DNA of 64,000 nt, taken from the NCBI RefSeq assembly GCF_000373585.1, contig NZ_KB891929.1, positions 186,001-250,000 of the forward strand. The letters are read 5' to 3'. Under the pieces are notes generated by a model. It had not been told where the DNA came from. It saw only the letters and a program-made list of their open reading frames with translations, and did no database searches. Each line of letters starts with the position of its first letter. The stretch's first letter is position 1. The position numbers and the translations under genes were made by a program. Positions 1 to 64,000 of this stretch are shown here, in pieces. The stretch is from Streptomyces sp. MspMP-M5 (GTDB lineage Bacteria; Actinomycetota; Actinomycetes; Streptomycetales; Streptomycetaceae).

Positions 1-40
1 AAGATCTTGCGCACCGCGCTCATCTCCCCTGGTGGTCCGG

Positions 41-65
41 CGGGCCGGGGACCTTCCCCGGCCCG
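41..65. terminator. Hairpin upstream of the first gene
   Basis: A perfect 10-bp stem (CGGGCCGGGG at 41-50, CCCCGGCCCG at 56-65) with a 5-nt loop. It probably ends a transcript from a gene left of the window; the direction cannot be decided because there is no clear T-tract. Confidence 0.45.
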
Positions 66-133
66 GGGCGGACCGCTCGCGGGGAAACGTAGGCAGTCTC
101 CGGATGGCCGGGGAAATGCCCGCACGGAGCACT

Positions 134-139
134 TATGCT
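134..139 (+). promoter_or_regulatory. Leaderless -10 element (TATGCT) for the LysR gene
   Basis: TATGCT fits the actinobacterial TANNNT -10 pattern and lies 8 nt before the ATG at 148. Transcription would start at or next to the start codon. No ribosome binding site is visible, which agrees with a leaderless mRNA. No good -35 hexamer is seen. Confidence 0.5.
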
Positions 140-147
140 GGGGCGGC

Positions 148-1116
148 ATGAATGGTCTCCGCGGTATCCAGGACGGCGCCGGCACCGCGGCGGGGCCGGC
201 TCACGACGACATCGGCGAGCCCGCCCCCGGCACCGACGACCGGATCACCGACCCGGCCCTCGACGGGGTCGAACTGCGGCATCTGCGGGGCTTCCTGGCC
301 GTCGCGGAGGAGCGCAGCTTCACCCACGCCGCGGACCGGCTGCGGATCGGCCAGCCCGCGCTGACCCGGGCCGTCCGGGCCCTGGAGACCGCGCTCGGCG
401 TACGGCTGCTGGACCGGACCACCCGCCGGGTCGCCCTGACCGACGCCGGCCGCCGCCTCTACGCCGACCTCGCACCGCTGCTGCCCCGGCTCGCCGCCGC
501 GCTGCGCTCCCCCACCGGGCCGGCGGTGCTGCGGCTGGGCTTCACCTCGCTGCTGCCCGCCGCCTGCCGCGCGCTGATCGCCCGCTTCGAGGCGGAGACC
601 GGGGCCGGTGTCCGCCTCGTCCGCCGGGACTCCCCGCTGGCCGGACTGGAGACCGGGGAGTCGGACGTGGTGGTGCTCCGCGGCGAGGTGCCGCGGGACG
701 CCGGGCTGCGCACCGCGCTCCTGCTGCGGGAGCCACGGGTGGCCGCCGTGCCGCGGGCCGCCGCCCCGGGGAGCCTGGCCCGCCGGCGGGTGCTGGACTG
801 GGCCGAGCTGGCGGAGCTGCCGCTGGTGGTCAACACCGTCACCGGCACCACCCGGCCCGAGCTGTGGCCGGCCGAGCGGCGCCCTCAACTCGCCTGCACC
901 GCGGACAACTTCGACGAGTGGCTGGAGGCCGTGGCGGCCGGGCACGGGATCGGGGTGGCCCCGGAGGGCGTGGCCGAACGGCACCCGCACCCCGGGATCC
1001 GCTACGTCCGGCTGAAGAACACGCCGCCGGTGCCGGTGCGGCTCGCCCTGCCGGCCCGGGACGCCCACCCGCTGGCCGAGCGCTTCTTCACCCTGGGCGG
1101 AGCGCACCGGCGCTGA
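148..1116 (+). CDS. LysR-family transcriptional regulator
   Basis: A 322-residue cytoplasmic DNA-binding regulator of the LysR family. A short disordered N-terminal extension of about 40 residues precedes a standard LysR helix-turn-helix (ELRHLRGFLAVAEE, then FTHAADRLRIGQPALTRAVR and LLDRTTRRVALTDAG). The rest matches the periplasmic-binding-like effector domain. The ATG at 148 is chosen because a TATGCT -10 box sits 8 nt upstream, giving a leaderless transcript; an in-frame start further upstream is possible but would add low-complexity sequence. LysR proteins often control a divergent neighbour, but any such gene lies outside the window. The effector and target are unknown. The next gene is convergent and unrelated. 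Confidence 0.85.
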   Translation: MNGLRGIQDGAGTAAGPAHDDIGEPAPGTDDRITDPALDGVELRHLRGFLAVAEERSFTHAADRLRIGQPALTRAVRALETALGVRLLDRTTRRVALTDAGRRLYADLAPLLPRLAAALRSPTGPAVLRLGFTSLLPAACRALIARFEAETGAGVRLVRRDSPLAGLETGESDVVVLRGEVPRDAGLRTALLLREPRVAAVPRAAAPGSLARRRVLDWAELAELPLVVNTVTGTTRPELWPAERRPQLACTADNFDEWLEAVAAGHGIGVAPEGVAERHPHPGIRYVRLKNTPPVPVRLALPARDAHPLAERFFTLGGAHRR

Positions 1117-1161
1117 CGGCCACCTGGCCCGCCCGGCGGCACCGCGGCAGCCCGGCCCGCT

Positions 1162-1845
1162 CTACGAGGCCACCGCCGGCACCGCGTCCCGCTCCCCCGC
1201 CGTCAGCCCCAGCTCCGCGGCGAACGCCAGCGCGGCCTCCGGGCGGACCTCGTACCAGCAGTCCGGGCCGCAGACCGCGTCCAGCAGCGCGGAGACGTCC
1301 GCCGCGCGGACCGTGCGGGCCGCGGCGGCCGCGATGAACGCGCGGACCGTCTCCGCGGGGTGCACATCGGTCTCGGTGAGGGCCACCAGATGCCCGGTGA
1401 TCTCCTCCACCGCCGCGTCACCGGGCGCCGCCCAGCCCATCGCCGTCTCCAGGCCGTCGTCCGGCATCGCCGCGGGATACGGGGCACGGGCCCAGGCGCC
1501 GTCCTCGTACCAGTAGGCGAAGCCGAGGAGGTTGCCCCGGGCGTCGTCGCGCAGTTGCTCCCAGGGCAGCCACGCGGGGCCGCCGGCCAGGAAGTCGATC
1601 TGCCGGTCGCCGCTGTGGGTGTAGCTGCCGTCGGAGTCCTGGCCGCAGAGCAGGGCGCGGCCGCCGTCGTAGAGCCCGAGCCGCCACCAGTACGCGCCGC
1701 CGGAGTTCCAGCAGGCCAGGCCGTCCGGGCCGAAGGAGTACTCGTCGCCGTCGCTCATGGCCGCGGCCACCACCGCCAGGGTCGCGGCCCGCGCCCACAC
1801 CTGCTCCGGATCGTCCAGGTCCCCGGGCACGCTCGGCCTGTGCAT
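1162..1845 (-). CDS. Hypothetical protein, acidic, tryptophan-rich
   Basis: A 227-residue protein of no family I can name. The middle section is rich in Trp and Tyr (for example GGAYWWRLGLYDGGRALLCG and the stretch around residues 100-140), followed by an alanine-rich helical C-terminus. There is no signal peptide or membrane segment. The ATG at 1845 is chosen over the longer reading frame because GGGGGA lies about 7 nt upstream and the extension is low complexity. The look recalls small SMI1/KNR4 (SUKH)-like immunity or housekeeping proteins of actinomycetes, but no diagnostic motif is present, so the function is left open. Confidence 0.7.
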   Translation of the reverse strand: MHRPSVPGDLDDPEQVWARAATLAVVAAAMSDGDEYSFGPDGLACWNSGGAYWWRLGLYDGGRALLCGQDSDGSYTHSGDRQIDFLAGGPAWLPWEQLRDDARGNLLGFAYWYEDGAWARAPYPAAMPDDGLETAMGWAAPGDAAVEEITGHLVALTETDVHPAETVRAFIAAAAARTVRAADVSALLDAVCGPDCWYEVRPEAALAFAAELGLTAGERDAVPAVAS

Positions 1846-2054
1846 GGTGCTCTCCCCCGCTCCGTTCGACGCGGCCGCGCCCGTGCGACCGCGCAGCGTT
1901 CCTGGCACTGCGAACGATAGCGACGGGGTCCGACAACGCCCCATGACGAAGCCGTCACAAAGTGCCCGGCGCGCGCCCGGGCGCACCACCCGGCGCGCAG
2001 GGCCCGGCGCCGCGGTGCGGCGGGCCCGCTACGGGCCGGTGGCGGGCCGGCGGC

Positions 2055-2729
2055 TCAGTTCAGCGACGGGTCGTCGGGGTAGGTCGCCACCATCGCCAGC
2101 TCGTTGCGCTGCCGGCGCAGCACCGCGCGCCACAGCTGCTCCGGATCGGGCGAGGAGACGTCGCCCGGCTCGGACTCGACGACGTACCAGGCCCCCTCCA
2201 CCAGCTCGTCCTCCAGCTGGCCGGGGCCCCAGCCGGCGTACCCGGCGAAGATCCGCAGGCTGCCGAGGACCGCGGCGAGGAGCTCCGGCGGGGCCTCCAG
2301 GTCCACCAGGCCGATCGCGCCGTGCACCCGGCGCCAGCCCAGCGGCTCGTCGCCGGGACCGGCGCCGTCGGCCGGGTCCGCGGCCGGCGCGCCGGCCGTC
2401 CCGCCGCCCGCGCCGCCGGCGTGGCTCGCCCCGCCCGTGGAGGGGGCGCTCTCGCCGGGCGTCCCACCGCCGGGCACCACCGCCACCCCGAGCGCCGAGT
2501 CCAGGGAGACCGGGCCGCCCTGGAAGACCACCCCGGGCTCCCCGGTCAGCCCGGCCCAGGGGGCGAGGATGTCGGCGACGCCGACCGGGGTGGGGCGGTT
2601 GAGGATCACGCCGAGGGACCCCTCCTCGTCGTGGTCGAGGAGGAGCACCACCGCCCGGTCGAAGTTCGGGTCGGCGAGCGCGGGTGTGGCGACGAGCAGC
2701 CGCCCTGTGAGCGAGGACACCTCGGTCAT
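2055..2729 (-). CDS. YqgE/AlgH family (UPF0301) protein
   Basis: A 224-residue member of the YqgE/AlgH family. It starts with the characteristic LTGRLLVATPALADPNFDRA, continues with LLLDHDEEGSLGVILNRPT and GVVFQGGPV, and ends with the conserved GYAGWGPGQLEDEL. The biochemical role of this family is not established. An extra Gly/Pro/Ala-rich segment of about 45 residues (roughly residues 90-135) sits between the two conserved halves, where most family members have a short loop. The ATG at 2729 directly precedes the family's N-terminus. It is divergent from murA, with about 290 bp between them. Confidence 0.88.
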   Translation of the reverse strand: MTEVSSLTGRLLVATPALADPNFDRAVVLLLDHDEEGSLGVILNRPTPVGVADILAPWAGLTGEPGVVFQGGPVSLDSALGVAVVPGGGTPGESAPSTGGASHAGGAGGGTAGAPAADPADGAGPGDEPLGWRRVHGAIGLVDLEAPPELLAAVLGSLRIFAGYAGWGPGQLEDELVEGAWYVVESEPGDVSSPDPEQLWRAVLRRQRNELAMVATYPDDPSLN

Positions 2730-3023
2730 GGCCACATGATCCCGCACTTCCGGCCCGAAGGGGGAGTCAACGCCCGGACCCGCCGGGAGAACAGGGCGGG
2801 CGTACGACGGCAGACCCCGGCGCACGGTTCCGGCACCGAATGACTTATTCGCGACATTCTTCGCGTTCGCCGCAAAAGGCGATGACGCATCACAGGCGGC
2901 CTGTAGCGGAGCGTGTTGTGACAAAGCCATTACATGGCCGGACCCGGTCCGTCGCGACGGGCACCCCCTCGGCCGCCCTTACCATTTCTCGTGGCCCAGA
3001 CCGACTCCAGGAACGCGAGATCC

Positions 3024-4370
3024 ATGACCGTCTCCACTGACGACGTACTGATTGTCCACGGCGGCACCCCGCTGGAGGGCGAGATCCGGGTTCGCGGTGC
3101 GAAGAACCTTGTACCCAAGGCCATGGTCGCCGCCCTCCTGGGAAGCGGTCCGAGCCGGCTGCGCAACGTCCCCGACATCCGGGACGTCCGCGTGGTGCGC
3201 GGGCTGCTCCAGCTGCACGGCGTCACGGTGCGCCCGGGCGACGAGTCCGGCGAGCTGGTCCTCGACCCCTCGCACGTGGAGAGCGCCAACGTCGCGGACA
3301 TCGACGCGCACGCCGGCTCCTCGCGGATCCCGATCCTGTTCTGCGGCCCGCTGCTGCACCGGCTGGGCCACGCCTTCATCCCGGGCCTGGGCGGCTGCGA
3401 CATCGGCGGCCGGCCGGTCGACTTCCACTTCGACGTGCTGCGGCAGTTCGGCGCGAAGATCGAGAAGCGCGCCGACGGGCAGTACCTGGAGGCCCCGCAG
3501 CGGCTGCGCGGCTGCAAGATCCGGCTGCCGTACCCGTCGGTCGGCTCGACCGAGCAGGTGCTGCTGACGGCCGTCCTGGCCGAGGGCGTCACCGAGCTGT
3601 CGAACGCCGCCGTGGAGCCGGAGATCGAGGACCTGATCTGCGTCCTGCAGAAGATGGGCGCGATCATCTCCATGGACACCGACCGGACGATCCGGATCAC
3701 CGGTGTCGACAAGCTCGACGGCTACACCCACCGCGCCCTCCCGGACCGTCTGGAGGCCGCCTCCTGGGCGTCCGCGGCGCTGGCCACCGAGGGCAACATC
3801 TACGTCCGGGGCGCCCAGCAGCGCTCCATGATGACCTTCCTCAACACCTTCCGTAAGGTCGGCGGCGCCTTCGAGATCGACGACGAGGGCATCCGCTTCT
3901 GGCACCCGGGCGGCTCGCTCGACGCCATCGCCCTGGAGACCGACGTCCACCCCGGTTTCCAGACCGACTGGCAGCAGCCCCTGGTGGTCGCGCTGACCCA
4001 GGCGTCGGGCCTGTCGATCGTCCACGAGACGGTCTACGAGTCCCGCCTCGGCTTCACCTCCGCGCTCAACCAGATGGGCGCCCACATCCAGCTCTACCGC
4101 GAGTGCCTGGGCGGCTCCGCCTGCCGCTTCGGCCAGCGCAACTTCCTGCACTCCGCGGTCGTCTCCGGGCCCACCCGGCTCCAGGGCGCCGACCTGGTCA
4201 TCCCCGACCTGCGCGGCGGCTTCTCGTACCTGATCGCGGCGCTGGCGGCGCAGGGCACCTCCCGGGTGCACGGCATCGACCTGATCAACCGCGGCTACGA
4301 GAACTTCATGGAGAAGCTCGTCGAGCTGGGCGCCAAGGTGGAGCTGCCGAACGGCAACCCGCGGGGCTGA
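3024..4370 (+). CDS. murA: UDP-N-acetylglucosamine 1-carboxyvinyltransferase
   Basis: MurA (448 aa) transfers enolpyruvate from PEP to UDP-GlcNAc, the first committed step of peptidoglycan synthesis, in the cytoplasm. The EPSP-synthase-like inside-out barrel is complete, from LEGEIRVRGAKNLVPKAMVA near the N-terminus to LINRGYENFMEKL at the C-terminus. The PEP-binding loop is GLGGCDIGGRPVDFHF with the catalytic Cys at residue 125, so the enzyme should be fosfomycin-sensitive in principle. The ATG at 3024 is chosen because the preceding in-frame codons are not conserved-looking. It is convergent with the HU gene, and a 13-bp-stem terminator lies between them. Confidence 0.96.
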   Translation: MTVSTDDVLIVHGGTPLEGEIRVRGAKNLVPKAMVAALLGSGPSRLRNVPDIRDVRVVRGLLQLHGVTVRPGDESGELVLDPSHVESANVADIDAHAGSSRIPILFCGPLLHRLGHAFIPGLGGCDIGGRPVDFHFDVLRQFGAKIEKRADGQYLEAPQRLRGCKIRLPYPSVGSTEQVLLTAVLAEGVTELSNAAVEPEIEDLICVLQKMGAIISMDTDRTIRITGVDKLDGYTHRALPDRLEAASWASAALATEGNIYVRGAQQRSMMTFLNTFRKVGGAFEIDDEGIRFWHPGGSLDAIALETDVHPGFQTDWQQPLVVALTQASGLSIVHETVYESRLGFTSALNQMGAHIQLYRECLGGSACRFGQRNFLHSAVVSGPTRLQGADLVIPDLRGGFSYLIAALAAQGTSRVHGIDLINRGYENFMEKLVELGAKVELPNGNPRG

Positions 4371-4514
4371 TCCCCCGCCCGTCCGCGCCAGGAGGCGCCG
4401 CGTCGGTCGCACCGCGACGACCGCGCGGCGCCTTCGCGTTTCCCGGCCCCGGGTCCCCGCCCCCTGCGGACGGCCCACCGAAGGCCCTGAGCGGCGCGTA
4501 CGCGGGCATACGAA

Positions 4515-4546
4515 GGGCGGCCACCCTCCGGGAAGGGTGGCCGCCC
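4515..4546. terminator. Bidirectional terminator between murA and hup
   Basis: A perfect 13-bp stem (4515-4527 with 4534-4546) and a 6-nt loop lie between two convergent genes, so the hairpin can serve both murA and the HU gene. Confidence 0.8.
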
Positions 4547-4566
4547 GACATGCCGTGGGAAGGGCC

Positions 4567-4848
4567 TTACTTGCCCTTGGCGGCTTCCTTGAGCTTCGAG
4601 CCCGCGGAGACCTTCACGCTGTAGCCGGCCGCGATCTGGATCGGCTCACCCGTCTGCGGGTTCCGCGCGGTGCGAGCGGCACGGTGGGTGCGCTCGAAAG
4701 TCAGGAAGCCGGGGATGGTGACCTTCTCGTCGCCCTTGGCGACGATCTCGCCGACGGTCTCGGCGAACGCGGCCAGAACGGCGTCGGCGTCCTTGCGGGT
4801 CACCTCGGCGCGATCGGCCAGAGCGGCCACCAGCTCACTGCGGTTCAT
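4567..4848 (-). CDS. hupA: HU-family nucleoid protein
   Basis: A 93-residue HU protein that binds DNA without sequence specificity as a dimer and bends it. The N-terminal helices (MNRSELVAALADRAEVTRKD) and the beta-arm region with GFLTFERTHRAARTARNPQT are intact. This is the short Streptomyces HU, not the longer HupS type, because there is no lysine/alanine-rich tail; it ends at KLKEAAKGK. ATG at 4848 has GGGAG about 8 nt upstream. The roughly 250 bp upstream of it should hold its promoter and also contains the hairpin that ends the malic enzyme transcript. Confidence 0.93.
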   Translation of the reverse strand: MNRSELVAALADRAEVTRKDADAVLAAFAETVGEIVAKGDEKVTIPGFLTFERTHRAARTARNPQTGEPIQIAAGYSVKVSAGSKLKEAAKGK

Positions 4849-5047
4849 GTATGTACTCCCGTGTTCTTCTTGCCAATGCGGCGTGCCACGCGGCGGAGCC
4901 GCATGTTTGGGCTCAGCGAAGCCGATGCTGCCAGGGCCCTCGGACAGTCTGCGGACCCGGGTCTGCGTGCCAGACCCTCGCGCCCGAATACGCATCCTGC
5001 CCCCACCTGCGGCGGTAAAGCCAATCCGGCACCCTGGAGGGTCACCC

Positions 5048-5064
5048 GCCACCCTATGGGTGGC
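5048..5064 (-). terminator. Small hairpin downstream of the malic enzyme gene
   Basis: GCCACCC (5048-5054) pairs perfectly with GGGTGGC (5058-5064), about 30 nt beyond the malic enzyme stop. There is no T-tract, so it is a moderate call. Confidence 0.5.
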
Positions 5065-5095
5065 CTGCTGGGGGCACGTCCTGCGACGCGCCGTC

Positions 5096-6529
5096 TCAGA
5101 CCCCGGTGGCGGCCGTCACAGCCTCGCCCGCGGCCTTCGCCGCGTCCCGCACCGCGCCGGCCACCGCGCCCGCGACCTTCTCGTTGAAGACGCTGGGGAT
5201 GATGTAGTTCGCGTTGAGCTCGTCGTCCAGGACGACGTCGGCGAGAGCGCGGGCCGCGGCCAGCATCATCTCGGTGTTCACCGTACGCGAGGCGGCGTCG
5301 AGCAGGCCGCGGAAGACCCCGGGGAACACCAGGACGTTGTTGATCTGGTTGGGGAAGTCGGAGCGGCCGGTGGCGACGACGGCGGCGGTCTGCCGGGCGA
5401 GGGCCGGGTCGACCTCCGGGTCCGGGTTGGCCAGTGCGAAGACGATCGCGCCGTCGGCCATCCGGGCCACGTCGTCGCCGTCGAGGACGTTGGGGGCGGA
5501 GACGCCGATGAAGACGTCGGAGCCGTCCACGGCCTCCTTGAGGGTGCCGGTGACGCCCTCGGGGTTGGTGTTGTCGGCGATCCAGCGCAGCGCCGAGTCG
5601 GGGTCGGCGTCGACCAGGTCGGCGCGGGCGGCGTGCACCACGCCGTGGATGTCGGCGACCACGGCGTGCCGGACGCCGGCGGCCAGCAGCAGCTTGAGGA
5701 TGGCGGTGCCGGCGGCGCCGGCGCCGGACATCACGACCCGGACGTCCTCGATCTTCTTGCCGACGACGCGCAGCGCGTTGGTGAGCGCGGCGAGCACCAC
5801 GATGGCGGTGCCGTGCTGGTCGTCGTGGAAGACCGGGATGTCCAGGGCCTCGCGCAGCCGGGCCTCGATCTCGAAGCAGCGGGGCGCGGAGATGTCCTCG
5901 AGGTTGATGCCCGCGAAGCCGGGGGCGATGGCCTTGACGATCTCGACGATCGCGTCGGGGTCCTGGGTGTCCAGGCAGAGCGGCCAGGCGTCGATGCCGG
6001 CGAAGCGCTTGAAGAGGGCCGCCTTGCCCTCCATGACGGGCAGGGCGGCCTTGGGGCCGATGTTGCCGAGGCCGAGGACGGCGGAGCCGTCGGTGACCAC
6101 CGCGACGCTGTTGCGCTTGATGGTGAGCCGGCGGGCGTCCTCGGGGTTGTCGGCGATGGCCTGGCAGACCCTGGCGACGCCGGGGGTGTAGACCATGGAC
6201 AGGTCGTCGCGGTTCCGGATCGGGTGCTTGGACGACATCTCGATCTTGCCGCCGAGGTGCATCAGGAAGGTCCGGTCGGAGACCTTGCCGAGCGAGACGC
6301 CCTCGATGCCGCGCAGCTTGGAGACGATCTCCTGGGCGTGCGCGGTGGAGGTCGCGGCGATCGTGACGTCGATCCGGAGTTTCTCGTGGCCGGACGCGGT
6401 CACGTCGAGGCCGGTGACCGACCCGCCGGAGGACTCCACGGCCGTGGTGAGCTGGCTGACGGCGGTGCCGCTCGCCGGCACCTCCAGTCGCACCGTCATC
6501 GAATACGAGACGCTAGGCGCCGTTGCCAT
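5096..6529 (-). CDS. NAD(P)-dependent malic enzyme with N-terminal ACT domain
   Basis: A 477-residue cytoplasmic enzyme that oxidatively decarboxylates malate to pyruvate. An ACT-like regulatory domain covers about residues 8-85. It is followed by the malic N-domain with the active-site stretch MVYTPGVARVCQ and KAALPVMEGKAALFKRFAG, the metal site region VFHDDQHGTAIVV, and the nucleotide-binding fold with GAGAAGTAILKLLLAAG. The ACT domain suggests allosteric control by a small molecule. ATG at 6529 has AGAGGAAG about 7 nt upstream. Cofactor preference between NAD and NADP cannot be read confidently. It stands alone, upstream of hup in the same orientation but separated by a hairpin. Confidence 0.92.
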   Translation of the reverse strand: MATAPSVSYSMTVRLEVPASGTAVSQLTTAVESSGGSVTGLDVTASGHEKLRIDVTIAATSTAHAQEIVSKLRGIEGVSLGKVSDRTFLMHLGGKIEMSSKHPIRNRDDLSMVYTPGVARVCQAIADNPEDARRLTIKRNSVAVVTDGSAVLGLGNIGPKAALPVMEGKAALFKRFAGIDAWPLCLDTQDPDAIVEIVKAIAPGFAGINLEDISAPRCFEIEARLREALDIPVFHDDQHGTAIVVLAALTNALRVVGKKIEDVRVVMSGAGAAGTAILKLLLAAGVRHAVVADIHGVVHAARADLVDADPDSALRWIADNTNPEGVTGTLKEAVDGSDVFIGVSAPNVLDGDDVARMADGAIVFALANPDPEVDPALARQTAAVVATGRSDFPNQINNVLVFPGVFRGLLDAASRTVNTEMMLAAARALADVVLDDELNANYIIPSVFNEKVAGAVAGAVRDAAKAAGEAVTAATGV

Positions 6530-6765
6530 GGCCGACTTCCTCTGCTTTCCCTGGTTTGGCTCTGAGCGGCTCCGGATCTCAGGGGTTGCCGAGCCGGAGC
6601 GCGTCGTTCGATCGTCCCACCTACCAGCCGGTACACGGTAACCAGCTACGAATTCCGGAAAGACTCTTCCACCATACGAGAAACGATCGCCCGAATGGAA
6701 CCCCACCGCCCCACGCGAATCGGCCACCTCGCACACGCGGGCGCGGCCGGGGGAGGAAAACGACT

Positions 6766-6797
6766 GCGGGCGCCCCTCCCGGAGGAGGGGCGCCCGC
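6766..6797 (-). terminator. Strong intrinsic terminator with T-rich 3' side
   Basis: A perfect 14-bp stem (6766-6779 with 6784-6797) and a 4-nt loop. On the minus strand it is followed by AGTCGTTTTCC. It lies 180 nt past the helicase's own terminator and 237 nt before the malic enzyme start, so it ends a separate minus-strand transcript. Confidence 0.75.
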
Positions 6798-6922
6798 GCC
6801 GCTGCTTGATGACACCGACCCGCCATGCTCGCCTCGCGGCAAGTGGTCGCTCGTAGCGACGATGGTTGGGCCCGGGGGCTTGGATCGAGCCGGTGCCGCC
6901 ACCAAGGCTAACAAACCATCCC
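6766..6922 (-). ncRNA. Candidate small RNA between malic enzyme and helicase genes
   Basis: The 474-bp gap 6530-7003 has no plausible gene but has a strong minus-strand terminator at 6766-6797. About 130 nt before it, a TAGCCT box (TANNNT type) could start a transcript of roughly 130-150 nt. The interval can fold: GTCGCTACGAGCGAC is a hairpin and a C-run (AAGCCCCCGGGCCC) lies in the 5' half. I recall that an S. coelicolor small RNA was mapped beside the same helicase, but cannot verify this. The 5' end is a guess. Confidence 0.4.
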
Positions 6923-6977
6923 GGCAAGCGAATCCCGTCCCGCGCACCCGATTTCACAACCCCTCGGATGGCAGCAC

Positions 6978-7000
6978 ACGGGCCCCGGGGCGGGGCCCGT
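6978..7000 (-). terminator. Terminator of the helicase gene
   Basis: A perfect 10-bp stem (ACGGGCCCCG at 6978-6987 with CGGGGCCCGT at 6991-7000) begins 4 nt after the helicase stop codon. Confidence 0.7.
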
Positions 7001-7003
7001 TCG

Positions 7004-9442
7004 CTAGTCGCGGAGCAGGTCCGGGACGCCGTGCTCGTCGGGGTCGTCCGGGGCGGCGGAGAGCACGGTCAGCTGCTGGGTGGCTCGGGTCAGGGCGACA
7101 TAGAGGACCCGCAGGCCGGCCGGGGACTCGTCGGCGATCTCGGCGGGCGAGACCACCAGGGTGGCGTCGTACTCCAGGCCCTTGGCCTCCAGGGAGCCCA
7201 GCGCGACCACGCGGTCGCCGAGGCCGGCCAGCCAGTCGCGGGCCTGTGCGCGGCGGCGCATCGCCACCACGACGCCGACCGTGCCCTCGACCTCCGCCAG
7301 CAGCCGTTCGGCCTCGGCGACGGTGGCCCGGGCCAGCGCCTCGTCGGCGGTGCCGTCCGCGCCGCCGGTGCCTCCGGTGCCGTCGACGGCGCCGAAGCGC
7401 GGCTGCAGGCCGGTCGAGCGGACCGCCCGGGGCGCCGGGGTGCCGGGCATGGCCAGGGCCAGGACCCGGGACGCCAGCTCGGCGATCTCGGCCGGGTTGC
7501 GGTAGTTCACGGTGAGCGTGAAGCGGCGGCGCGGGCGGGTGCCGAGCGCCTCGTCGCGGGCCTCGGCGGCCTCGTCCGGGTCCGACCAGGAGGACTGCGC
7601 CGGGTCGCCGACCACGGTCCAGGTGGCGTGCCGGCCGCGGCGGCCGACCATCCGCCACTGCATCGGCGTCAGGTCCTGGGCCTCGTCGACGATGACGTGC
7701 GCGTAGTCGGTGCGCTCCTCCTCCAGGCGCTCCCTGCGCCCCCGGCCGGCGGAGAGCCGGTCCGCGTAGGTGGTCAGCTCCTCCAGGCCGGTCAGCTGGT
7801 CCAGCGGGTCGGCCTCGCGGGGGCGGGCCGGCCGGGCCGGGGCGCCCAGGATCTGCTGGAGCTCGTCCAGCAGCGCGACATCGTGCACCGACAGCGGACC
7901 CCGGCCGTCGTCACCCAACCTCCGCAGCGAGCGGGCGAGTTGGCGGACCTCGCGGGGGTTGAGGAGGCGGCGGGCCCAGCGGCCGAGGCGGCGCTCGTCG
8001 GCCATCGCGGCCAGGACGCCGCGCGGGGTGAGCTCCGGCCACCAGGCGTCGAGGAACGCCTGGAAGTCGGGCTCGGTGACGAGGTCCTCGTCGAAGCCCT
8101 GGCGGGCCTCGGCGGCCAGCTCCGGGTCGGAGTAGCGGCGGGCGCCGCCGGACTTGGCCCACAGGGCGTCCAGGATCAGCCGGCGGGCGCGCGGGCGCAG
8201 CAGGTTGACCGGGGCGGTGCCGCCCAGCGCGGACTGGCGGACGGCGCGCAGCTCGGCCTCGTCCAGTTCGAGCCGGGCGCCGAAGGCGACGACCCGGAGG
8301 CGGGTGGGCGGGGCCGGGGCGTCGCCGGGTGCGGCGGCGAGGTCCTCCAGGGACAGCTGGGTGTCCTCGGCGGTGCGGGCGCGCGGCGGGGCGGGCACGG
8401 CCGCCTCCAGAGCCCCGCGGGCGGCCTTGCGCAGCAGCTTCTGCATCCGCGCCGAACCCTTGATGCGGGAGATCGGCGGCGGGTCGTACGCGGTCGCCTC
8501 GGCGCCCTCCACGAGCGAGCCGAGCGCCCGGATGGCGACCTGCCCCTCCTCGCCCAGGGAGGGCAGCACGCCCTCGGTGTAGGCGACCAGCAGCGGGGTC
8601 GGGGAGACGATCAGGATGCCGCCGGCGTAGCGGCGGCGGTCCTGGTAGAGGAGGTAGGCGGCGCGGTGCAGGGCGACCGCGGTCTTGCCGGTGCCGGGCC
8701 CGCCCTCGACCTCGGTGACGGAGGCGGCGGGGGCCCGGATCACCATGTCCTGCTCGGCCTGGATGGAGGCGACGATGTCCCGCATGGTGTGGCTGCGGGC
8801 CCGGCCCAGCGCGGCCATGAGCGCGCCGTCGCCGACCGCCGGCAGCTCCTCGCCGTCCAGGGTGGCGGTGACCTCCGGGCGCATCAGGTCGTCCTCGACG
8901 CCCAGCACCCGGCGGCCCTTGGAGCGGATCACCCGGCGGCGGACGACCCGGCCGGGGGCGACCGGGGTGGCGCGGTAGAAGGGCGCGGCGGCCGGCGCCC
9001 GCCAGTCGATGACCAGCGGGGAGTAGTCCGCGTCCAGGACCCCGAGGCGGCCGATGTGCAGCGTCTCGGCGATGGCGGCGCGGCCGTCCCGGATTGCGCC
9101 GTCGGCCGGCTCGACGGAGGTGTAGGCGCCGTCCGGGCCCTTCTTGCCGTCCTTGCCCGGGAGCAGGTCGATCCGGCCGAAGAGGAAGTCCTCGTACTCG
9201 GAGTTGAGCCGGTGGAGGTGGACGCCGGCCTGGAAGACCTGGGCGTCGCGTTCGGCGAGCGCGCCGGGCGTGCCGACCTGGCCGCGCTTGGCGGCGTCGT
9301 CCATCAGGAACTCGGCCTCGTGGATCTTCTCCTCGAGGCGCCGGTAGACGCGGTCGAGGTGTGCCTGCTCGGCCTCGATCTCGCGGTCCCGAACGGAATC
9401 CGGTGCGTGGTCCGGTGCGTGCGTGGCGTTGTGCGCGGCCAC
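7004..9442 (-). CDS. HelD/HelR-like superfamily 1 helicase (RNA polymerase recycling motor)
   Basis: An 812-residue UvrD-like ATPase. The N-terminus (residues about 20-90) is a long coiled coil, as in HelD proteins that insert an arm into RNA polymerase. Walker A is GGPGTGKTAVALHR with Lys253; a large helical insertion rich in Ala/Pro/Arg follows. Walker B is HVIVDEAQDLTPMQW and the late motifs include LEAKGLEYDATLV and LYVALTRATQQL. HelD family members dislodge RNA polymerase from DNA and recycle it; the HelR branch in Streptomyces also gives rifamycin tolerance. I could not find a rifamycin-associated promoter element upstream, so this looks like the housekeeping paralogue. Start is GTG at 9442, with AAGGGGG upstream. 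Confidence 0.85.
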   Translation of the reverse strand: MAAHNATHAPDHAPDSVRDREIEAEQAHLDRVYRRLEEKIHEAEFLMDDAAKRGQVGTPGALAERDAQVFQAGVHLHRLNSEYEDFLFGRIDLLPGKDGKKGPDGAYTSVEPADGAIRDGRAAIAETLHIGRLGVLDADYSPLVIDWRAPAAAPFYRATPVAPGRVVRRRVIRSKGRRVLGVEDDLMRPEVTATLDGEELPAVGDGALMAALGRARSHTMRDIVASIQAEQDMVIRAPAASVTEVEGGPGTGKTAVALHRAAYLLYQDRRRYAGGILIVSPTPLLVAYTEGVLPSLGEEGQVAIRALGSLVEGAEATAYDPPPISRIKGSARMQKLLRKAARGALEAAVPAPPRARTAEDTQLSLEDLAAAPGDAPAPPTRLRVVAFGARLELDEAELRAVRQSALGGTAPVNLLRPRARRLILDALWAKSGGARRYSDPELAAEARQGFDEDLVTEPDFQAFLDAWWPELTPRGVLAAMADERRLGRWARRLLNPREVRQLARSLRRLGDDGRGPLSVHDVALLDELQQILGAPARPARPREADPLDQLTGLEELTTYADRLSAGRGRRERLEEERTDYAHVIVDEAQDLTPMQWRMVGRRGRHATWTVVGDPAQSSWSDPDEAAEARDEALGTRPRRRFTLTVNYRNPAEIAELASRVLALAMPGTPAPRAVRSTGLQPRFGAVDGTGGTGGADGTADEALARATVAEAERLLAEVEGTVGVVVAMRRRAQARDWLAGLGDRVVALGSLEAKGLEYDATLVVSPAEIADESPAGLRVLYVALTRATQQLTVLSAAPDDPDEHGVPDLLRD

Positions 9443-9656
9443 CCAAGCCCCCTTCTGCTGTGCGTAGGGCAGCCGTCAACCGTACGCGAACCCGGCACGG
9501 TGCGCACCTGGAGGTATGGACAAAACCGGACGTCGGCGGTCGGATGTCGACTCGGAAGGCGTTTCGGTCGGGCAGGCCCGGTCACCCCGCCGGATACGGA
9601 GGCACCGTCGCCGGATCAGGTCGCGGCGACGGACCCGGCGGCGGACCCGGCCGCGG

Positions 9657-10250
9657 TCACGGGATGCCCGCGGTCCGCCGCCGGTGCCGGGCCACCCGGG
9701 CGCGGTTGCCGCAGACCTCGCTGGAGCACCAGCGACGGCGCCGGCCGCGCGAGGTGTCCAGATAGACCAGCGGGCAGCCGTCGCCGGCGCACTGGCGCAG
9801 CCGGCCGCGCGCCGCCGGGTCGGTGAGCAGCGCGACGGCGTCCCGGGCCACCGCCGCCAGCAGCCCGGCGCAGTCGGGCGGGGCGGCCAGGGCGCCGGCG
9901 AGCGCGCCGTCCGGGCCGCGGACCGCGCGCACGGCGGGCGGCGCGGCGCCCTCGGCGGCGGCGTTGAGCAGCGCCAGATCGGCCGCGGCGGCCCGGCCGC
10001 GCACTTCGGCCCGGACGACCCGGCCCAGCAGCTCGCGCAGCGCCCGGAAACGGGCGACCCAGCCGGCGTCGACGGCGTCGAGCGGGGCGCCGGGCGGCAC
10101 CAGTCCCGCGCCGGTCAGCCAGGCGGCCAGCGGCGCCGGGCCGGTGAGCCGCTCGCCGGCGGCCGGGGCGCCGCCGGCGGTGGCCATCAGGTCCAGGCAG
10201 ATCCGCCCGCAGTCGAACCGGAAGTCGTAGGGGACTGCCATGGCTGCCAT
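9657..10250 (-). CDS. ABATE-domain / CGNR zinc-finger regulator
   Basis: A 197-residue putative transcription factor. The N-terminal part (YDFRFDCGRICLDLMATAGG) is the putative stress-induced ABATE domain. The C-terminus carries the CGNR zinc finger: RLRQCAGDGCPLVYLD, then WCSSEVCGNRARVARHRRR, with four Cys to hold zinc and an Arg-rich helix to bind DNA. ATG at 10250 is preferred because GGAG lies 10 nt upstream; a second ATG at 10241 is possible. It stands alone, divergent from the methyltransferase at 10548. The target is unknown, but the intergenic region has tandem 13-bp repeats that a neighbouring regulator such as this one might bind (inference). Confidence 0.85.
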   Translation of the reverse strand: MAAMAVPYDFRFDCGRICLDLMATAGGAPAAGERLTGPAPLAAWLTGAGLVPPGAPLDAVDAGWVARFRALRELLGRVVRAEVRGRAAAADLALLNAAAEGAAPPAVRAVRGPDGALAGALAAPPDCAGLLAAVARDAVALLTDPAARGRLRQCAGDGCPLVYLDTSRGRRRRWCSSEVCGNRARVARHRRRTAGIP

Positions 10251-10445
10251 GTGCCTGTCACTCCTTGCGAACGGACACGGGACGGGAAAGGGGGCGCCGG
10301 GGGCGTACAGGAGCGTTCCCAGGGTGCCCGCCCGCGCCGCCCGCCGGAAGGCCGCGCGCGGGCGGCGGCGGAACGGGGCGGCCCGCGGCGCGCCAAGTGG
10401 CCGCCCGATCCGGGCACTTCGCACGGCCGCCACGAGACATGCCGC

Positions 10446-10533
10446 GTGGACACCCCCTGCGGACGCCCGCGCAGCACCTCATCCGGACACCCGCGTAGAC
10501 ACCCCATGTAGACACTGCACGTATACACGTGTT
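10446..10533 (+). repeat. 13-bp iterons abutting the methyltransferase promoter
   Basis: Three contiguous 13-bp units run straight into the -10 box: GTAGACACCCCAT at 10495, GTAGACACTGCAC at 10508 and GTATACACGTGTT at 10521. Related copies are at 10483 (CCGGACACCCGC) and 10446 (GTGGACACCCCCT). The shared core is GTAGACAC. They cover the -35 region and look like an operator array. Confidence 0.55.
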
Positions 10534-10534
10534 G

Positions 10535-10540
10535 TATAGT
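10535..10540 (+). promoter_or_regulatory. -10 box TATAGT for the methyltransferase gene
   Basis: TATAGT is close to the sigma-70 consensus and ends 7 nt before ATG 10548, implying a leaderless mRNA. The -35 position falls inside the 13-bp iterons. Confidence 0.65.
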
Positions 10541-10547
10541 CCGCGGC

Positions 10548-11324
10548 ATGTCGTCCTCACCGCTGCTCAAGAACCGCTCCACGCTGGCCCACAAGCTCGG
10601 CTACGCGGTCCGCAACCCGGCCCGGATCGCCCCCTACGTCAGGCGCACCGCCCGCGACACCTGGCTGCGCCTGAAGCACCCCGACCACGTCGCGTACTAC
10701 CGCGCGGTGATGGCCTCGGACACCGACCGCAACCCGGAGGCCGCGGTCGGCAGCCGCAGCCACGAACGCTGGCTGGCACTGGGCGAGATGCAGTTCGACT
10801 ACCTCGTGGAGCACGGACTGCGCCCCGGGCACCGGATGCTCGACATCGGCTGCGGCAACCTCCGGGCCGGCTGGCGGTTCATCGACCACCTGGACACCGG
10901 CAACTACTACGGGATCGACATCTCGCCGGACATCCTGATAGCCGCCAAGCGGACCCTCGCCACCTACGAACTCCAGGACAAGCTCCCGCACTTGACCCTC
11001 ACCCAGGACCTGAAGCTGGACTTCCTGCCGGCCGCGCACTTCGACGTCGTCCACGCACACAGCGTCTTCTCGCACTCGCCGCTGCCCGTCATCGACGAGT
11101 GCCTGGCGCACGTCGGCCGGATCCTGGCCCCCGGCGGCTTCTTCGACTTCACCTTCGACCGCACCGAGGGCGCCGAACACCAGGTCCTGCGCGAGGACTT
11201 CTACTACCGGACCGAGACCCTGCTGCGGCTGGCCCGCGGGCACGGGCTGACGGCGCGCTTCATGGAGGACTGGGAGACCCGGCCGCACGGCCAGTCCAAG
11301 ATCCGGGTGAGCAACCCGGCCTGA
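10548..11324 (+). CDS. SAM-dependent methyltransferase (class I)
   Basis: A 258-residue methyltransferase. Motif I is MLDIGCGNLRAGWRFI (residues about 97-112), followed by the acidic ribose-binding loop YYGIDISPDIL. A central VVHAHSVFSHSPLPVIDECL and a later APGGFFDFTFDRTEGAEH complete the class I fold. The N-terminal 50 residues are basic and helical (AYVAYYRAVMAS-type region is replaced by DHVAYYRAVMAS), which may contact a membrane or substrate. The substrate cannot be predicted. ATG 10548 lies 7 nt after a TATAGT box and has no ribosome binding site, so the mRNA is probably leaderless. It is convergent with nnaR, and the two share a hairpin. Confidence 0.82.
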   Translation: MSSSPLLKNRSTLAHKLGYAVRNPARIAPYVRRTARDTWLRLKHPDHVAYYRAVMASDTDRNPEAAVGSRSHERWLALGEMQFDYLVEHGLRPGHRMLDIGCGNLRAGWRFIDHLDTGNYYGIDISPDILIAAKRTLATYELQDKLPHLTLTQDLKLDFLPAAHFDVVHAHSVFSHSPLPVIDECLAHVGRILAPGGFFDFTFDRTEGAEHQVLREDFYYRTETLLRLARGHGLTARFMEDWETRPHGQSKIRVSNPA

Positions 11325-11347
11325 GGGGCACGGCGGCCCCTCGGGCC
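11318..11347. terminator. Shared terminator of the methyltransferase and nnaR
   Basis: A 12-bp stem (11318-11329 with 11336-11347) with one G-T pair and a 6-nt loop overlaps the methyltransferase stop codon and lies just before the end of the convergent nnaR. Confidence 0.65.
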
Positions 11348-11351
11348 GGCG

Positions 11352-12548
11352 TCAGCCGCCGTCCCCGCAGGACCCGGAGTACTTCCCGGATTCCGCCGCC
11401 GCGTCCAGTGCCAGCCGGTAGCCGCGCTTGACCACCGTCTGGATCAGCCGGGGCTCCCCCAGCGCCGTCCGCAGGCGCGCCATCGCGGTCTCCACCGCGT
11501 GCTCGTCCCGGCCCGTGCCCGGCAGCGCCCGCAGCAGTTCGGCGCGGGCCACCACCCAGCCGGGGCGGCGGGCCAGGGCACGCAGCAGCGCCATCCCGGC
11601 GGGCGGCACCGGGCGCAGCGCCCCGTCCACCACGGCGCCCCGGCCGCGGATCTCCAGCCGCCGGCCGGCGACCGGCAACGGCGGTATCCGGCCCGGGAGT
11701 TCCCGGCACAGCAGCTGCACCAGCGGGCCCAGCCGGAACCGCTCCGGCTGCCGGGTGGACACCTCCAGCGCCTCCAGCGGGAGCGCCGTCACCGGGCCCA
11801 CGCACGCCACCAGCACGTCCTGCCGCAGCGCGGCCAGCAGCTCCGGCTGGATGCCGCGCTCGGCGGCCCGGCGCAGCAGCGAGGCGGCGGCCGGTGCGCT
11901 GGTGAACGTCACCGCGTCCAGGCCGCGCGCCAGGACGGCGTCCAGCAGCCGGTCCACCGGCCCGAGGTCGGCCGGCGGCATCCAGCGGTAGACGGGCACC
12001 CCGACCACCTCCGCGCCACCGGCCCGCAGCGCCTCGACGAACCCCGGCAGCGGCTCCCCGTGCAACTGGAGGGCGATCCGCCGCCCGTCGACGCCCGCCG
12101 CCATCAGATGGTCGAGCACCTCGGCCATCGACTCCGAGGCCGGCGACCACTTCTCGGTCAAACCGGCCGCCCGGATCGCGCCGCGCACCTTCGGGCCGCG
12201 GGCCAGCAGTTCCGTCCCGGCCAGCCGGCCCAGCAGCGCCTCGCCCAGCCCCCAGCCCTCCGCCGCCTCGATCCAGCCGCGGAACCCGATGGCGGTGGTG
12301 GCCACCACCACGTCCGGCGGGTCGTCGGCCAGCGCGCGGGTGACGGCGAGCAGTTCGGTGTCGTCCGACAGCGGCACGATGCGCAGCGCCGGGGCGTGCA
12401 CCACCTGGGCGCCGCGGCGCTCCAGCAGGGCGCCCAGCTCCTCGGCCCGGCGGGCCGCCGTCACCCCGACGGTGAAGCCGTCCAACGGGCGCAGCCCCCG
12501 GCCCCGTTCCGCGGGCTCCCGCCCGGCCTCCTCCTGCTGCTGGTGCAT
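11352..12548 (-). CDS. nnaR: NnaR-type regulator: HemD-like domain fused to winged helix
   Basis: A 398-residue transcription factor. Residues about 25-285 resemble uroporphyrinogen-III synthase (FTVGVTAARRAEELGALLERRG, the VVVATTAIGFRGWIEAAEGWG loop, and VTFTSAPAAASLLRRA). Residues about 305-385 are an OmpR-type winged helix (RRPGWVVARAELLRALPG, HAVETAMARLRTAL, IQTVVKRGYRL). This fusion next to narK is the signature of NnaR, reported to co-activate nitrate and nitrite assimilation genes with GlnR in Streptomyces and Mycobacterium. The HemD-like part is probably a sensor and not the main heme-pathway enzyme (inference). A GlnR-like half site lies about 140 nt upstream. Confidence 0.83.
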   Translation of the reverse strand: MHQQQEEAGREPAERGRGLRPLDGFTVGVTAARRAEELGALLERRGAQVVHAPALRIVPLSDDTELLAVTRALADDPPDVVVATTAIGFRGWIEAAEGWGLGEALLGRLAGTELLARGPKVRGAIRAAGLTEKWSPASESMAEVLDHLMAAGVDGRRIALQLHGEPLPGFVEALRAGGAEVVGVPVYRWMPPADLGPVDRLLDAVLARGLDAVTFTSAPAAASLLRRAAERGIQPELLAALRQDVLVACVGPVTALPLEALEVSTRQPERFRLGPLVQLLCRELPGRIPPLPVAGRRLEIRGRGAVVDGALRPVPPAGMALLRALARRPGWVVARAELLRALPGTGRDEHAVETAMARLRTALGEPRLIQTVVKRGYRLALDAAAESGKYSGSCGDGG

Positions 12549-12686
12549 CGGTCCGTCCCGTCCGCCCGGAGTGGTCTGTTGCGCCCCGCGCTCCCGTCCG
12601 TGGCGCGCACGGTGCCGGCGCGGTCCGGCGCACCCGCGCCGGATGTCGAGCCTGCCAACGGCACGTGACAGGCCCGGTGCGCCAGT

Positions 12687-12702
12687 ATTTCCCCGCTGTT
12701 AC
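12687..12702 (-). promoter_or_regulatory. GlnR-like half site upstream of nnaR
   Basis: On the minus strand GTAAC-AGCGGG-GAAAT matches the GlnR unit gTnAC-n6-GaAAC at nine of ten informative positions. It lies about 140-155 nt before the nnaR start. The second unit of a full GlnR box is not clear. Confidence 0.45.
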
Positions 12703-12727
12703 GGAAGCGCCTCCCGGGGCCCGGTTC

Positions 12728-14143
12728 TCAGAGGTCCGCGTATACGGGACGGCGCGTCGTCCCGTCCGGCTCCTCCGCAGCCGAGCCGCCCGCCGGGCGG
12801 CGCACGTACACCGCCCAGGTGACCGCCCCGCACACCGCGTAGAACACCAGGAACGCGGCGAACGCGGCCACCCCGGAGCCGGTGGCGGCGAACGCCTCCC
12901 GGAAGGCGAGGTTGATGCCCAGCCCGCCGAGCGCGCCGACCGCCCCGATCAGCCCCATCGCGGCCCCCGAGAGCCGCCGCCCGTCGGCCGCGGCCGCCTC
13001 GCCGGCCAGCCCCCGGCGCACCGCCCGGGCCAGGAAGATGCCCGGGATCATCTTGTAGGTGGCGCCGTTGCCCAGGCCGGTGAGCAGGAACAGCGCGGTG
13101 AAGCCGGCGAGGAACAGCGGCAGCGAGTGCGCCGCCGAGGCGGCCAGCACCACCCCGGTGGCCAGGCCCATCGCCGCGAAACCGCCCAGGGTGATCCGCG
13201 CGCCGCCGTACCGGTCCGCCAGCCAGCCGCCGGCCGGCCGGGCCAGCGACCCCAGCAGCGGCCCGAGGAAGGTCAGCGACGCCGCCTGGAGGGGGGTGCG
13301 CGCGAACTGGCTCTGGAGGACCAGCCCGAAGGCGAAGCTGTAGCCGATGAACGACCCGAAGGTGCCGACGTAGAGCAGCGCCATCACCCAGGTGTGCCGG
13401 TCCCGGGCCGCCGCCACGGCCGCCCCGGCGTCGTTGGCGACCGGCGCGAGGTTGTCCATGAACAGCGCGGCCAGCACCGCGCTCAGCACGATCAGCGGCA
13501 GGTACACGGCGAGCACCAGCCGCGGCCGGGCCGCCCCGGCCGTGCCGATCACCAGCAGCCCCAGCAGCTGCACCACCGGCACGCCGAGGTTGCCGCCGCC
13601 GGCGTTCAGCCCCAGCGCCCAGCCCTTCCTGCGCAGCGGGAAGAAGGCGTTGATGTTGGTCATCGACGAGGCGAAGTTGCCGCCCCCGACACCGGCCAGC
13701 GCGGCCACCGCCAGGAACACCCCGTACGGCGTGCCCGGCCTCATCACCAGCGCCGCGGCCGCCGCCGGCACCACCACCAGCAGCAGCGCGCTGAAGACCG
13801 TCCAGTTGCGCCCGCCGAACCGCGCCACGGCGAAGGTGTACGGCACCCGCAGCACCGCGCCCACCGCCGTCGGCACCGCCACCAGGAAGAATTTCCCGGC
13901 CGGGTCGATCCCGTATTCCGGCCCCATGAACAGCACCATCACCGACCACAGGCTCCATACGGAGAAGCCGATGTGCTCGGTCAGCACCGACAGGGCGAGG
14001 TTGCGCCGGGCGATCCGCTCCCCGGACTCCCGCCAGAACACCTCGTCCTCGGGGTCCCAGCGCTCGATCCAGCGCCGCCCCTTCCTCACCCGGCCACCCG
14101 TGCTGCGGGTGGCCGCGGTCTCCGTCGCGGTCTGGGCCGTCAT
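12728..14143 (-). CDS. narK: NarK-family nitrate/nitrite transporter (MFS)
   Basis: A 471-residue inner-membrane major-facilitator protein with about 12 membrane helices. The nitrate signature in the fifth-helix region, GVGGGNFASSMTNINAFFP followed by RRKGWALGLNAGGGN, is diagnostic of the NarK/NasA/NrtP family. It imports nitrate or exchanges it for nitrite. The ATG at 14143 has GGGAGG 5 nt upstream, which decides the start over one at 14155. It precedes nnaR in the same orientation. A TAGCGT -10 and a GlnR box centred near -41 indicate activation under nitrogen limitation (inference from site sequence plus known GlnR biology). Confidence 0.92.
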   Translation of the reverse strand: MTAQTATETAATRSTGGRVRKGRRWIERWDPEDEVFWRESGERIARRNLALSVLTEHIGFSVWSLWSVMVLFMGPEYGIDPAGKFFLVAVPTAVGAVLRVPYTFAVARFGGRNWTVFSALLLVVVPAAAAALVMRPGTPYGVFLAVAALAGVGGGNFASSMTNINAFFPLRRKGWALGLNAGGGNLGVPVVQLLGLLVIGTAGAARPRLVLAVYLPLIVLSAVLAALFMDNLAPVANDAGAAVAAARDRHTWVMALLYVGTFGSFIGYSFAFGLVLQSQFARTPLQAASLTFLGPLLGSLARPAGGWLADRYGGARITLGGFAAMGLATGVVLAASAAHSLPLFLAGFTALFLLTGLGNGATYKMIPGIFLARAVRRGLAGEAAAADGRRLSGAAMGLIGAVGALGGLGINLAFREAFAATGSGVAAFAAFLVFYAVCGAVTWAVYVRRPAGGSAAEEPDGTTRRPVYADL

Positions 14144-14188
14144 GGCGCCTCCCAAGGTCGGTGCGGTCCGCGGACCGGGTCCGACTCG

Positions 14189-14194
14189 ACGCTA
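14189..14194 (-). promoter_or_regulatory. -10 box (TAGCGT) of narK
   Basis: TAGCGT on the minus strand fits TANNNT and lies 45 nt before the narK start, leaving room for the GGGAGG ribosome binding site. The GlnR box overlaps the -35 position. Confidence 0.5.
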
Positions 14195-14204
14195 GGGACG
14201 GCGG

Positions 14205-14241
14205 GTTACCGCCCTGTGGCAGCACGTCACCGGCGCGAAAC
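14205..14241. promoter_or_regulatory. GlnR box upstream of narK
   Basis: Two tandem units spaced 21 bp apart: GTTAC-n6-GTGGC (14205-14220) and GTCAC-n6-GAAAC (14226-14241). The second is a perfect match to gTnAC-n6-GaAAC; the first keeps the GTTAC half. The centre is about 41 bp upstream of the predicted narK transcription start, the usual place for an activator. Confidence 0.65.
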
Positions 14242-14550
14242 CTTGCGCTCACGCGGGACGGGTGCACGCGGTGAGCCGCCGCGGCACATCCGCGGCGTAC
14301 GGAGCGGAGGCGGTGCGCCGCCGTGCACCACGCGCCCCTCCGTTCACCCGAACGGGGTAATGGCACGTGCCGCGGACACTGCCAGCCTTCTTATCGGACG
14401 CACCGTGTAACCAGCCCACCACGCTCCGTCGTGAGAGGCGTCGGGCCCGCTCGTGGCCCGCCGTCCGGCGGCGGTCCTCGCCTCTGCCAGGGCGCCACAC
14501 CCGCCCCCGCAGGGATGCCGGGCCCCGGACACCGGAAGGAAAGGGATGCC

Positions 14551-14598
14551 ATGCACCGACCCCCGCAGCGGATCACCGGCGGACGACCCGGCTCCTGA
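14551..14598 (+). CDS. 15-codon ORF upstream of the lasso-cyclase-like gene
   Basis: MHRPPQRITGGRPGS preceded by a very strong ribosome binding site (GGAAGGAAAGGG at 14534-14545). It ends 135 nt before the GTG of the next gene. It does not look like a lasso precursor: there is no leader with a Thr at -2 and no core with Asp/Glu at position 7-9. It could be a leader peptide that tunes downstream expression, or a chance ORF. Nothing else in 14242-14733 looks coding. Confidence 0.3.
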   Translation: MHRPPQRITGGRPGS

Positions 14599-14733
14599 CG
14601 TCCCCGCCGCCGCGCGATCCCCCTGCCGGGGCACCTCCCCGCCCCGGCAGCACCGAGGCCGGTCCGGCCGCCCGCGGCCGGACCGCCCCGCGCCCCGCCG
14701 GTCCCCGACCACGCCAAGGAGTGGTAACCCCCC

Positions 14734-16638
14734 GTGGATTTCCTGGTGTTCCCCGACCACCCCCTCACCGACCGGCTCGCCGCCTGCCTGCCCCGGACCC
14801 CCGCCACCCGCACGATCGCCCACCTCTCCGGCCGCCCCTGGATCGTCGGCCACTGGCGGCCCGAGGAGCTGGTGACCGAGCGGGTCGGCCCGCGCTGCGC
14901 GGTGCTGCTCGGCACGACCTCGGCCACCCCCGGCGCGCTGGCCCGGCTGCTCCGCCGGCTGCGCGACCTCGACGACCTCGCCGGGCTGCGGCACGAACTC
15001 CCCGGCAGCTTCTTCCTGCTGGCCTGTATGGGCGCCGAGATCCGCGCGCAGGGCAGCCTCTCCGCGGTCCGCCGGCTGCACCGCACCGACCTCGCCGGCC
15101 TCACCGTGCTGGGCAGCCGCCCCCAGGACCTCGCCGCGCTGGCGCACGCCGCGGCCGCCTCCGGACTGCCCGGCACGCCCGGGATCGGCACCGTCGACGA
15201 GGAGGCGCTCGCCGCCCGGCTCCTCGCGCCCGGCGCCCCGTTACCCCTCGCGCTGCGCACCCCCTGGCGCGCGGTGCACGCCGTACCGCCCGGCCACTGC
15301 GCCGCGCACGACCCGGCCGGCCGGTACCGCGAGGACCGCTGGTGGCGCCCGCCGGAGCCGGACCTCCCGCTTCCGGACGCCGCCGAGGCGGTACGGGAGG
15401 CGCTCAGCGCCGCCGTCCACGCCCGCACGCACCGCGCCACGCTCAGCGCCGACCTCTCCGGCGGCCTGGACTCCACCAGCCTGTGCTTCCTGGCCGCCCG
15501 CGACGGCACCGAGCTGATCACCACCGGCTGGGAGGGCCGCGACCCGGCCGACGACGGCCCCCTGTGGAGCGCCCACAGCGCCTACCGCCTCAGCCGCGTC
15601 CGCCAGGAGGGCCGCCACCTCTCCCTCCCGTACACCGACGCCCCCACCTGGTACACCCCGCCCGCACAGCCCGCGCACACCGACCCCGCCGGCCCGTTGG
15701 CCGCCGTCCGGGAGGCGGCCCGGCTGCTCCACCAGGCCCGCCTGGTCGCGAAGTTCGGCTCCCGGATGCACCTGGCCGGCGTCGGCGGCGACGAACTGTT
15801 CGCGCTGCGGCCGGTGGCCCTGAACTCCCTCGCCCGCGGCGACCTCCGTGCCGCCGTGCGCCTGGCCCGCCGGGCCCGCCGGCTCGCCCCCTGGACGCTG
15901 CCGGCCACCGTCCGCACCCTGCTCGGCGGGTGCTGCTACCCCCGCTGGCTGGCCGCCGGCGCCGACCGGATCGCCCCCGGCGCGCGCCGCCGCCCCGCCG
16001 GCACGGACTGGGAGGACGTCCCGGCGATGCCGCCCTGGGCGCACCCGGACGCGGTCGCCACGGTCCGCCGGCTGCTGCGCGAGGCGGCCGCCGCGGCCCC
16101 CGAGCCGTTCGACCCGCTGCGCGCCCAGCACGAGACGGCCGCCGCCGCGGTCCGGGCCGGCGAGCGGGTACGCGGCATCGACGCCCTGACCTCGGCGTAC
16201 GGCGTGGCCTACGAGGCGCCGTTCCTGGACGACGCGGTGATCGAGGCGGCGCTGGCCGTCCGGCTCGCCGACCGGGTGCCGGGCGGCGGCGGCAAGCCGG
16301 TGCTGGCCGCCGCGATGCGCGGCACCGTGCCCGGCCCGGTCCTGGGCCGCGGCGGCCGGCGCGCGCACAGCGCGGAGTTGCATGCGGGGTTGCGCCGCAA
16401 CCGCCGGGCGCTGGCCGCGCTGTGCGCGGACTCCCGGCTGGCGGCGCTGGGCCTGATCCGCCCGGAGGCGCTGCGCCCGGTCCTGACGTCTCTCCAGCCG
16501 GACACCGGCGCGCTGCGGCCGCTGGACCCCACGCTGGCCGCCGAGTTCTGGCTGCGGGCCCTGCCGGACCGCCCGGCCTACGGCACCGTCCCGGCACCCG
16601 CCGGACGGGCGTCCGCCCCGGCCGCGGAGAGCGGCTGA
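14734..16638 (+). CDS. Lasso-peptide-cyclase-like asparagine synthase homologue (orphan)
   Basis: A 634-residue protein. The first 215 residues are a degenerate glutamine-amidotransferase-like domain lacking the Cys2 nucleophile (begins MDFLVFPDHPLTDRL), as in lasso peptide macrolactam synthetases. The synthetase half has the PP-loop LSADLSGGLDSTSLCF (SGGLDS at 242-247) and the LAGVGGDELFALRP motif, so ATP activation of an Asp/Glu side chain is chemically plausible. Lasso clusters also need a precursor, an RRE protein and a leader peptidase; none is adjacent. It may act on a precursor elsewhere, or be another amide-forming enzyme. GTG start with AAGGAG 12 nt upstream. Confidence 0.75.
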   Translation: MDFLVFPDHPLTDRLAACLPRTPATRTIAHLSGRPWIVGHWRPEELVTERVGPRCAVLLGTTSATPGALARLLRRLRDLDDLAGLRHELPGSFFLLACMGAEIRAQGSLSAVRRLHRTDLAGLTVLGSRPQDLAALAHAAAASGLPGTPGIGTVDEEALAARLLAPGAPLPLALRTPWRAVHAVPPGHCAAHDPAGRYREDRWWRPPEPDLPLPDAAEAVREALSAAVHARTHRATLSADLSGGLDSTSLCFLAARDGTELITTGWEGRDPADDGPLWSAHSAYRLSRVRQEGRHLSLPYTDAPTWYTPPAQPAHTDPAGPLAAVREAARLLHQARLVAKFGSRMHLAGVGGDELFALRPVALNSLARGDLRAAVRLARRARRLAPWTLPATVRTLLGGCCYPRWLAAGADRIAPGARRRPAGTDWEDVPAMPPWAHPDAVATVRRLLREAAAAAPEPFDPLRAQHETAAAAVRAGERVRGIDALTSAYGVAYEAPFLDDAVIEAALAVRLADRVPGGGGKPVLAAAMRGTVPGPVLGRGGRRAHSAELHAGLRRNRRALAALCADSRLAALGLIRPEALRPVLTSLQPDTGALRPLDPTLAAEFWLRALPDRPAYGTVPAPAGRASAPAAESG

Positions 16639-16664
16639 GCCACCCCGCCGGGACGGCTCAGCCG
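16632..16664. terminator. Inverted repeat carrying both convergent stop codons
   Basis: CGGCTGAGCC (16632-16641) pairs perfectly with GGCTCAGCCG (16655-16664). The left arm contains the TGA of the lasso-cyclase-like gene and the right arm contains, on the minus strand, the TGA of the lipoprotein gene. It is probably a bidirectional terminator. Confidence 0.65.
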
Positions 16665-17194
16665 GTCGGCTGGACGGGCGGGCCCATCCAGACGGTCTGC
16701 TCGCAGATGTTCATCCGGGTCTTCTTGCCCTTCTCGTCCCGGACCTTTATGACCTTCTGGTGGTGGTCGCGGGGCGCACCCACCACGACCTCGTCATTGC
16801 TGACCAGGCAGTCGGCGGGCGTCATACCGGGCCCGTGGTCCTTGTAGCGCAGGCTGGTGGTCACCGTGCCACCGCGCCGGAGGTCTATCGGCATGGCCCG
16901 CCCCTGCCCCTTGCCGTCCGACTCCGGCCCCTTGCCGACGTGGACGGCGAAGGTGGGAAAGCCGTCGAAGACGCACGGCTGCGAGCCCTTGTTGACGACC
17001 GACAGCCGGGCCTCCCGCTGGGCGCTGTGCGGCACCGCCTTGAGGACGGTGACCCGCCAGCTCAGGCCCTTGGTCCTGCAGTTGGCGTGCAGCGCCGCCA
17101 TCCGCCCCGAGCCGCAGCCGGTCACGGTGAAGGCGGCGGTAACGGTCAAGGCGAGTGCGGCCATCGTCGTCGCGAGTACGGAACGTCGCTGCAC
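16658..17194 (-). CDS. DUF4232-like secreted lipoprotein
   Basis: A 178-residue exported protein. A short basic start (VQRRSVLATTM) leads into a hydrophobic segment and a lipobox-like TVTGCGSG, so it is probably lipid-anchored outside the membrane. The mature part has the DUF4232 pattern: RLSVVNKGSQPCVFDGFPTF, a positively charged middle, and paired cysteines (AHANCRTKG, ADCLVSND, NICEQTV) that likely form disulfides. The function of the family is unknown. The GTG at 17194 is chosen because it gives a clean signal peptide, though the G-rich ribosome binding site is close. It is convergent with the lasso-cyclase-like gene. Confidence 0.72.
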   Translation of the reverse strand: MQRRSVLATTMAALALTVTAAFTVTGCGSGRMAALHANCRTKGLSWRVTVLKAVPHSAQREARLSVVNKGSQPCVFDGFPTFAVHVGKGPESDGKGQGRAMPIDLRRGGTVTTSLRYKDHGPGMTPADCLVSNDEVVVGAPRDHHQKVIKVRDEKGKKTRMNICEQTVWMGPPVQPTG

Positions 17195-17390
17195 GACTCC
17201 CCCCTGTTCCTTCCGTTTGTCCAATTCGCACGCATCGTTCGCACGCGGTGTCCGTCCGTAAGGAAGCAATTCCGGTGCCGTTGGTTGCCTGCTCGGAGGC
17301 ACGAATACGCTCCGCATAAAGAGACATCGATCACGTGACGGCGACCCGACCGGCCCGCCGTCCTCCCGCGCCCCCCGCGGACTCACTCAT

Positions 17391-18395
17391 CTAGGGCCTG
17401 CCGCCACCCGCCGCCGCCCCGTCCCCGGCGACGCCCATCGCCGCGGCGTCCGCCTCCGGCAGCCACCACTCGCCGTCGGGGAGCGTCAACCAGCCCTCCC
17501 GGGCGCCCAGTTCCCGGGCGGCGGCACACAGCGCGTCCAGGCCCGGATGCCGCAGCCCCCGCCGCCACACCATCCCTACCGGCGACAGCGGCACCGGATC
17601 CACCACCGGCCGCAGCACCATCCCCGGCACCTCGATGAACTCCACACTCGCCAGCACCGACCAGCCGCGCCTACGCACCACCCGGACGAACTCCTCCGCC
17701 CCCTCGATCTCCGGGAACGGCTCCGCCATCGCGATCCCCCGCCCCGCGAAGAGCCGCGCCGCCAGCTCCGTCCACTCGGCGGTGCGCGGGTTGCCGGCGG
17801 CCGCGTAGAGCGTCTCGCCGGCCAGCCGGTCCAGCGGCACGGCCGGGGCGGCGGCCAGCGGATGGTCCGCGCGCAGCAGCACCGCCATCGGCTCCAGCCG
17901 GACCGGCCGGTGACAGAGCCCGGCCCGGGCCGCGGCCGGCAGCCCCGCGAACCGGCCGAAGGAGACATCCAGCCGCCCGGCCGCCAGCTCGGCGGCCGCC
18001 CCCGTCAGCCCGCTGTGGAAACGGGCGACCAGCTCACAGCTGTCCGGCAGCCGCCGCCGGGCCTCCGCCAGCAGCCGGTACGCCGTCCCGACCGGCGCCG
18101 CCACGTCCACCACCAGCGGCCGCCCCGGCTCCGCCCGGAAGGCCGCGGCCAGCTCCTCGTGCGCCGCCACCACCCGCCGCGCGTACGGCAGCAGCCGCTC
18201 GCCCGCCGCGGTCAGCGCCACCTGCCGGGTGGTCCGCACGAACAGCTGGGCCCCCAACTCCCGCTCCAGCCGCCGGACATCACGGCTGAGCGCCTGCTGG
18301 GCGACGTAGAGCCGGGCGGCGGCCCGGGTGAAGTGCAGCTCTTCGGCGACGGCGGTGAACGCCCGCAGCAGCCGGGGATCGGTGTCGTACGGCAC
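17391..18395 (-). CDS. LysR-family regulator divergent from an MFS exporter
   Basis: A 334-residue LysR regulator. The helix-turn-helix (LLRAFTAVAEELHFTRAAA, LYVAQQALSRDVRRLERELG, LFVRTTRQVALTAAG) begins at residue 8, and an effector domain with a LVVDVAAPVGTAYRLLAEA start follows. GTG at 18395 has GAGG about 9 nt upstream. It shares a 170-bp intergenic region with the divergent MFS gene at 18566, the usual arrangement for a LysR protein controlling an exporter. The inducer is unknown. The C-terminus is Gly/Ala-rich and may be disordered. Confidence 0.86.
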   Translation of the reverse strand: MPYDTDPRLLRAFTAVAEELHFTRAAARLYVAQQALSRDVRRLERELGAQLFVRTTRQVALTAAGERLLPYARRVVAAHEELAAAFRAEPGRPLVVDVAAPVGTAYRLLAEARRRLPDSCELVARFHSGLTGAAAELAAGRLDVSFGRFAGLPAAARAGLCHRPVRLEPMAVLLRADHPLAAAPAVPLDRLAGETLYAAAGNPRTAEWTELAARLFAGRGIAMAEPFPEIEGAEEFVRVVRRRGWSVLASVEFIEVPGMVLRPVVDPVPLSPVGMVWRRGLRHPGLDALCAAARELGAREGWLTLPDGEWWLPEADAAAMGVAGDGAAAGGGRP

Positions 18396-18565
18396 CGCCC
18401 CATCCTCACACCGGCACCCGCCGCCCACACCCGCCTTTCCTCATCTCGCCCGCACCCCCTCGCCCCACTCGACGCGCAGGCCACAGCACATTCACACCAC
18501 ACGTGCGTGAATGGTCCCGGCAAGGTGTTGGACCGCGGACGGCGGCCGCCGCGACCGTGGACGGC

Positions 18566-19822
18566 ATGATCCTCTTCCTGGCCGCCCGCCCCGTCGCCCC
18601 CGCTCCCGTACGCCCCGCCCGCCGCCGCTCCCCCTACGCCCGGCTCTTCGCCGTCCCCGGCGCCCGGGCCTTCACCGCCGCGGGCCTCCTGGCCCGGCTG
18701 CCGATGGGGATGCTCAGCGTCAGCGCGGTCCTGATGATCGCCGGCACCCGCGGTTCCTACGCGCTGGCCGGGGCGGTCACCGCCACCGGCCTCGCCGCGA
18801 CCGCGCTGGTCGGCCCCTGGACCGCCCGGCTCGTCGACCGCCACGGCCAGGCCCGGATCGCCGTCCCGGCCACCGCCGTCGCCGTCCTCGGCTCGCTCTC
18901 CCTGCTGCTGTGCGTCCGCTCCGGCGCCCCCGACTGGACGCTCTTCGCCTCCTACGCCGCGACCGCCACCACCCCCAACACCGGCGGCCTGTGCCGCGCC
19001 CGCTGGGCGCACCTGCTCCGCGACGACCCGGCCGCCCGGCACACCGCCAACTCCTTCGAGCAGGCCGTCGACGAACTGTGCTTCCTGCTCGGCCCGGTCC
19101 TGGCGACGCTGCTGTGCACCTCCGTTGCCCCGGAGGCCGGCACCGCCGTGGCCGCCGCCCTGCTGCTCACCGGCGTCCTGCTCCTCGCGGCCCGGCGCCG
19201 CACCGAGCCGCCCGCGGTCCCGCCCCGGCCCGGCCGCGCCGGCTCCCCGCTGCGTGCCCTGGGCCTGCCGCCGCTGCTGCTCACGTTCCTCGCCACCGGC
19301 GCGATCTTCGGCTCCCTGGAGGTGGTCACGCTCGCCTACGCGGACGCGCACGGCTTCCGGCCCGCGGCGGGCGGGCTGCTCGCCCTCCAGGCGGCCGGCT
19401 CCGGCGCGGCCGGGCTGCTGTGCGGGCTGCTGCCGCCGGCGGCCCGGCCCGCCCGGCGCTTCCTGACCTGCGTCGCCGCGATGACCGCGCTACTGACGCT
19501 GCCGCTGGCGGCCGCCGCGACCGGCGCCCCGCCGCTGCTCGCCGCGGCCCTGCTGACGGCCGGCACGGCCACCGCCCCGGCGATGGTCACCGGCATGGGC
19601 CTGGTCCAGTCCCGCACCCCGGCGGGCCGTCTCAACGAGGGGATGACGCTGGCGGTGACCGCGCTGCTGGCCGGCATCGCGGCCGGCTCGGCGGCCGGCG
19701 GCTGGGCCGCCGAACACCTGCCGTCCCCCGCCGCCGGCTACGCCGTACCGGCCGCGGCGGCCGCCCTGGCCCTCACCGTCACGGCAACGGCCACGGCCCT
19801 CACCCCCCGGCGTGCAACCTGA
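18566..19822 (+). CDS. MFS transporter
   Basis: A 418-residue integral membrane protein with about 12 hydrophobic helices. It has an MFS loop 2-3 motif at TARLVDRHGQARIAV and FEQAVDELCFLLGPVLATLL, which resembles drug/sugar efflux MFS proteins of actinomycetes. The start is uncertain: ATG 18566 is used because it starts just before the first helix, but a GTG at 18503 is in frame and neither has a clear ribosome binding site. Substrate is unknown; regulation by the divergent LysR gene is likely. Confidence 0.82.
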   Translation: MILFLAARPVAPAPVRPARRRSPYARLFAVPGARAFTAAGLLARLPMGMLSVSAVLMIAGTRGSYALAGAVTATGLAATALVGPWTARLVDRHGQARIAVPATAVAVLGSLSLLLCVRSGAPDWTLFASYAATATTPNTGGLCRARWAHLLRDDPAARHTANSFEQAVDELCFLLGPVLATLLCTSVAPEAGTAVAAALLLTGVLLLAARRRTEPPAVPPRPGRAGSPLRALGLPPLLLTFLATGAIFGSLEVVTLAYADAHGFRPAAGGLLALQAAGSGAAGLLCGLLPPAARPARRFLTCVAAMTALLTLPLAAAATGAPPLLAAALLTAGTATAPAMVTGMGLVQSRTPAGRLNEGMTLAVTALLAGIAAGSAAGGWAAEHLPSPAAGYAVPAAAAALALTVTATATALTPRRAT

Positions 19823-19991
19823 GGGACGAGCCCCGGCCAGGAGCTTCGGACGGCCGTCGTCCCGGGAGAGTGAGGGGGTGCGGATGGCCGCGCCCCGCCC
19901 CCGAAACGTCACAACGGCGGCCTGCCCAGAACTCGGGGGCGCGGGTGGCAGAGCCCCCGCCCCGCGCGGCCCAGCCGCGCAAAAACGACGA

Positions 19992-20031
19992 AGGCGACGC
20001 GGGCCCGCGCTTTTCGCGGGCACACGTCGCC
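19992..20031 (-). terminator. Terminator of ssrA
   Basis: A long near-perfect stem (18 bp arms, two imperfect pairs) with a short AT-containing loop lies 12 nt past the tmRNA 3' end. On the minus strand it is followed by TCGTCGTTTTTGCG, a classic T-tract. Confidence 0.8.
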
Positions 20032-20042
20032 TGTCGTCTTCG

Positions 20043-20410
20043 TGGAGATGGCGGGAATCGAACCCGCGTCCAACGGTGCGGAATCAGGGCTTCTCCGAGT
20101 GCAGTCCGCTGCGCTTTTCTCGGCCCCGGAGATCACGCGGACAAGTCTCCGACGGGCCCAGTCACTGTGAGATGTCCTTACTGACCCCCGTGACCGGGAT
20201 CAGAAGTAAAGTCCCCTAGCTGATGCCAGGATCCGGGTCGGGAACAGCCCCGGGCTGACACTTCGCAGGTCGCTACTTAGGCAGCGAGGGCGAAGGAATC
20301 GCGCTTGGTGTTGGCGATTATTGGTTTCGGCATATGGTTTACGAGATCATTGCCGCTTCCTCGACTCGCTTCCCCTGCTTCGACATCCGCTGTCGAAACC
20401 GATCATCCCC
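20043..20410 (-). ncRNA. ssrA: tmRNA
   Basis: Transfer-messenger RNA of 368 nt that rescues stalled ribosomes with SmpB. The 5' end GGGGATGATCGG pairs with the 3' end CATCTCC to form the acceptor stem. The T-arm GCGGGTTCGATTCCCGCC is intact; the terminal CCA is not encoded. The tag frame (minus strand, 20280-20315) reads ANTKRDSFALAA followed by TAA at 20277-20279, the Streptomyces tag. The smpB gene lies just upstream in the same orientation. 20411-20537 holds its promoter region. Confidence 0.97.
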
Positions 20411-20537
20411 ATGTTTTCTTTTCAAGGTGGTGCGTCGCATCCCTCGCGGGGTGCGTGCCCATCGTACGTGACCAACGCACGTGGGTGCCAGCATATTCCC
20501 GGCGGCCTGCGCGGAGCCCGGCCCGGCCGCCGGAATC

Positions 20538-21038
20538 TCAGGCCCGCTGCCGGCGCCGGGCCGCCGACACCGCCCGCTCCGCCTCGCGGCGGTCCTGCTT
20601 CTCGCGCAGCGTCTGCCGCTTGTCGTACTCCTTCTTGCCCTTGGCCAGCGCGATCTCGACCTTGGCCCGGCCGTCCTTGAAGTACAGGGACAGCGGCACG
20701 ATCGTGTGACCCGAGTCCTGGGCCTTGACCTCCAGCTTGTCGATCTCGGCGCGGTGGAGCAGCAGCTTCCGCTTCCGCCGCGCACTGTGATTCGTCCAGG
20801 TGCCCTGCGCGTATTCGGGGATATGGACGTTGTGCAGCCAGGCTTCCTGGCCGTCGATCTGGACAAATCCGTCCACCAGCGACGCGCGGCCCTGGCGCAG
20901 CGACTTCACCTCGGTGCCGGTCAGCACCAGACCACACTCATAGGTGTCCAGAATGTGGTAGTCGTGCCGCGCCTTCTTGTGCTGCGCGACGAGCTTGCGC
21001 CCGTCGTTCTTCTCTTTGCCCTTGCCCTTGGTAGCCAT
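20538..21038 (-). CDS. smpB: SsrA-binding protein
   Basis: SmpB (166 aa) binds tmRNA and brings it to stalled ribosomes. The OB-fold core is complete: [36 protein letters not shown] and [20 protein letters not shown]. The basic C-terminal tail ([18 protein letters not shown]) is the segment that enters the mRNA channel. It lies 18 nt after the S41 protease gene, so the two are probably co-transcribed, and it directly precedes ssrA. Confidence 0.96.
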
Positions 21039-21056
21039 AGTCCGGCCATTTTCGCA

Positions 21057-22247
21057 CTACGCACCGGTGCCGAGGCCACTCAATACTGTGCGGGCCCGTT
21101 TCTCCGCGTGGTCCTCGACGATCAGGTCCGGGGTGATGCCGGCGCCGTCCACGGCCCGGCCGGCCGGGGTGCGGTAGTGGCCGACGGTCAGCTCCGCGAC
21201 CGAGCCGTCCGGGAACGCGCTGGGCATCTGCACCGACCCCTTGCCGAACGTCGGCGTGCCCACCACGACCGCCCGGCCGCGGTCCTGCAACGCGCCGGAC
21301 AGCAGCTCGGCGGCGCTCATCGTGCCCCCGTCCACCAGCACGACCAGCGGGATCCGGGTGTCACCGGCGCCCTCGGCGTACAGGGCGCGCTGGCTGCCGT
21401 GCACGTCGTAGGTCGCGACCAGGCCGCCGTCGAGGAAGACCGAGGCGGTGGCGACGGCCTCGGTGACCAGGCCGCCCGTATTGCCGCGCAGGTCCAGCAG
21501 CAGCCCGTCCCGAGGGTCGGCGGCGCGCACCGCACGGCGGACGGCGGCCCCGGTGCCCTTGGCGAACGCGGTGATCTTGATGCGGGTCGGGGCACCGGCG
21601 CCGGCCGGGCGGTCCACGACGACGTTCCGGGTGTGCAGCCGGGTCCGGTGCAGGGTCACGCTCCAGTGGCGGGCGCCGAGCCCGAGGTCCAGCCGGACCG
21701 GCGTGCCGGCGGGCGAGCCGGTGCCGCCGGGGCTCTCGCCGCGCAGCCGGGCGACGGTCTCGGTGACCGGCCGTCCCCGGACCGGCCGGCCGTCGACGGC
21801 GTCGAGGCGGTCGCCCACCAGGACGCCGGAGCGGGCGGCGGGGCCGCCGGACTGCACCCGGGAGACCGTGATCCGGCCGTCGTCCCGCTGGCGTACCCAC
21901 AGTCCGACGCCGACGTAGGTGCCGTCCAACTGGGCCTGGAAGGCGTCGAATTCACCGGGGGTGTAGACCGCCGACCAGCGGTCGCCGCTGCGGCTGACGG
22001 CCTCGGCGGCCTGCGCACCGGACTTGCCGTCCTCGGCGGCCGGACGGGCGGCCCGCTCGACGGACGCCCGGCCCGCGACCGTGCCCGCGGCGGCGGGCTC
22101 CGCAGCATCCCCGGCGGCTCCGACGTCTCCGGCGTCGTCCCAGGTGCCGGTGGCGGCGCCCGCGGCGAGCACCCCGGCGAGGAACAGCGTCAGGACCGCC
22201 CCGCGGCGGATGCGACGGGGCCGGTCGTACCAACACGGGCCCGGCAT
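21057..22247 (-). CDS. S41 family C-terminal processing peptidase (CtpA-like)
   Basis: A 396-residue exported serine protease. An N-terminal hydrophobic segment (residues about 15-33) acts as signal or anchor. Residues about 110-180 form a PDZ domain (ITVSRVQSGGPAARSGVLVGD). The catalytic domain has the nucleophile in GGTMSAAELLSGAL (Ser311) and the general base in TFGKGSVQ (Lys336), the Ser/Lys dyad of the family. It should trim or degrade secreted or membrane proteins. A TAGACT box 7 nt before ATG 22247 suggests a leaderless transcript, separate from ftsEX, whose terminator lies just upstream. Confidence 0.92.
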   Translation of the reverse strand: MPGPCWYDRPRRIRRGAVLTLFLAGVLAAGAATGTWDDAGDVGAAGDAAEPAAAGTVAGRASVERAARPAAEDGKSGAQAAEAVSRSGDRWSAVYTPGEFDAFQAQLDGTYVGVGLWVRQRDDGRITVSRVQSGGPAARSGVLVGDRLDAVDGRPVRGRPVTETVARLRGESPGGTGSPAGTPVRLDLGLGARHWSVTLHRTRLHTRNVVVDRPAGAGAPTRIKITAFAKGTGAAVRRAVRAADPRDGLLLDLRGNTGGLVTEAVATASVFLDGGLVATYDVHGSQRALYAEGAGDTRIPLVVLVDGGTMSAAELLSGALQDRGRAVVVGTPTFGKGSVQMPSAFPDGSVAELTVGHYRTPAGRAVDGAGITPDLIVEDHAEKRARTVLSGLGTGA

Positions 22248-22254
22248 GCCGGTG

Positions 22255-22260
22255 AGTCTA
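22255..22260 (-). promoter_or_regulatory. -10 box (TAGACT) of the S41 protease gene
   Basis: TAGACT on the minus strand lies 7 nt before the start codon, consistent with leaderless transcription. It follows directly after the ftsX terminator. Confidence 0.55.
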
Positions 22261-22268
22261 GGCGACGA

Positions 22269-22306
22269 AAGGGCGCCGTACGGGGAGTTGACCGTACGGC
22301 GCCCTT
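22269..22306 (-). terminator. Terminator of ftsEX
   Basis: A perfect 15-bp stem (22269-22283 with 22292-22306) and an 8-nt loop begin 8 nt past the ftsX stop. Confidence 0.85.
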
Positions 22307-22314
22307 GGCGAAGC

Positions 22315-23226
22315 TCACACCTTGAGGTACTTGCGCAACGCGAAGAACGCGGCGAGCGCGGGCATCAGCAGCCCGATGAGCAGCACCAGCGGCAGCACCG
22401 CCAGGACGGAGTCCCAGCCGATGAAGTTGACCACCTGGATCTGCTTCGCCAGCCACTGGTTGATCATGAAGTACTTGCCGCCGACGAGCAGGACGCAGGC
22501 GAACGCGGCACCGATGAGGCCGGCGATCGCGGCCTCCATGATGAACGGCAGCTGGATGTAGAAGCTGGACGCGCCCACCAGCCGCATGATGCCGGTCTCC
22601 CGGCGGCGGCTGAACGCCGAGACCCGCACGGTGTTGACGATCAGCATCAGCGCCACCACCAGCATCAGGCCCATCACGCCCAGCGCCGCGTAGCGCATGC
22701 CGTCCAGGAGCCGGAACAGCGGTTCGACGGTGTCCCGTTGGTCCTGCACCTGCTCGACGCCGGGGCGCTCGGAGAACGCCGACTTGATGACGTCGAACTT
22801 CGTCGGGTCCTTGAGCTTGACCCGGAAGGACTCCGGCAGCTGGTCGGGCGTGACCAGGCCGGCGACGGGGGTGTCGCCGAACTGCTCCTTGTAGTGCTTG
22901 TACGCCTGGTCGCTGGTCTCGTGCTGCACGTTCTGCACCAGCGGCAGCCGGTGCAGCTCGGCGAGGATGTCGTCCTTCTGCTGCTGGGTCGCCGCGCCCT
23001 TGGCGCAGTTGGCGGCGGTCTCGGCGTCGTTCTTGTTGCAGAAGAAGATGGAGACGTTGACCTTGTCGTACCAGTAGCCCTTCATCGTGCTGACCTGGTC
23101 GCGCATCAGCAGCGAGGCGCCAAACAGGCCGAGCGAGAGGGCCACGGAGACGATGACGGCGAAGGTCATCGTGAGATTTCGGCGGAGACCGACGCCGATC
23201 TCCGACAGGACGAACTGGGCGCGCAT
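22315..23226 (-). CDS. ftsX: Cell-division ABC transporter permease
   Basis: FtsX (303 aa) has one N-terminal membrane helix (residues about 20-40), a large extracytoplasmic domain (about 45-175) and three C-terminal helices. With FtsE it forms a complex that, in other actinobacteria, activates peptidoglycan hydrolases during division. The extracytoplasmic domain contains two Cys-bearing stretches (SIFFCNKNDAE and AANCAKGA). The permease tail includes GMRYAALGVMGLMLVVALML. The start codon lies 9 nt after the ftsE stop, so the two are translated from one mRNA. Confidence 0.95.
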   Translation of the reverse strand: MRAQFVLSEIGVGLRRNLTMTFAVIVSVALSLGLFGASLLMRDQVSTMKGYWYDKVNVSIFFCNKNDAETAANCAKGAATQQQKDDILAELHRLPLVQNVQHETSDQAYKHYKEQFGDTPVAGLVTPDQLPESFRVKLKDPTKFDVIKSAFSERPGVEQVQDQRDTVEPLFRLLDGMRYAALGVMGLMLVVALMLIVNTVRVSAFSRRRETGIMRLVGASSFYIQLPFIMEAAIAGLIGAAFACVLLVGGKYFMINQWLAKQIQVVNFIGWDSVLAVLPLVLLIGLLMPALAAFFALRKYLKV

Positions 23227-23235
23227 GGCGTCCTT

Positions 23236-23925
23236 TCAGTGCTGGTAGCCGTACACGCCGCGCGACTGGTCGCGTACGAGCCGGCCCTTCTCGAGTTCCA
23301 TGACCCGCTTGCGCATCTGGTCGACGATCTGCTGGTCGTGGGTGGCCATGACCACCGTCGTACCGGTGCGGTTGATCCGGTCCAGCAGCTTCATGATGCC
23401 GACGGAGGTCTGCGGGTCGAGGTTGCCGGTGGGCTCGTCGGCGATGAGCAGCAACGGGCGGTTGACGAAGGCCCGTGCGATGGCGACGCGCTGCTGCTCA
23501 CCACCGGACAGCTCGCCCGGCATCCGGTCCTCCTTGCCGCCGAGGCCGACGAGTTCGAGGACTTCGGGCACGGTCTTGCGGATCTGCCCGCGTGGTTTGC
23601 CGATGACCTCCAGGGCGAAGGCGACGTTCTGCCCCACCGTCTTGTTGGGGAGCAGCCGGAAGTCCTGGAAGACCGTGCCCACCTGGCGGCGCATCGCCGG
23701 CACCTTCCAGTTGGAGAGCTTGGCCAGATCCTTCCCCAGTACGTGGACGGCGCCGTGACTGGCGCGCTCCTCGCGCAGAAGCAGCCGCAGGAAGGTGGAC
23801 TTACCGGAGCCCGAGGAGCCCACCAGGAAGACGAACTCGCCGCGCTCGATCTCCAGGGAGACGTCCCTGAGAGCGGGGCGATTCTGCTTCGGGTAGGTCT
23901 TGGAGACGTTGTCGAATCGGATCAC
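23236..23925 (-). CDS. ftsE: Cell-division ATP-binding protein
   Basis: FtsE (229 aa) is the cytoplasmic ATPase of the FtsEX complex. Walker A is [16 protein letters not shown], the Q-loop is in [17 protein letters not shown], the signature is [16 protein letters not shown] and Walker B is [15 protein letters not shown], with the switch His in VMATHD. ATG 23925 begins [14 protein letters not shown], the family's normal N-terminus. The 295 bp upstream (23926-24220) holds promoters for it and for the divergent small gene. Confidence 0.96.
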
Positions 23926-24220
23926 TGATGCACCACGGTCGACCTGGGTAGGGGTACGGGTGGCCGGTGACGGCTCCCGTCGGTGAGCGTGACCCTACGC
24001 GAACCTCGTGTGGGGGCGAAGTCGCCGTGGGAGGTTGGTGCGTTTCTTCACGGCGCCTACGGGACAAAAGGCGCACATCACAAGGAGCGGGCGGGGGACG
24101 GCTCGGTGCGCGCGGAACGGGGCGATCCGCGGGGCGCGCCGTACGGCGGCGGAACTGGCACAGTGGTAGGGGGAACCAATGCGCCTCCCGGTGCGTTGGA
24201 GCGGTGAGTAAGGAGGTCGC

Positions 24221-24412
24221 ATGACGTACGACCGATTGGTGTGCGCCAACTGCGCGGCCCCTGTGAGCGAGGGCCGCTGCCCTGTGTGCCGGGCCAGCAG
24301 GGAGCGCCTCCAGCGCGAGGCGGGCATTTTCGGCCAGTTCAATCCGGCGGTGCTGGCGGCCCTGCTGATCGTGCTGATCGCGGTCGCGGTGCTGCTCCGC
24401 CAGGCCGTCTGA
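24221..24412 (+). CDS. Small zinc-ribbon membrane protein
   Basis: A 63-residue protein. The N-terminal half has two CxxC pairs (LVCANCAAP and GRCPVCRAS), a rubredoxin-like zinc ribbon. A short charged helix follows, and the C-terminus is a single hydrophobic span (NPAVLAALLIVLIAVAVLL) ending RQAV. It is probably anchored in the membrane with the zinc finger in the cytoplasm. The start is well supported by AAGGAGG 5 nt before ATG. Function unknown; it could act as an adaptor for FtsEX, but only the position suggests this. Confidence 0.75.
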   Translation: MTYDRLVCANCAAPVSEGRCPVCRASRERLQREAGIFGQFNPAVLAALLIVLIAVAVLLRQAV

Positions 24413-24500
24413 GGGTCCGGGTCCGCCCACGGCGCCGCTGTGTGACGGCGCCGCCGCGCAGGGTGTCCGGATGTGGCCGGAAACCTTTTCCATGAACGCC

Positions 24501-24539
24501 CGAGGGGCCCGGGACGCTGTGTGCGTCCCGGGCCCCTCG
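24501..24539. terminator. Very strong bidirectional terminator
   Basis: A perfect 17-bp stem (24501-24517 with 24523-24539) with a 5-nt loop between convergent genes. Confidence 0.85.
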
Positions 24540-24557
24540 TCATGTGCCGCGTCGGCG

Positions 24558-25469
<912 letters not shown>

Positions 25470-25730
25470 CTACCCCCAGTAGCTGAACTCGTCATTGGAG
25501 CACCGCCGCACGGGGCCACGACCGATGGGGGTGTGCACGCCTCGGCCCGGCACTGCCGGCGGGCCGTTCGCCTCCCCGTTCCTACACGCGCCCCATGACA
25601 CACGCATGCCGCGCTCAGCCTTCCCAGTTCTCCGAACATCGTCAAGGCCGAATAAAGGCTTGATGTCTGAATTGCCATGAGTTGGGCGATACATGGACGT
25701 ACGACTGTGACCTAACCGCCACGCAAAAAA

Positions 25731-25757
25731 CAACTGCCCCCCTCAGGGAGGCAGTTG
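25731..25757 (-). terminator. Intrinsic terminator of prfB
   Basis: CAACTGCC (25731-25738) pairs with GGCAGTTG (25750-25757), with an inner C/G-rich part. On the minus strand it is followed by six T residues. It lies about 70 nt beyond the prfB stop. Confidence 0.85.
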
Positions 25758-25827
25758 TCCGGCCCTTTCGCGGGCGTTCGTCCGCTTGCGGCTGTGGCTG
25801 TCCGCTGCCGGCTGCGGCCGTCCGCGG

Positions 25828-26943
25828 CTACTTGGCCTGCTGCTCCTGCTGCTTGCGCCAGCGGATGCCGGCCTCCAGGAAACCGTCGATGTCGCCGTCC
25901 AGCACGCCCTGCGGGTTGCCGACCTCGAAATCCGTCCGCAGATCCTTGACCATCTGGTAGGGGTGCAGGACGTACGAACGCATCTGGTTGCCCCAGGAGT
26001 TGCCGCCGTCGCCCTTGAGGGCGTCCATCTTGGCCTGCTCCTCCTGGCGGCGCCGCTCCAGCAGCTTCGCCTGGAGGACGTTCATGGCGGTGGCCTTGTT
26101 CTGGATCTGGGAGCGCTCGTTCTGGCAGGAGACGACGATGCCGGTGGGGATGTGCGTCAGCCGGACCGCGGAGTCCGTGGTGTTGACGCCCTGGCCGCCG
26201 GGGCCGGAGGAGCGGTAGACGTCCACCCGCAGATCGCTCTCGTCGATCTCGATGTGGTCGGTCTGCTCGACGACCGGCAGCACCTCGACGCCCGCGAAGG
26301 ACGTCTGGCGGCGGCCCTGGTTGTCGAACGGCGAGATGCGCACCAGGCGGTGGGTGCCCTGCTCCACCGAGAGCGTGCCGTAGGCGTAGGGCACCTGGAC
26401 GGCGAAGGTGGTCGACTTGATGCCGGCCTCTTCGGCGTACGAGGTCTCGTACAGCTCGGTCTTGTAGCCGTGGCGCTCGGCCCAGCGCAGGTACATCCGC
26501 TGGAGCTTCTCGGCGAAGTCCGCGGCGTCCACCCCACCGGCCTCGGCGCGGATGTTGACCACGGCCTCACGGGCGTCGTACTCGCCGGAGAGCAGCGTGC
26601 GGACCTCCAGCTCGTCGACCGCCTTGCGGACGTCGGCCAGCTCGCGCTCGGCCTCCTCGCGGGTCTCGTCGTCGCCCTCGGCCTCGGCGAGCTCGAAGAG
26701 GACCTCGAGGTCGTCGACCCGGCCGCGCAGCTCCTCGGCCCGGCGCAGCTGGCCCTGGAGGAAGGACAGCTGGCTGGTGATCTTCTGGGCGCTGGCCGGG
26801 TCGTCCCACAGGGACGGCGCGGCGGCCTGCTCCTCGAGCACGGCGATATCTGCCCTCATCTTGTCGAGGTCCAGGACGGCCTCGATCGACCCCATGGTCG
26901 AGGAGAGGGACTTCAGCTCTTCGGATACATCGACGACTGCCAC
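25828..26943 (-). CDS. prfB: Peptide chain release factor 2
   Basis: RF2 (371 aa) reads UGA and UAA stop codons and releases the peptide. The codon-recognition SPF motif is in [15 protein letters not shown] and the catalytic GGQ in [17 protein letters not shown]. The gene is continuous; the autoregulatory frameshift of many bacteria is absent. GTG 26943 is the start: a TAGGCT box lies 6 nt upstream and no ribosome binding site is visible, so the mRNA is probably leaderless. It precedes no other gene in its direction before its terminator. Confidence 0.96.
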
Positions 26944-26949
26944 GCACCC

Positions 26950-26955
26950 AGCCTA
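26950..26955 (-). promoter_or_regulatory. -10 box (TAGGCT) of prfB
   Basis: TAGGCT on the minus strand lies 6 nt before the GTG start, giving a leaderless mRNA. Confidence 0.5.
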
Positions 26956-27091
26956 ACGGCTGCCGCCGACAATCTGTCCCGGCGCGTCCCCGGTCCCGGC
27001 GGCCCGGAGCGGCCCGGAAAGGGGTGCGCAAGCCCGCCGCCGGACCCGCCCCGGGCGTGCGCGGCGGCCCCTCGGAGGGCTCCCGCGCAGG

Positions 27092-28363
27092 TCACGGGGC
27101 CTGCCGCGGCTGATGCACGCCCGGCGTGGCGCCGCCCGGCTCCGCACCGCCGTCGCCCGAGGCGAGCAGCCCGCCGACCGCGGCCGCCACGACGACCAGC
27201 GCGGCCGCCACGCCCACCTTGAGCCGCCGGCGCCGCACCGCCTCCGGCGCCGAGCGATGCCGCGCCGAGCCCGCCCGGCGCTCCCCCGGCGCCCGCGGGG
27301 CGCGAGCCGTGCCGTGCGCGCCGCCGGCCAGCTCGTCCGGCTCGGGGACCCGCATGCTGGTGTGCGTCTCCCGGTTGGAGTCCGGCTTCGCCCCCTGGAC
27401 CAGGGGCACCGCGCCGCGCGGCGGGCCCTCTGGCGCCACCGCCGGATAGCCGGCCTCCGGGCGCGATCCCGCGGAAGCGCCCTCGGGGTCGTCGGCCGGC
27501 TGGTCGTCGTCGGGCTCGTCGATGTCCAGCGGCGGGATGCCGGCCAGGCCGGGCTGGATCTCCCGCAGCCGGGCGGCCAGCTCCGGGGCACGCAACCGGG
27601 ACGCGGGCGCCTTGGCCAGGCACTGGACGAGCAGCTGCCACAGCTCGTCCGGGATGCCCGGCAGCGGGGCGACGCTCTCGGTGACATGGCGGCGCAGCAC
27701 CGCGCCGGGGTGGCCGCCCCCGAAGGGTGTGAAGCCGGCGAGCATCTCGTACAGGACCGTCGCCAGCGCGTAGACGTCCACCGAGGCGCGCGGCGGCAGG
27801 CCCTCGATGATCTCCGGGGCGAGGTAGTCGGGGGTGCCGATGACCTTCGTCGCCCGGGTGCGGCGCGGGGAGTCCACCAGGCGCGCGATGCCGAAGTCGG
27901 TGAGCAGCGCGGGGTGCGCGCCACCGGGGCCGAGCGGACCCTGCATGTCCAACAGGACGTTCTCCGGCTTGACGTCGCGGTGCACGATCCGGGCGGCGTG
28001 CGCGGCGGCGAGGCCGTCGGCGACGTCGGCGGCGATGGCGACGGCGGCCTCCGGGGCCAGCCGCCGCTCGCGCTCCAGACGGGTGCGCAGGTCCGTGCCG
28101 CGAACCAGGTCCATGACGAGCGCGAGGTCGGCGCCGTCGACGACGAGGTCGCGGACACCGACGACCCGCGGGTGCGACAGGCTCAGCAGCGCCGCCCGCT
28201 CCTGCACGAAGCGGCCGACGAGCTCCTGGTCGGAGGCGAGATCCTCGCGCAACAGCTTGATGGCCACGGCCCCTTCGGGGCCCTCGCCCAGCCATACCGT
28301 GCCGGCACTGCCGCGCCCCAGGATCTGGTGGGCGGTGTACCGGCTGCCGATCTTCCGTGCCAA
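27092..28363 (-). CDS. pkaB: Ser/Thr protein kinase, PkaB-like
   Basis: A 423-residue Hanks-type kinase. The kinase domain covers about residues 8-265: Gly loop LGRGSAGTVWLG, catalytic Lys in VAIKLLRED, HRDVKPENVLL, DFGIARL, GTPDYLAPEII. A Pro/Asp-rich linker follows, then one membrane helix (LKVGVAAALVVVAAAVGGLLA) and a very short outer tail, so it has almost no sensor domain. TTG at 28363 is chosen because GGAG lies 5 nt upstream and the protein then starts just before the kinase fold. Position next to prfB and pkaA, and length, agree with S. coelicolor pkaB as I remember it. Confidence 0.85.
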   Translation of the reverse strand: MARKIGSRYTAHQILGRGSAGTVWLGEGPEGAVAIKLLREDLASDQELVGRFVQERAALLSLSHPRVVGVRDLVVDGADLALVMDLVRGTDLRTRLERERRLAPEAAVAIAADVADGLAAAHAARIVHRDVKPENVLLDMQGPLGPGGAHPALLTDFGIARLVDSPRRTRATKVIGTPDYLAPEIIEGLPPRASVDVYALATVLYEMLAGFTPFGGGHPGAVLRRHVTESVAPLPGIPDELWQLLVQCLAKAPASRLRAPELAARLREIQPGLAGIPPLDIDEPDDDQPADDPEGASAGSRPEAGYPAVAPEGPPRGAVPLVQGAKPDSNRETHTSMRVPEPDELAGGAHGTARAPRAPGERRAGSARHRSAPEAVRRRRLKVGVAAALVVVAAAVGGLLASGDGGAEPGGATPGVHQPRQAP

Positions 28364-28543
28364 GACTGCTCCGACGTGTCGGGCCCCCGAGCGTCCTGCG
28401 GGGGCTGAGGTTGGCGTCAAAGCTACGCGGGCGCCAGAGGGTTCAGTGCCCCCAATGGCGGCAACCGTCACTTCTGTACGGGAATTCACCGGCCAGAAGT
28501 CGACAAAGCGACGATGTCGCGGCCACACCGTCCGTACGGACCG

Positions 28544-30175
<1,632 letters not shown>

Positions 30176-30707
30176 GTCATGCGCTCCCTGGTCGTGGTGG
30201 ATGCTTGCCTGGCCCGCTGGGTCAGCTCGCGGCCCGTCCGCCCCACTGTAGTGCCGTCGCACAAACATCTCGGTGCGGCAGACGGGGCGGTGCTCCTCGG
30301 GAAGACGCCGCTCCGGCGCCGTTGGTTGCCCGGATTCCGGACGCCGCCGACCGCGGTCGGTACGGGCCGGGAGGCGGCCGCGTCAACACGGCCGGGTCCC
30401 GCGTCAGCGGTCCGGGTGCCGTCCGCCACTGACCGGTTCGACGGCGCTCGGTGATCGAAATCGGCCGGTTCGATGGCCGTAAGCAGGCGGTTTCCCGGCG
30501 GGCGCCGACCAATCAAGATCATTGAAGGGCGGTCGGCGGGCGTGTTGTCAGTGGCAGGTGCGAGGATGCATCCCAGCACGCACGCGGCGGGGGCGCGCGG
30601 TCACTGTCGCGACGTGCATGGGACATGTCCGTGCCGACGTGCCCGGGGTGCGGTGGGGGTGAGCGGAGCCCCTGCCGCGTTCCCGGCAGAAGGGACCGTT
30701 GACGGCG
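30176..30707. promoter_or_regulatory. Divergent regulatory gap between pkaA and the FHA-FtsK gene
   Basis: 532 bp with no convincing gene. It must hold the promoters of both genes. A relatively AT-rich stretch is at 30505-30530 (AATCAAGATCATTGAAGG). I could not define -35/-10 pairs with confidence. Confidence 0.3.
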
Positions 30708-33700
30708 ATGCAGATCCGGCTGACCGTCCTCGGGCCGCGCAGCGGCCACACCACACGGGCCTGCGACGTCCTCGTGACGGCCCCCGCCGGCACCGCCCTG
30801 GCCGCCGTGGCCGGCTCGCTCGCGGCCGCCGTCGCGGGCTCCGGCGCGGACGTCGGCACCACCGGCAGCAGCGCCCCCGTCGTCCTCTACGCCGGCTCCG
30901 AGCGGCTCGACCCGCAGCGCGCCGCCCTCGGTGAGCCGCCGCTGATCGACGGCGCGGTGCTCTCCCTCCAGGGCCCCGGCCCGGCCCCCGCGCACGGCCT
31001 GCCGCACGGCTCCGCCCGGCTCCGCGTCGTCTCCGGCCCCGACGCCGGCGGCGTCCACCTCCTGCACGGCGGCCAGGTCCGTATCGGCCGCTCCGCCGAC
31101 GCCGACGTCCCCCTGGACGACCCGGACGTCTCCCGCCTGCACTGCGCCGTCACCGTCGAGCCCGACGGCTCCGTGTACGTCGCCGACCTGCGCTCCACCA
31201 ACGGCACCGCCGTCGACGGCACCGAACTCGGCGACCGCGCCGTCCCCCTGCCGCCCGGCGCCCTGCTGCGCATCGGCGAATCGGCGCTCCGCCTCCAGTC
31301 CCCGCCCCGCGCCCCGGACCCGGCCCTGAGCGCCACCCCCGACGGGGAGGGCCACCTCCGCGTCACCTCCGGAGGGACCGGCCCCGGGGGAACGGCCACC
31401 GGGGCATCCCCCTCGGCCACCGGGGAGACCACGTCGGGCTCGCTGTACGCGGGCGCCGGGCAGGCCGGTGTCGGTGGACGGGGGCCGGGGGGCGCGGAAC
31501 CCTACGGGACCGGGGTCGCCGCCGGCGCCCCGGCGCCTGACGGGCCGGGCCGCCGGCGGGACACGCCGCTGCGCGGCATTCCCACCCCGGCCGCCGGGGA
31601 ACCGGACGGCGGGGTGGCGTCCGCCGGCGCGACCGGCGTCCCGGCACCGTCGGCACACGGCCTCTTTCCGGTCGCCGCGCCCGGGCCGGGCACACATGGC
31701 GTGGGACCACAGGGGCCGGACGCACAGGGGTCGGGCGCACATGCAGCAGCCGTCCCCGGCTCGGTCGCGGCCGGCACCGGGGCGGGCGGAGCAGCAGGCG
31801 GGACGACCGGGGTGGGCGAGACAGGCGAGGCCAGCGGGGCGGCCGGGGCGCACGGACCTCGTGCGGCGCACGGCGGCCCCGTGCAAGCCGACCCCGTGGC
31901 GGGCCGGCCCACGGCGGAGCATCCGGAGTACGGGGCTGCGGCATACGGGACGGCATACGGATACGGAGCGGCGCGGTCCGGCCCTGCGTCCGGCCATGAC
32001 GCGCCGGCCGGGCACGAGGCGCTGGCCGGCCGGGGCGCCGCGCCCACGGACGGCCAGACGCACGGTGGACAGCAGTCCCTGGCCCCCGCCGACCCGGTGA
32101 CCCGTAAGTCCGGTCGGCGCGGCCTCGGCGCCTGGGCACGACGCCTGGCCGGCGGCCGCCCCACCACGGACCACACCGGGCAGCAGGGCCCCACCCCGGC
32201 GGGCCGGTCGCACGACACCGCCGCGGACGGCGACCACACGTCTCCGGCCGACGGCCCGTCCGACACGGCCGCCGAAAGCATCCCGTTCCCCTCCGGCCCG
32301 GCCGCCGACGAACGCTGGCCGGACGCCGCCGCCATCCTGCTCACCGCGCTCGGCCCGGGCCCCCGGCTCTGGGAGCGCGGCCCGGAGCACCCGGACGCGC
32401 TCACCGTCCGCCTGGGGACGACCGAGCGGGACGGCGGCCGCACCGCCGCGCCCGTCACCGTCGAAATGCGCCGGGCCGGCGCCCTCGGGCTGGCCGGACC
32501 GCGGGAACGGCTCGTCGGGCTGGCCCGGTCCGCGGCCGCGCAGCTGGCCGCGCTGCACTCCCCCGGGGCGCTGGAGATCGTGCTCGTCAGCTCCGACCGG
32601 GCGCGCCCCCTGGAGGAGCGGGTGGCCGACTGGTCCTGGCTGGGCTGGCTGCCGCACGTCCGCCCGGCCCGTGGCCAGGACTGCCGGCTGCTGCTCGCCT
32701 ACGACAAGGAGCAGGCCGCGGCCCGTACGGCAGAGCTGGTGCGGCGGCTGGACGACGGCCCCCTGGGCCCCGGCTGGCCCAGCGCCGAACGCGCCGAGGT
32801 GGCCTCCGCCGCCGCCCGCCACCCGGGCCCGTACACCCTGCTCATCGTGGACGGGGACCCCGGCTCGTCGGCGCTGCGCGAGACCACCGCCCGGCTGGCC
32901 GCGGGCGGCCCGGCGGCCGGCATCCACGTGCTCTGCCTGGCCGAGACCCCGGCCGCCTCCCCTGCCTTCCCGCTGGCCGCGACGTACGAGGCGGCGCGCG
33001 CCGCCTCGCCCGCGTTCGGCGAGTGCGGGGCGGTGGCGGTGCTCAGCGGCGACGTGGCCACGGCCCTGCGAGTGGTCCAGCCGGGCTCGGGGCCGAACGG
33101 CACGGTCGCGACCGTGGACGCGGTCTCCGCGGCCTGGGCGGAGCGGTTCGCCCGGGCGCTGGCACCACTGCGCGAGGCCGAGACGGGCGGCGGCGCGGGC
33201 GGGCCGGCGGCACCGCGCGCCGCCATACCGCTCCCGGAGTCGACGCGGCTGCTGGACGAACTGGGCCTGGCCCGCGCCACCCCCGCGTCCCTGATGGCCC
33301 GTTGGGCGGCCGCGCAGGACACCGACCGGCCGCACGCCGCCGCGGTCCTGGGCGCCGGGCCGCACGGGCCGGTGACCGCCGATCTCGCGGCCGACGGCGC
33401 GCATCTGCTCGTCGAGGGCGCGCCGGCCAGCGGCAAGACGGAGCTGCTGCGGTCCCTCGCCGCGTCGCTGGCCGCCGCCGACCGGCCGGACCGGCTGGCC
33501 TTGGTACTGGTGGACGGCGCCGGCACCGAGCGCGGCGAGGGCCTGCGGGTCTGCACGGACCTCCCGCACGTCACGACGTACCTGGCCGCCTCCGACCCGC
33601 TGCGGATGCGGGAGTTCGCCCAGGCGCTCTCCTCCGAACTCAAGCGCCGCGCCGAAATACTGGCCGGCACCTCGTTCTCCGAATGGCGCACCAAACACCT

Positions 33701-34904
33701 CCCGGCCCCGCGCATCATCGCCCCCCGCCGCTCCACAGAGGGCACCCCCGCGACACCCGCCACCGCCACTACTCCGCCCGGCAGGTCCCCGGCGTCCGGC
33801 ACGTCCCCCTCGCCGTCCGGCACATCCTTGACCTCCGGCGCGATCCCGTCGCCCGGCACGCCCATGGCATCCGGCACGGCCCAGCCGTCCAGCTCGTCCC
33901 CGTCGTCCGGAGCGGCCCCCTCGTCCGGAGCGGCCTGGTCGTCCGGAGCGGCCCCGTCCACGCCTCCGCTCCGCGACGCCTCTCCCACCCCCGGAACTCC
34001 ACCCACCCCCTCCACCTCTTTCACAACGAGTAACGATTCCAGGGAACGAATCACTCTCCGTAATCGTTGCCGTAATGAGGAAGAAAGCAGCGGCACCCCG
34101 GCAGACCAGACGGACCCCACCCGCACGGGCACCCTGCGCCTCCGCGCCCGCCCCGGCGCCGCCCCCCAAGAACACAGCCACGCCAACCATCCCGACCACC
34201 ACGACCACCGCGCTCCCGCCGACCACCGCGACCGCGACCGCCCGGAGGCCACCGAACCCCACCGGGAGCCCCACCGGTCCGGCACCTCCGACCGGTCCGG
34301 CGCCTCCGCCCGGACAGTGGCGTCGGCCGCCACCCCGGCCCCACCGAACGCCGCCCCGATGCCCCGCCTGTTCGTCCTCGTCGACGACTTCGACGCCCTG
34401 GTCTCCCCGGCCCTGGGCAGCACGGGCCGACCGGCCGCCGGTTCCGTGGTGCGCGCCCTGGAGGCGGTCGCCCGGGACGGCGCCGCCCTGGGCGTGCACC
34501 TGGTAGCCGCCACCGGCCACCCGGACCGCACCGACGGCACCGCGACCGCCGAACGGGCCACTCTGCGGATCCAGTTGGGCTCCCTGGGCGCTGCCACCGA
34601 GTCGGCCGAGGCGTCGGCGCAGGCCGGCCCCGAGCCGACGCCGCCCGGCCGCGGGCGGCTGCGCCGTGCGGCGGACGGCACGTCCACGCCGTTCCAGGCG
34701 GGCCGGGTGACCGGGCGGATACCGCGCACGTCCACGCTGCGGCCCACCGTCGTGCCCCTGGAATGGGCGCGGATGGGCGACCCCCCGGCCCGGCGCCCGC
34801 TGCGCGAACTGGGCAACGGCCCGACGGACCTGGCGTTGTTGGCCAGCGCGCTGCAACGGGCGGCACAGTCCTCGGGGGCGACGGCGGGGCCACCGCTGGT
34901 GTGA
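30708..34904 (+). CDS. Giant FHA-domain / FtsK-SpoIIIE-type ATPase
   Basis: A 1398-residue protein. An N-terminal ubiquitin-like/linker region precedes an FHA domain at about residues 105-185 (RIGRSADADVPLDDPDVSRL, then LRSTNGTAVDG), which binds phosphothreonine. A long Gly/Pro/Ala linker follows. The motor has Walker A GAPASGKTELLRS (Lys910) and Walker B RLFVLVDDFDAL (near 1221-1230); about 210 residues of disordered sequence are inserted between them. It resembles EccC/FtsK-like ATPases of type VII-type systems but has only one clear ATPase module. It is divergent from pkaA, so kinase-FHA signalling is likely. ATG 30708 is preferred; TTG 30699 is too near the AGGGA site. Confidence 0.8.
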   Translation: MQIRLTVLGPRSGHTTRACDVLVTAPAGTALAAVAGSLAAAVAGSGADVGTTGSSAPVVLYAGSERLDPQRAALGEPPLIDGAVLSLQGPGPAPAHGLPHGSARLRVVSGPDAGGVHLLHGGQVRIGRSADADVPLDDPDVSRLHCAVTVEPDGSVYVADLRSTNGTAVDGTELGDRAVPLPPGALLRIGESALRLQSPPRAPDPALSATPDGEGHLRVTSGGTGPGGTATGASPSATGETTSGSLYAGAGQAGVGGRGPGGAEPYGTGVAAGAPAPDGPGRRRDTPLRGIPTPAAGEPDGGVASAGATGVPAPSAHGLFPVAAPGPGTHGVGPQGPDAQGSGAHAAAVPGSVAAGTGAGGAAGGTTGVGETGEASGAAGAHGPRAAHGGPVQADPVAGRPTAEHPEYGAAAYGTAYGYGAARSGPASGHDAPAGHEALAGRGAAPTDGQTHGGQQSLAPADPVTRKSGRRGLGAWARRLAGGRPTTDHTGQQGPTPAGRSHDTAADGDHTSPADGPSDTAAESIPFPSGPAADERWPDAAAILLTALGPGPRLWERGPEHPDALTVRLGTTERDGGRTAAPVTVEMRRAGALGLAGPRERLVGLARSAAAQLAALHSPGALEIVLVSSDRARPLEERVADWSWLGWLPHVRPARGQDCRLLLAYDKEQAAARTAELVRRLDDGPLGPGWPSAERAEVASAAARHPGPYTLLIVDGDPGSSALRETTARLAAGGPAAGIHVLCLAETPAASPAFPLAATYEAARAASPAFGECGAVAVLSGDVATALRVVQPGSGPNGTVATVDAVSAAWAERFARALAPLREAETGGGAGGPAAPRAAIPLPESTRLLDELGLARATPASLMARWAAAQDTDRPHAAAVLGAGPHGPVTADLAADGAHLLVEGAPASGKTELLRSLAASLAAADRPDRLALVLVDGAGTERGEGLRVCTDLPHVTTYLAASDPLRMREFAQALSSELKRRAEILAGTSFSEWRTKHLPAPRIIAPRRSTEGTPATPATATTPPGRSPASGTSPSPSGTSLTSGAIPSPGTPMASGTAQPSSSSPSSGAAPSSGAAWSSGAAPSTPPLRDASPTPGTPPTPSTSFTTSNDSRERITLRNRCRNEEESSGTPADQTDPTRTGTLRLRARPGAAPQEHSHANHPDHHDHRAPADHRDRDRPEATEPHREPHRSGTSDRSGASARTVASAATPAPPNAAPMPRLFVLVDDFDALVSPALGSTGRPAAGSVVRALEAVARDGAALGVHLVAATGHPDRTDGTATAERATLRIQLGSLGAATESAEASAQAGPEPTPPGRGRLRRAADGTSTPFQAGRVTGRIPRTSTLRPTVVPLEWARMGDPPARRPLRELGNGPTDLALLASALQRAAQSSGATAGPPLV
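34018..34092 (+). other. AT-rich patch inside the FHA-FtsK gene
   Basis: Bases 34021-34090 are 33/70 G+C (47 percent) inside a gene of about three-quarters G+C. The patch uses codons rare in Streptomyces (AGT, GAT, AGG, GAA, CGA, ACT, AAT) but stays in frame. It contains CCGTAAT twice and an AACGATT/AATCGTT inverted pair. Confidence 0.7.
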
Positions 34905-34945
34905 CGGCGGGCCCCTGGTGTGACGGCGGGGCCCCGCTGGCGTGA
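34896..34945 (+). repeat. Tandem duplication over the FHA-FtsK stop codon
   Basis: CTGGTGTGACGGCGGG occurs at 34896-34911 and again at 34915-34930 (19-bp period), with a decayed third copy CTGGCGTGA at 34937. The stop codon lies in the first copy. Confidence 0.75.
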
Positions 34946-35769
34946 GGAGGCGAGGCTGCGGCCAGTTCAGGGCGGGGCGGGCGCCCCTCGCGGCCTGCCC
35001 TCGACCTGGCCTCGGCCTGTGGCCTGGCTCAGGGCGGGGCCTGACCAGTCCAGCGCGGGGCTTCAGGCCGGACTCCAGCGCGGGGCTTCAGCGCGGGGCC
35101 TGGCTGATCTGGTCTGACTGGCAGTGGGGGCGGCCGTGGGGCGGTGGTGGGGTGTGGCCCTGGGGCCGTAACGGGCCTATTACGAATGGGGGGTTGGCGC
35201 GGGTGGCGGTATTGCGGAGGCGGTGGTGGGGGCGTAGGACTGTCGCACGTGCCGCGGTCACGGGGTGAGCGCGGACGCGACCAGGGCGGCGGGCAGGCGG
35301 TAGCCCCACGGCCGGGCAGCAGCGGCGACACGGCGGCGCATCAGGCCCCAGACCCAGCAGCCGGACCCACAGGTACAGCGCCAAGCACGACGGACCAGGT
35401 ACAGCGCCAGGCACGGACGCACCAGGGCACCAGGGCACCAGGTAGAGCTACGCACCGGGTAGAGCAGGTGCGGTGAGTCGGCAGGAACGGCGCCATCGCA
35501 GCACACCACTGCACAGAACTGCACCGCACCACACTGCACAGCACCGCGCAACACGACCGCATCCATCGCCGCGTCCCTCACTGGATCGCTGCATCGCTGC
35601 GTAATCGCTGCGTAGAGCGCGTCATCGTGCGGCGGCGGCGCGGCGGTGGTGCTGCGCCGCAGGACAGTCACTCTCGTACGTGGCTGGGGGCAACGGTGTT
35701 GCGGTGCGGGTGTGGGCTGTCGGCGGTGGGTGGGACGTTGACGTGGATGGGGCAGGGAGGGATGTGGGG
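34946..35769. repeat. Non-coding low-complexity region with several short tandem repeats
   Basis: No plausible gene in over 800 bp. It holds an 18-bp repeat (TCCAGCGCGGGGCTTCAG at 35049 and 35074), a pair starting AGGTACAGCGCCA (35371 and 35397, 26-bp spacing), GGGCACCA twice near 35425-35440, and ATCGCTGC three times at about 35585-35610. The plus strand is strongly G-rich at both ends. It separates two differently composed gene blocks. Confidence 0.6.
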
Positions 35770-37131
35770 ATGCGTAGACGAGTTGAGCGGGTGGTGGCTG
35801 GTGTTGTGGTGGTGGCGTTCGGAGTGGCCGGGTGTGGGAGTGGAAAGGGGAATGAGGGCGGAAGTGGGAGTAGTGGGGGCGGTAAGGGGGGTGGGGGTGC
35901 GGGGGTCACGGTGGTGTTGCCGAGGCTTGATGGGCAGCGGTTGCAGGTGACGGCGGTGTGGACGGGGGCCGAGCGGGACAACTTCGGCAAGGTGCTGGCG
36001 GAGTTCGAGAAGCGGACCGGGGCGAAGGTCGACTTCGTGCCGAGCGGTGACGACATGGCCGGTTTCATCGGGTCCAAGATCGCGGGCGGTGGGCCGCCGG
36101 ACGTGGCGCTGCTGCAACAGGTCGGGGTGCTGAACGAGTTCGCGGAGAAGGGGTGGCTCAAGCCGCTCGGACCGGACGCCAAGGCGCAGTTGGCGAAGAA
36201 TTTCAGCAAGGGGTGGCAGGTGCTGGGTGCCCATAAAGGCACCGGTTACGGGGTCTATTTCAAGGCCAGTAACAAGTCGCTGGTGTGGTACAACGCCAAG
36301 GTTTTCGAAAATGCCGGGGTGTCCGAGCCGAAGACCTGGCCGGAGTTTCTCAAGGTGGCGCAGACGGTTTCCGAGTCGGGTGTGGAGCCGGTGTCGGTGG
36401 GCGGGTCGGACGGCTGGACGCTGACCGACTGGTTCGAGAACGTCTATCTCTCGCAGGCCGGGCCGGAGAAGTACGACCGGTTGGCCCAGCACGCGATCAA
36501 GTGGACCGATCCGTCGGTCAAGCAGGCACTGACGACGCTTGGGCAGTTGTTCGGGCGTAAGGAACTGCTGTCGGGCGGCAATGCGGGGGCATTGCAGACG
36601 GATTTCCCGACGTCGGTGACGCAGACGTTCACCGGGGGTGACACCCCGAAGGCGGCGATGGTGTCGTCGGCCGATTTCGCGGCGGCCGATATCGCGCAGA
36701 CGAAAGCGAGGGTGGGGACGGACGCGAAGGTGTTCCCGTTCCCCGCGGTGGGGGCGAAGTCGCCGGTGGTGACCGGTGGGGATGTGGCGGTGGCGCTCAA
36801 GGGCGGCAAGGCGGCGCAGGCGCTGCTGACGTTCCTGGCGTCGACGGACGCGGCCGGGATCTGGGCGCGGGCGGGCGGTTTCCTCTCGCCGAACAAGGCG
36901 CTGGCCCCGTCGGCATACGGGGACGACGCGATGCGGAAGATCGCCGCGTCGCTGATCGCGGCGGGGGACGACTTCCGGTTCGACATGTCCGACCAGGCGC
37001 CCGCGTCGTTCGGCGGCAAGCCGGGGCAGGGCGAGTGGAAGGACCTCCAGGACTTCCTGAAGAACCCCAAGGACGTCGCGGGCACGCAGCAGCGGTTGGA
37101 GCAGGACGCGGCCAAGGCGTTCGGGCACTGA
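35770..37131 (+). CDS. Sugar ABC transporter substrate-binding lipoprotein
   Basis: A 453-residue extracellular binding protein. The signal ends in the lipobox GVAGCGSG, and a flexible Gly/Ser tract follows. The mature part is a family 1 solute-binding fold: LQVTAVWTGAERDNFGKVLA, FEKRTGAKVDFVPSGDD, PDVALLQQVGVLNEFAEKG, and a C-terminal KGGKAAQALLTFLASTDAAG. It should deliver a sugar or oligosaccharide to the two permeases encoded downstream. The start ATG has GGGAGGG about 9 nt upstream. No ATPase gene is in the cluster, so a shared MsiK-type ATPase is likely, as usual in Streptomyces. Confidence 0.92.
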   Translation: MRRRVERVVAGVVVVAFGVAGCGSGKGNEGGSGSSGGGKGGGGAGVTVVLPRLDGQRLQVTAVWTGAERDNFGKVLAEFEKRTGAKVDFVPSGDDMAGFIGSKIAGGGPPDVALLQQVGVLNEFAEKGWLKPLGPDAKAQLAKNFSKGWQVLGAHKGTGYGVYFKASNKSLVWYNAKVFENAGVSEPKTWPEFLKVAQTVSESGVEPVSVGGSDGWTLTDWFENVYLSQAGPEKYDRLAQHAIKWTDPSVKQALTTLGQLFGRKELLSGGNAGALQTDFPTSVTQTFTGGDTPKAAMVSSADFAAADIAQTKARVGTDAKVFPFPAVGAKSPVVTGGDVAVALKGGKAAQALLTFLASTDAAGIWARAGGFLSPNKALAPSAYGDDAMRKIAASLIAAGDDFRFDMSDQAPASFGGKPGQGEWKDLQDFLKNPKDVAGTQQRLEQDAAKAFGH

Positions 37132-37233
37132 GGCCGGGCGCCGGGGCCTCGGGGCCTGAGGGCAACTGCCTCGATCGGGCCGGCTCGACGGAGCCAGGCC
37201 GACGCGACCGGAGCGGAAGCGGGGGTCGTCACG

Positions 37234-38601
37234 ATGAGCGATGCGCAGACGGGCGGGGGCGGGGGCGTGGGCACGGGTGCCGACGCGGGCAAGGCCGGGC
37301 CGCGGCGCCGGCGCCGCCCGTCCGGTTCCCGGTGGTGGGCGGCCGGGCTCTTTTTGCTGCCGGCGCTCGTGTTGCTGGGGGCGCTGGTGGGGTATCCCAT
37401 CGGGTTCTCGGTGTATCGGAGTCTGTTCGACGCGTCGGGGAACGGCTTTGTGGGGCTGGGGAATTACGGGGCGATGTTCTCGGACGACGGCATCCGGACG
37501 GCGTTGAAGAACAACGTGGTGTGGGTGGTGGTGGCGCCGACGGTGTCCACCGCGCTGGGGTTGATCTTCGCGGTGCTGACCGAGCGGGTGCGCTGGGGTA
37601 CCGCGTTCAAGCTGGTGGTGTTCATGCCGATGGCGATCTCGATGCTGGCGGCGGGGATCATCTTCCGGCTGGTCTACGACCAGGATCCGCAGCGCGGGGT
37701 GGCCGACGCGGTGTGGGTGGCGGTGCACGACACGTTCGCGGCGCCGGCGCCGTTCCCGGGGGCGAAGCCGCGGCCGCACGCGGATCTGCGGCCGTCGGGC
37801 GGCGGGGCGTTCACCACGCGGTCGGTGGTGCGGGCGGGGTCGCCGGTGGGGCTGCCGCTGGTGGCGGTGCAGCCGCAGGACGTGCGGGCGGCGAAGCCGG
37901 CGGTGGCCGCGCGGCCGCGGCCCGGGGAGGTCACCGGTACCGCGTGGCTGGATTTCACCCGTGGTGGCGGGGGTCGGCCGAATGTCGTCGATCCGGGTGA
38001 GAAGGCGCTGGCCGGGCTGACGGTGGAGGCGGTGAAGGGCGGCCGGGTGGTGGCGTCGGCGGTGACGGCGGCTGACGGGACGTACGCGTTGCCGGCGGAT
38101 CTGGCGGACGGTGCGCACCTCCGGCTGCCGGCGGCGGACTTCGCGGCGGCGTACAACGGGGTGGACTGGCTGGGTCCGGCGCTCGTCACGCCGGCCATCA
38201 TCGGCAGTTATGTGTGGATGTGGGCCGGTTTCGCGATGGTGTTGATCGCGGCGGGGCTGGCGGGGGTGCCGCGGGAGCTGTTGGAGGCGGCGCGGGTGGA
38301 CGGGGCCGGCGAGTGGCAGGTGTTCCGCCGGATCACGGTGCCGCTGCTGGCGCCGGTGCTGGTGGTGGTGCTGGTGACGCTGATGATCAATGTGCTGAAG
38401 ATCTTCGATCTGGTCTACATCATCGCGCCGGGCTCCAGTCTGCGGTCGGCGAATGTGCTGGCGCTGCAGTTGTTCCAGTCGTCGTTCGGTACGGATGTGG
38501 ACGAGGGGCTGGGGAGTGCGATCGCGGTGTTCCTGCTGGTGTTGGTGATGCCGGTGATGTACGTGAATCTGCGCCGGATACGGAAGGAGCGCCGCCGATG
38601 A
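37234..38601 (+). CDS. Sugar ABC permease with large extracytoplasmic insertion
   Basis: A 455-residue MalF-type permease, about 150 residues longer than Gram-positive relatives. Helices are at about 33-55, 90-112 and 127-148; then residues about 150-308 form a soluble insertion, and further helices follow from WLGPALVTPAIIGSYVWMW. The EAA loop is ELLEAARVDGAGEWQVFRRI. The insertion's second half (TGTAWLDFTRGG, then EKALAGLTVEAVKGG and ADGTYALPADLADGAHL) looks like an SdrD-B/CNA-B type beta sandwich. Its position after the third helix equals that of the MalF P2 loop of enterobacteria. It overlaps the next gene by ATGA. Confidence 0.9.
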   Translation: MSDAQTGGGGGVGTGADAGKAGPRRRRRPSGSRWWAAGLFLLPALVLLGALVGYPIGFSVYRSLFDASGNGFVGLGNYGAMFSDDGIRTALKNNVVWVVVAPTVSTALGLIFAVLTERVRWGTAFKLVVFMPMAISMLAAGIIFRLVYDQDPQRGVADAVWVAVHDTFAAPAPFPGAKPRPHADLRPSGGGAFTTRSVVRAGSPVGLPLVAVQPQDVRAAKPAVAARPRPGEVTGTAWLDFTRGGGGRPNVVDPGEKALAGLTVEAVKGGRVVASAVTAADGTYALPADLADGAHLRLPAADFAAAYNGVDWLGPALVTPAIIGSYVWMWAGFAMVLIAAGLAGVPRELLEAARVDGAGEWQVFRRITVPLLAPVLVVVLVTLMINVLKIFDLVYIIAPGSSLRSANVLALQLFQSSFGTDVDEGLGSAIAVFLLVLVMPVMYVNLRRIRKERRR

Positions 38602-39542
38602 CGCCGCCGATGAGGTCGCCGATGACGCCGCCGGTCTCGGCTGTGGACGGGGCCGCGGGGGCGGCCGGGCGTGGGGCCCGCGCGCAGGGGCGGCCGTCGG
38701 TGGCGGGGCGGCTGGCGGCGCGCGCCGGGGGCGGCGCGGTGCGGGTGTTCCTGGTGCTGGTGGCGCTGTTCTGGCTGATGCCGTCGGTGGGGCTGCTGGT
38801 GTCGTCGTTGCGCAGTCCGGCGCAGATCGCCGCGTCGGGCTGGTGGCAGGTGTTCGCCCGGCCCGCGCAGCTGACGTTCGACAACTACGGCCAGCTGCTG
38901 TCGAACGGGAAGGTGATGGGGTCGCTGGTGACGACGGCGGCGATCACGGTGCCGTCGACGGTGCTGGTGGTGGTGATCGGGTCGCTGGCGGGTTATGCCT
39001 TCGCGTGGCTGGAGTTCCCGGGGCGGGATACGTGGTTCATGGTGGTGGTGGGGCTGTTGGTGGTGCCGGTGCAGGTGGCGCTGATCCCGGTGGCGAAGCT
39101 GTTCGGCGCGGTGGGGCTGTTCGAGACGACGGCCGGGGTGGTGCTGTTCCACACGGCGTTCGGGCTGCCGTTCGCGGTGTTCCTGTTGCGGAACTTCTTC
39201 GCGGAGATCCCGCGGGAGCTGCTGGAGGCGGCGCGGCTGGACGGGGCGGGTGAACTGCGGCTGTTCACACGGGTGGTGATGCCGCTGGGCGGTCCGGCGA
39301 TCGCGTCGCTGGGGATCTTCCAGTTCCTGTGGGTGTGGAACGACATGCTGATCGCGTTGATCTTCGCGGACAGCGGGCATCCGCCGATCACGGTGGCGCT
39401 GCAGCAGGAGGTGCGGCAGTTCGGCAACAACATCGATGTGCTGGCGCCGGGGGCGTTCTTGTCGATGGTGGTGCCGCTGGTCGTCTTCTTCGCCTTCCAG
39501 CGGCAGTTCGTGTCGGGGGTGATGGCGGGCGCGGTGAAGTGA
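38598..39542 (+). CDS. Carbohydrate ABC permease, MalG-type
   Basis: A 314-residue inner-membrane permease with six predicted helices after a Pro/Ala-rich N-terminal 50 residues. The EAA loop ELLEAARLDGAGELRLFTRV contacts the ATPase, and WVWNDMLIALIF is typical of MalG-like partners. ATG 38598 overlaps the TGA of the upstream permease (ATGA), and GGAAGGAG lies about 8 nt before it, so the two are translationally coupled. It completes the importer begun by the binding protein. Confidence 0.93.
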   Translation: MTPPMRSPMTPPVSAVDGAAGAAGRGARAQGRPSVAGRLAARAGGGAVRVFLVLVALFWLMPSVGLLVSSLRSPAQIAASGWWQVFARPAQLTFDNYGQLLSNGKVMGSLVTTAAITVPSTVLVVVIGSLAGYAFAWLEFPGRDTWFMVVVGLLVVPVQVALIPVAKLFGAVGLFETTAGVVLFHTAFGLPFAVFLLRNFFAEIPRELLEAARLDGAGELRLFTRVVMPLGGPAIASLGIFQFLWVWNDMLIALIFADSGHPPITVALQQEVRQFGNNIDVLAPGAFLSMVVPLVVFFAFQRQFVSGVMAGAVK

Positions 39543-39777
39543 GCGGGGTGCGGTGAGCGCGGCAACCGGGTGCGGGCGGGCCGGTGTGCGGGAGATGACC
39601 GGTGCCGGGGGCGGCGCTCACCTTCCGTTCATGTTGCTGCCCCACGATGGCGGCCGTTCCGTGCAGCGCGTGGTGCGGCCGGGGCGTTCCGCGGCGTGCG
39701 CCCGGGCCCCGGTGCCGTGCCGCGTCCTCGTGTCGTACCTCGCCATCGATTCCCGACCGTCTGGAGACGGATCGCCC

Positions 39778-40731
39778 ATGACTGCCGTGACCGCAGACCT
39801 CAGTGCCGACGACCTGCCGCGCCCGACCCGGTTGTGCGAGGTCAAGGGCTGGTTCTTCACCGCCGATCAGCTGCTCTTCGACTGGTTCCTGCGTCATCAG
39901 CAGGACCGGTCGGTCGTGGGTGACCTGCTGGAACTGGGCGCGTACATGGGCAAGAGCGCGATCTTCCTGGGGGCGCGGCTGCGCCCGGGCGAGCGCTTCA
40001 CGGTCTGCGACCTGTTCGACTCGCCGGCGGAGGACGACCTCAACTCCAAGGAGATGGCGAAGTCGTACGCGACGCTGACGCGCCGGGCGTTCGAGGCCAA
40101 CTACCTGGCGTTCCACGAGGAGTTGCCGGTGATCGTGCAGGGGCTGAGCTCGTCGGTGGTCGAGCATGTCGCGGCGGGCAGTGTGCGGTTCGCGCACATC
40201 GACGCCTCGCATCTGTACGAGCATGTGCACGGCGACATCCTGGCGGTGCGGGAGCTGCTGACCGGGCGCGGGGTGGTGGTGATGGACGACTACCGCGCCG
40301 AGCACTGCCCGGGGGTGGCCGCCGCCACCTGGCAGGCGGTGACCGGCCACGGGCTGCGGCCGATCTGTGTGACCGGCACGAAGTTCTACGGCACGTGGGG
40401 CGATCCGGAGCCGTACCGGGACGGGCTGCTGGCGTGGCTGGCCGGGCGGGAGGACGTGTGGCACGAGGTGCAGCAGGTGAACGGTGCGCCGCTGGTGCGG
40501 TTGAGTGCCAAGGGTGCGCGGGAGCCGGCGCATCCGGTGTCCCGGCACGCGGCGGTGTCGCAGGCGGCGGAGCGGGCGCCGGTGGCGGAGCCGGCGGGCG
40601 CGGCCGGGGCGGCCCGGGCGGCCGCCGGGCGGTCGGCGCCGCGCCCGCCGCGCGGTGCGCTGCGGCGGGTGGCGCGGGACGTGCTGCCGCCGATCGTGAC
40701 CCGGGCGCTGGTGCGGGCCCGTAAGCGGTAG
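39778..40731 (+). CDS. SAM-dependent methyltransferase (Methyltransf_24-like)
   Basis: A 317-residue protein. The methyltransferase fold begins with LLELGAYMGKSAIFLGARL (motif I variant), then RFTVCDLFDSPAEDD, FAHIDASHLYEHVHGDI and GVVVMDDYRAEHCPGV. This pattern is typical of class I enzymes of the Methyltransf_24 / TylF-like group, which often modify sugars. The last 70 residues are Ala/Arg-rich and may be disordered or membrane-near. ATG 39778 has GGAG 11 nt upstream. It opens a surface-polysaccharide block, so a glycan substrate is plausible (inference). Confidence 0.8.
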   Translation: MTAVTADLSADDLPRPTRLCEVKGWFFTADQLLFDWFLRHQQDRSVVGDLLELGAYMGKSAIFLGARLRPGERFTVCDLFDSPAEDDLNSKEMAKSYATLTRRAFEANYLAFHEELPVIVQGLSSSVVEHVAAGSVRFAHIDASHLYEHVHGDILAVRELLTGRGVVVMDDYRAEHCPGVAAATWQAVTGHGLRPICVTGTKFYGTWGDPEPYRDGLLAWLAGREDVWHEVQQVNGAPLVRLSAKGAREPAHPVSRHAAVSQAAERAPVAEPAGAAGAARAAAGRSAPRPPRGALRRVARDVLPPIVTRALVRARKR

Positions 40732-40772
40732 CGGGCGGCGGGCGGGCCGACGGGGTGTGCGGTCCGCCCGGT

Positions 40773-41462
40773 TCAGCCCGGGGGCACCTGGCCGACCAGG
40801 ACGAAGGAGTTGGCGCGCAGCAGCCGTCCGGCGGCCCGGGGCAGCGGGTGGGAGTAGGTGCGCCGGACGGCCAGCCCGGCGGCGGCGGCGAAGGCCCGCA
40901 GCAGGGTGAAGTCGGTGAAGCGGACGGGGTCGGGCTCGGCGCGGTGGCCGGCCTCCTGGGCGGTGATCAGCAGGACGCCGCCGCCGGGCCGGACGTAGGG
41001 GACGTAGGCGCGCAGCAGGTCCTCGACCTGTTCGTCGTCGAGGTGTTGCAGGACGTGGGCGGTGAGCAGCGCGTCGAAGGCTCCGGGGCGGGCGTGCGGG
41101 CCGGCGAGGAAGGCGTCGGCGGTGTAGGCGGCCAGGCCGCGGGCGCGGCAGTGGGCGACGGAGCGCGGGTCGTGGTCGATGCCGACGCTGCCGGGGGCGC
41201 AGGCGGCGAGGGTGTCGCCGTCGCCGCAGCCGATCTCCAGGACGCGGCCGGGGCCGATCCGGCGTACCTGCCGGGCGAAGGGGGGCCGGGTGGTCAGCAG
41301 CCGGGTCAGGGCGGCGTGCCGGCGGTGGGCGGGGAGGCGGACGGTGGAGGCGGCCGGGGCGGTGCCGGCGGGGTGCGGGGGGTGGGCGGCGGGGGTGCCG
41401 GGGGCGGGGGCCGCGGTGTCGGGGCGGTCGGTGGCGGCGGAGCTGTCGGTTCGTCCGGGCAT
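40773..41462 (-). CDS. SAM-dependent methyltransferase (class I)
   Basis: A 229-residue enzyme. The first 45 residues are Ala/Pro/Thr-rich. Motif I is RVLEIGCGDGDTLAACAPG, followed by VGIDHDPRSVAHCRARG and a post-I FDALLTAHVLQHLDDEQVED. The C-terminus (LRANSFVLVGQVPPG) closes the fold. ATG 41462 is selected with AGGAAGG upstream. It is the only minus-strand gene between two glycan-related plus-strand genes, divergent from the GT2/TagF-like fusion. The substrate is unknown. Confidence 0.8.
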   Translation of the reverse strand: MPGRTDSSAATDRPDTAAPAPGTPAAHPPHPAGTAPAASTVRLPAHRRHAALTRLLTTRPPFARQVRRIGPGRVLEIGCGDGDTLAACAPGSVGIDHDPRSVAHCRARGLAAYTADAFLAGPHARPGAFDALLTAHVLQHLDDEQVEDLLRAYVPYVRPGGGVLLITAQEAGHRAEPDPVRFTDFTLLRAFAAAAGLAVRRTYSHPLPRAAGRLLRANSFVLVGQVPPG

Positions 41463-41716
41463 CGCGGGGCGGTCACCTTCCTGGGCGGCGGGCGGTTGCC
41501 GGTGTCCGGCGCACGGGGCACCGGGCACGCTGTCCCACGGTCTACGCCATCGCGCGGTCCGGGCCGTTCCGCCGCACCTTCGCCTCACCCTTTCAGCGCA
41601 GCGCCGGTGACCGGGCCGCCGATGGACGAGTTGAGGGACGAGTCGGCCGCATCGTCCCGTTGTGCGCCCGGGGGTTGCCTCCCGTGGTCCGCCTGTCCGG
41701 AAAGGCTCGTCCGCCC

Positions 41717-44700
41717 ATGAAGCCTCGGCTCACCGTCGTCGTCCCGGTCCCGCGTGGTGCGGGGTCCGCGCGCCATGTGGAGGAGTGTCTGGAGTCGGTG
41801 GCGGCCCAGACGCTGGCGGAGCTGGACGTGGTGCTGGTGGACGACGGTCCGGCGGAGGGGCCGGAGGGGCCGGGGCGGCGGCTGGCGGAGCGGGATCCGC
41901 GGTTCCGGGTGGTGCACCATGCGGGCGGGGGCCGGGGCGGGGCGTGGAACGCCGGTGCCCGGCACGCGTTCCCGCACACGGAGTTTCTGGCGTTCCTGGC
42001 GCCGGACGATGTGCTGCTGCCGCGGGCGTACGAGGATCTGACGGGGCTGCTGGAGACGTCGGGGTCGGATCTGGCGACCGGCAACGTCTACCGGCTGGGG
42101 GCGGCGGGCCGGAGCCAGTCGGCGGACCATGCGGCGGCGCGGGAGACGGTGCTGCGTACGCATGTCGCGGAGGATCCGGCGCTGCTGGGCGACCACTTCG
42201 TGCGGAACAAGGTGTTCCGGCGGACGTTCTGGGACCGGCACGGTTTCGTCTTCCCCGAGGGGGAGTGGTGCGACGGGGCGGCGGTGGCGCTGCCCGCGCA
42301 CGTGCTGGCGGAGGCGGTGGACGTGCTGGGCGAGCATGTCTGTTACTGGCGGCTGCCGGAGGGGCCGGGCGGGCGCCGGCCGGGTGCGCAGGGGGTGCGG
42401 GACCGGTTCGCGGCGGTGGCGCGGATGCGGGCGCTGCTGGCGGATCCGGTGCGTCCGGCGTGCGGCGGGCTGCGGGCGGAGTACGACCGGGCGCAGCTGA
42501 CCGGGGGGCTGCTGGATCTGGTGGCGGCGCTGCCGGGGGCGGCGTCGGAGGTGCGGACGGCGTTTTTGGACTGTGCCCGGGACTTTCTGTCGCGGACCGA
42601 TCCGCGGCTGTTGCGGGCGCTGCCGGTGGAGCTGCGGATGCGGTGGTATCTGGTCCGGGCGGGGCGGTTGTCGGACCTGGTGGCGCTGTTGGGGCACGAG
42701 GCGCGCAATCCGGGGGGTTTCGTGGTGGCGGGGGCGCCGCTGCGGCGGCGGGCGGTGCTGCCGGCGGAGCCGTCGGTGGTGTTGCCGGCGGGGGTGGTGC
42801 GGCTGGCGCGGGCGGATTTCCCGGTGCGGGCGGAGGTGCGGGAGGCGGTGTGGCGGGGTGGGGAGTTGTTGTTGCGGGGCTGGGCGTACTTGCGGAATCT
42901 GCCGGCGGGGACGCGGCACGGGTATCTACGGACGGCGGTGCTGTCGTGCGGGCGGCGGCGGATCGTGCTGCCGCTGCGGACGGTGGCGATGCCGGAGGCG
43001 ACCGCGGCGTCCGGGCAGGAGCTGCACTGTTACGACTGGGCGGGGTTCGAGCTGCGGGTGGATCCGGCGCGGTTGCGCCGCGGGGGGCGGCTGGTGCCGG
43101 GCGAGTGGCGGGTGGAGGTGCTGCTGGCGTCGGCGGGGGTGGTGCGGTCCGGGGAGCTGGGTGCGCCGGAGTGCGGGTCGGGGGCGGCGCCGGGGGCGTA
43201 CGAGGGGGTGGACGGAATGCGGGTGGTGCCGCGGTATGTGGACGGGCGGTTGCGGATCGCGGTGGACCGGCGGGTGCGGCGGCTGGTGGGGCCGCCGGCG
43301 GTGGCGGGCGGGGCGCTGGAGCTGACGGTGGCGGCGCCGGGTCCGGCGCCGGTGGCGCTGCGGCTGACGCACGGGGAGACGGGGACGGTGGTGTCGTTCC
43401 CGGTGGAGGGCGCGGCGGACGGCGTGGCCGCGGCCGTCCCGGAGGACCGCGGCGCGGACCCGGACGCAGACACGGACCCGGACCCGGACACGGACGCGGA
43501 CGCCGCCGGCGGGCGGTGCGTGGTGCGGGTGCGGGTGCGGCTGGACGCGTGGGACGCGGCGCGGCCGGTGCGGGACGGCGGGCCGGCCGCGATCCCGGCG
43601 CCGCACACCGAGACCTGGCTGCCGGAGCTGGTGCTGCCGGGCGGCGGCACCGACCCGGTGGGCTGCCCGCCGGGGATGGCGCCGGTGGCCCATCCGCTGC
43701 CGCACGGGCGGGAGTTGGTGGCGGCGGCGTCGCCGGCCGGGGATCTGGTGCTGCACGACCGGGTGCCGCAGGCGTACGTGGACCGGGTGGTGTGGCGGAC
43801 GGACGGGACGCTGCTGCTGGCGGGGGTGCTGCCGGACGCCGCGCCGCCGGTCCCCGAGCTGGTCCTCAAGCACACCGCGCACGCCGCCGAGGCGGTGTTC
43901 CCGGCGGTCCACGACGCGGGGCGGTTCCACTGTTCGCTGCCGCTGGCGGCGCTGCCGTCGCTGGCCGGGGAGGTGCCGCTGCGGGAGGGCCGCTGGACGG
44001 TGCATCTGCGGGAGCGGGGGGCGGCGGCCTCGCCGCTGGACGCGCCGGTGCGGTACGCGCCGTCGGTGTTCGACGGGCTGCCGGTGTCGCGGACGGTGCG
44101 CGGCAAGCCGTTCACGCTGGACCGGGTGGGGCACGACGAGGTGTTCGTGGCGGCCGGGCCGGCGCTGCCGCCGGTGGACCGGGGCCCGTACCGGCGGCGG
44201 GTGCTGCGCGAGCAGCACTATCCGCTGCACCGCTCCCGGCCGCTGCGCGACACGGTGCTCTACAGCAGCTTCGGCGGCCGGGCGTACGGGGACTCGCCGC
44301 GGGCGGTGCACGAGGAGCTGGTGCGGCGGGGGCTGGAGGTCACGCATCTGTGGGCGGTGCGGGACGCGCAGACCGCGGTGCCGCCGACGGCCCGGCCGGT
44401 GCTGGTGGGCAGTGCGGCCTGGCACGGGGCGCTGGCGCACAGCCACTGGATCGTCACCAACACGCATCTGCCGCGCTGGTTCGTGCGGCGGGCCGGGCAG
44501 CGGGTGATCCAGACGTGGCACGGGACGCCGTTGAAACGGATCGGCGCGGATCTGGCGGGGACGCTGTGCGGGGGGCTGGCGCATCTGGCGCCGCGGCCGC
44601 GGCTGGGCCGGCAGTGGAGCGTGCTGCTGTCGCCGAACGCGGCGAGCACGCCGGTGCTGCGGTCGGCGCTGGGCTACGCCGGGAAGATGCTGGAGACGGG

Positions 44701-45322
44701 GCTGCCGCGGACCGATGCGCTGCACGCCGCGGACCGGGAGGAGGTGGCCGCCGCGGTCCGGGCCCGGCTGGGCGTGGGGCCGGAGAAGCGGGTGGTGCTG
44801 TACGCGCCGACGCCGCGCGACGACGTGGCGTACGACGCCTCGCACCACCGGCTGCATCTGCCGCTGGACCTGGACGTGGCGCGGTCGGCGCTGGAGGGGG
44901 ACCATGTGCTGCTGGTGCGCAGCCATCCGCAGGTGCCGGACCGGCTGCCGGCGCACCATGCGCCGTTCGCGGTGGACGTGTCGTCGTACCCGGACGCGAC
45001 GGAGCTGCTGCTGGCCGCGGACGTGCTGGTCACGGACTACTCGTCGCTGGCGGTGGACTTCGCCAACACCGGCCGGCCGATGCTGTTCCTCACTCCTGAT
45101 CTGGCGCACTACCGTGACACGTTGCGTGGTTTCAGCCTGGACTTCGAGGCGCGGGTGCCGGGTCCGCTGCTGTCGTCGACGGGTGAGCTGGTCGAGGCGT
45201 TGGGGGAATTGCCGGCGGTGGCGCGGGCGAGTGCGCCGGCGTATGCGGAGTTCCGGCGGGTGTTCTGCCATCTCGACGACGGCGGGGCGGCGGGGCGGGT
45301 CGCGGATCTGGTCATGGAGTGA
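41717..45322 (+). CDS. GT2 / CDP-glycerol glycerophosphotransferase fusion
   Basis: A 1201-residue membrane-associated polymerase-like enzyme. Residues 1-about 230 are a family 2 glycosyltransferase (LTVVVPVPRGAGSARHVEE, LDVVLVDDGP, EFLAFLAPDDVLLP). The middle (about 350-810) is a series of beta-rich segments. Residues about 835-1195 are a TagF-type glycerophosphotransferase: DTVLYSSFGGRAYGDSPRAV, QTWHGTPLKRIGADLAG, SHPQVPDR and VLVTDYSSLAVDFANTGRPM. It should add a sugar and polyol-phosphate units to a teichoic-acid-like wall polymer. Codons end mostly in G, unlike most of the window. Confidence 0.87.
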   Translation: MKPRLTVVVPVPRGAGSARHVEECLESVAAQTLAELDVVLVDDGPAEGPEGPGRRLAERDPRFRVVHHAGGGRGGAWNAGARHAFPHTEFLAFLAPDDVLLPRAYEDLTGLLETSGSDLATGNVYRLGAAGRSQSADHAAARETVLRTHVAEDPALLGDHFVRNKVFRRTFWDRHGFVFPEGEWCDGAAVALPAHVLAEAVDVLGEHVCYWRLPEGPGGRRPGAQGVRDRFAAVARMRALLADPVRPACGGLRAEYDRAQLTGGLLDLVAALPGAASEVRTAFLDCARDFLSRTDPRLLRALPVELRMRWYLVRAGRLSDLVALLGHEARNPGGFVVAGAPLRRRAVLPAEPSVVLPAGVVRLARADFPVRAEVREAVWRGGELLLRGWAYLRNLPAGTRHGYLRTAVLSCGRRRIVLPLRTVAMPEATAASGQELHCYDWAGFELRVDPARLRRGGRLVPGEWRVEVLLASAGVVRSGELGAPECGSGAAPGAYEGVDGMRVVPRYVDGRLRIAVDRRVRRLVGPPAVAGGALELTVAAPGPAPVALRLTHGETGTVVSFPVEGAADGVAAAVPEDRGADPDADTDPDPDTDADAAGGRCVVRVRVRLDAWDAARPVRDGGPAAIPAPHTETWLPELVLPGGGTDPVGCPPGMAPVAHPLPHGRELVAAASPAGDLVLHDRVPQAYVDRVVWRTDGTLLLAGVLPDAAPPVPELVLKHTAHAAEAVFPAVHDAGRFHCSLPLAALPSLAGEVPLREGRWTVHLRERGAAASPLDAPVRYAPSVFDGLPVSRTVRGKPFTLDRVGHDEVFVAAGPALPPVDRGPYRRRVLREQHYPLHRSRPLRDTVLYSSFGGRAYGDSPRAVHEELVRRGLEVTHLWAVRDAQTAVPPTARPVLVGSAAWHGALAHSHWIVTNTHLPRWFVRRAGQRVIQTWHGTPLKRIGADLAGTLCGGLAHLAPRPRLGRQWSVLLSPNAASTPVLRSALGYAGKMLETGLPRTDALHAADREEVAAAVRARLGVGPEKRVVLYAPTPRDDVAYDASHHRLHLPLDLDVARSALEGDHVLLVRSHPQVPDRLPAHHAPFAVDVSSYPDATELLLAADVLVTDYSSLAVDFANTGRPMLFLTPDLAHYRDTLRGFSLDFEARVPGPLLSSTGELVEALGELPAVARASAPAYAEFRRVFCHLDDGGAAGRVADLVME

Positions 45323-45557
45323 GGGGGCCGGCGGCGCGGTGAGGGCGGCGGGGCCTGCGGTGCGGGACGGTCCGGTGTGCGGTGTCCGGATCGGCATCTC
45401 CCGGCGCCGGCGTCGTTACCGCATGTACGGGCGTCCTGCGGGGCGTCCGCGCGGGTCGCTTCACGGTCCGGTGCCGGGGTCCGGCTGGTCACGAGACGGC
45501 AATGAGGCGAAAAAAGCGGGCGGCGGGTGCAACCGCTCGGTGGTTTTCGGCCTCTGA

Positions 45558-45567
45558 TCCTTAAGGA
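45558..45567. promoter_or_regulatory. Palindrome TCCTTAAGGA upstream of the GT2 gene
   Basis: A perfect 10-bp palindrome flanked by CTG/CAG on both sides, in an unusually AT-rich 60-bp stretch about 60 nt before the start. It may be an operator. The rest of 45323-45557 shows nothing clear. Confidence 0.3.
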
Positions 45568-45629
45568 CAGGGGTCCGAACCCGCTCGCGCCAAGTGCTGC
45601 TGTCGACACGAAATGTAGATTTAGTGACT

Positions 45630-47309
45630 GTGAATGACGCCCTTGAGTCACAGCCTCGGCCCACCCTGTCGCCCGCCGCGCAGGTCAGCGTCGTCGTCAT
45701 CGCGTTCAACGACGCCGTGCACGTCGCCGACGCGGTGCGGTCGGCGCTCGCGCAGGGGGACGCGGTCGCGGAGGTGATCGCGGTGGACGACGCCTCCACC
45801 GACGGCACCGGCGCGGCGCTGGACGCCCTGGCCCGCACCGAGCCGCGGCTGCGGGTCCTGCACCGCGGCGAGAACAGCGGCGGCTGTGGTTCCCCCCGTA
45901 ACGACGGGCTGCGGGCCGCCGCCGGCCGCTTTGTGATGTTCCTCGACAGCGACGACGTGCTGCCGCCGGGCGCGGTGCCGGCGCTGCTGTCCGCGGCGCT
46001 GGAGCACGGGGCGCCGGTCGCCGCGGGTGCCTGTGTCCGCCGGGAGCTGCCGGCCCGCCGCGATGTGCCCTGGCAGCCGGCGCTGTACCGCGAGCCGGCC
46101 GTGTACGACGGGCCCGACGCCGCGCCGCAGCTGGTCCGCGACACGCTCTGCGTCAACAAGCTCTACGCCCGGGAGTTCCTCACCGGCCACGGCATCGCCT
46201 TCCCCGAAGGCCGCTACCACTACGAGGACTTCGTCTTCACCGCCCGGGTGCTGGCCGCCGCCCCGAAGATCGCGACCGTGCCCGACACGGTCTACGTCTG
46301 GCATGTGCGCCGCGCCGCCGCCAAGCAATCGATCTCCCTGGACCGCAAGGACGTCGCCAACTGGCGGCAGCGCATCGAGGCGCACCGCACGGTGCTGCGG
46401 ATCCTCGGCGACGCCGGGCACAAGACGCTGGTGGCGGCCGCGGCCACCAAGTTCCTCGACCATGATCTGCGGATGTACGTCCGGGAGCTGCACACCCGCG
46501 GCGCCGACTACCGCGCCGAGTGGTGGCGGCTGACCCGCGACCACCTGGCCTCCTTCGAGGACGCCGAGGTGCGGGCCGCGCACGCCCCGGCCCGCTGGCT
46601 GGCCCGGGTGGTGCTGGCCTCCTCCGCCCCCCGCGACCTGGAGCGGCTGACGCAGCTGGCGGCCCGTCCCGGCCGTCTGCTGCCCCCGTACGCGACGGGC
46701 CCCGACGGCGTCCCGGTCTGGTCGGCGGACCTGCCCGAGGTGCGGCTGGAGGGCCTGGCGCCCGGGGACGCGGTGGACGCCGCCGACGAGGACGTGCCCG
46801 GCGCCGACGCCACCCCCCTCCTGCCGGTGACCGTCGACGCCGATCCGGTGCTGGGCGCGGCCCGCGGTGTGCTGCGGCTGCGGGTCCACGACCTGTACGG
46901 GCGGCTGGCCGCGGCCGGCCCGGTCAGCATCGACGTCGCACTGCACCGCCGCCGGGACGGCCGCCCCGGCCCGGTGCTGACCGCCGCCCTCGCGCCCACC
47001 GCCGACGGCACCGCCTGGACGGCCGCGGCGGTGCTGGACCTCGCCCCGCTGACCGAGCTGCCCGGCTCGCGGCCCGACGAGCCCGAGCCGTGGGACGTCA
47101 CGGCCCGGCTGACCTGCGCGGACGGCACCGTCGTCGGGGCCGGGCTGCGGGCCGTGGGCGACGGTCTGCGGCGGCGGGTGCTGCCCAGCCGGCGCCGGCT
47201 GGTGCTGCTGGCCCAGCCGTACACCACCACCGGCGGTGCGCTGGCGTTCCGGGTGGCGTCGGGGCCGCGCAGTGTGTGGCGGATCGCCGCCCGGCGGCTG
47301 CGCCACTGA
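45630..47309 (+). CDS. Family 2 glycosyltransferase
   Basis: A 559-residue enzyme. The GT2 fold starts with VSVVVIAFNDAVHVADAVRS, has VAEVIAVDDASTDGTG and the donor-binding FVMFLDSDDVLPP, and an acceptor region KLYAREFLTGHGIAFPEGRY and HYEDFVFTARVL. The C-terminal 200 residues are beta-rich, as in wall-teichoic-acid glycosyltransferases. Start is ambiguous: GTG 45630 is used because TAGATT at 45616-45621 would make it leaderless, but GTG 45594 and GTG 45624 are in frame. Using 45594 puts a rare TTA codon (45621-45623) in the gene. Confidence 0.86.
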   Translation: MNDALESQPRPTLSPAAQVSVVVIAFNDAVHVADAVRSALAQGDAVAEVIAVDDASTDGTGAALDALARTEPRLRVLHRGENSGGCGSPRNDGLRAAAGRFVMFLDSDDVLPPGAVPALLSAALEHGAPVAAGACVRRELPARRDVPWQPALYREPAVYDGPDAAPQLVRDTLCVNKLYAREFLTGHGIAFPEGRYHYEDFVFTARVLAAAPKIATVPDTVYVWHVRRAAAKQSISLDRKDVANWRQRIEAHRTVLRILGDAGHKTLVAAAATKFLDHDLRMYVRELHTRGADYRAEWWRLTRDHLASFEDAEVRAAHAPARWLARVVLASSAPRDLERLTQLAARPGRLLPPYATGPDGVPVWSADLPEVRLEGLAPGDAVDAADEDVPGADATPLLPVTVDADPVLGAARGVLRLRVHDLYGRLAAAGPVSIDVALHRRRDGRPGPVLTAALAPTADGTAWTAAAVLDLAPLTELPGSRPDEPEPWDVTARLTCADGTVVGAGLRAVGDGLRRRVLPSRRRLVLLAQPYTTTGGALAFRVASGPRSVWRIAARRLRH

Positions 47310-47340
47310 CCCGCGGCCGCCGTCCCCCTGCCCCCTTGCC

Positions 47341-47346
47341 TAGGAT
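47341..47346 (+). promoter_or_regulatory. -10 box (TAGGAT) of galE
   Basis: TAGGAT lies 7 nt before the galE ATG, so the mRNA is probably leaderless. It follows 32 nt after the GT2 stop, giving galE its own promoter. Confidence 0.6.
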
Positions 47347-47353
47347 TGGCGCC

Positions 47354-48340
<987 letters not shown>

Positions 48341-48472
48341 TGACGACGGCGCCGCTGCCGCCGCTGACGACACCGGCCGTACGCGCGCCGAGTCCGAAGC
48401 GCTGAATCCGGGCCGCCTGCTCCCCTACGGGGGGGATGGGCGGTTCGGTGTTTCCGGGGGTTCGCGGCTGCG

Positions 48473-50215
48473 TCAGGTCGGCAGTTCCAGGGCCGAGCCG
48501 GGGTGGAGGGCGACGCGTACGGGCGCGGTGGCGGCGGCCGGGTCGTCGTCCGGGCCGCCGGCCGGGGGCGCGTACCGCGGGAACGCGCCGCCGCTGACCT
48601 GCAACCGCACCCGGTGCCCGGCGGCGAACCGGTGGGCCGCCGCACTCATCGGCACCACCGCCTCCAGCGGTCCCGCCGCCCCGCCCTGCACGGTCACCCG
48701 CACCAGCCCGTCGCACACGTTCACCGACCGGCCCCGCCCGTCCACGTCGCAGAGCCGCGCGAAGACGTCGAAGGGCCGGCGGGCGGGCGCGCCGTCCACC
48801 CCGGCCGCCGTGACCCGTATCCGGGCCGCGACCGGCCCCAGCACCTCCAGCGGCTCGGTCAGCGCCGGCCCGGTGAACGTCAGCACGTCCGGCCGGGCCT
48901 CCAGCGCCCGGTTGTCGCGGCGGCCCGCACCGCGGGAGAGCACGGGCCCGCCGAGGGACGGCGTGGGGTCGGCCGGGTCGTGGCGGAACTCGCCCACCGG
49001 GCCGGTGCCGGCGGAACCGGCCGGGCCGGGTGTCCCCTGCCGCGCCAGCCGCCCGCCGTGGTGCAGGTACCAGGGCTCCGCCGCCCCCTCCGACGGCGGC
49101 CACTCCACGAGATCCCGCCACGCGCCCCCGGCAGCCCCCGCGTCCCCGGTACCGCCCCCGGTGCCGTCCCCTCCGACGTGCACCCGTACGGGCGTGGGCC
49201 GCAGCCCGGCCCGCTCCCCGTAGAGGTGGGCGCGCAGCCACGCCAGGCTCTCCGCGAACACCTCGGGCCATCCCTGCTGGAGCGCCGAGTGGTGCGTCCA
49301 GGGGCCGACGAGCAGCGCGGTCTCGCGGCCGGCCCGGCGCAGCCGCCGGTACTGCGCCAGGTTCTGGTCGAGGAAGACGTCCTGCCAGCCGGCGATCAGG
49401 CAGGTGGGCACCGCCGGGTGCTCCGCCGCGGCCGCCGCCGACGCGCCCCGCCAGTACGGATCGTTGCCGTCCGTTCGCTCCAACGACTCCGCGAGCCAGG
49501 ACAGTTCGGCCGCCGGACCGGACGTGTACGGCACCGGCTCCCGGTGTGCGCGGGGCAGCCAGCGCCGCAGCCGCAGCGCCGCCCGCAGGAACGGCCCCCA
49601 CCCCCGGTGCTGGTGGGCCATGCCGACGCCCGACACCAGGGCGTTCTCCAGATGGACCGCGCCCCCGGTGTGGAAGTACGCGTGCGGGTCGTGCAGCCCG
49701 ACCTGGACCACCATCGCCCGCAGCTCCGGCGGCGGATCCAGTGCGAGGGCCCACTGCGTGTACCCCAGGTAGCTGACGCCGATCGTCCCCAACGCGCCGT
49801 TGAACCAGGGCTGTCGGCGCAGCCAGGCGACCGCGGCCCGTCCGTCCGCCGCCTCGTTCCGCCACAGATGGAAGGCGCCGCCCGACCGGCCCGTACCCCG
49901 GCAGCTCTGCACCACCACATGGAAGCCGTGCTCCGCGAGGGGAATCCCGTACAGCGGCGCCCACGGCACTCCCCTTCCGTAGGGCGACCGCACCAGCACC
50001 GTCGGGAACTCCCCCGGCCGGTGCGGGGATGCGTCGCCCGCCCGCGGGAAGTAGTGATCGGTCACCAGCGGCTCCCCGTCCCCGCCCGGCACCGACAGCC
50101 CTGTCTCGCATCCGACCCGGTAGGGCCCCCTCGGCACCTTCCGTGCCATCGCCCGCATCCACCGCGCCGCCCGTGCCGGCCGCCCGTCCGGCGCCACCCA
50201 CTCCGTCACGATCAC
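48473..50215 (-). CDS. CocE/NonD family hydrolase (X-Pro dipeptidyl-peptidase S15 type)
   Basis: A 580-residue serine hydrolase of the CocE class. The nucleophile elbow is GTIGVSYLGYTQWAL, preceded by the oxyanion-region VQSCRGTGRSGGAF. GYTQWALALDPPPELRAMV and LIAGWQDVFLDQNL (Asp of the triad) and GPWTHHSALQQGW (His) follow. The C-terminal jelly roll (VLGPVAARIRVTAAG, FDVFARLCDVDGRG, VRLQVSGGAFPRY) is typical. Substrates are esters or amides that cannot be predicted. GTG 50215 has GGGATGGGGG upstream; a GTG at 50209 is also possible. It is divergent from a TetR regulator with an operator between them. Confidence 0.9.
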   Translation of the reverse strand: MIVTEWVAPDGRPARAARWMRAMARKVPRGPYRVGCETGLSVPGGDGEPLVTDHYFPRAGDASPHRPGEFPTVLVRSPYGRGVPWAPLYGIPLAEHGFHVVVQSCRGTGRSGGAFHLWRNEAADGRAAVAWLRRQPWFNGALGTIGVSYLGYTQWALALDPPPELRAMVVQVGLHDPHAYFHTGGAVHLENALVSGVGMAHQHRGWGPFLRAALRLRRWLPRAHREPVPYTSGPAAELSWLAESLERTDGNDPYWRGASAAAAAEHPAVPTCLIAGWQDVFLDQNLAQYRRLRRAGRETALLVGPWTHHSALQQGWPEVFAESLAWLRAHLYGERAGLRPTPVRVHVGGDGTGGGTGDAGAAGGAWRDLVEWPPSEGAAEPWYLHHGGRLARQGTPGPAGSAGTGPVGEFRHDPADPTPSLGGPVLSRGAGRRDNRALEARPDVLTFTGPALTEPLEVLGPVAARIRVTAAGVDGAPARRPFDVFARLCDVDGRGRSVNVCDGLVRVTVQGGAAGPLEAVVPMSAAAHRFAAGHRVRLQVSGGAFPRYAPPAGGPDDDPAAATAPVRVALHPGSALELPT

Positions 50216-50237
50216 GCCCCCATCCCGCCGTTTCCTT

Positions 50238-50260
50238 ATTCCCGTACGACGTACGAGAAT
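50238..50260. promoter_or_regulatory. TetR-type operator between hydrolase and regulator genes
   Basis: A 23-bp inverted repeat centred on 50249: ATTC-N-CGTACG, one central base, CGTACG-N-GAAT. Every informative position is symmetrical. It lies between two divergent starts (50215 and 50315) and overlaps both promoter regions, so the TetR protein probably represses both genes. Confidence 0.75.
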
Positions 50261-50314
50261 AGCGGATGCTTGGATTGACCGGTGTTCCGTCCATGAGACA
50301 GGAGAGGAGACCGC

Positions 50315-51082
50315 GTGCCCGCGCCCGCATCCCCCGGCGACCGGCCCGGTGCGCCGGGCGCCGACGACCCGTACGGGCTCTGGCTGACGCCCGACCGCCC
50401 CCGCCGCGGCCGCCGCCCCGCCTTCACCCGCGAGGCGATCACCGCCGCGGCCGTCGCCCTCGCCGACACCGAAGGGCTCGACGCCGTCACCATGCGCGCG
50501 GTCGCCGCCCGGGTCGGTGCCGGGGTGATGTCCCTCTACAGCTACGCCCCGGACAAGGAGACCCTGCTGGAGCTGATGGTCGACCACGTCGGCGGCGAAC
50601 TCCTGCCCCCCGCCCCGCTCACCGGCGACTGGCGCACCGACCTCAAGACGCTCGCCCACCACCAGCGCGCCCTGATGCTCCGCCACCCCTGGCTGCCCGC
50701 CGCCCTGACCGCCCGCCGGACCCTGGGGCCGCACACCCTGGCCTTCCTGGAGCACGCCCTCGCCGCGCTCCGCCCGCTCCCCCTGGACGGCGCCGCGAAA
50801 CTGGAGATCTTCAGCCTTCTGACCGGCTTCGTGGCCTCCCACGTCGGCCATGAACTCACCCGCGCCGCGGCCGCCGACTCCCCCGGCCGCGCCACCGCCG
50901 AGGCCCGCTACCTCGCCGCCGTCGCCGCCGACGGCCACCACCCCGAACTCGCCCGCGCCCTCGCCTCCCCCGGCCGCCCCCTCACCCCCGACGCCACCTT
51001 CGCCCGCTTCCTCAACCGCCTGGTGGACGGCCTGGACACCGACCACCCGCACACGGAAACGGACCCCCTGCCGAGCCCGTGA
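50315..51082 (+). CDS. TetR/AcrR-family regulator
   Basis: A 255-residue repressor. The DNA-binding helix-turn-helix is at about residues 35-80 (FTREAITAAAVALADTEGLD, VTMRAVAARVGAGVMSLYSY, DKETLLELMVDHVGG); the rest is an all-helical ligand-binding and dimer domain of the TetR_C_1 kind. GTG 50315 has GGAGAGGAGA directly upstream. The gene is divergent from the CocE hydrolase, and a clear inverted repeat sits between them. A small-molecule inducer, possibly the hydrolase substrate, is likely (inference). Confidence 0.9.
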   Translation: MPAPASPGDRPGAPGADDPYGLWLTPDRPRRGRRPAFTREAITAAAVALADTEGLDAVTMRAVAARVGAGVMSLYSYAPDKETLLELMVDHVGGELLPPAPLTGDWRTDLKTLAHHQRALMLRHPWLPAALTARRTLGPHTLAFLEHALAALRPLPLDGAAKLEIFSLLTGFVASHVGHELTRAAAADSPGRATAEARYLAAVAADGHHPELARALASPGRPLTPDATFARFLNRLVDGLDTDHPHTETDPLPSP

Positions 51083-51090
51083 CACACGCT

Positions 51091-51126
51091 TCCGCCCCGC
51101 CGGAGCACAGGCTCCAACGGGGCGGA
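51091..51126. terminator. Terminator between tetR and the secreted hydrolase
   Basis: TCCGCCCCG (51091-51099) pairs with CGGGGCGGA (51118-51126), and GGAGC/GCTCC extends the stem inside. It separates two convergent genes. Confidence 0.75.
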
Positions 51127-51156
51127 GGCACACGCGTGGACCTCAGGGCCCGGGCC

Positions 51157-52257
51157 TCAGCCGACCGCCCCCTGCCGCCAGGGCCGGACGAAGTCGTGCA
51201 GGGCCCGCCGTGCCGCCGGGGCGATCACCGGCGCGTCGGCCGGTGTGCCCGCCGGGTGCAGCAGATGGTCGACACCGGGCAGCACCCGCGGCCCGGGGCC
51301 GGTGGTGCGGGCCGCGGCGAGGCCGGACAGCAGCGCCGGCACGGTCCGGCACGGCACATTGACGTCCGCCGTGCCGCAGGTGACGAGCGTCCGCGTGCCG
51401 GGCGCGACGTCCCGGGCCACGGCCGGCGGGTAGAGCGCGTCGTCGCTGCGCACGAAGTCCGCGTTGACCGGCCCGAACATGCCGTTCAGGAGGGCGGCGA
51501 CGGACGGCAGCAGCCCCGACGTGTCCACCGGCCGCCCACCCCGGAAGTCCGCGACGGCCCTGGCCACCCCCTTCTTGTTCAACTCGGCCTGCTCGGCGCT
51601 CAGTCGACCGGCCCGGACCGCCCGGTCCAGACCGTCCGCCAACTGGAACCCGACCATGTCCAGCAGCCGCACGTCCTGCGGCGCGAGCAGCGCGAGCCCG
51701 GCGGGCTTCGCCCGCACCGCGCGGTCGACGAGCAGCGCCTGGAGGCCGCCCTCGCTGTGCCCGACCACGAGCAGCGCACGCGGGTCGGCCTCCGGCTGGG
51801 CGCGCAGGGTGTCGTACGCGGCCACGGCCTGGCGGGTGTAGGCGGCCATGTCGGGTGCGCGGTGCCGGCCGCCGAGCCCCGTCCGCCCGGTGCCGTACTT
51901 GTCGAACCGCAGGGTCATCACACCGTCCTCGCCGAGCGCGCCCGCGAGGAGGGCCAGGGTGTGCGGGGTGAGTCCGGGCGGCTCGTCGCCGTTGCGGTCG
52001 GTCGGCCCGCTGCCGGGTATCAGCAGCGCCGCGGCCAGCCGGTGGCCCGCCCGGTGGGCGGGGATGTGCACCGTGCCGTACGCCGTGGTGCCGTCGGCGA
52101 CGAAGCGGACCTCGCGGTCCTGGGCGGGCACGACCGCGGCGGCGGCCCGCGGAGCCGCGACCGCCCCGGCCACGTTCCCCGCCGGCCCGGCCGCGACGAC
52201 CACCGCCACCGCCAGCCCGGTCAGCACCCTGCTGCACCAAGAAGAGCGCGAACGCAT
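51157..52257 (-). CDS. Secreted alpha/beta hydrolase
   Basis: A 366-residue protein with an N-terminal signal peptide (SSWCSRVLTGLAVAVVVAAG to about residue 37). The alpha/beta hydrolase fold shows LLIPGSGPTDRNGDEPPG, MTLRFDKYGTGRTGL, the nucleophile elbow LLVVGHSEGGLQALL, and a C-terminal LVTCGTADVNVPC and PGVDHLLHPAG, which hold the Asp and His. It probably cleaves an ester outside the cell. ATG 52257 follows a GGGGGG site. A TATAGA-like stretch about 50 nt upstream may be the -10. Confidence 0.86.
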   Translation of the reverse strand: MRSRSSWCSRVLTGLAVAVVVAAGPAGNVAGAVAAPRAAAAVVPAQDREVRFVADGTTAYGTVHIPAHRAGHRLAAALLIPGSGPTDRNGDEPPGLTPHTLALLAGALGEDGVMTLRFDKYGTGRTGLGGRHRAPDMAAYTRQAVAAYDTLRAQPEADPRALLVVGHSEGGLQALLVDRAVRAKPAGLALLAPQDVRLLDMVGFQLADGLDRAVRAGRLSAEQAELNKKGVARAVADFRGGRPVDTSGLLPSVAALLNGMFGPVNADFVRSDDALYPPAVARDVAPGTRTLVTCGTADVNVPCRTVPALLSGLAAARTTGPGPRVLPGVDHLLHPAGTPADAPVIAPAARRALHDFVRPWRQGAVG

Positions 52258-52336
52258 CAAACCCCCCAGTGAGTTGAGCCATGAGCCGATCCCTCGACTT
52301 GTTCTATAAAGGCTAGAAGAAGTCGATGAGGTTTGG

Positions 52337-53563
52337 CTACCGGGTCTTTTCGGTCCAGGTGACCGGGAGTTCGTGGACGCCGTAGATGTTCATGTCGGTC
52401 CGGAGCCGCACCTCGTGGGCGGGGACGGCGAGTTCGAGGGTCGGGAAGCGGCGCAGCAGGCCGCCGAAACCGGCGCGCATCTCGATGCGGGCCAGTTGCT
52501 GGCCGAGGCACTGGTGGATGCCGTGGCCGAAGGAGAGGTGGCCGCGGGCCCTGCGGTGGAGGTCCAGGGTGTCGGGGTTCTCGAAGCGCCGGGGGTCGCG
52601 GTTGGCGGCCAGCAGCGAGACCACGACGGTCGATCCCTCGGTGATCGTTTCGCCGCCGAGTTCGAGGTCCTCCGTGGCGTAGCGGTAGAAGATGTCGCCG
52701 ACGGACAGATAGCGCAGGAGTTCCTCGACCGCGTCGGGGAGCAGCTCCGGGTCGGCGCGCAGTTCGGCCAGCTGCTCGGGGTGCTCCAGCAGCGCGAAGG
52801 TGCCCAGGGCCAGCATGTTGGCGGTGGTCTCGTGGCCCGCGAGCAGCAGCAGGAAGGCGGCGCCGGTCAACTCCTCGATGCTGAGGTCCTCGTGGCGGGC
52901 GAGGTCGGAGAGGACGTCCTCGCCGGGTTCGGCGCGTTTGCGGGTGACCAGTTCGGCGAGGTACGAGGTCAGTGCGCCGTACGCGGCCATCTTCTCGTCG
53001 AGCGCGATGTCCTTTTCCATGAATTTAGCGGAGTTGACCTGGAAGGTGTCGCGGTCCGCGTAGGGGACGCCGAGCAGTGCGCAGATCACCAGGGAGGGCA
53101 CCGGCAGCGCGAACTCCTTGACGAGGTCCACCGGCGGGGCGAGGCGGGCCAGTTCGTCCAGTTGCCGCTCGGTGATCTCGATGATGTGGTCCTCCAGCTG
53201 CTTCATGCGTTTGACGGTGAAGGCGCCGGTGAGCCGGCGCCGCAGCCGGGTGTGGTCCGGCGGGTCCATGGCGACGAACAGGCCCGGTATCTGCGGGGAC
53301 GGTTCGGTGGGGGTGGGCATGCCGGGGGTCTCGTACGGCACGTGGAGCACACCGATGTCCTGGCGGGAGCTGAACCGGGTGTCGGCCATGAGCCGGCGGA
53401 CCTCTTCGTAGCCGGTGACGAGCCAGCCCTGGTGTCCGTCGGGGAAGGCCAGGGGGCTGACCGGGCGGGTCTCGCGCAGCCGGGTGATCCGGCTGGGCGG
53501 GTCGAAGGGGCCCGCATCGCGGTCCATGGGGAGGCCCTGCGGGACGGGAGGCGGCTGGCTCAT
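52337..53563 (-). CDS. Cytochrome P450 (CYP105/107-like)
   Basis: A 408-residue soluble P450 monooxygenase. The I-helix oxygen motif is FLLLLAGHETTANML, the K-helix ExxR is in AVEELLRYLSV, and the heme loop is FGHGIHQCLGQQLARIEM with the thiolate ligand at Cys352. Length and motifs fit the large CYP105/CYP107 group of Streptomyces; the substrate cannot be read. No ferredoxin gene is adjacent, so electrons must come from elsewhere. ATG 53563 has AAAGGG upstream. It precedes the secreted hydrolase in the same orientation, 80 bp apart. Confidence 0.94.
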   Translation of the reverse strand: MSQPPPVPQGLPMDRDAGPFDPPSRITRLRETRPVSPLAFPDGHQGWLVTGYEEVRRLMADTRFSSRQDIGVLHVPYETPGMPTPTEPSPQIPGLFVAMDPPDHTRLRRRLTGAFTVKRMKQLEDHIIEITERQLDELARLAPPVDLVKEFALPVPSLVICALLGVPYADRDTFQVNSAKFMEKDIALDEKMAAYGALTSYLAELVTRKRAEPGEDVLSDLARHEDLSIEELTGAAFLLLLAGHETTANMLALGTFALLEHPEQLAELRADPELLPDAVEELLRYLSVGDIFYRYATEDLELGGETITEGSTVVVSLLAANRDPRRFENPDTLDLHRRARGHLSFGHGIHQCLGQQLARIEMRAGFGGLLRRFPTLELAVPAHEVRLRTDMNIYGVHELPVTWTEKTR

Positions 53564-53689
53564 GGGGGTGCCCTTTCGTGGCGGCCGTTGCGGCCGTGAC
53601 GGCCGTTGCGACCACCGTCGCGTGCCGGCCTGACGTGCGGCTGACACGGCTCTGACACGGAGATCCGTCAGAAGCGCCCGGCGCCCTCG

Positions 53690-55675
53690 TCAGCCCTTCC
53701 CGTCAGCCCCCGCCGGCGGCACCGTGAGTGTCAACGGGCCGCGGCCGTCGGCCGATCGGACCGGGAGTTCGCGGCGCAGGCCGCCGGCGGTGAGGCGGAG
53801 GGCGACCCGCCAGGTGCCCGGGGGGCCGCTGCGGAGGCGGGAGCGGGCGCGGTAGCGGTCGCCGGCGCCGCGTTCGACGGTGGTGCGCAGGGCCACGCAG
53901 CGGGTGGCGTCGCGCAGCACGAACTGGAGGCCGGCGTCGGCGGGGCAGCCGGGGAGGGTGACGCGGGCGGCGACCGTGGCGCGGCCGGTGCGGGTGCAGG
54001 CGGCCTCGCCCCGGAGGTCGGTGCCGAGCGGGCGGCGGGCGCCGTCGTGGTCCAGGTCGAGGTGGAGGTGGCCGTGCGGGGAGGAGAGGAAGAGGGCGGC
54101 GACGGTGGGTCCTTCGGGGCCGTGGCCGACGACGCGGGGCGTGGTGTCGGTGGCCGGTGCGCCGCCTTCGGGGACGAGCCAGGCTTCACGGCGGAGGCCG
54201 GCGGCGTCCACGCCGGCGTCGACACCGGTGTCCACCCCGGCGTCGGCCCCGTCCCCCTCCGCCGCCACCGCGATCTTCAGGCCCCAGATGCCGTCCGCCA
54301 GTGGGGTGCCGTGGGCGGCGGTGGCCGGATCGAGGGCGGCGTGCCAGGTGTCGTCGGGGCCGAGCGAGGCGGGGACGCGGAGGTGGGCGCCGCTGCGGTG
54401 GAGGACGAGATCCACGTGATCGGCCCCGACGGGACCGGTGGCACGGAGGGTGGCGGTGCCGTGGAGGTGGAGGACGCCGCCGACCCACTGGAGGCCGGTG
54501 AGGCGCTGGTGGACGGCGATCCGGTCGGTGAGGTCGTAGAGGGCGTCCGGCAGCGGGTGGTCCGGGTCGCGGAAGTGCGGGTAGGCGGCGTAGGCGCGGC
54601 CGTTCTCGATGCGGGGGCGGCCGGCCGCGGGTGCGGTGCCGGGGGCGGAGTCGGCCCGGACGACGTCGGTCAGTTCGGTGTCGAGGCCGGCGCGCAGGCA
54701 GTGGGCGCGGAGTCGGAGGCCGGGCGGGAGGGCGGCGGAGACCCGGTCGGTCAGATAGCGGTCGACGAGGGGGCGGGCGGCCTCGCGCATCGCGCGCCGG
54801 CCGGCCTCGTCCCGGGCGAGGTAGGGGGCCGCGAACGGCATGAGTATCTCGCCGTGGAAGTGGCGGACCATCAGTTTGTCGCGGTCCGGGCCGGGTGGGA
54901 CCTCGGCGGCGAGGCCGGCCAGGACGGTGTCGATGTAGGCGAGGTAGGCGGGCCAGTCCATGTCCTGGCGGGAGGCGTTGCTGTCGTCCGCGCGGCCGTG
55001 CAGGTAGTAGCAGTCGTAGTCGGCGAGGACGGAGACGGTGCCGGCGCGCAGCAGGGCGGCGATGCCGAAGGGGAGGTCCTCGGCGAGCAGCCGGCCCTCG
55101 ACGAAGCGCAGGTGGTGGCGCTCGACGAAGGAGCGGCGGAAGAGCTTGTAGGCGGCCAGCGACCAGTAGACGGGTGAGTCGAAGACCGAGACGCGGGGGC
55201 TGGTGGTGCGCAGGTCGACGGGGGCGCCGCGGCCGTCGGTGCCGACGATGCGGCCGTAGACGATGTCGGAGCCGTGCTCCTCGGCCATCCGGGTGAGGCG
55301 GTCCAGGGCCTCGGGGCCGAGGTGGTCGTCGGAGTCGAGGAAGAAGACGTAGTCGCCGGTGGCGCGGTCCAGGCCGACGTTGCGGGGTCTCCCGGCGCCG
55401 CCGGAGGCGGGCTGGTGGACGACCGTGAGGCGGGGGTGGGCGGCGGCGGCCTCGTCGAGCCAGGCGGCGCTGCCGTCGGTGGAGCCGTCGTCGACGGCGA
55501 TGATCTCGATGCGGTCCGGGTCGAGGGTCTGGGCGAAGACCGAGCCGAGGCTGCGGTCCAAGTAGCGGCGGGTGTCGTGGACCGGCACGATCACGGTGAC
55601 GGTCGGGGCGTCGGGGCCGTGCGGGTGGCCGGGGCCACCGGTGCCGTCCTCGGGACGAGCGGAGTTGCGGGACAC
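53690..55675 (-). CDS. Family 2 glycosyltransferase with beta-rich C-terminus
   Basis: A 661-residue enzyme. The GT2 domain (residues about 24-240) shows VTVIVPVHDTRRYLDRSL, IEIIAVDDGSTDGSAAW, ASGGAGRPRNVGLDRA, and the donor-site DYVFFLDSDDHLGPE. The second half is helical, then a beta-sandwich like that of wall-polymer glycosyltransferases such as TarS/TarP relatives. It has the same architecture as the gene at 45630 and the N-terminus of the fusion at 41717, so the three are probably paralogues serving one surface polymer. GTG 55675 has GGAGG 11 nt upstream. Confidence 0.88.
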   Translation of the reverse strand: MSRNSARPEDGTGGPGHPHGPDAPTVTVIVPVHDTRRYLDRSLGSVFAQTLDPDRIEIIAVDDGSTDGSAAWLDEAAAAHPRLTVVHQPASGGAGRPRNVGLDRATGDYVFFLDSDDHLGPEALDRLTRMAEEHGSDIVYGRIVGTDGRGAPVDLRTTSPRVSVFDSPVYWSLAAYKLFRRSFVERHHLRFVEGRLLAEDLPFGIAALLRAGTVSVLADYDCYYLHGRADDSNASRQDMDWPAYLAYIDTVLAGLAAEVPPGPDRDKLMVRHFHGEILMPFAAPYLARDEAGRRAMREAARPLVDRYLTDRVSAALPPGLRLRAHCLRAGLDTELTDVVRADSAPGTAPAAGRPRIENGRAYAAYPHFRDPDHPLPDALYDLTDRIAVHQRLTGLQWVGGVLHLHGTATLRATGPVGADHVDLVLHRSGAHLRVPASLGPDDTWHAALDPATAAHGTPLADGIWGLKIAVAAEGDGADAGVDTGVDAGVDAAGLRREAWLVPEGGAPATDTTPRVVGHGPEGPTVAALFLSSPHGHLHLDLDHDGARRPLGTDLRGEAACTRTGRATVAARVTLPGCPADAGLQFVLRDATRCVALRTTVERGAGDRYRARSRLRSGPPGTWRVALRLTAGGLRRELPVRSADGRGPLTLTVPPAGADGKG

Positions 55676-55822
55676 GGGAACAGTGGCCTCCGTTCCTTTC
55701 TGCGGGTCCTCGCCCTACCCCGCCCCCTCCGGGGTAAAACGGACTATCAAGCCATCAAGCCATATAAATCGTTCGCTGCCTGTCTGTGCGCGGGGGACCG
55801 CGCCGACCTCGGAGGAGCGCCG

Positions 55823-58510
55823 GTGAGCCCGACACCTTCCGCCCCCCAAGAGGGGGTCCGGGACCGGGAGGTTGCCCGGAGTCCGTCCGGCGCGACCCGT
55901 GCCGCACCCGCGGGGCCGGCCCGGCGCCGGGCGGCCGCGCCCGGGCTCGCGGCGCTGCTGTCCATGGGCGCGTACTGCCTGGCGCTGGCCGTCCACGGAA
56001 GCTATCCGTTCGGGCCGCGGCCCCGTTCGGTGAACGATCTGGGCAACCAGTTCGTGCCCTTCCACGCCCGGCTGTGGGACCTGTTGCACGGCGGCGCCCA
56101 CGGGGACCTGTTCTTCAACTGGGGCAGCGGGTACGGCGTCCCGTTCCTGGCGGACTTCGTCACGTATCTGATGAACCCGTTCTCGCTGCTGGTGGGGGTG
56201 TTCCCGCGGGCGCTGGTGGATCTGCCGGTGTTCCTGGTGACGCTGCTGAGCATCGGGCTGGGCGCGGCGCTGATGACCGTTCTGCTGGGGCGGCTGCGGG
56301 CCGGGCCGGGCGGGCTGCGGGCGCTGCTGGCGGTGGGGTACGGGCTGTGCGCGTGGGTGCTGAGCGACGGGTACGCCGATCCGATGTGGATGTGGGGGCT
56401 GGTGTCGCTGCCGCTGCTGGGGATCGCGGCGGACTGGTGCCTGCGGCGGGTGCGGTGGGTGGCCGGGACGCTGCTGGTGGCGGTGGCGTGGGCCGGGAAC
56501 TTCTACACCGCGGCGATGGCGACGCTGGCGACGGGGCTGGTGCTGGTGGTGCGGCTGTGGGTGGAGGGGCCGGCGGAGCGGGGCGGCGCCGGGCCCGGGG
56601 GCGGGCGGCTGCGGGTGGCGGGCCGGGCGGCCGGTACGGCGGCGGCCGGGATCGCGCTGGCCGCGCCGGTGCTGACGGTGACGCTGCGGGCCAGCCGGGC
56701 CTCGCAGCAGCCGCCCCCGGCGGTGTACGAGGGGCGGCCGCCGCTGCTGGACCAGCTGGCGAAGCTGCTGCCGCCCGGGCACGGCACGGTGCCGGCGCCG
56801 AACATCTCGGTCGGGGTGGCGGCGCTGCTGCTGGCGGCGGCCTTCCCGTTCGTCCGGGCGGTGCCGGTGCGGGCCCGGGTCGGGTGGACGCTGCTCGCAC
56901 TGGGGATGGGCGCGTCGTTCGTGTGGAAGCCGACGATCCTGCTGTGGCACGGCCTGGCGCTGCCCAACGGGAGCCCGTACCGGGTCGCGTTCGTGCTGAG
57001 CGGGGTGCTGGTGATGATCGCCTGGCTGGCGCTGGCGCACCGCCCGCGGCCGCGGGAGCTGGCCGCGGGGGCGGGGCTGGTCGCGGCGCTGCTGGTGTGC
57101 TGCCGGAACCGGAGCGCAGTGAGCGGCGCGACCTGGCTCGTGGTGGCGGGCGGCGGGGCGCTGGTCCTGGCGGCGCTGGCGGCGCCGGCCCGCCTGCGGG
57201 CGCGGCGGCGGGGCCGGGCGGCGGCCACCGGGGCGCTGGCCGCCGTGGTGACGCTGACCGCGGCCTACACGGCGTTCTCGGTGACCGCCGCGCGGGACGC
57301 GATCCCGTGGTTCCGGCCGAAGCCCACCATGTCCGAACGGGCGCTGGCCGCCCGGCGCGGACTGGCCGCCCGGGACGACTGGCCGCGGTCCCGTACGGAC
57401 CCGGGCCCGCACGAGTTCGCCGACAACGATCCGCTGCTGATCGGCGGCGAGGGCGGCGCGTACTACAGCAGCTATGTGCCGGCGGCGGCCGCCCGGACGC
57501 TGCGCGGGCTGGGCGCCGGCTGGTACATCCGGGGGCGGCACACGCTCAGCTTCCAGGACCCGGTGGGGCGGGCCCTGATGGGGGTGGGCAGTGCGCTGGT
57601 GCCGCCGGCGCCGGGTGCGCCGCGCGGCCGGCTGACGGTGGTGCGCGGGCGGCCGGCGCCGCTGCTGACCGTGCGGCGCGGGCCGCTGCCGGGGCCCGGC
57701 GCCGGCCCGGACACCGTCTTCGCCCGCCAGGAGCGGGTGCTCGGCGCCCGCGTCTACGAGGTGCCGCGGCTGGTGCCCGGCGCCGGCCCGGCCCCGCAGC
57801 GGGCGCCCGGCGGCTGGCTGCTGCCGGACCGCCCGCTGCCCGGCACGGACGCCGGCGTGCTGCCCAGGCCCGACGCGCCGGGCGCCGGGGCGGCCTTCAC
57901 CGCGCGGTGCACCCCGGGCAGCCTGGCGCTGTGGTACGCGCCGTGGTTCGCGGGCGAGGTCGCCGGGCCGGGCGGGGCCGCCCGGGCGGTGGGCCAGTGG
58001 GACGGCACCGCCAACCCGCTGCGGCGCCTGGGCACCGTACCGGCGGACGGGGTGGTGCGGGTGCGGTTCACCGGGCAGCGCCGCGCGTTCGTGCCGGAGC
58101 GAGCCGTGGGCTGTCTCTCCACGGGGCGGCTGGCCGCGGCGGTGCGGGCGCTGGAGGGGCCGGTGCGGCTCACCGCGGGCGGCCACGACCTGACGGCGCG
58201 GCTGCGTCCGGGGGCGGCGGGGACCGCGGTGCTCGCCCTGCCGGCGGTGTCCGGATGGGGCTGTTCGGTGGACGGCGGGCCGGTCCGGGCGCCCGGGTCG
58301 TTCGGCGGTCTGGCGGCCGTGCCGCTGCGCCGCGGGGCGACCCGGCTGAGCTGTGCGTACGAGCCTCCGGGGCTGGCCGCGGGGCTTGCGGTGAGCGGTG
58401 CGGGGGTGCTGGCGGTGGGGGCGGTGGCCGGTACCACGGCGGTCCGCCGCCGGCGGCGCCGTCCCCCTCCATCTGCCTTCCCGAATAGTGCGTTTCATCC
58501 CGATTCGTAA
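55823..58510 (+). CDS. YfhO-family membrane glycosyltransferase (GT-C fold)
   Basis: An 895-residue integral membrane protein. After a 45-residue basic N-terminus, some 12-14 helices follow. The first outer loop VNDLGNQFVPFHARLWDLL carries the catalytic-type acidic residue seen in YfhO enzymes, and GVPFLADFVTYLMNPFSLL is also typical. The C-terminal 300 residues are an extracytoplasmic beta-rich domain. In Bacillus, YfhO transfers a sugar from a polyprenyl-phosphate donor made by CsbB to lipoteichoic acid. The adjacent GtrB- and GtrA-type genes fit this scheme. GTG 55823 has GGAGGAG upstream. Confidence 0.88.
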   Translation: MSPTPSAPQEGVRDREVARSPSGATRAAPAGPARRRAAAPGLAALLSMGAYCLALAVHGSYPFGPRPRSVNDLGNQFVPFHARLWDLLHGGAHGDLFFNWGSGYGVPFLADFVTYLMNPFSLLVGVFPRALVDLPVFLVTLLSIGLGAALMTVLLGRLRAGPGGLRALLAVGYGLCAWVLSDGYADPMWMWGLVSLPLLGIAADWCLRRVRWVAGTLLVAVAWAGNFYTAAMATLATGLVLVVRLWVEGPAERGGAGPGGGRLRVAGRAAGTAAAGIALAAPVLTVTLRASRASQQPPPAVYEGRPPLLDQLAKLLPPGHGTVPAPNISVGVAALLLAAAFPFVRAVPVRARVGWTLLALGMGASFVWKPTILLWHGLALPNGSPYRVAFVLSGVLVMIAWLALAHRPRPRELAAGAGLVAALLVCCRNRSAVSGATWLVVAGGGALVLAALAAPARLRARRRGRAAATGALAAVVTLTAAYTAFSVTAARDAIPWFRPKPTMSERALAARRGLAARDDWPRSRTDPGPHEFADNDPLLIGGEGGAYYSSYVPAAAARTLRGLGAGWYIRGRHTLSFQDPVGRALMGVGSALVPPAPGAPRGRLTVVRGRPAPLLTVRRGPLPGPGAGPDTVFARQERVLGARVYEVPRLVPGAGPAPQRAPGGWLLPDRPLPGTDAGVLPRPDAPGAGAAFTARCTPGSLALWYAPWFAGEVAGPGGAARAVGQWDGTANPLRRLGTVPADGVVRVRFTGQRRAFVPERAVGCLSTGRLAAAVRALEGPVRLTAGGHDLTARLRPGAAGTAVLALPAVSGWGCSVDGGPVRAPGSFGGLAAVPLRRGATRLSCAYEPPGLAAGLAVSGAGVLAVGAVAGTTAVRRRRRRPPPSAFPNSAFHPDS

Positions 58511-58517
58511 AATGGCC

Positions 58518-58551
58518 TTTCAGGGGACGCCCGCGCGGGCGTCCCCTGAAA
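58518..58551. terminator. 34-nt perfect inverted repeat between yfhO-like and gtrB-like genes
   Basis: Two perfectly complementary 17-nt arms (58518-58534 and 58535-58551) start 8 nt after the yfhO-like stop and end 30 nt before the next ATG. It could end or attenuate the first transcript, setting a ratio between the transferase and the donor synthase. Confidence 0.75.
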
Positions 58552-58580
58552 CCCGGCGAACTCCGGCGAACGGCCCGCTC

Positions 58581-59573
58581 ATGAAGCTCTCCATCGTCGT
58601 CCCCTGCTACAACGAAGAGGCCGTCATAGGCCGCTTCGACGACCAGCTGCGCGCGGTCCTCGACGGCCTCGCGGTGGAGTACGAGCTGTGCTACGTGGAC
58701 GACGGCAGCCTCGACGGGACCCTGCCCCGGATCCGCGCCCTGGCCCAGCAGCACCGCGGCACCACCCGCTACCTCTCCTTCAGCCGCAACTTCGGCAAGG
58801 AGCCGGCGATGCTGGCCGGGCTCCGGGCGGCCACCGGCGACGCGGTGATCCTCATGGACGCCGACCTCCAGCACCCGCCGGAGCTGATCGAGAAGATGCT
58901 CGACCTCTACCAGCTCGGCCACGACCAGGTCATCGCCCGGCGCAGCCGGGACGGCGACCGGCGGCTGCGCACCACCCTCAGCCGCCTCTACTACCGCGCC
59001 GTCAACACCTGGATCGACGTCGAACTGGTCGACGGCGCGGGCGACTTCCGGCTGCTGTCCCGCAAGGCCGTGGACGCGCTGGTCTCGCTGCCCGAGTACA
59101 ACCGCTTCTCCAAGGGCCTGTTCTCCTGGATCGGCTTCGACACCGTCAGCTTCGACTACCGCAACGCCGCCCGGGAGGCCGGCGAGACCAAGTGGCGCTT
59201 CGGCGCACTGGTCAACTACGGCATCGACGGCATGATCTCCTTCAACTGCCGCCCGCTGCGCGCCGCCATCTACGCCGGCCTCGGCCTGGCGCTGCTCGCC
59301 ACCCTCTACGCCCTGTGGGTCATCGGCGCGGCCGTCGCCGGCGGGGTCACCGCGCCCGGCTATGTGACGCTGGTGGCCATCATCGTGGGACTGGGCGGCC
59401 TCCAGATGGTGATGCTCGGGCTGATCGGCGAGTACATCGGGCGGATCTACTACGAGACCAAGCGGCGTCCGCACTTCCTGGTCAAGGAGAGCGACGGCGT
59501 CGCCCCGCCGCCCGACCCGGTGCCCGCGTCCGCCCCGCCCGGGACCGCCGCCGTCGGCCCGCGGTCCCGCTGA
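58581..59573 (+). CDS. GtrB/CsbB-like polyprenyl-phosphate glycosyltransferase
   Basis: A 330-residue DPM1-like GT2. The fold shows LSIVVPCYNEEAVIGRF, LCYVDDGSLDGTL and VILMDADLQHPPELI; GAGDFRLLSRKAVDAL and GLFSWIGFDT are diagnostic of the GtrB/DPM1 group. Two C-terminal helices (AIYAGLGLALLATLYALW and YVTLVAIIVGLGGLQMVML) anchor it. It makes a polyprenyl-phosphate-linked sugar in the cytoplasmic leaflet. Its stop overlaps the next ATG (TGATG), coupling translation to the flippase. Confidence 0.92.
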   Translation: MKLSIVVPCYNEEAVIGRFDDQLRAVLDGLAVEYELCYVDDGSLDGTLPRIRALAQQHRGTTRYLSFSRNFGKEPAMLAGLRAATGDAVILMDADLQHPPELIEKMLDLYQLGHDQVIARRSRDGDRRLRTTLSRLYYRAVNTWIDVELVDGAGDFRLLSRKAVDALVSLPEYNRFSKGLFSWIGFDTVSFDYRNAAREAGETKWRFGALVNYGIDGMISFNCRPLRAAIYAGLGLALLATLYALWVIGAAVAGGVTAPGYVTLVAIIVGLGGLQMVMLGLIGEYIGRIYYETKRRPHFLVKESDGVAPPPDPVPASAPPGTAAVGPRSR

Positions 59574-60031
59574 TGCGCGGTCCGGCCGCGGCGGTCCCGT
59601 GGGGCCAGGTCGTCCGGTTCACGGCGGTCGGCGTCGTCAACACCGTGACCTTCTACGCCTGTTACCTGCCGCTGCACCGGCTGCTGCCGTACTTCGCGGC
59701 CTACACGGCGGGCTTCGTCCTCAGCCTGGTCGGCTCGTTCTTCCTCAACACCTACTTCACCTACCGCACCCGCCCCACCTGGCGGAAGTTCCTGCTCTTC
59801 CCGCTGACCCAGGTCACCAACTACGCGGTGCAGAGCGCCGGTCTGGTGGCGCTGGTGAGCTGGCTGGGGATGGACAGCGTGGCGGCGCCGCTGGCCGCGG
59901 CCCTGCTGGCGCTGCCGGTCACCTTCCTGGTCTCCCGCCGGATCCTCCGACCACCGGTCCGCCCGGCCCCCACCCCCGAACAGCCCGATCAGCCCGAGCC
60001 GCCACCGGTGCGCTCGGGGCGGTCGGCCTAG
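59573..60031 (+). CDS. GtrA-family flippase
   Basis: A 152-residue membrane protein with four helices (QVVRFTAVGVVNTVTFYACY, AYTAGFVLSLVGSFFLNTYF and two more). GtrA proteins help move the polyprenyl-phosphate sugar across the membrane. ATG 59573 overlaps the TGA of gtrB, so the two are made together. The tail is Pro/Glu-rich. Confidence 0.92.
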   Translation: MRGPAAAVPWGQVVRFTAVGVVNTVTFYACYLPLHRLLPYFAAYTAGFVLSLVGSFFLNTYFTYRTRPTWRKFLLFPLTQVTNYAVQSAGLVALVSWLGMDSVAAPLAAALLALPVTFLVSRRILRPPVRPAPTPEQPDQPEPPPVRSGRSA

Positions 60032-60055
60032 ACACGGTCGTCGAACTCCCGTCGT

Positions 60056-60070
60056 CCGCCCGGAAGGCGG
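60056..60070. terminator. Short hairpin between gtrA-like and PIG-L genes
   Basis: CCGCC/GGCGG stem with a CGGAA loop, followed on the plus strand by GCGGGCTTTCC. It lies between convergent genes. The stem is short, so this is a weak call. Confidence 0.4.
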
Positions 60071-60082
60071 GCGGGCTTTCCG

Positions 60083-62269
60083 TCACCGGCCCTGCGCGCG
60101 CCAGGCCAGGAACGGCGCGGTCTGCCCGGGCTTGCCCTGCCGGGCCGCGTACAGCCGGCCGTCGTTGCCGAGGGCGACCAGCACCGCCCGGCCGGCCGTG
60201 TCGCCGGCCACCCCGGCCGCCGCCGAGTGCGCCAGCCGGCACCGCTGCCAGGGCTTGGGCGCGGCCTGCGCCATCGCCACCCGGACGTCGCCGGCGTCGT
60301 CCCGGCCGGCCAGCACCATCCGGTCGCCGCGGCCGGCCGGCGCCAGTGCCACCCGCCCGTAGCCGCCGGCCCGTTCGCACTGCCCGGAGACCCGCCAGCT
60401 GCCGATCGCCCGCTGCCGCTCGGCGATCACCACCCGCGCGGTCCCCGTCTGCCGGTAGGCGATCCGCACCACACCGCCGGCCAGCGGGGCGATGCTGACC
60501 GGCCCGCCCGGCTCCGGCAGCCCGGTGGCCGCGCCCGGCCGCGGCGTCTCCCCCGGCTCCTTGGACACCCAGTGCTGGACGGTCCGCACGCTGGGCGCGA
60601 CCAGGTGGATCAGCCCCTCGGCGTCCACACAGGCGTCGATCCCGTCGACGACCTGCGGGGACGCCCTGAGGGTGCCGACGCCGGCCGGGCCCTCCAGCCG
60701 GTCCCACGGCGACCACTGCGCGCCGTGCGGCCCGCTGCAGTGGCCGACGCCGCCGTCCCAGGTCTTCACGAAGACGTGCACCGTGCCGTCCCGGGCGGCC
60801 ACCGCGGCGGGGAACCCGACCTCCAGCGACCGGACCGCATCCCGTTCCGGGGACCCCAGCGACTCCCACGCCCCGAAGGCCGGCGATCCGCCCCGGCCGG
60901 TGCCGGTCTGCCGCGCGGTGACCAGCTCGCGCCGGTGCTCCGTGCCCGGCCCCGGCAGCACCGTCCGGGACGCGAACAGCTGAAGGGTGCCGTCGGGATG
61001 GCGCACCGCGTGGATCTGCCCCTCCAGCGACTCCCCGCCGACCCGGGCCGGGGCGCCGAACCGGCCGCTGCCCGGCCCGGTCTCCGCCCAGCAGTACGCG
61101 GCCCCGCCGAGCACCGCGAAGGCGGTCAGCCGCCCGTCCCGGGCCGGCCGCACCCAGGCGTTGGAGCCGGGGGCGCGCAGCCGGGTGCTGCGGGTCCAGT
61201 TCCGCGGGCTGCCGTTGAGGGCCGTGTCGCCGACCTTGCGGTCGCCGCAGCCGGCCGGGTCGCCGCACGGGCGGTGGTCGGCCCAGCCGTAGACGTCGAG
61301 CGTGCCGGCCTTGCGGCGGGCGGTGGACAGGTCGAGGTCGTTGGGCAGCACCCCGAGCTCGTAGCCGAGGTAGCTCTCCACGATGGCCGGGGCGGGGTGG
61401 CCGCGTCCCCAGTAGCGGGCCAGCGCCGCCTGGGTGAAGTGGGCGGAGGCGGTGTGGTCCTGGTGGTCGAAGTAGCGCAGACCGGCCAGCCGGGGGTCGG
61501 GGGCGGGCAGCGGCGGCTTGTCGGAGTGCACCGCGTCGGGGTCCAGGGTGCGGACGACGGTGGGCCGCACCCAGTCGAGGACCGCCGCCAGGGTGTCGGT
61601 GACCTGGTCGCGGGTGTAGCGGAACTGCCGCTGGACGGGGCTGCCCTCGGGCCGCAGGGTGGGCAGCGAGTCGGCGACCCCGAGCCAGAGGCCGCGCAGG
61701 CTGGTGGCGCGCGGCTGGCAGACCGCGCGGGCCTCGACCAGCTCCACGAAGACCAGCTGGTGCTGGGGGGCGGCGCGCAGCGTCTGGATCTCCACTTGGA
61801 AGCCGGGCAGCAGGGTGCGGGCCTCGCCGTCCCAGACACCGGCGCGGTCGCCGGTGGCCATCTGGGCGTGCGCGGCGAGCAGTCCGTTGACCCGGGCCCG
61901 GGCGAAGGCCGGCCGGTCGGCGACCACCCGGTCGTGCAGGGCGCTGCCGCGGAGGGCGTTGCGGCCGTCGGACTCACCGCCCGTCAGGCACACCGTGACC
62001 ACCCGCGCACCGCTGCGGATGGCCTGGTACAGCCCCGGGTTCATGAAGAACAGTCCGTCGTCGGGGTGCGCGATGACGTGCAGGAACACCTGCTCGGCCA
62101 GCTCCTCGGGCGGCTGCTGCTCACGGGCCGGCGGGGCCGGGCGGGCCGCGTCGGGGGACACCCAGGCCCACACACCGGCGCCCGCGGTGGCCGCGAGAAC
62201 GGCACCGCCGGTCGCCTGGAGCAGCCGGCGGCGGGAGACGAGCGGTCCTGACGGTCCTGACCGGGGCAC
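60083..62269 (-). CDS. Secreted PIG-L deacetylase with propeller-like C-terminus
   Basis: A 728-residue exported protein. A Tat-type signal (SRRRLLQATGGAVLAATAG) lies at about residues 12-33. The PIG-L/LmbE deacetylase domain (about 60-320) has the zinc motifs FLHVIAHPDDGLFF (HPDD) and RYFDHQDHTASAHF. The remaining 390 residues show repeated W-G and DGxLxLFA-type blades and look like a seven-bladed lectin-like propeller. It may de-N-acetylate a GlcNAc-containing surface glycan, which fits the neighbouring envelope genes. GTG 62269 is the only sensible start; no good ribosome binding site is seen. Confidence 0.88.
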   Translation of the reverse strand: MPRSGPSGPLVSRRRLLQATGGAVLAATAGAGVWAWVSPDAARPAPPAREQQPPEELAEQVFLHVIAHPDDGLFFMNPGLYQAIRSGARVVTVCLTGGESDGRNALRGSALHDRVVADRPAFARARVNGLLAAHAQMATGDRAGVWDGEARTLLPGFQVEIQTLRAAPQHQLVFVELVEARAVCQPRATSLRGLWLGVADSLPTLRPEGSPVQRQFRYTRDQVTDTLAAVLDWVRPTVVRTLDPDAVHSDKPPLPAPDPRLAGLRYFDHQDHTASAHFTQAALARYWGRGHPAPAIVESYLGYELGVLPNDLDLSTARRKAGTLDVYGWADHRPCGDPAGCGDRKVGDTALNGSPRNWTRSTRLRAPGSNAWVRPARDGRLTAFAVLGGAAYCWAETGPGSGRFGAPARVGGESLEGQIHAVRHPDGTLQLFASRTVLPGPGTEHRRELVTARQTGTGRGGSPAFGAWESLGSPERDAVRSLEVGFPAAVAARDGTVHVFVKTWDGGVGHCSGPHGAQWSPWDRLEGPAGVGTLRASPQVVDGIDACVDAEGLIHLVAPSVRTVQHWVSKEPGETPRPGAATGLPEPGGPVSIAPLAGGVVRIAYRQTGTARVVIAERQRAIGSWRVSGQCERAGGYGRVALAPAGRGDRMVLAGRDDAGDVRVAMAQAAPKPWQRCRLAHSAAAGVAGDTAGRAVLVALGNDGRLYAARQGKPGQTAPFLAWRAQGR

Positions 62270-62537
62270 GCCCTCAGTATTTGCGGGCCCGGGCGATCCC
62301 GCGCGGCGCACCGCCGGTTCCGCCGGGCGCACCACAACCCTTTCGGGCGAATGCCCGTCAGCGGGATGCCGACGGGCCGGCGAACGGCTGCGGACGACGG
62401 ACCGGCCCCGGCCGCGCACCCCGCGCCGTACACCGGACTGCCCCCGCCCCGCCCGGAGTTGACGGCGGACCACCTCTTCCCCCGGACAGGCGTACGGATA
62501 CCATCCCCCGGTAGGTCTCGATCGGGGGAGGCTCCAC

Positions 62538-64000
62538 ATCCGCACGCACGACGACGTCTTCGCACCGCTGCGCGCCGACGATCCGCGGGAGGTGGCCGGC
62601 TACCGGCTGCTGGCGCGGCTCGGCGAGGGCGGTATGGGCTCGGTGTACCTGACCCGCACCCGCGGCAACCAGCCCGCCGCGCTGAAGGTCGTCCGCCGGG
62701 AGTTCGGTCAGGACGCGGACTTCCGCGACCGCTTCGAGCAGGAGGTCCGGGCCGCCCGCCGGGTGCAGGGATACCACATCGTGCCGGTCCTCGACCACGA
62801 CACCGGCGGCGAACTCCCCTGGCTGGCCACCGCGTTCGTCCCCGGTCTGCCGCTCGACGAGGCGCTGCGGGACGGCCCGCTGCCGCTGCCGGCGGTCTTC
62901 CGGCTGATCGGCGCGGCGGCCGGGGCGCTGGGCTCGGTGCACGCCGCCGGGGTCGTCCACCGCGACCTCAAGCCGAGCAACATCCTGCTCGGCCCGCAGG
63001 GCCCCTACGTCATCGACTTCGGGATCGCCCGGGCGGCCGACGCCACCCAGCTCACCCGCAGCGGCGGCTTCATCGGCACCCCGCAGTACATGTCCCCCGA
63101 GCATGCGAGCGGCGAGCAGGTCACGCCCGCCGCCGACGTCTTCTCGCTGGGCCTGATCGCGGCGGTCGCGGCCACCGGCCGGCACCCGTACGGGGACGGC
63201 GCGGCCATCACCGTCGCCGCCCGGATCGCCAACACCGCGCAGGCCGCCCCGGACCTCTCCGGCTACCCGGACGCGCTGCGCCCGCTGCTCACCCGCTGCC
63301 TGTCCGCCGACCCGGGGCAGCGGCCGACGCCCGCCGAGGTGGCGGAGGTGTGCCGGGCGGCGTCCGGGCACGGGCCCCGGGACTTCGACGGCTGGCTGCC
63401 GGACACCCTCGCCGCCGAGATCGCCCGCCGCGAGCGCGCCGCCGGGGAACTGCCGGACCCGCCGCCGGCCGCGGCCCCGCCGCCCCCCGGCCACCCCCCG
63501 ACGCAGGGCGCCACCGGCTACACCCCCACCCAGGGCGCGGGCCCGCACGCCGCCCCGACGCAGGGCGCCACCGGCCCGGTGCCCCCGCCGCCCGGCGGCC
63601 TGCACGCGATGCCCACCATGGGCCCCGGCACACCGGCGCCCGCGGCCGGCACCCGGCGTAACCCCGCGCTGCGGGCCGCCCTCGCCACGGTGGCACTGGC
63701 GGCCGTGGTCGCCGTCACCTGGACGCTCGCGCGCAGCGGCGGCTCCGGCGACGAGGCCACCGGCCGGCACGGCTCCCCCGCCGGCCCGGCCACACCCGCC
63801 CCCGCGCACCACAAGGGCGACGCCACCGCCACGCCCGACGGCAGCGCCGGCTACCAGGTCGTCTTCAAGGACCGCCCGTTCGCGCTGCGGGCTCCTACGG
63901 CAGCCGGCTTCAACTACATCGACCTGGACGTCCCCAAGTCGGTCCCCGGTGCCCAGATCGACACAGCCCCCTACGAGATCACCTACAACGGGGTGTCCGG
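62538..64000 (+). CDS. Ser/Thr protein kinase, 3' end beyond the window
   Basis: At least 487 codons of a Hanks-type kinase. Motifs: GYRLLARLGEGGMGSVYL, ALKVVRREF, VVHRDLKPSNILLG, VIDFGIARAAD, GTPQYMSPEHASGEQV. A Pro/Thr-rich linker with TQGATG repeats, a membrane helix (ALRAALATVALAAVVAVTWT) and the start of an outer domain follow; the frame is open at 64000. No ATG, GTG or TTG lies between the in-frame stop at 62460-62462 and GTG 62592. A strong GGGGGAGG ends 6 nt before ATC 62538, which is used here as a tentative start. Confidence 0.85.
   Translation, partial: MRTHDDVFAPLRADDPREVAGYRLLARLGEGGMGSVYLTRTRGNQPAALKVVRREFGQDADFRDRFEQEVRAARRVQGYHIVPVLDHDTGGELPWLATAFVPGLPLDEALRDGPLPLPAVFRLIGAAAGALGSVHAAGVVHRDLKPSNILLGPQGPYVIDFGIARAADATQLTRSGGFIGTPQYMSPEHASGEQVTPAADVFSLGLIAAVAATGRHPYGDGAAITVAARIANTAQAAPDLSGYPDALRPLLTRCLSADPGQRPTPAEVAEVCRAASGHGPRDFDGWLPDTLAAEIARRERAAGELPDPPPAAAPPPPGHPPTQGATGYTPTQGAGPHAAPTQGATGPVPPPPGGLHAMPTMGPGTPAPAAGTRRNPALRAALATVALAAVVAVTWTLARSGGSGDEATGRHGSPAGPATPAPAHHKGDATATPDGSAGYQVVFKDRPFALRAPTAAGFNYIDLDVPKSVPGAQIDTAPYEITYNGVS

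Follow-up and report, generated by a model that had tools for sequence, protein, structure and literature searches.

A Streptomyces yfhO-gtrB-gtrA gene set as a probable transmembrane glycosylation system of a known kind, with a neighbouring polymer cluster as the likeliest source of its acceptor

In the window, that is the whole 64,000-nucleotide stretch of Streptomyces sp. MspMP-M5 DNA that was analysed, a yfhO-like gene is followed by gtrB and gtrA, and this trio is probably a new Streptomyces representative of a known type of transmembrane glycosylation system and probably tailors the polymer of a neighbouring cluster of TagF-fusion, GT2 and galE genes. As judged from the identity of the genes, the predicted fold, conserved residues, and the co-occurrence and synteny data, the three proteins very probably charge a membrane lipid with a sugar, move it to the other side of the membrane and transfer the sugar to an extracellular target. 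By analogy with the systems of Bacillus, Staphylococcus and Listeria, from which the reaction and its order are taken, GtrB would transfer one sugar from a UDP-sugar to undecaprenyl phosphate inside the cell, GtrA would move the lipid-sugar across the membrane, and YfhO, as a GT-C enzyme, would pass the sugar to an acceptor outside, which may be held by a jelly-roll-like domain. The likeliest acceptor would be the wall glycopolymer of the TagF-fusion/GT2/galE genes, with the trio as an optional tailoring module and Gal, GalNAc or GlcNAc as the candidate sugar. We assign this best explanation, outward glycosylation with the neighbouring cluster's polymer as the likeliest acceptor, a probability of roughly 55%.

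The yfhO-like gene (55823-58510, forward strand) encodes 895 aa from a GTG start with GGAGGAG just upstream, gtrB (58581-59573, forward strand) a putative polyprenyl-phosphate glycosyltransferase of 330 aa with a DAD motif at residues 93-95, and gtrA (59573-60031, forward strand) a putative GtrA-type flippase of 152 aa. A preliminary description of this DNA had placed the three side by side, and they are real genes at these positions with Pfam scores all above the cut-offs. The coupling of gtrB to gtrA that it reported is likewise present, as a TGATG stop/start overlap at 59571-59575 (forward strand), and of the 16 named loci in which gtrB adjoins yfhO, 14 have the same one-base overlap. These 16, in which yfhO is followed by gtrB and gtrA, come from 19 named loci retrieved with YfhO as the query, among them one of the tractable relative Streptomyces noursei (L012), which has the same locus, and the adjacency is above chance; of the remaining three, L013 ends at a contig end, and L022 and L025 are without gtrB inside the 10 kb flank. 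Two of the 16 (L018 and L021) have a stop within or at the start of yfhO in a simple frame walk. The coupled pair is gtrB-gtrA only, with yfhO outside the coupling, and yfhO and gtrB overlap by 4 bases in L015 and L027. In the window, the gap between yfhO and gtrB holds a perfect 34-base inverted repeat (58518-58551, no strand assigned; 28-base core at 58521-58548) without a T run. The 81-base stretch containing it folds at -44 kcal/mol (z -4.3), and the hairpin is kept with covariation in 9 sequences (the window and 8 relatives); it is probably a terminator, attenuator or processing hairpin. Neither a standard T-run terminator nor a sigma-70 promoter was found in 55500-60300. Because the conserved hairpin separates yfhO from gtrB, a single transcript for yfhO-gtrB-gtrA is not a given.

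GtrB matched Glycos_transf_2 (PF00535) with 106.5 bits (Pfam cut-off 23.3), and its residues 2-306 matched PDB 5ekp (Synechocystis sll0501) at an E value of 3.9e-74. From its sequence it is predicted to be a membrane GT-A polyprenyl-phosphate sugar enzyme with a DXD-type motif (DAD), as GtrA, with 74.4 bits against GtrA_DPMS_TM (PF04138; Pfam cut-off 26.1), is predicted to be a GtrA-type flippase. The YfhO-like protein scored 173.6 bits against PF09586 (Pfam cut-off 28.5), and no second YfhO gene was found in its genome. PDB sequence searches with YfhO, as a single sequence and as a profile, returned no match at E values up to 1. Its predicted model (pLDDT 88.7) has about a dozen membrane helices, counted by eye, and a jelly-roll-like C-terminal domain at about residues 643-766, followed by the last helix. 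The top VIA rows for this model are OST, AftD and ArnT entries (Z 14.4-17.6), among them AftD with Z 17.3 over 542 residues at 5.4 A and ArnT 5ezm with Z 14.8 over 454 residues at 5.9 A, and Foldseek gave E values of 1.9e-7 for AftD and 9.2e-5 for ArnT. By its predicted model, the YfhO-like protein is a GT-C fold glycosyltransferase. It has this fold in common with AftD and ArnT at an identity of just 12-13%, and these two enzymes use donors and acceptors other than those of YfhO systems.

It had been proposed that a YfhO-like protein without catalytic acidic residues would speak against the glycosylation set. This was not seen: Asp72 (codon 56036-56038, forward strand; VNDLG) is D in 50/50 aligned sequences, which rules out a YfhO without conserved acids, and Asp536 is D in 49/50 and E in one. 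Asp72 comes after helix 33-58 of the model and is predicted, from the model and from GT-C precedent, to lie outside the membrane in the first outside loop. It is a single Asp and not a DXD; in B. subtilis YfhO, the candidate DXDs are themselves not conserved (PMC5836110).

The trio has three protein families and their logic in common with the CsbB/GtcA/YfhO systems, which place GlcNAc on lipoteichoic acid in Bacillus subtilis and Staphylococcus aureus and on wall teichoic acid in Listeria monocytogenes (PMC8035078, PMC5836110). In contrast to those systems, the Streptomyces genes lie side by side as yfhO-gtrB-gtrA, with a hairpin, a PIG-L gene and a cluster with galE and the TagF fusion are found close to the trio, and the nearby galE allows Gal or GalNAc where CsbB/YfhO attach GlcNAc to teichoic acid. 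The modified polymer has been found hard to predict by homology alone in the B. subtilis and Listeria study (PMC5836110). A search of titles and abstract starts of open PMC papers returned no Streptomyces member of the YfhO trio; the two papers in which both YfhO and Streptomyces are mentioned deal, to judge by their titles, with B. subtilis and S. aureus. In the actinomycete Actinoplanes missouriensis, GtrA-based outside glycosylation was proposed for the gsf cluster of the sporangium (PMC13390465); the likeness lies in this GtrA dependence, whereas the term YfhO is absent from the available text of that paper and the candidate transferase that its authors put forward does not belong to GT-C.

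The sugar could alternatively go to secreted or surface proteins, with GtrB as PgfS, YfhO as PgfM1/M2 and galE as PgfE, although we consider this unlikely. The pgf operon of Streptococcus mutans, which modifies Cnm and WapA, comprises a GT-A enzyme, two YfhO-like membrane proteins and a UDP-glucose epimerase (PMC5856776), a parts list much like that of the window with its galE. PgfS is the best named NCBIfam model for GtrB (371.9 bits, under the curated cut-off of 500), and the only NCBIfam matches of YfhO are PgfM2 (97.7, under 1500) and PgfM1 (64.0, under 1400). This ranking may just reflect which names exist, because the tables searched hold no CsbB model. Pgf also has two membrane proteins, whereas the window has one YfhO, and the neighbours covered by the search, the TagF fusion and the TarS-linker gene, are of the polymer type.

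These neighbours favour a wall glycopolymer as the acceptor. Upstream of yfhO, the window encodes a GT2::TagF-type fusion (41717-45322, forward strand; 1201 aa; PF04464 293.6 bits, cut-off 22.1) that scores 215.6 bits against the TarF model, under its cut-off of 550; the family-2 glycosyltransferase GT2_45 (45630-47309, forward strand; 559 aa; PF00535 98.5 bits), a type that adjoins galE in related loci; the UDP-glucose 4-epimerase galE (47354-48340, forward strand; TIGR01179 332.8 bits, cut-off 262.3); and a divergent family-2 glycosyltransferase with a TarS linker (53690-55675, reverse strand; PF00535 104.5 bits; PF22181 61.2, cut-off 27). The window probably lies in the region that corresponds to S. 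coelicolor SCO2949-SCO2997. The TagF fusion and galE had been called nearby; they are indeed upstream of yfhO, but the fusion ends 10.5 kb off and galE 7.5 kb. At what is presumably the gatekeeper position of galE, bearing on Gal versus GalNAc as substrate, the residue is not the bulky one (GDPARVVA), so that both sugars would be possible. In the named loci galE is in the flank of 13/19, and it lies 0.1-0.6 kb before yfhO in L014, L015 and L018 with no other window homologue between. One genome (G071) keeps the TagF fusion, GT2, galE and the TarS-linker gene while the trio is absent, as expected if the trio is an optional module. The earlier suggestion of a teichoic-acid-like acceptor agrees with the synteny, but a teichoic acid in the narrow sense is weakened because no TagD-type CDP-glycerol synthase (TIGR01518) was found in this genome. 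Matches over the TIGR01518 cut-off numbered 0/81 in Streptomyces genomes versus 2/14 in control genomes, in a search that divergent enzymes or CDP-ribitol could escape.

Co-occurrence was assessed in 81 Streptomyces genomes, which share one genus and so do not count as independent samples; the p values are therefore overstated. YfhO is patchy (33/81), and the GtrB type is present in 32/33 genomes with YfhO versus 11/48 without (Fisher p 4e-12). A GtrB at least 70% identical occurs in 15 genomes, all of which hold YfhO (15/15 versus 18/66 others, p 1.3e-7); in 14 of these 15, this GtrB has the GT2_45 type no more than 15 kb away, and in 12 it is not found beside YfhO. Of all 49 GtrB matches, 18 are within 5 kb of a YfhO match; for 14, a GT2_45-type gene is at most 15 kb away, and 3 genomes show both linkages. 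Another 20 are near neither gene, and one of these 20 sits on a split contig. Across the 81 genomes the GT2_45 type has no significant association with YfhO (21/33 vs 22/48, p 0.17) or GtrB (22/43 vs 21/38, p 0.82), and therefore only the subgroup with at least 70% identity is linked to it. The window's clade in the YfhO tree (26/57 rows, SH-aLRT 100) has copies from 13/15 subgroup genomes, the window included (G004 and G023 missing); the 17 other numbered YfhO genomes that the tree covers contribute no copy. Eight subgroup genomes also have a YfhO outside this clade, so that either copy could serve the cluster there. These patterns support a conserved association between part of the family and the TagF-fusion/GT2/galE genes. 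The three-component glycosylation set of the preliminary description stands as far as its transferase, flippase and GT-C families, the invariant acid and this subgroup link go.

That yfhO and gtrBA are independent adjoining units, with GtrB and GtrA serving another GT-C enzyme, is highly improbable in our estimate: GtrB co-occurs with nearly every YfhO, the two genes overlap in two loci as given above, and their subgroups match, against which can be set the covarying hairpin, the 12 genomes with a similar GtrB found beside no YfhO, the 11 genomes with GtrB and without YfhO, and a locus (L086) where another hydrophobic protein, polytopic by eye, is divergent from gtrB. It is rather unlikely that the acceptor is a teichulosonic acid, a poly(diglycosyl phosphate) or another polymer or glycolipid made elsewhere in the genome, for example by a second GT2::TagF gene on contig C51. 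Glyphos_transf is matched at two other places in this genome (C51:34004-35110, 341.1 bits; C2:196921-197694, 38.1 bits), five named loci (L022-L026) have YfhO but no TagF, GT2_45 or galE match in the flank, and S. coelicolor walls contain a Gal/Kdn teichulosonic acid, often GlcNAc-substituted, and a Gal-GlcNAc phosphate polymer (PMC7831098, PMC11481543). The synteny of the trio with TagF/GT2/galE is conserved in the window's clade, however, and this and the matching subgroups argue for the polymer of the neighbouring cluster.

Beside gtrA and convergent with it lies a gene that the preliminary description did not include (60083-62269, reverse strand), encoding a Tat-like signal, a PIG-L de-N-acetylase domain (PF02585, 43.9 bits, cut-off 28.2) and a PLL-lectin-type beta-propeller. 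H68, D70, D71 and D268-H-Q-D-H272 are invariant in 13/13 PIG-L sequences and presumably include metal-binding residues, by the precedent of MshB. RRR with a hydrophobic stretch was seen by eye in 12/13, the start of the 13th (L014) being placed downstream of the RRR point. The model is moderate (pLDDT 67.8) with a clear propeller, which matched PLL4 (Z 37.1, 320 residues, rmsd 2.4); no PIG-L structure was among the fold matches listed, in a comparison that barely covered the catalytic domain, and a PDB sequence search returned 0 matches at an E value of 0.01. The gene follows gtrA in 10/16 named trio loci; it does not in L015 (just 3 kb of sequence after gtrA), L018 and L027, where galE is present, or in L023, L024 and L026, where galE is absent. 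In the 81 genomes this multi-copy family has a homologue (E 1e-40) in 44, comprising 23/33 YfhO genomes versus 21/48 without YfhO (p 0.025) and 15/15 GtrB-subgroup genomes versus 29/66 others, and it lies beside the trio only in the window, G044 and G056. Against a role tied to the trio, the four homologues most similar to the PIG-L protein among those not in trio loci (52-54%; G026, G043, G058, G067) are in genomes without YfhO, and in G008, a genome without YfhO and GtrB, a 36% homologue is 6.5 kb from a GT2_45 gene.

The statement that Streptomyces has different wall polymers was too general, as the lipoteichoic acid of S. hygroscopicus (NRRL 2387) is a poly(glycerol phosphate) that carries alpha-GlcN (22% of units) and alpha-GlcNAc (6%), and its wall teichoic acid is very similar (PMC3196553). 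In S. verticillus, no such lipoteichoic acid was detected. Cot and colleagues suggested glucosamine as a possible stand-in for D-alanine (PMC3196553). This lipoteichoic acid is a chemically known product of the kind that the window's cluster and PIG-L could make; its decoration genes are unnamed in the available text of PMC3196553. Together with the PIG-L gene beside the trio, the published alpha-GlcN and alpha-GlcNAc weakly suggest an add-then-deacetylate pathway, doubtful for now, in which YfhO would add an N-acetylhexosamine to the wall polymer outside and the exported PIG-L would deacetylate it to a positive amino sugar.

Outside glycosylation by CsbB/GtcA/YfhO has so far been worked out in Firmicutes, and a synteny-tied Streptomyces set would make wall decoration genetically accessible in one of the main groups of antibiotic producers. 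Should the deacetylase lead hold, the trio and PIG-L would be candidates for the genes behind the free glucosamine of Streptomyces teichoic acids, including the alpha-GlcN and alpha-GlcNAc of S. hygroscopicus lipoteichoic acid, and wall charge may be tuned without D-alanine.

The yfhO-like gene (55823-58510), gtrB (58581-59573) and gtrA (59573-60031) each have Pfam scores far above the cut-offs, and gtrB and gtrA share a TGATG junction, which bears out the three-gene set and the coupling proposed in the preliminary description. The window's genome has one YfhO gene, one GtrB-type match (counted at E 1e-60) and three GtrA matches. A family 2 glycosyltransferase with a TarS linker is the divergent neighbour of yfhO, galE, a GT2 gene and a GT2::TagF fusion lie farther upstream, and a PIG-L gene converges on gtrA from directly beyond it. 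Elsewhere in the window, 14734-16638 (plus strand) encodes an asparagine-synthase-like protein (albusnodin/ikarugamycin macrolactam cyclase model, 212.5 bits against a cut-off of 300). It may belong to a small peptide cluster, although inspection by eye recognised no precursor.

Across 81 Streptomyces genomes, each at least 90% complete, YfhO was found in 33 and GtrB in 43. GtrB occurred in 32 of the 33 YfhO genomes (G069 being the sole exception) versus 11 of 48 without YfhO (Fisher p 4e-12; here and below, p values come from genomes of one genus, which are hence not independent samples). Within 5 kb of a YfhO match lay 18 of 49 GtrB matches, spread over 18 genomes, and yfhO was followed by gtrB and gtrA in 16 of 19 named loci. 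In loci L015 and L027 yfhO and gtrB overlap by 4 bases, as expected of an operon; in L014 and L017 the gap is just 38 bases. Two YfhO-adjacent GtrB homologues (G041:C12:296847-297806 and G086:C1:1095328-1096281) each contain one internal TGA and are either pseudogenes or sequencing errors. The yfhO-gtrB gap of the window and eight relatives contains a hairpin (58518-58551 in the window). Over 12 pairs, 90.7% of 107 cells were paired, whereas shifts of 1-3 columns left 31-55% paired; both sides had changed in three pairs (equalled in 16 of 500 shuffles), and the covariation score was equalled in 2 of 500. The hairpin thus looks to be under selection, as a candidate terminator, attenuator or processing site.

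GtrB matched Synechocystis sll0501 (5ekp, E 3.9e-74). On its predicted model (pLDDT 88.7, pTM 0.90), YfhO is a GT-C enzyme: the six Foldseek matches at E ≤0.001 were AftD (best 1.9e-7), EmbB and ArnT (best 9.2e-5), and VIA-align gave Z 17.6 with yeast OST (440 residues, 6.0 A), 17.3 with AftD (542 residues, 5.4 A) and 14.8 with ArnT (454 residues, 5.9 A). Residues ~643-766 weakly matched jelly-roll carbohydrate-binding domains (Z ~7 over 90 residues). In an alignment of 50 YfhO proteins, the window's and 49 from 72 loci (24-83% identity to the window's), Asp72, Arg352, Arg387 and Arg524 were constant and Asp536 had one Glu exception. Asp72 follows the first helix, where the catalytic acid of GT-C enzymes sits; the loss of catalytic acids that the preliminary description took as counting against its proposal was therefore not seen, though a DXD motif was not among the conserved features identified. 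In the likeliest reading, by analogy with the order described for Firmicute systems (PMC8035078, PMC5836110), GtrB would load a sugar on lipid, GtrA would flip it and YfhO would transfer it outside, as originally proposed. A protein-modifying Pgf-type set, which has a similar parts list and gave the best named-model matches, is a possible alternative, but all of these matches fell below cut-off.

The PIG-L gene (60083-62269, minus strand), passed over in the preliminary description, encodes an RRR signal, a PIG-L domain with motif residues constant in 13 of 13 aligned sequences, and a propeller similar to the PLL lectins of Photorhabdus (Z 37.1 over 320 residues, 2.4 A). It follows gtrA in 10 of 16 named trio loci, and also in G044 and G056. 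Two further PIG-L/propeller paralogues (38% and 41% identity) lie ~10 kb apart at G000:C36:32462-34480 and 44123-46099 in the window's genome. Cot et al. (PMC3196553) found that 22% of the units of S. hygroscopicus poly(glycerol phosphate) carry alpha-GlcN and 6% alpha-GlcNAc, with amino-acid substituents absent, and suggested that GlcN may stand in for D-alanine; they did not detect such a polymer in S. verticillus, and remarked that sequenced actinobacteria lack a clear LtaS orthologue. A CsbB/YfhO-like set adding GlcNAc, followed by deacetylation outside by the PIG-L enzyme, would yield this GlcN/GlcNAc pattern. We consider such a pathway unlikely in the window, because PIG-L paralogues are common in the surveyed genomes, YfhO is lacking from the genomes that carry the four closest homologues not located at a trio locus, the overall association with YfhO is weak (p 0.025), and the PIG-L gene is missing from six of the 16 named trio loci.

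The CDP-glycerol synthase model TIGR01518 had no match in the window's genome and none above cut-off in the 81 genomes, versus 2 of 14 control genomes; sub-cut-off matches in 58 genomes could represent divergent enzymes or nucleotidyltransferases of another type. This result speaks against a teichoic acid of the classical sort; the polymer may be ribitol-type or of an unlike kind. galE lies within the flank in 13 of 19 named loci, directly before yfhO in L014, L015 and L018; in L022-L026 yfhO is present and TagF, galE and GT2_45 (the family 2 glycosyltransferase gene near galE) are absent from the flank. Two linkage types were found: YfhO-adjacent GtrB (58-63% identical, 15 genomes), and GtrB at least 70% identical lying close to a GT2_45-type gene (14 of 15 genomes, the two being on separate contigs in G054). 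One genome (G004) has both, 20 of 49 GtrB matches are near neither YfhO nor GT2_45, and the window, G044 and G056 are the sole cases of one GtrB near both. In the four second-type loci read (L084-L087), galE and a TagF-type domain separate GT2_45 from gtrB. In L086, where this cluster lacks yfhO, 8347-9999 (plus strand, gtrB divergent) encodes a hydrophobic protein, polytopic by eye, with a TSDDW motif, which could be another GT-C partner.

YfhO was present in all 15 second-type genomes versus 18 of 66 others (p 1.3e-7); co-occurrence of YfhO and GT2_45 over all 81 was not significant (p 0.17). In a YfhO tree built by a quick method with a midpoint root, for which the program flagged joining of long branches, the window's clade (26 of 57 rows, SH-aLRT 100) included copies from 13 of the 15 second-type genomes, the window's among them, and none from the 17 other numbered YfhO genomes; eight of the 13 have an extra copy outside it. 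The presence of YfhO in these genomes and this clade membership link YfhO of the window's type to TagF and galE, also in genomes that do not have them side by side. The polymer genes are present in G071, which lacks both the trio and the PIG-L gene; a shorter GT2::TagF-type gene (L088:11424-13865, plus strand, 814 aa), directly after the TarS-linker gene, occupies the place held by the trio in the window. Given this link and the absence from G071, the trio appears to be an optional module that tailors the product of the TagF/GT2/galE polymer cluster. The teichoic-acid-like acceptor of the preliminary description is plausible, and this linkage raises its support short of settling it. We found no prior description of such machinery in Streptomyces in the literature searched. 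The trio is real and well conserved and belongs to a class of machinery already known, and its acceptor is plausibly a polymer made by the neighbouring cluster.
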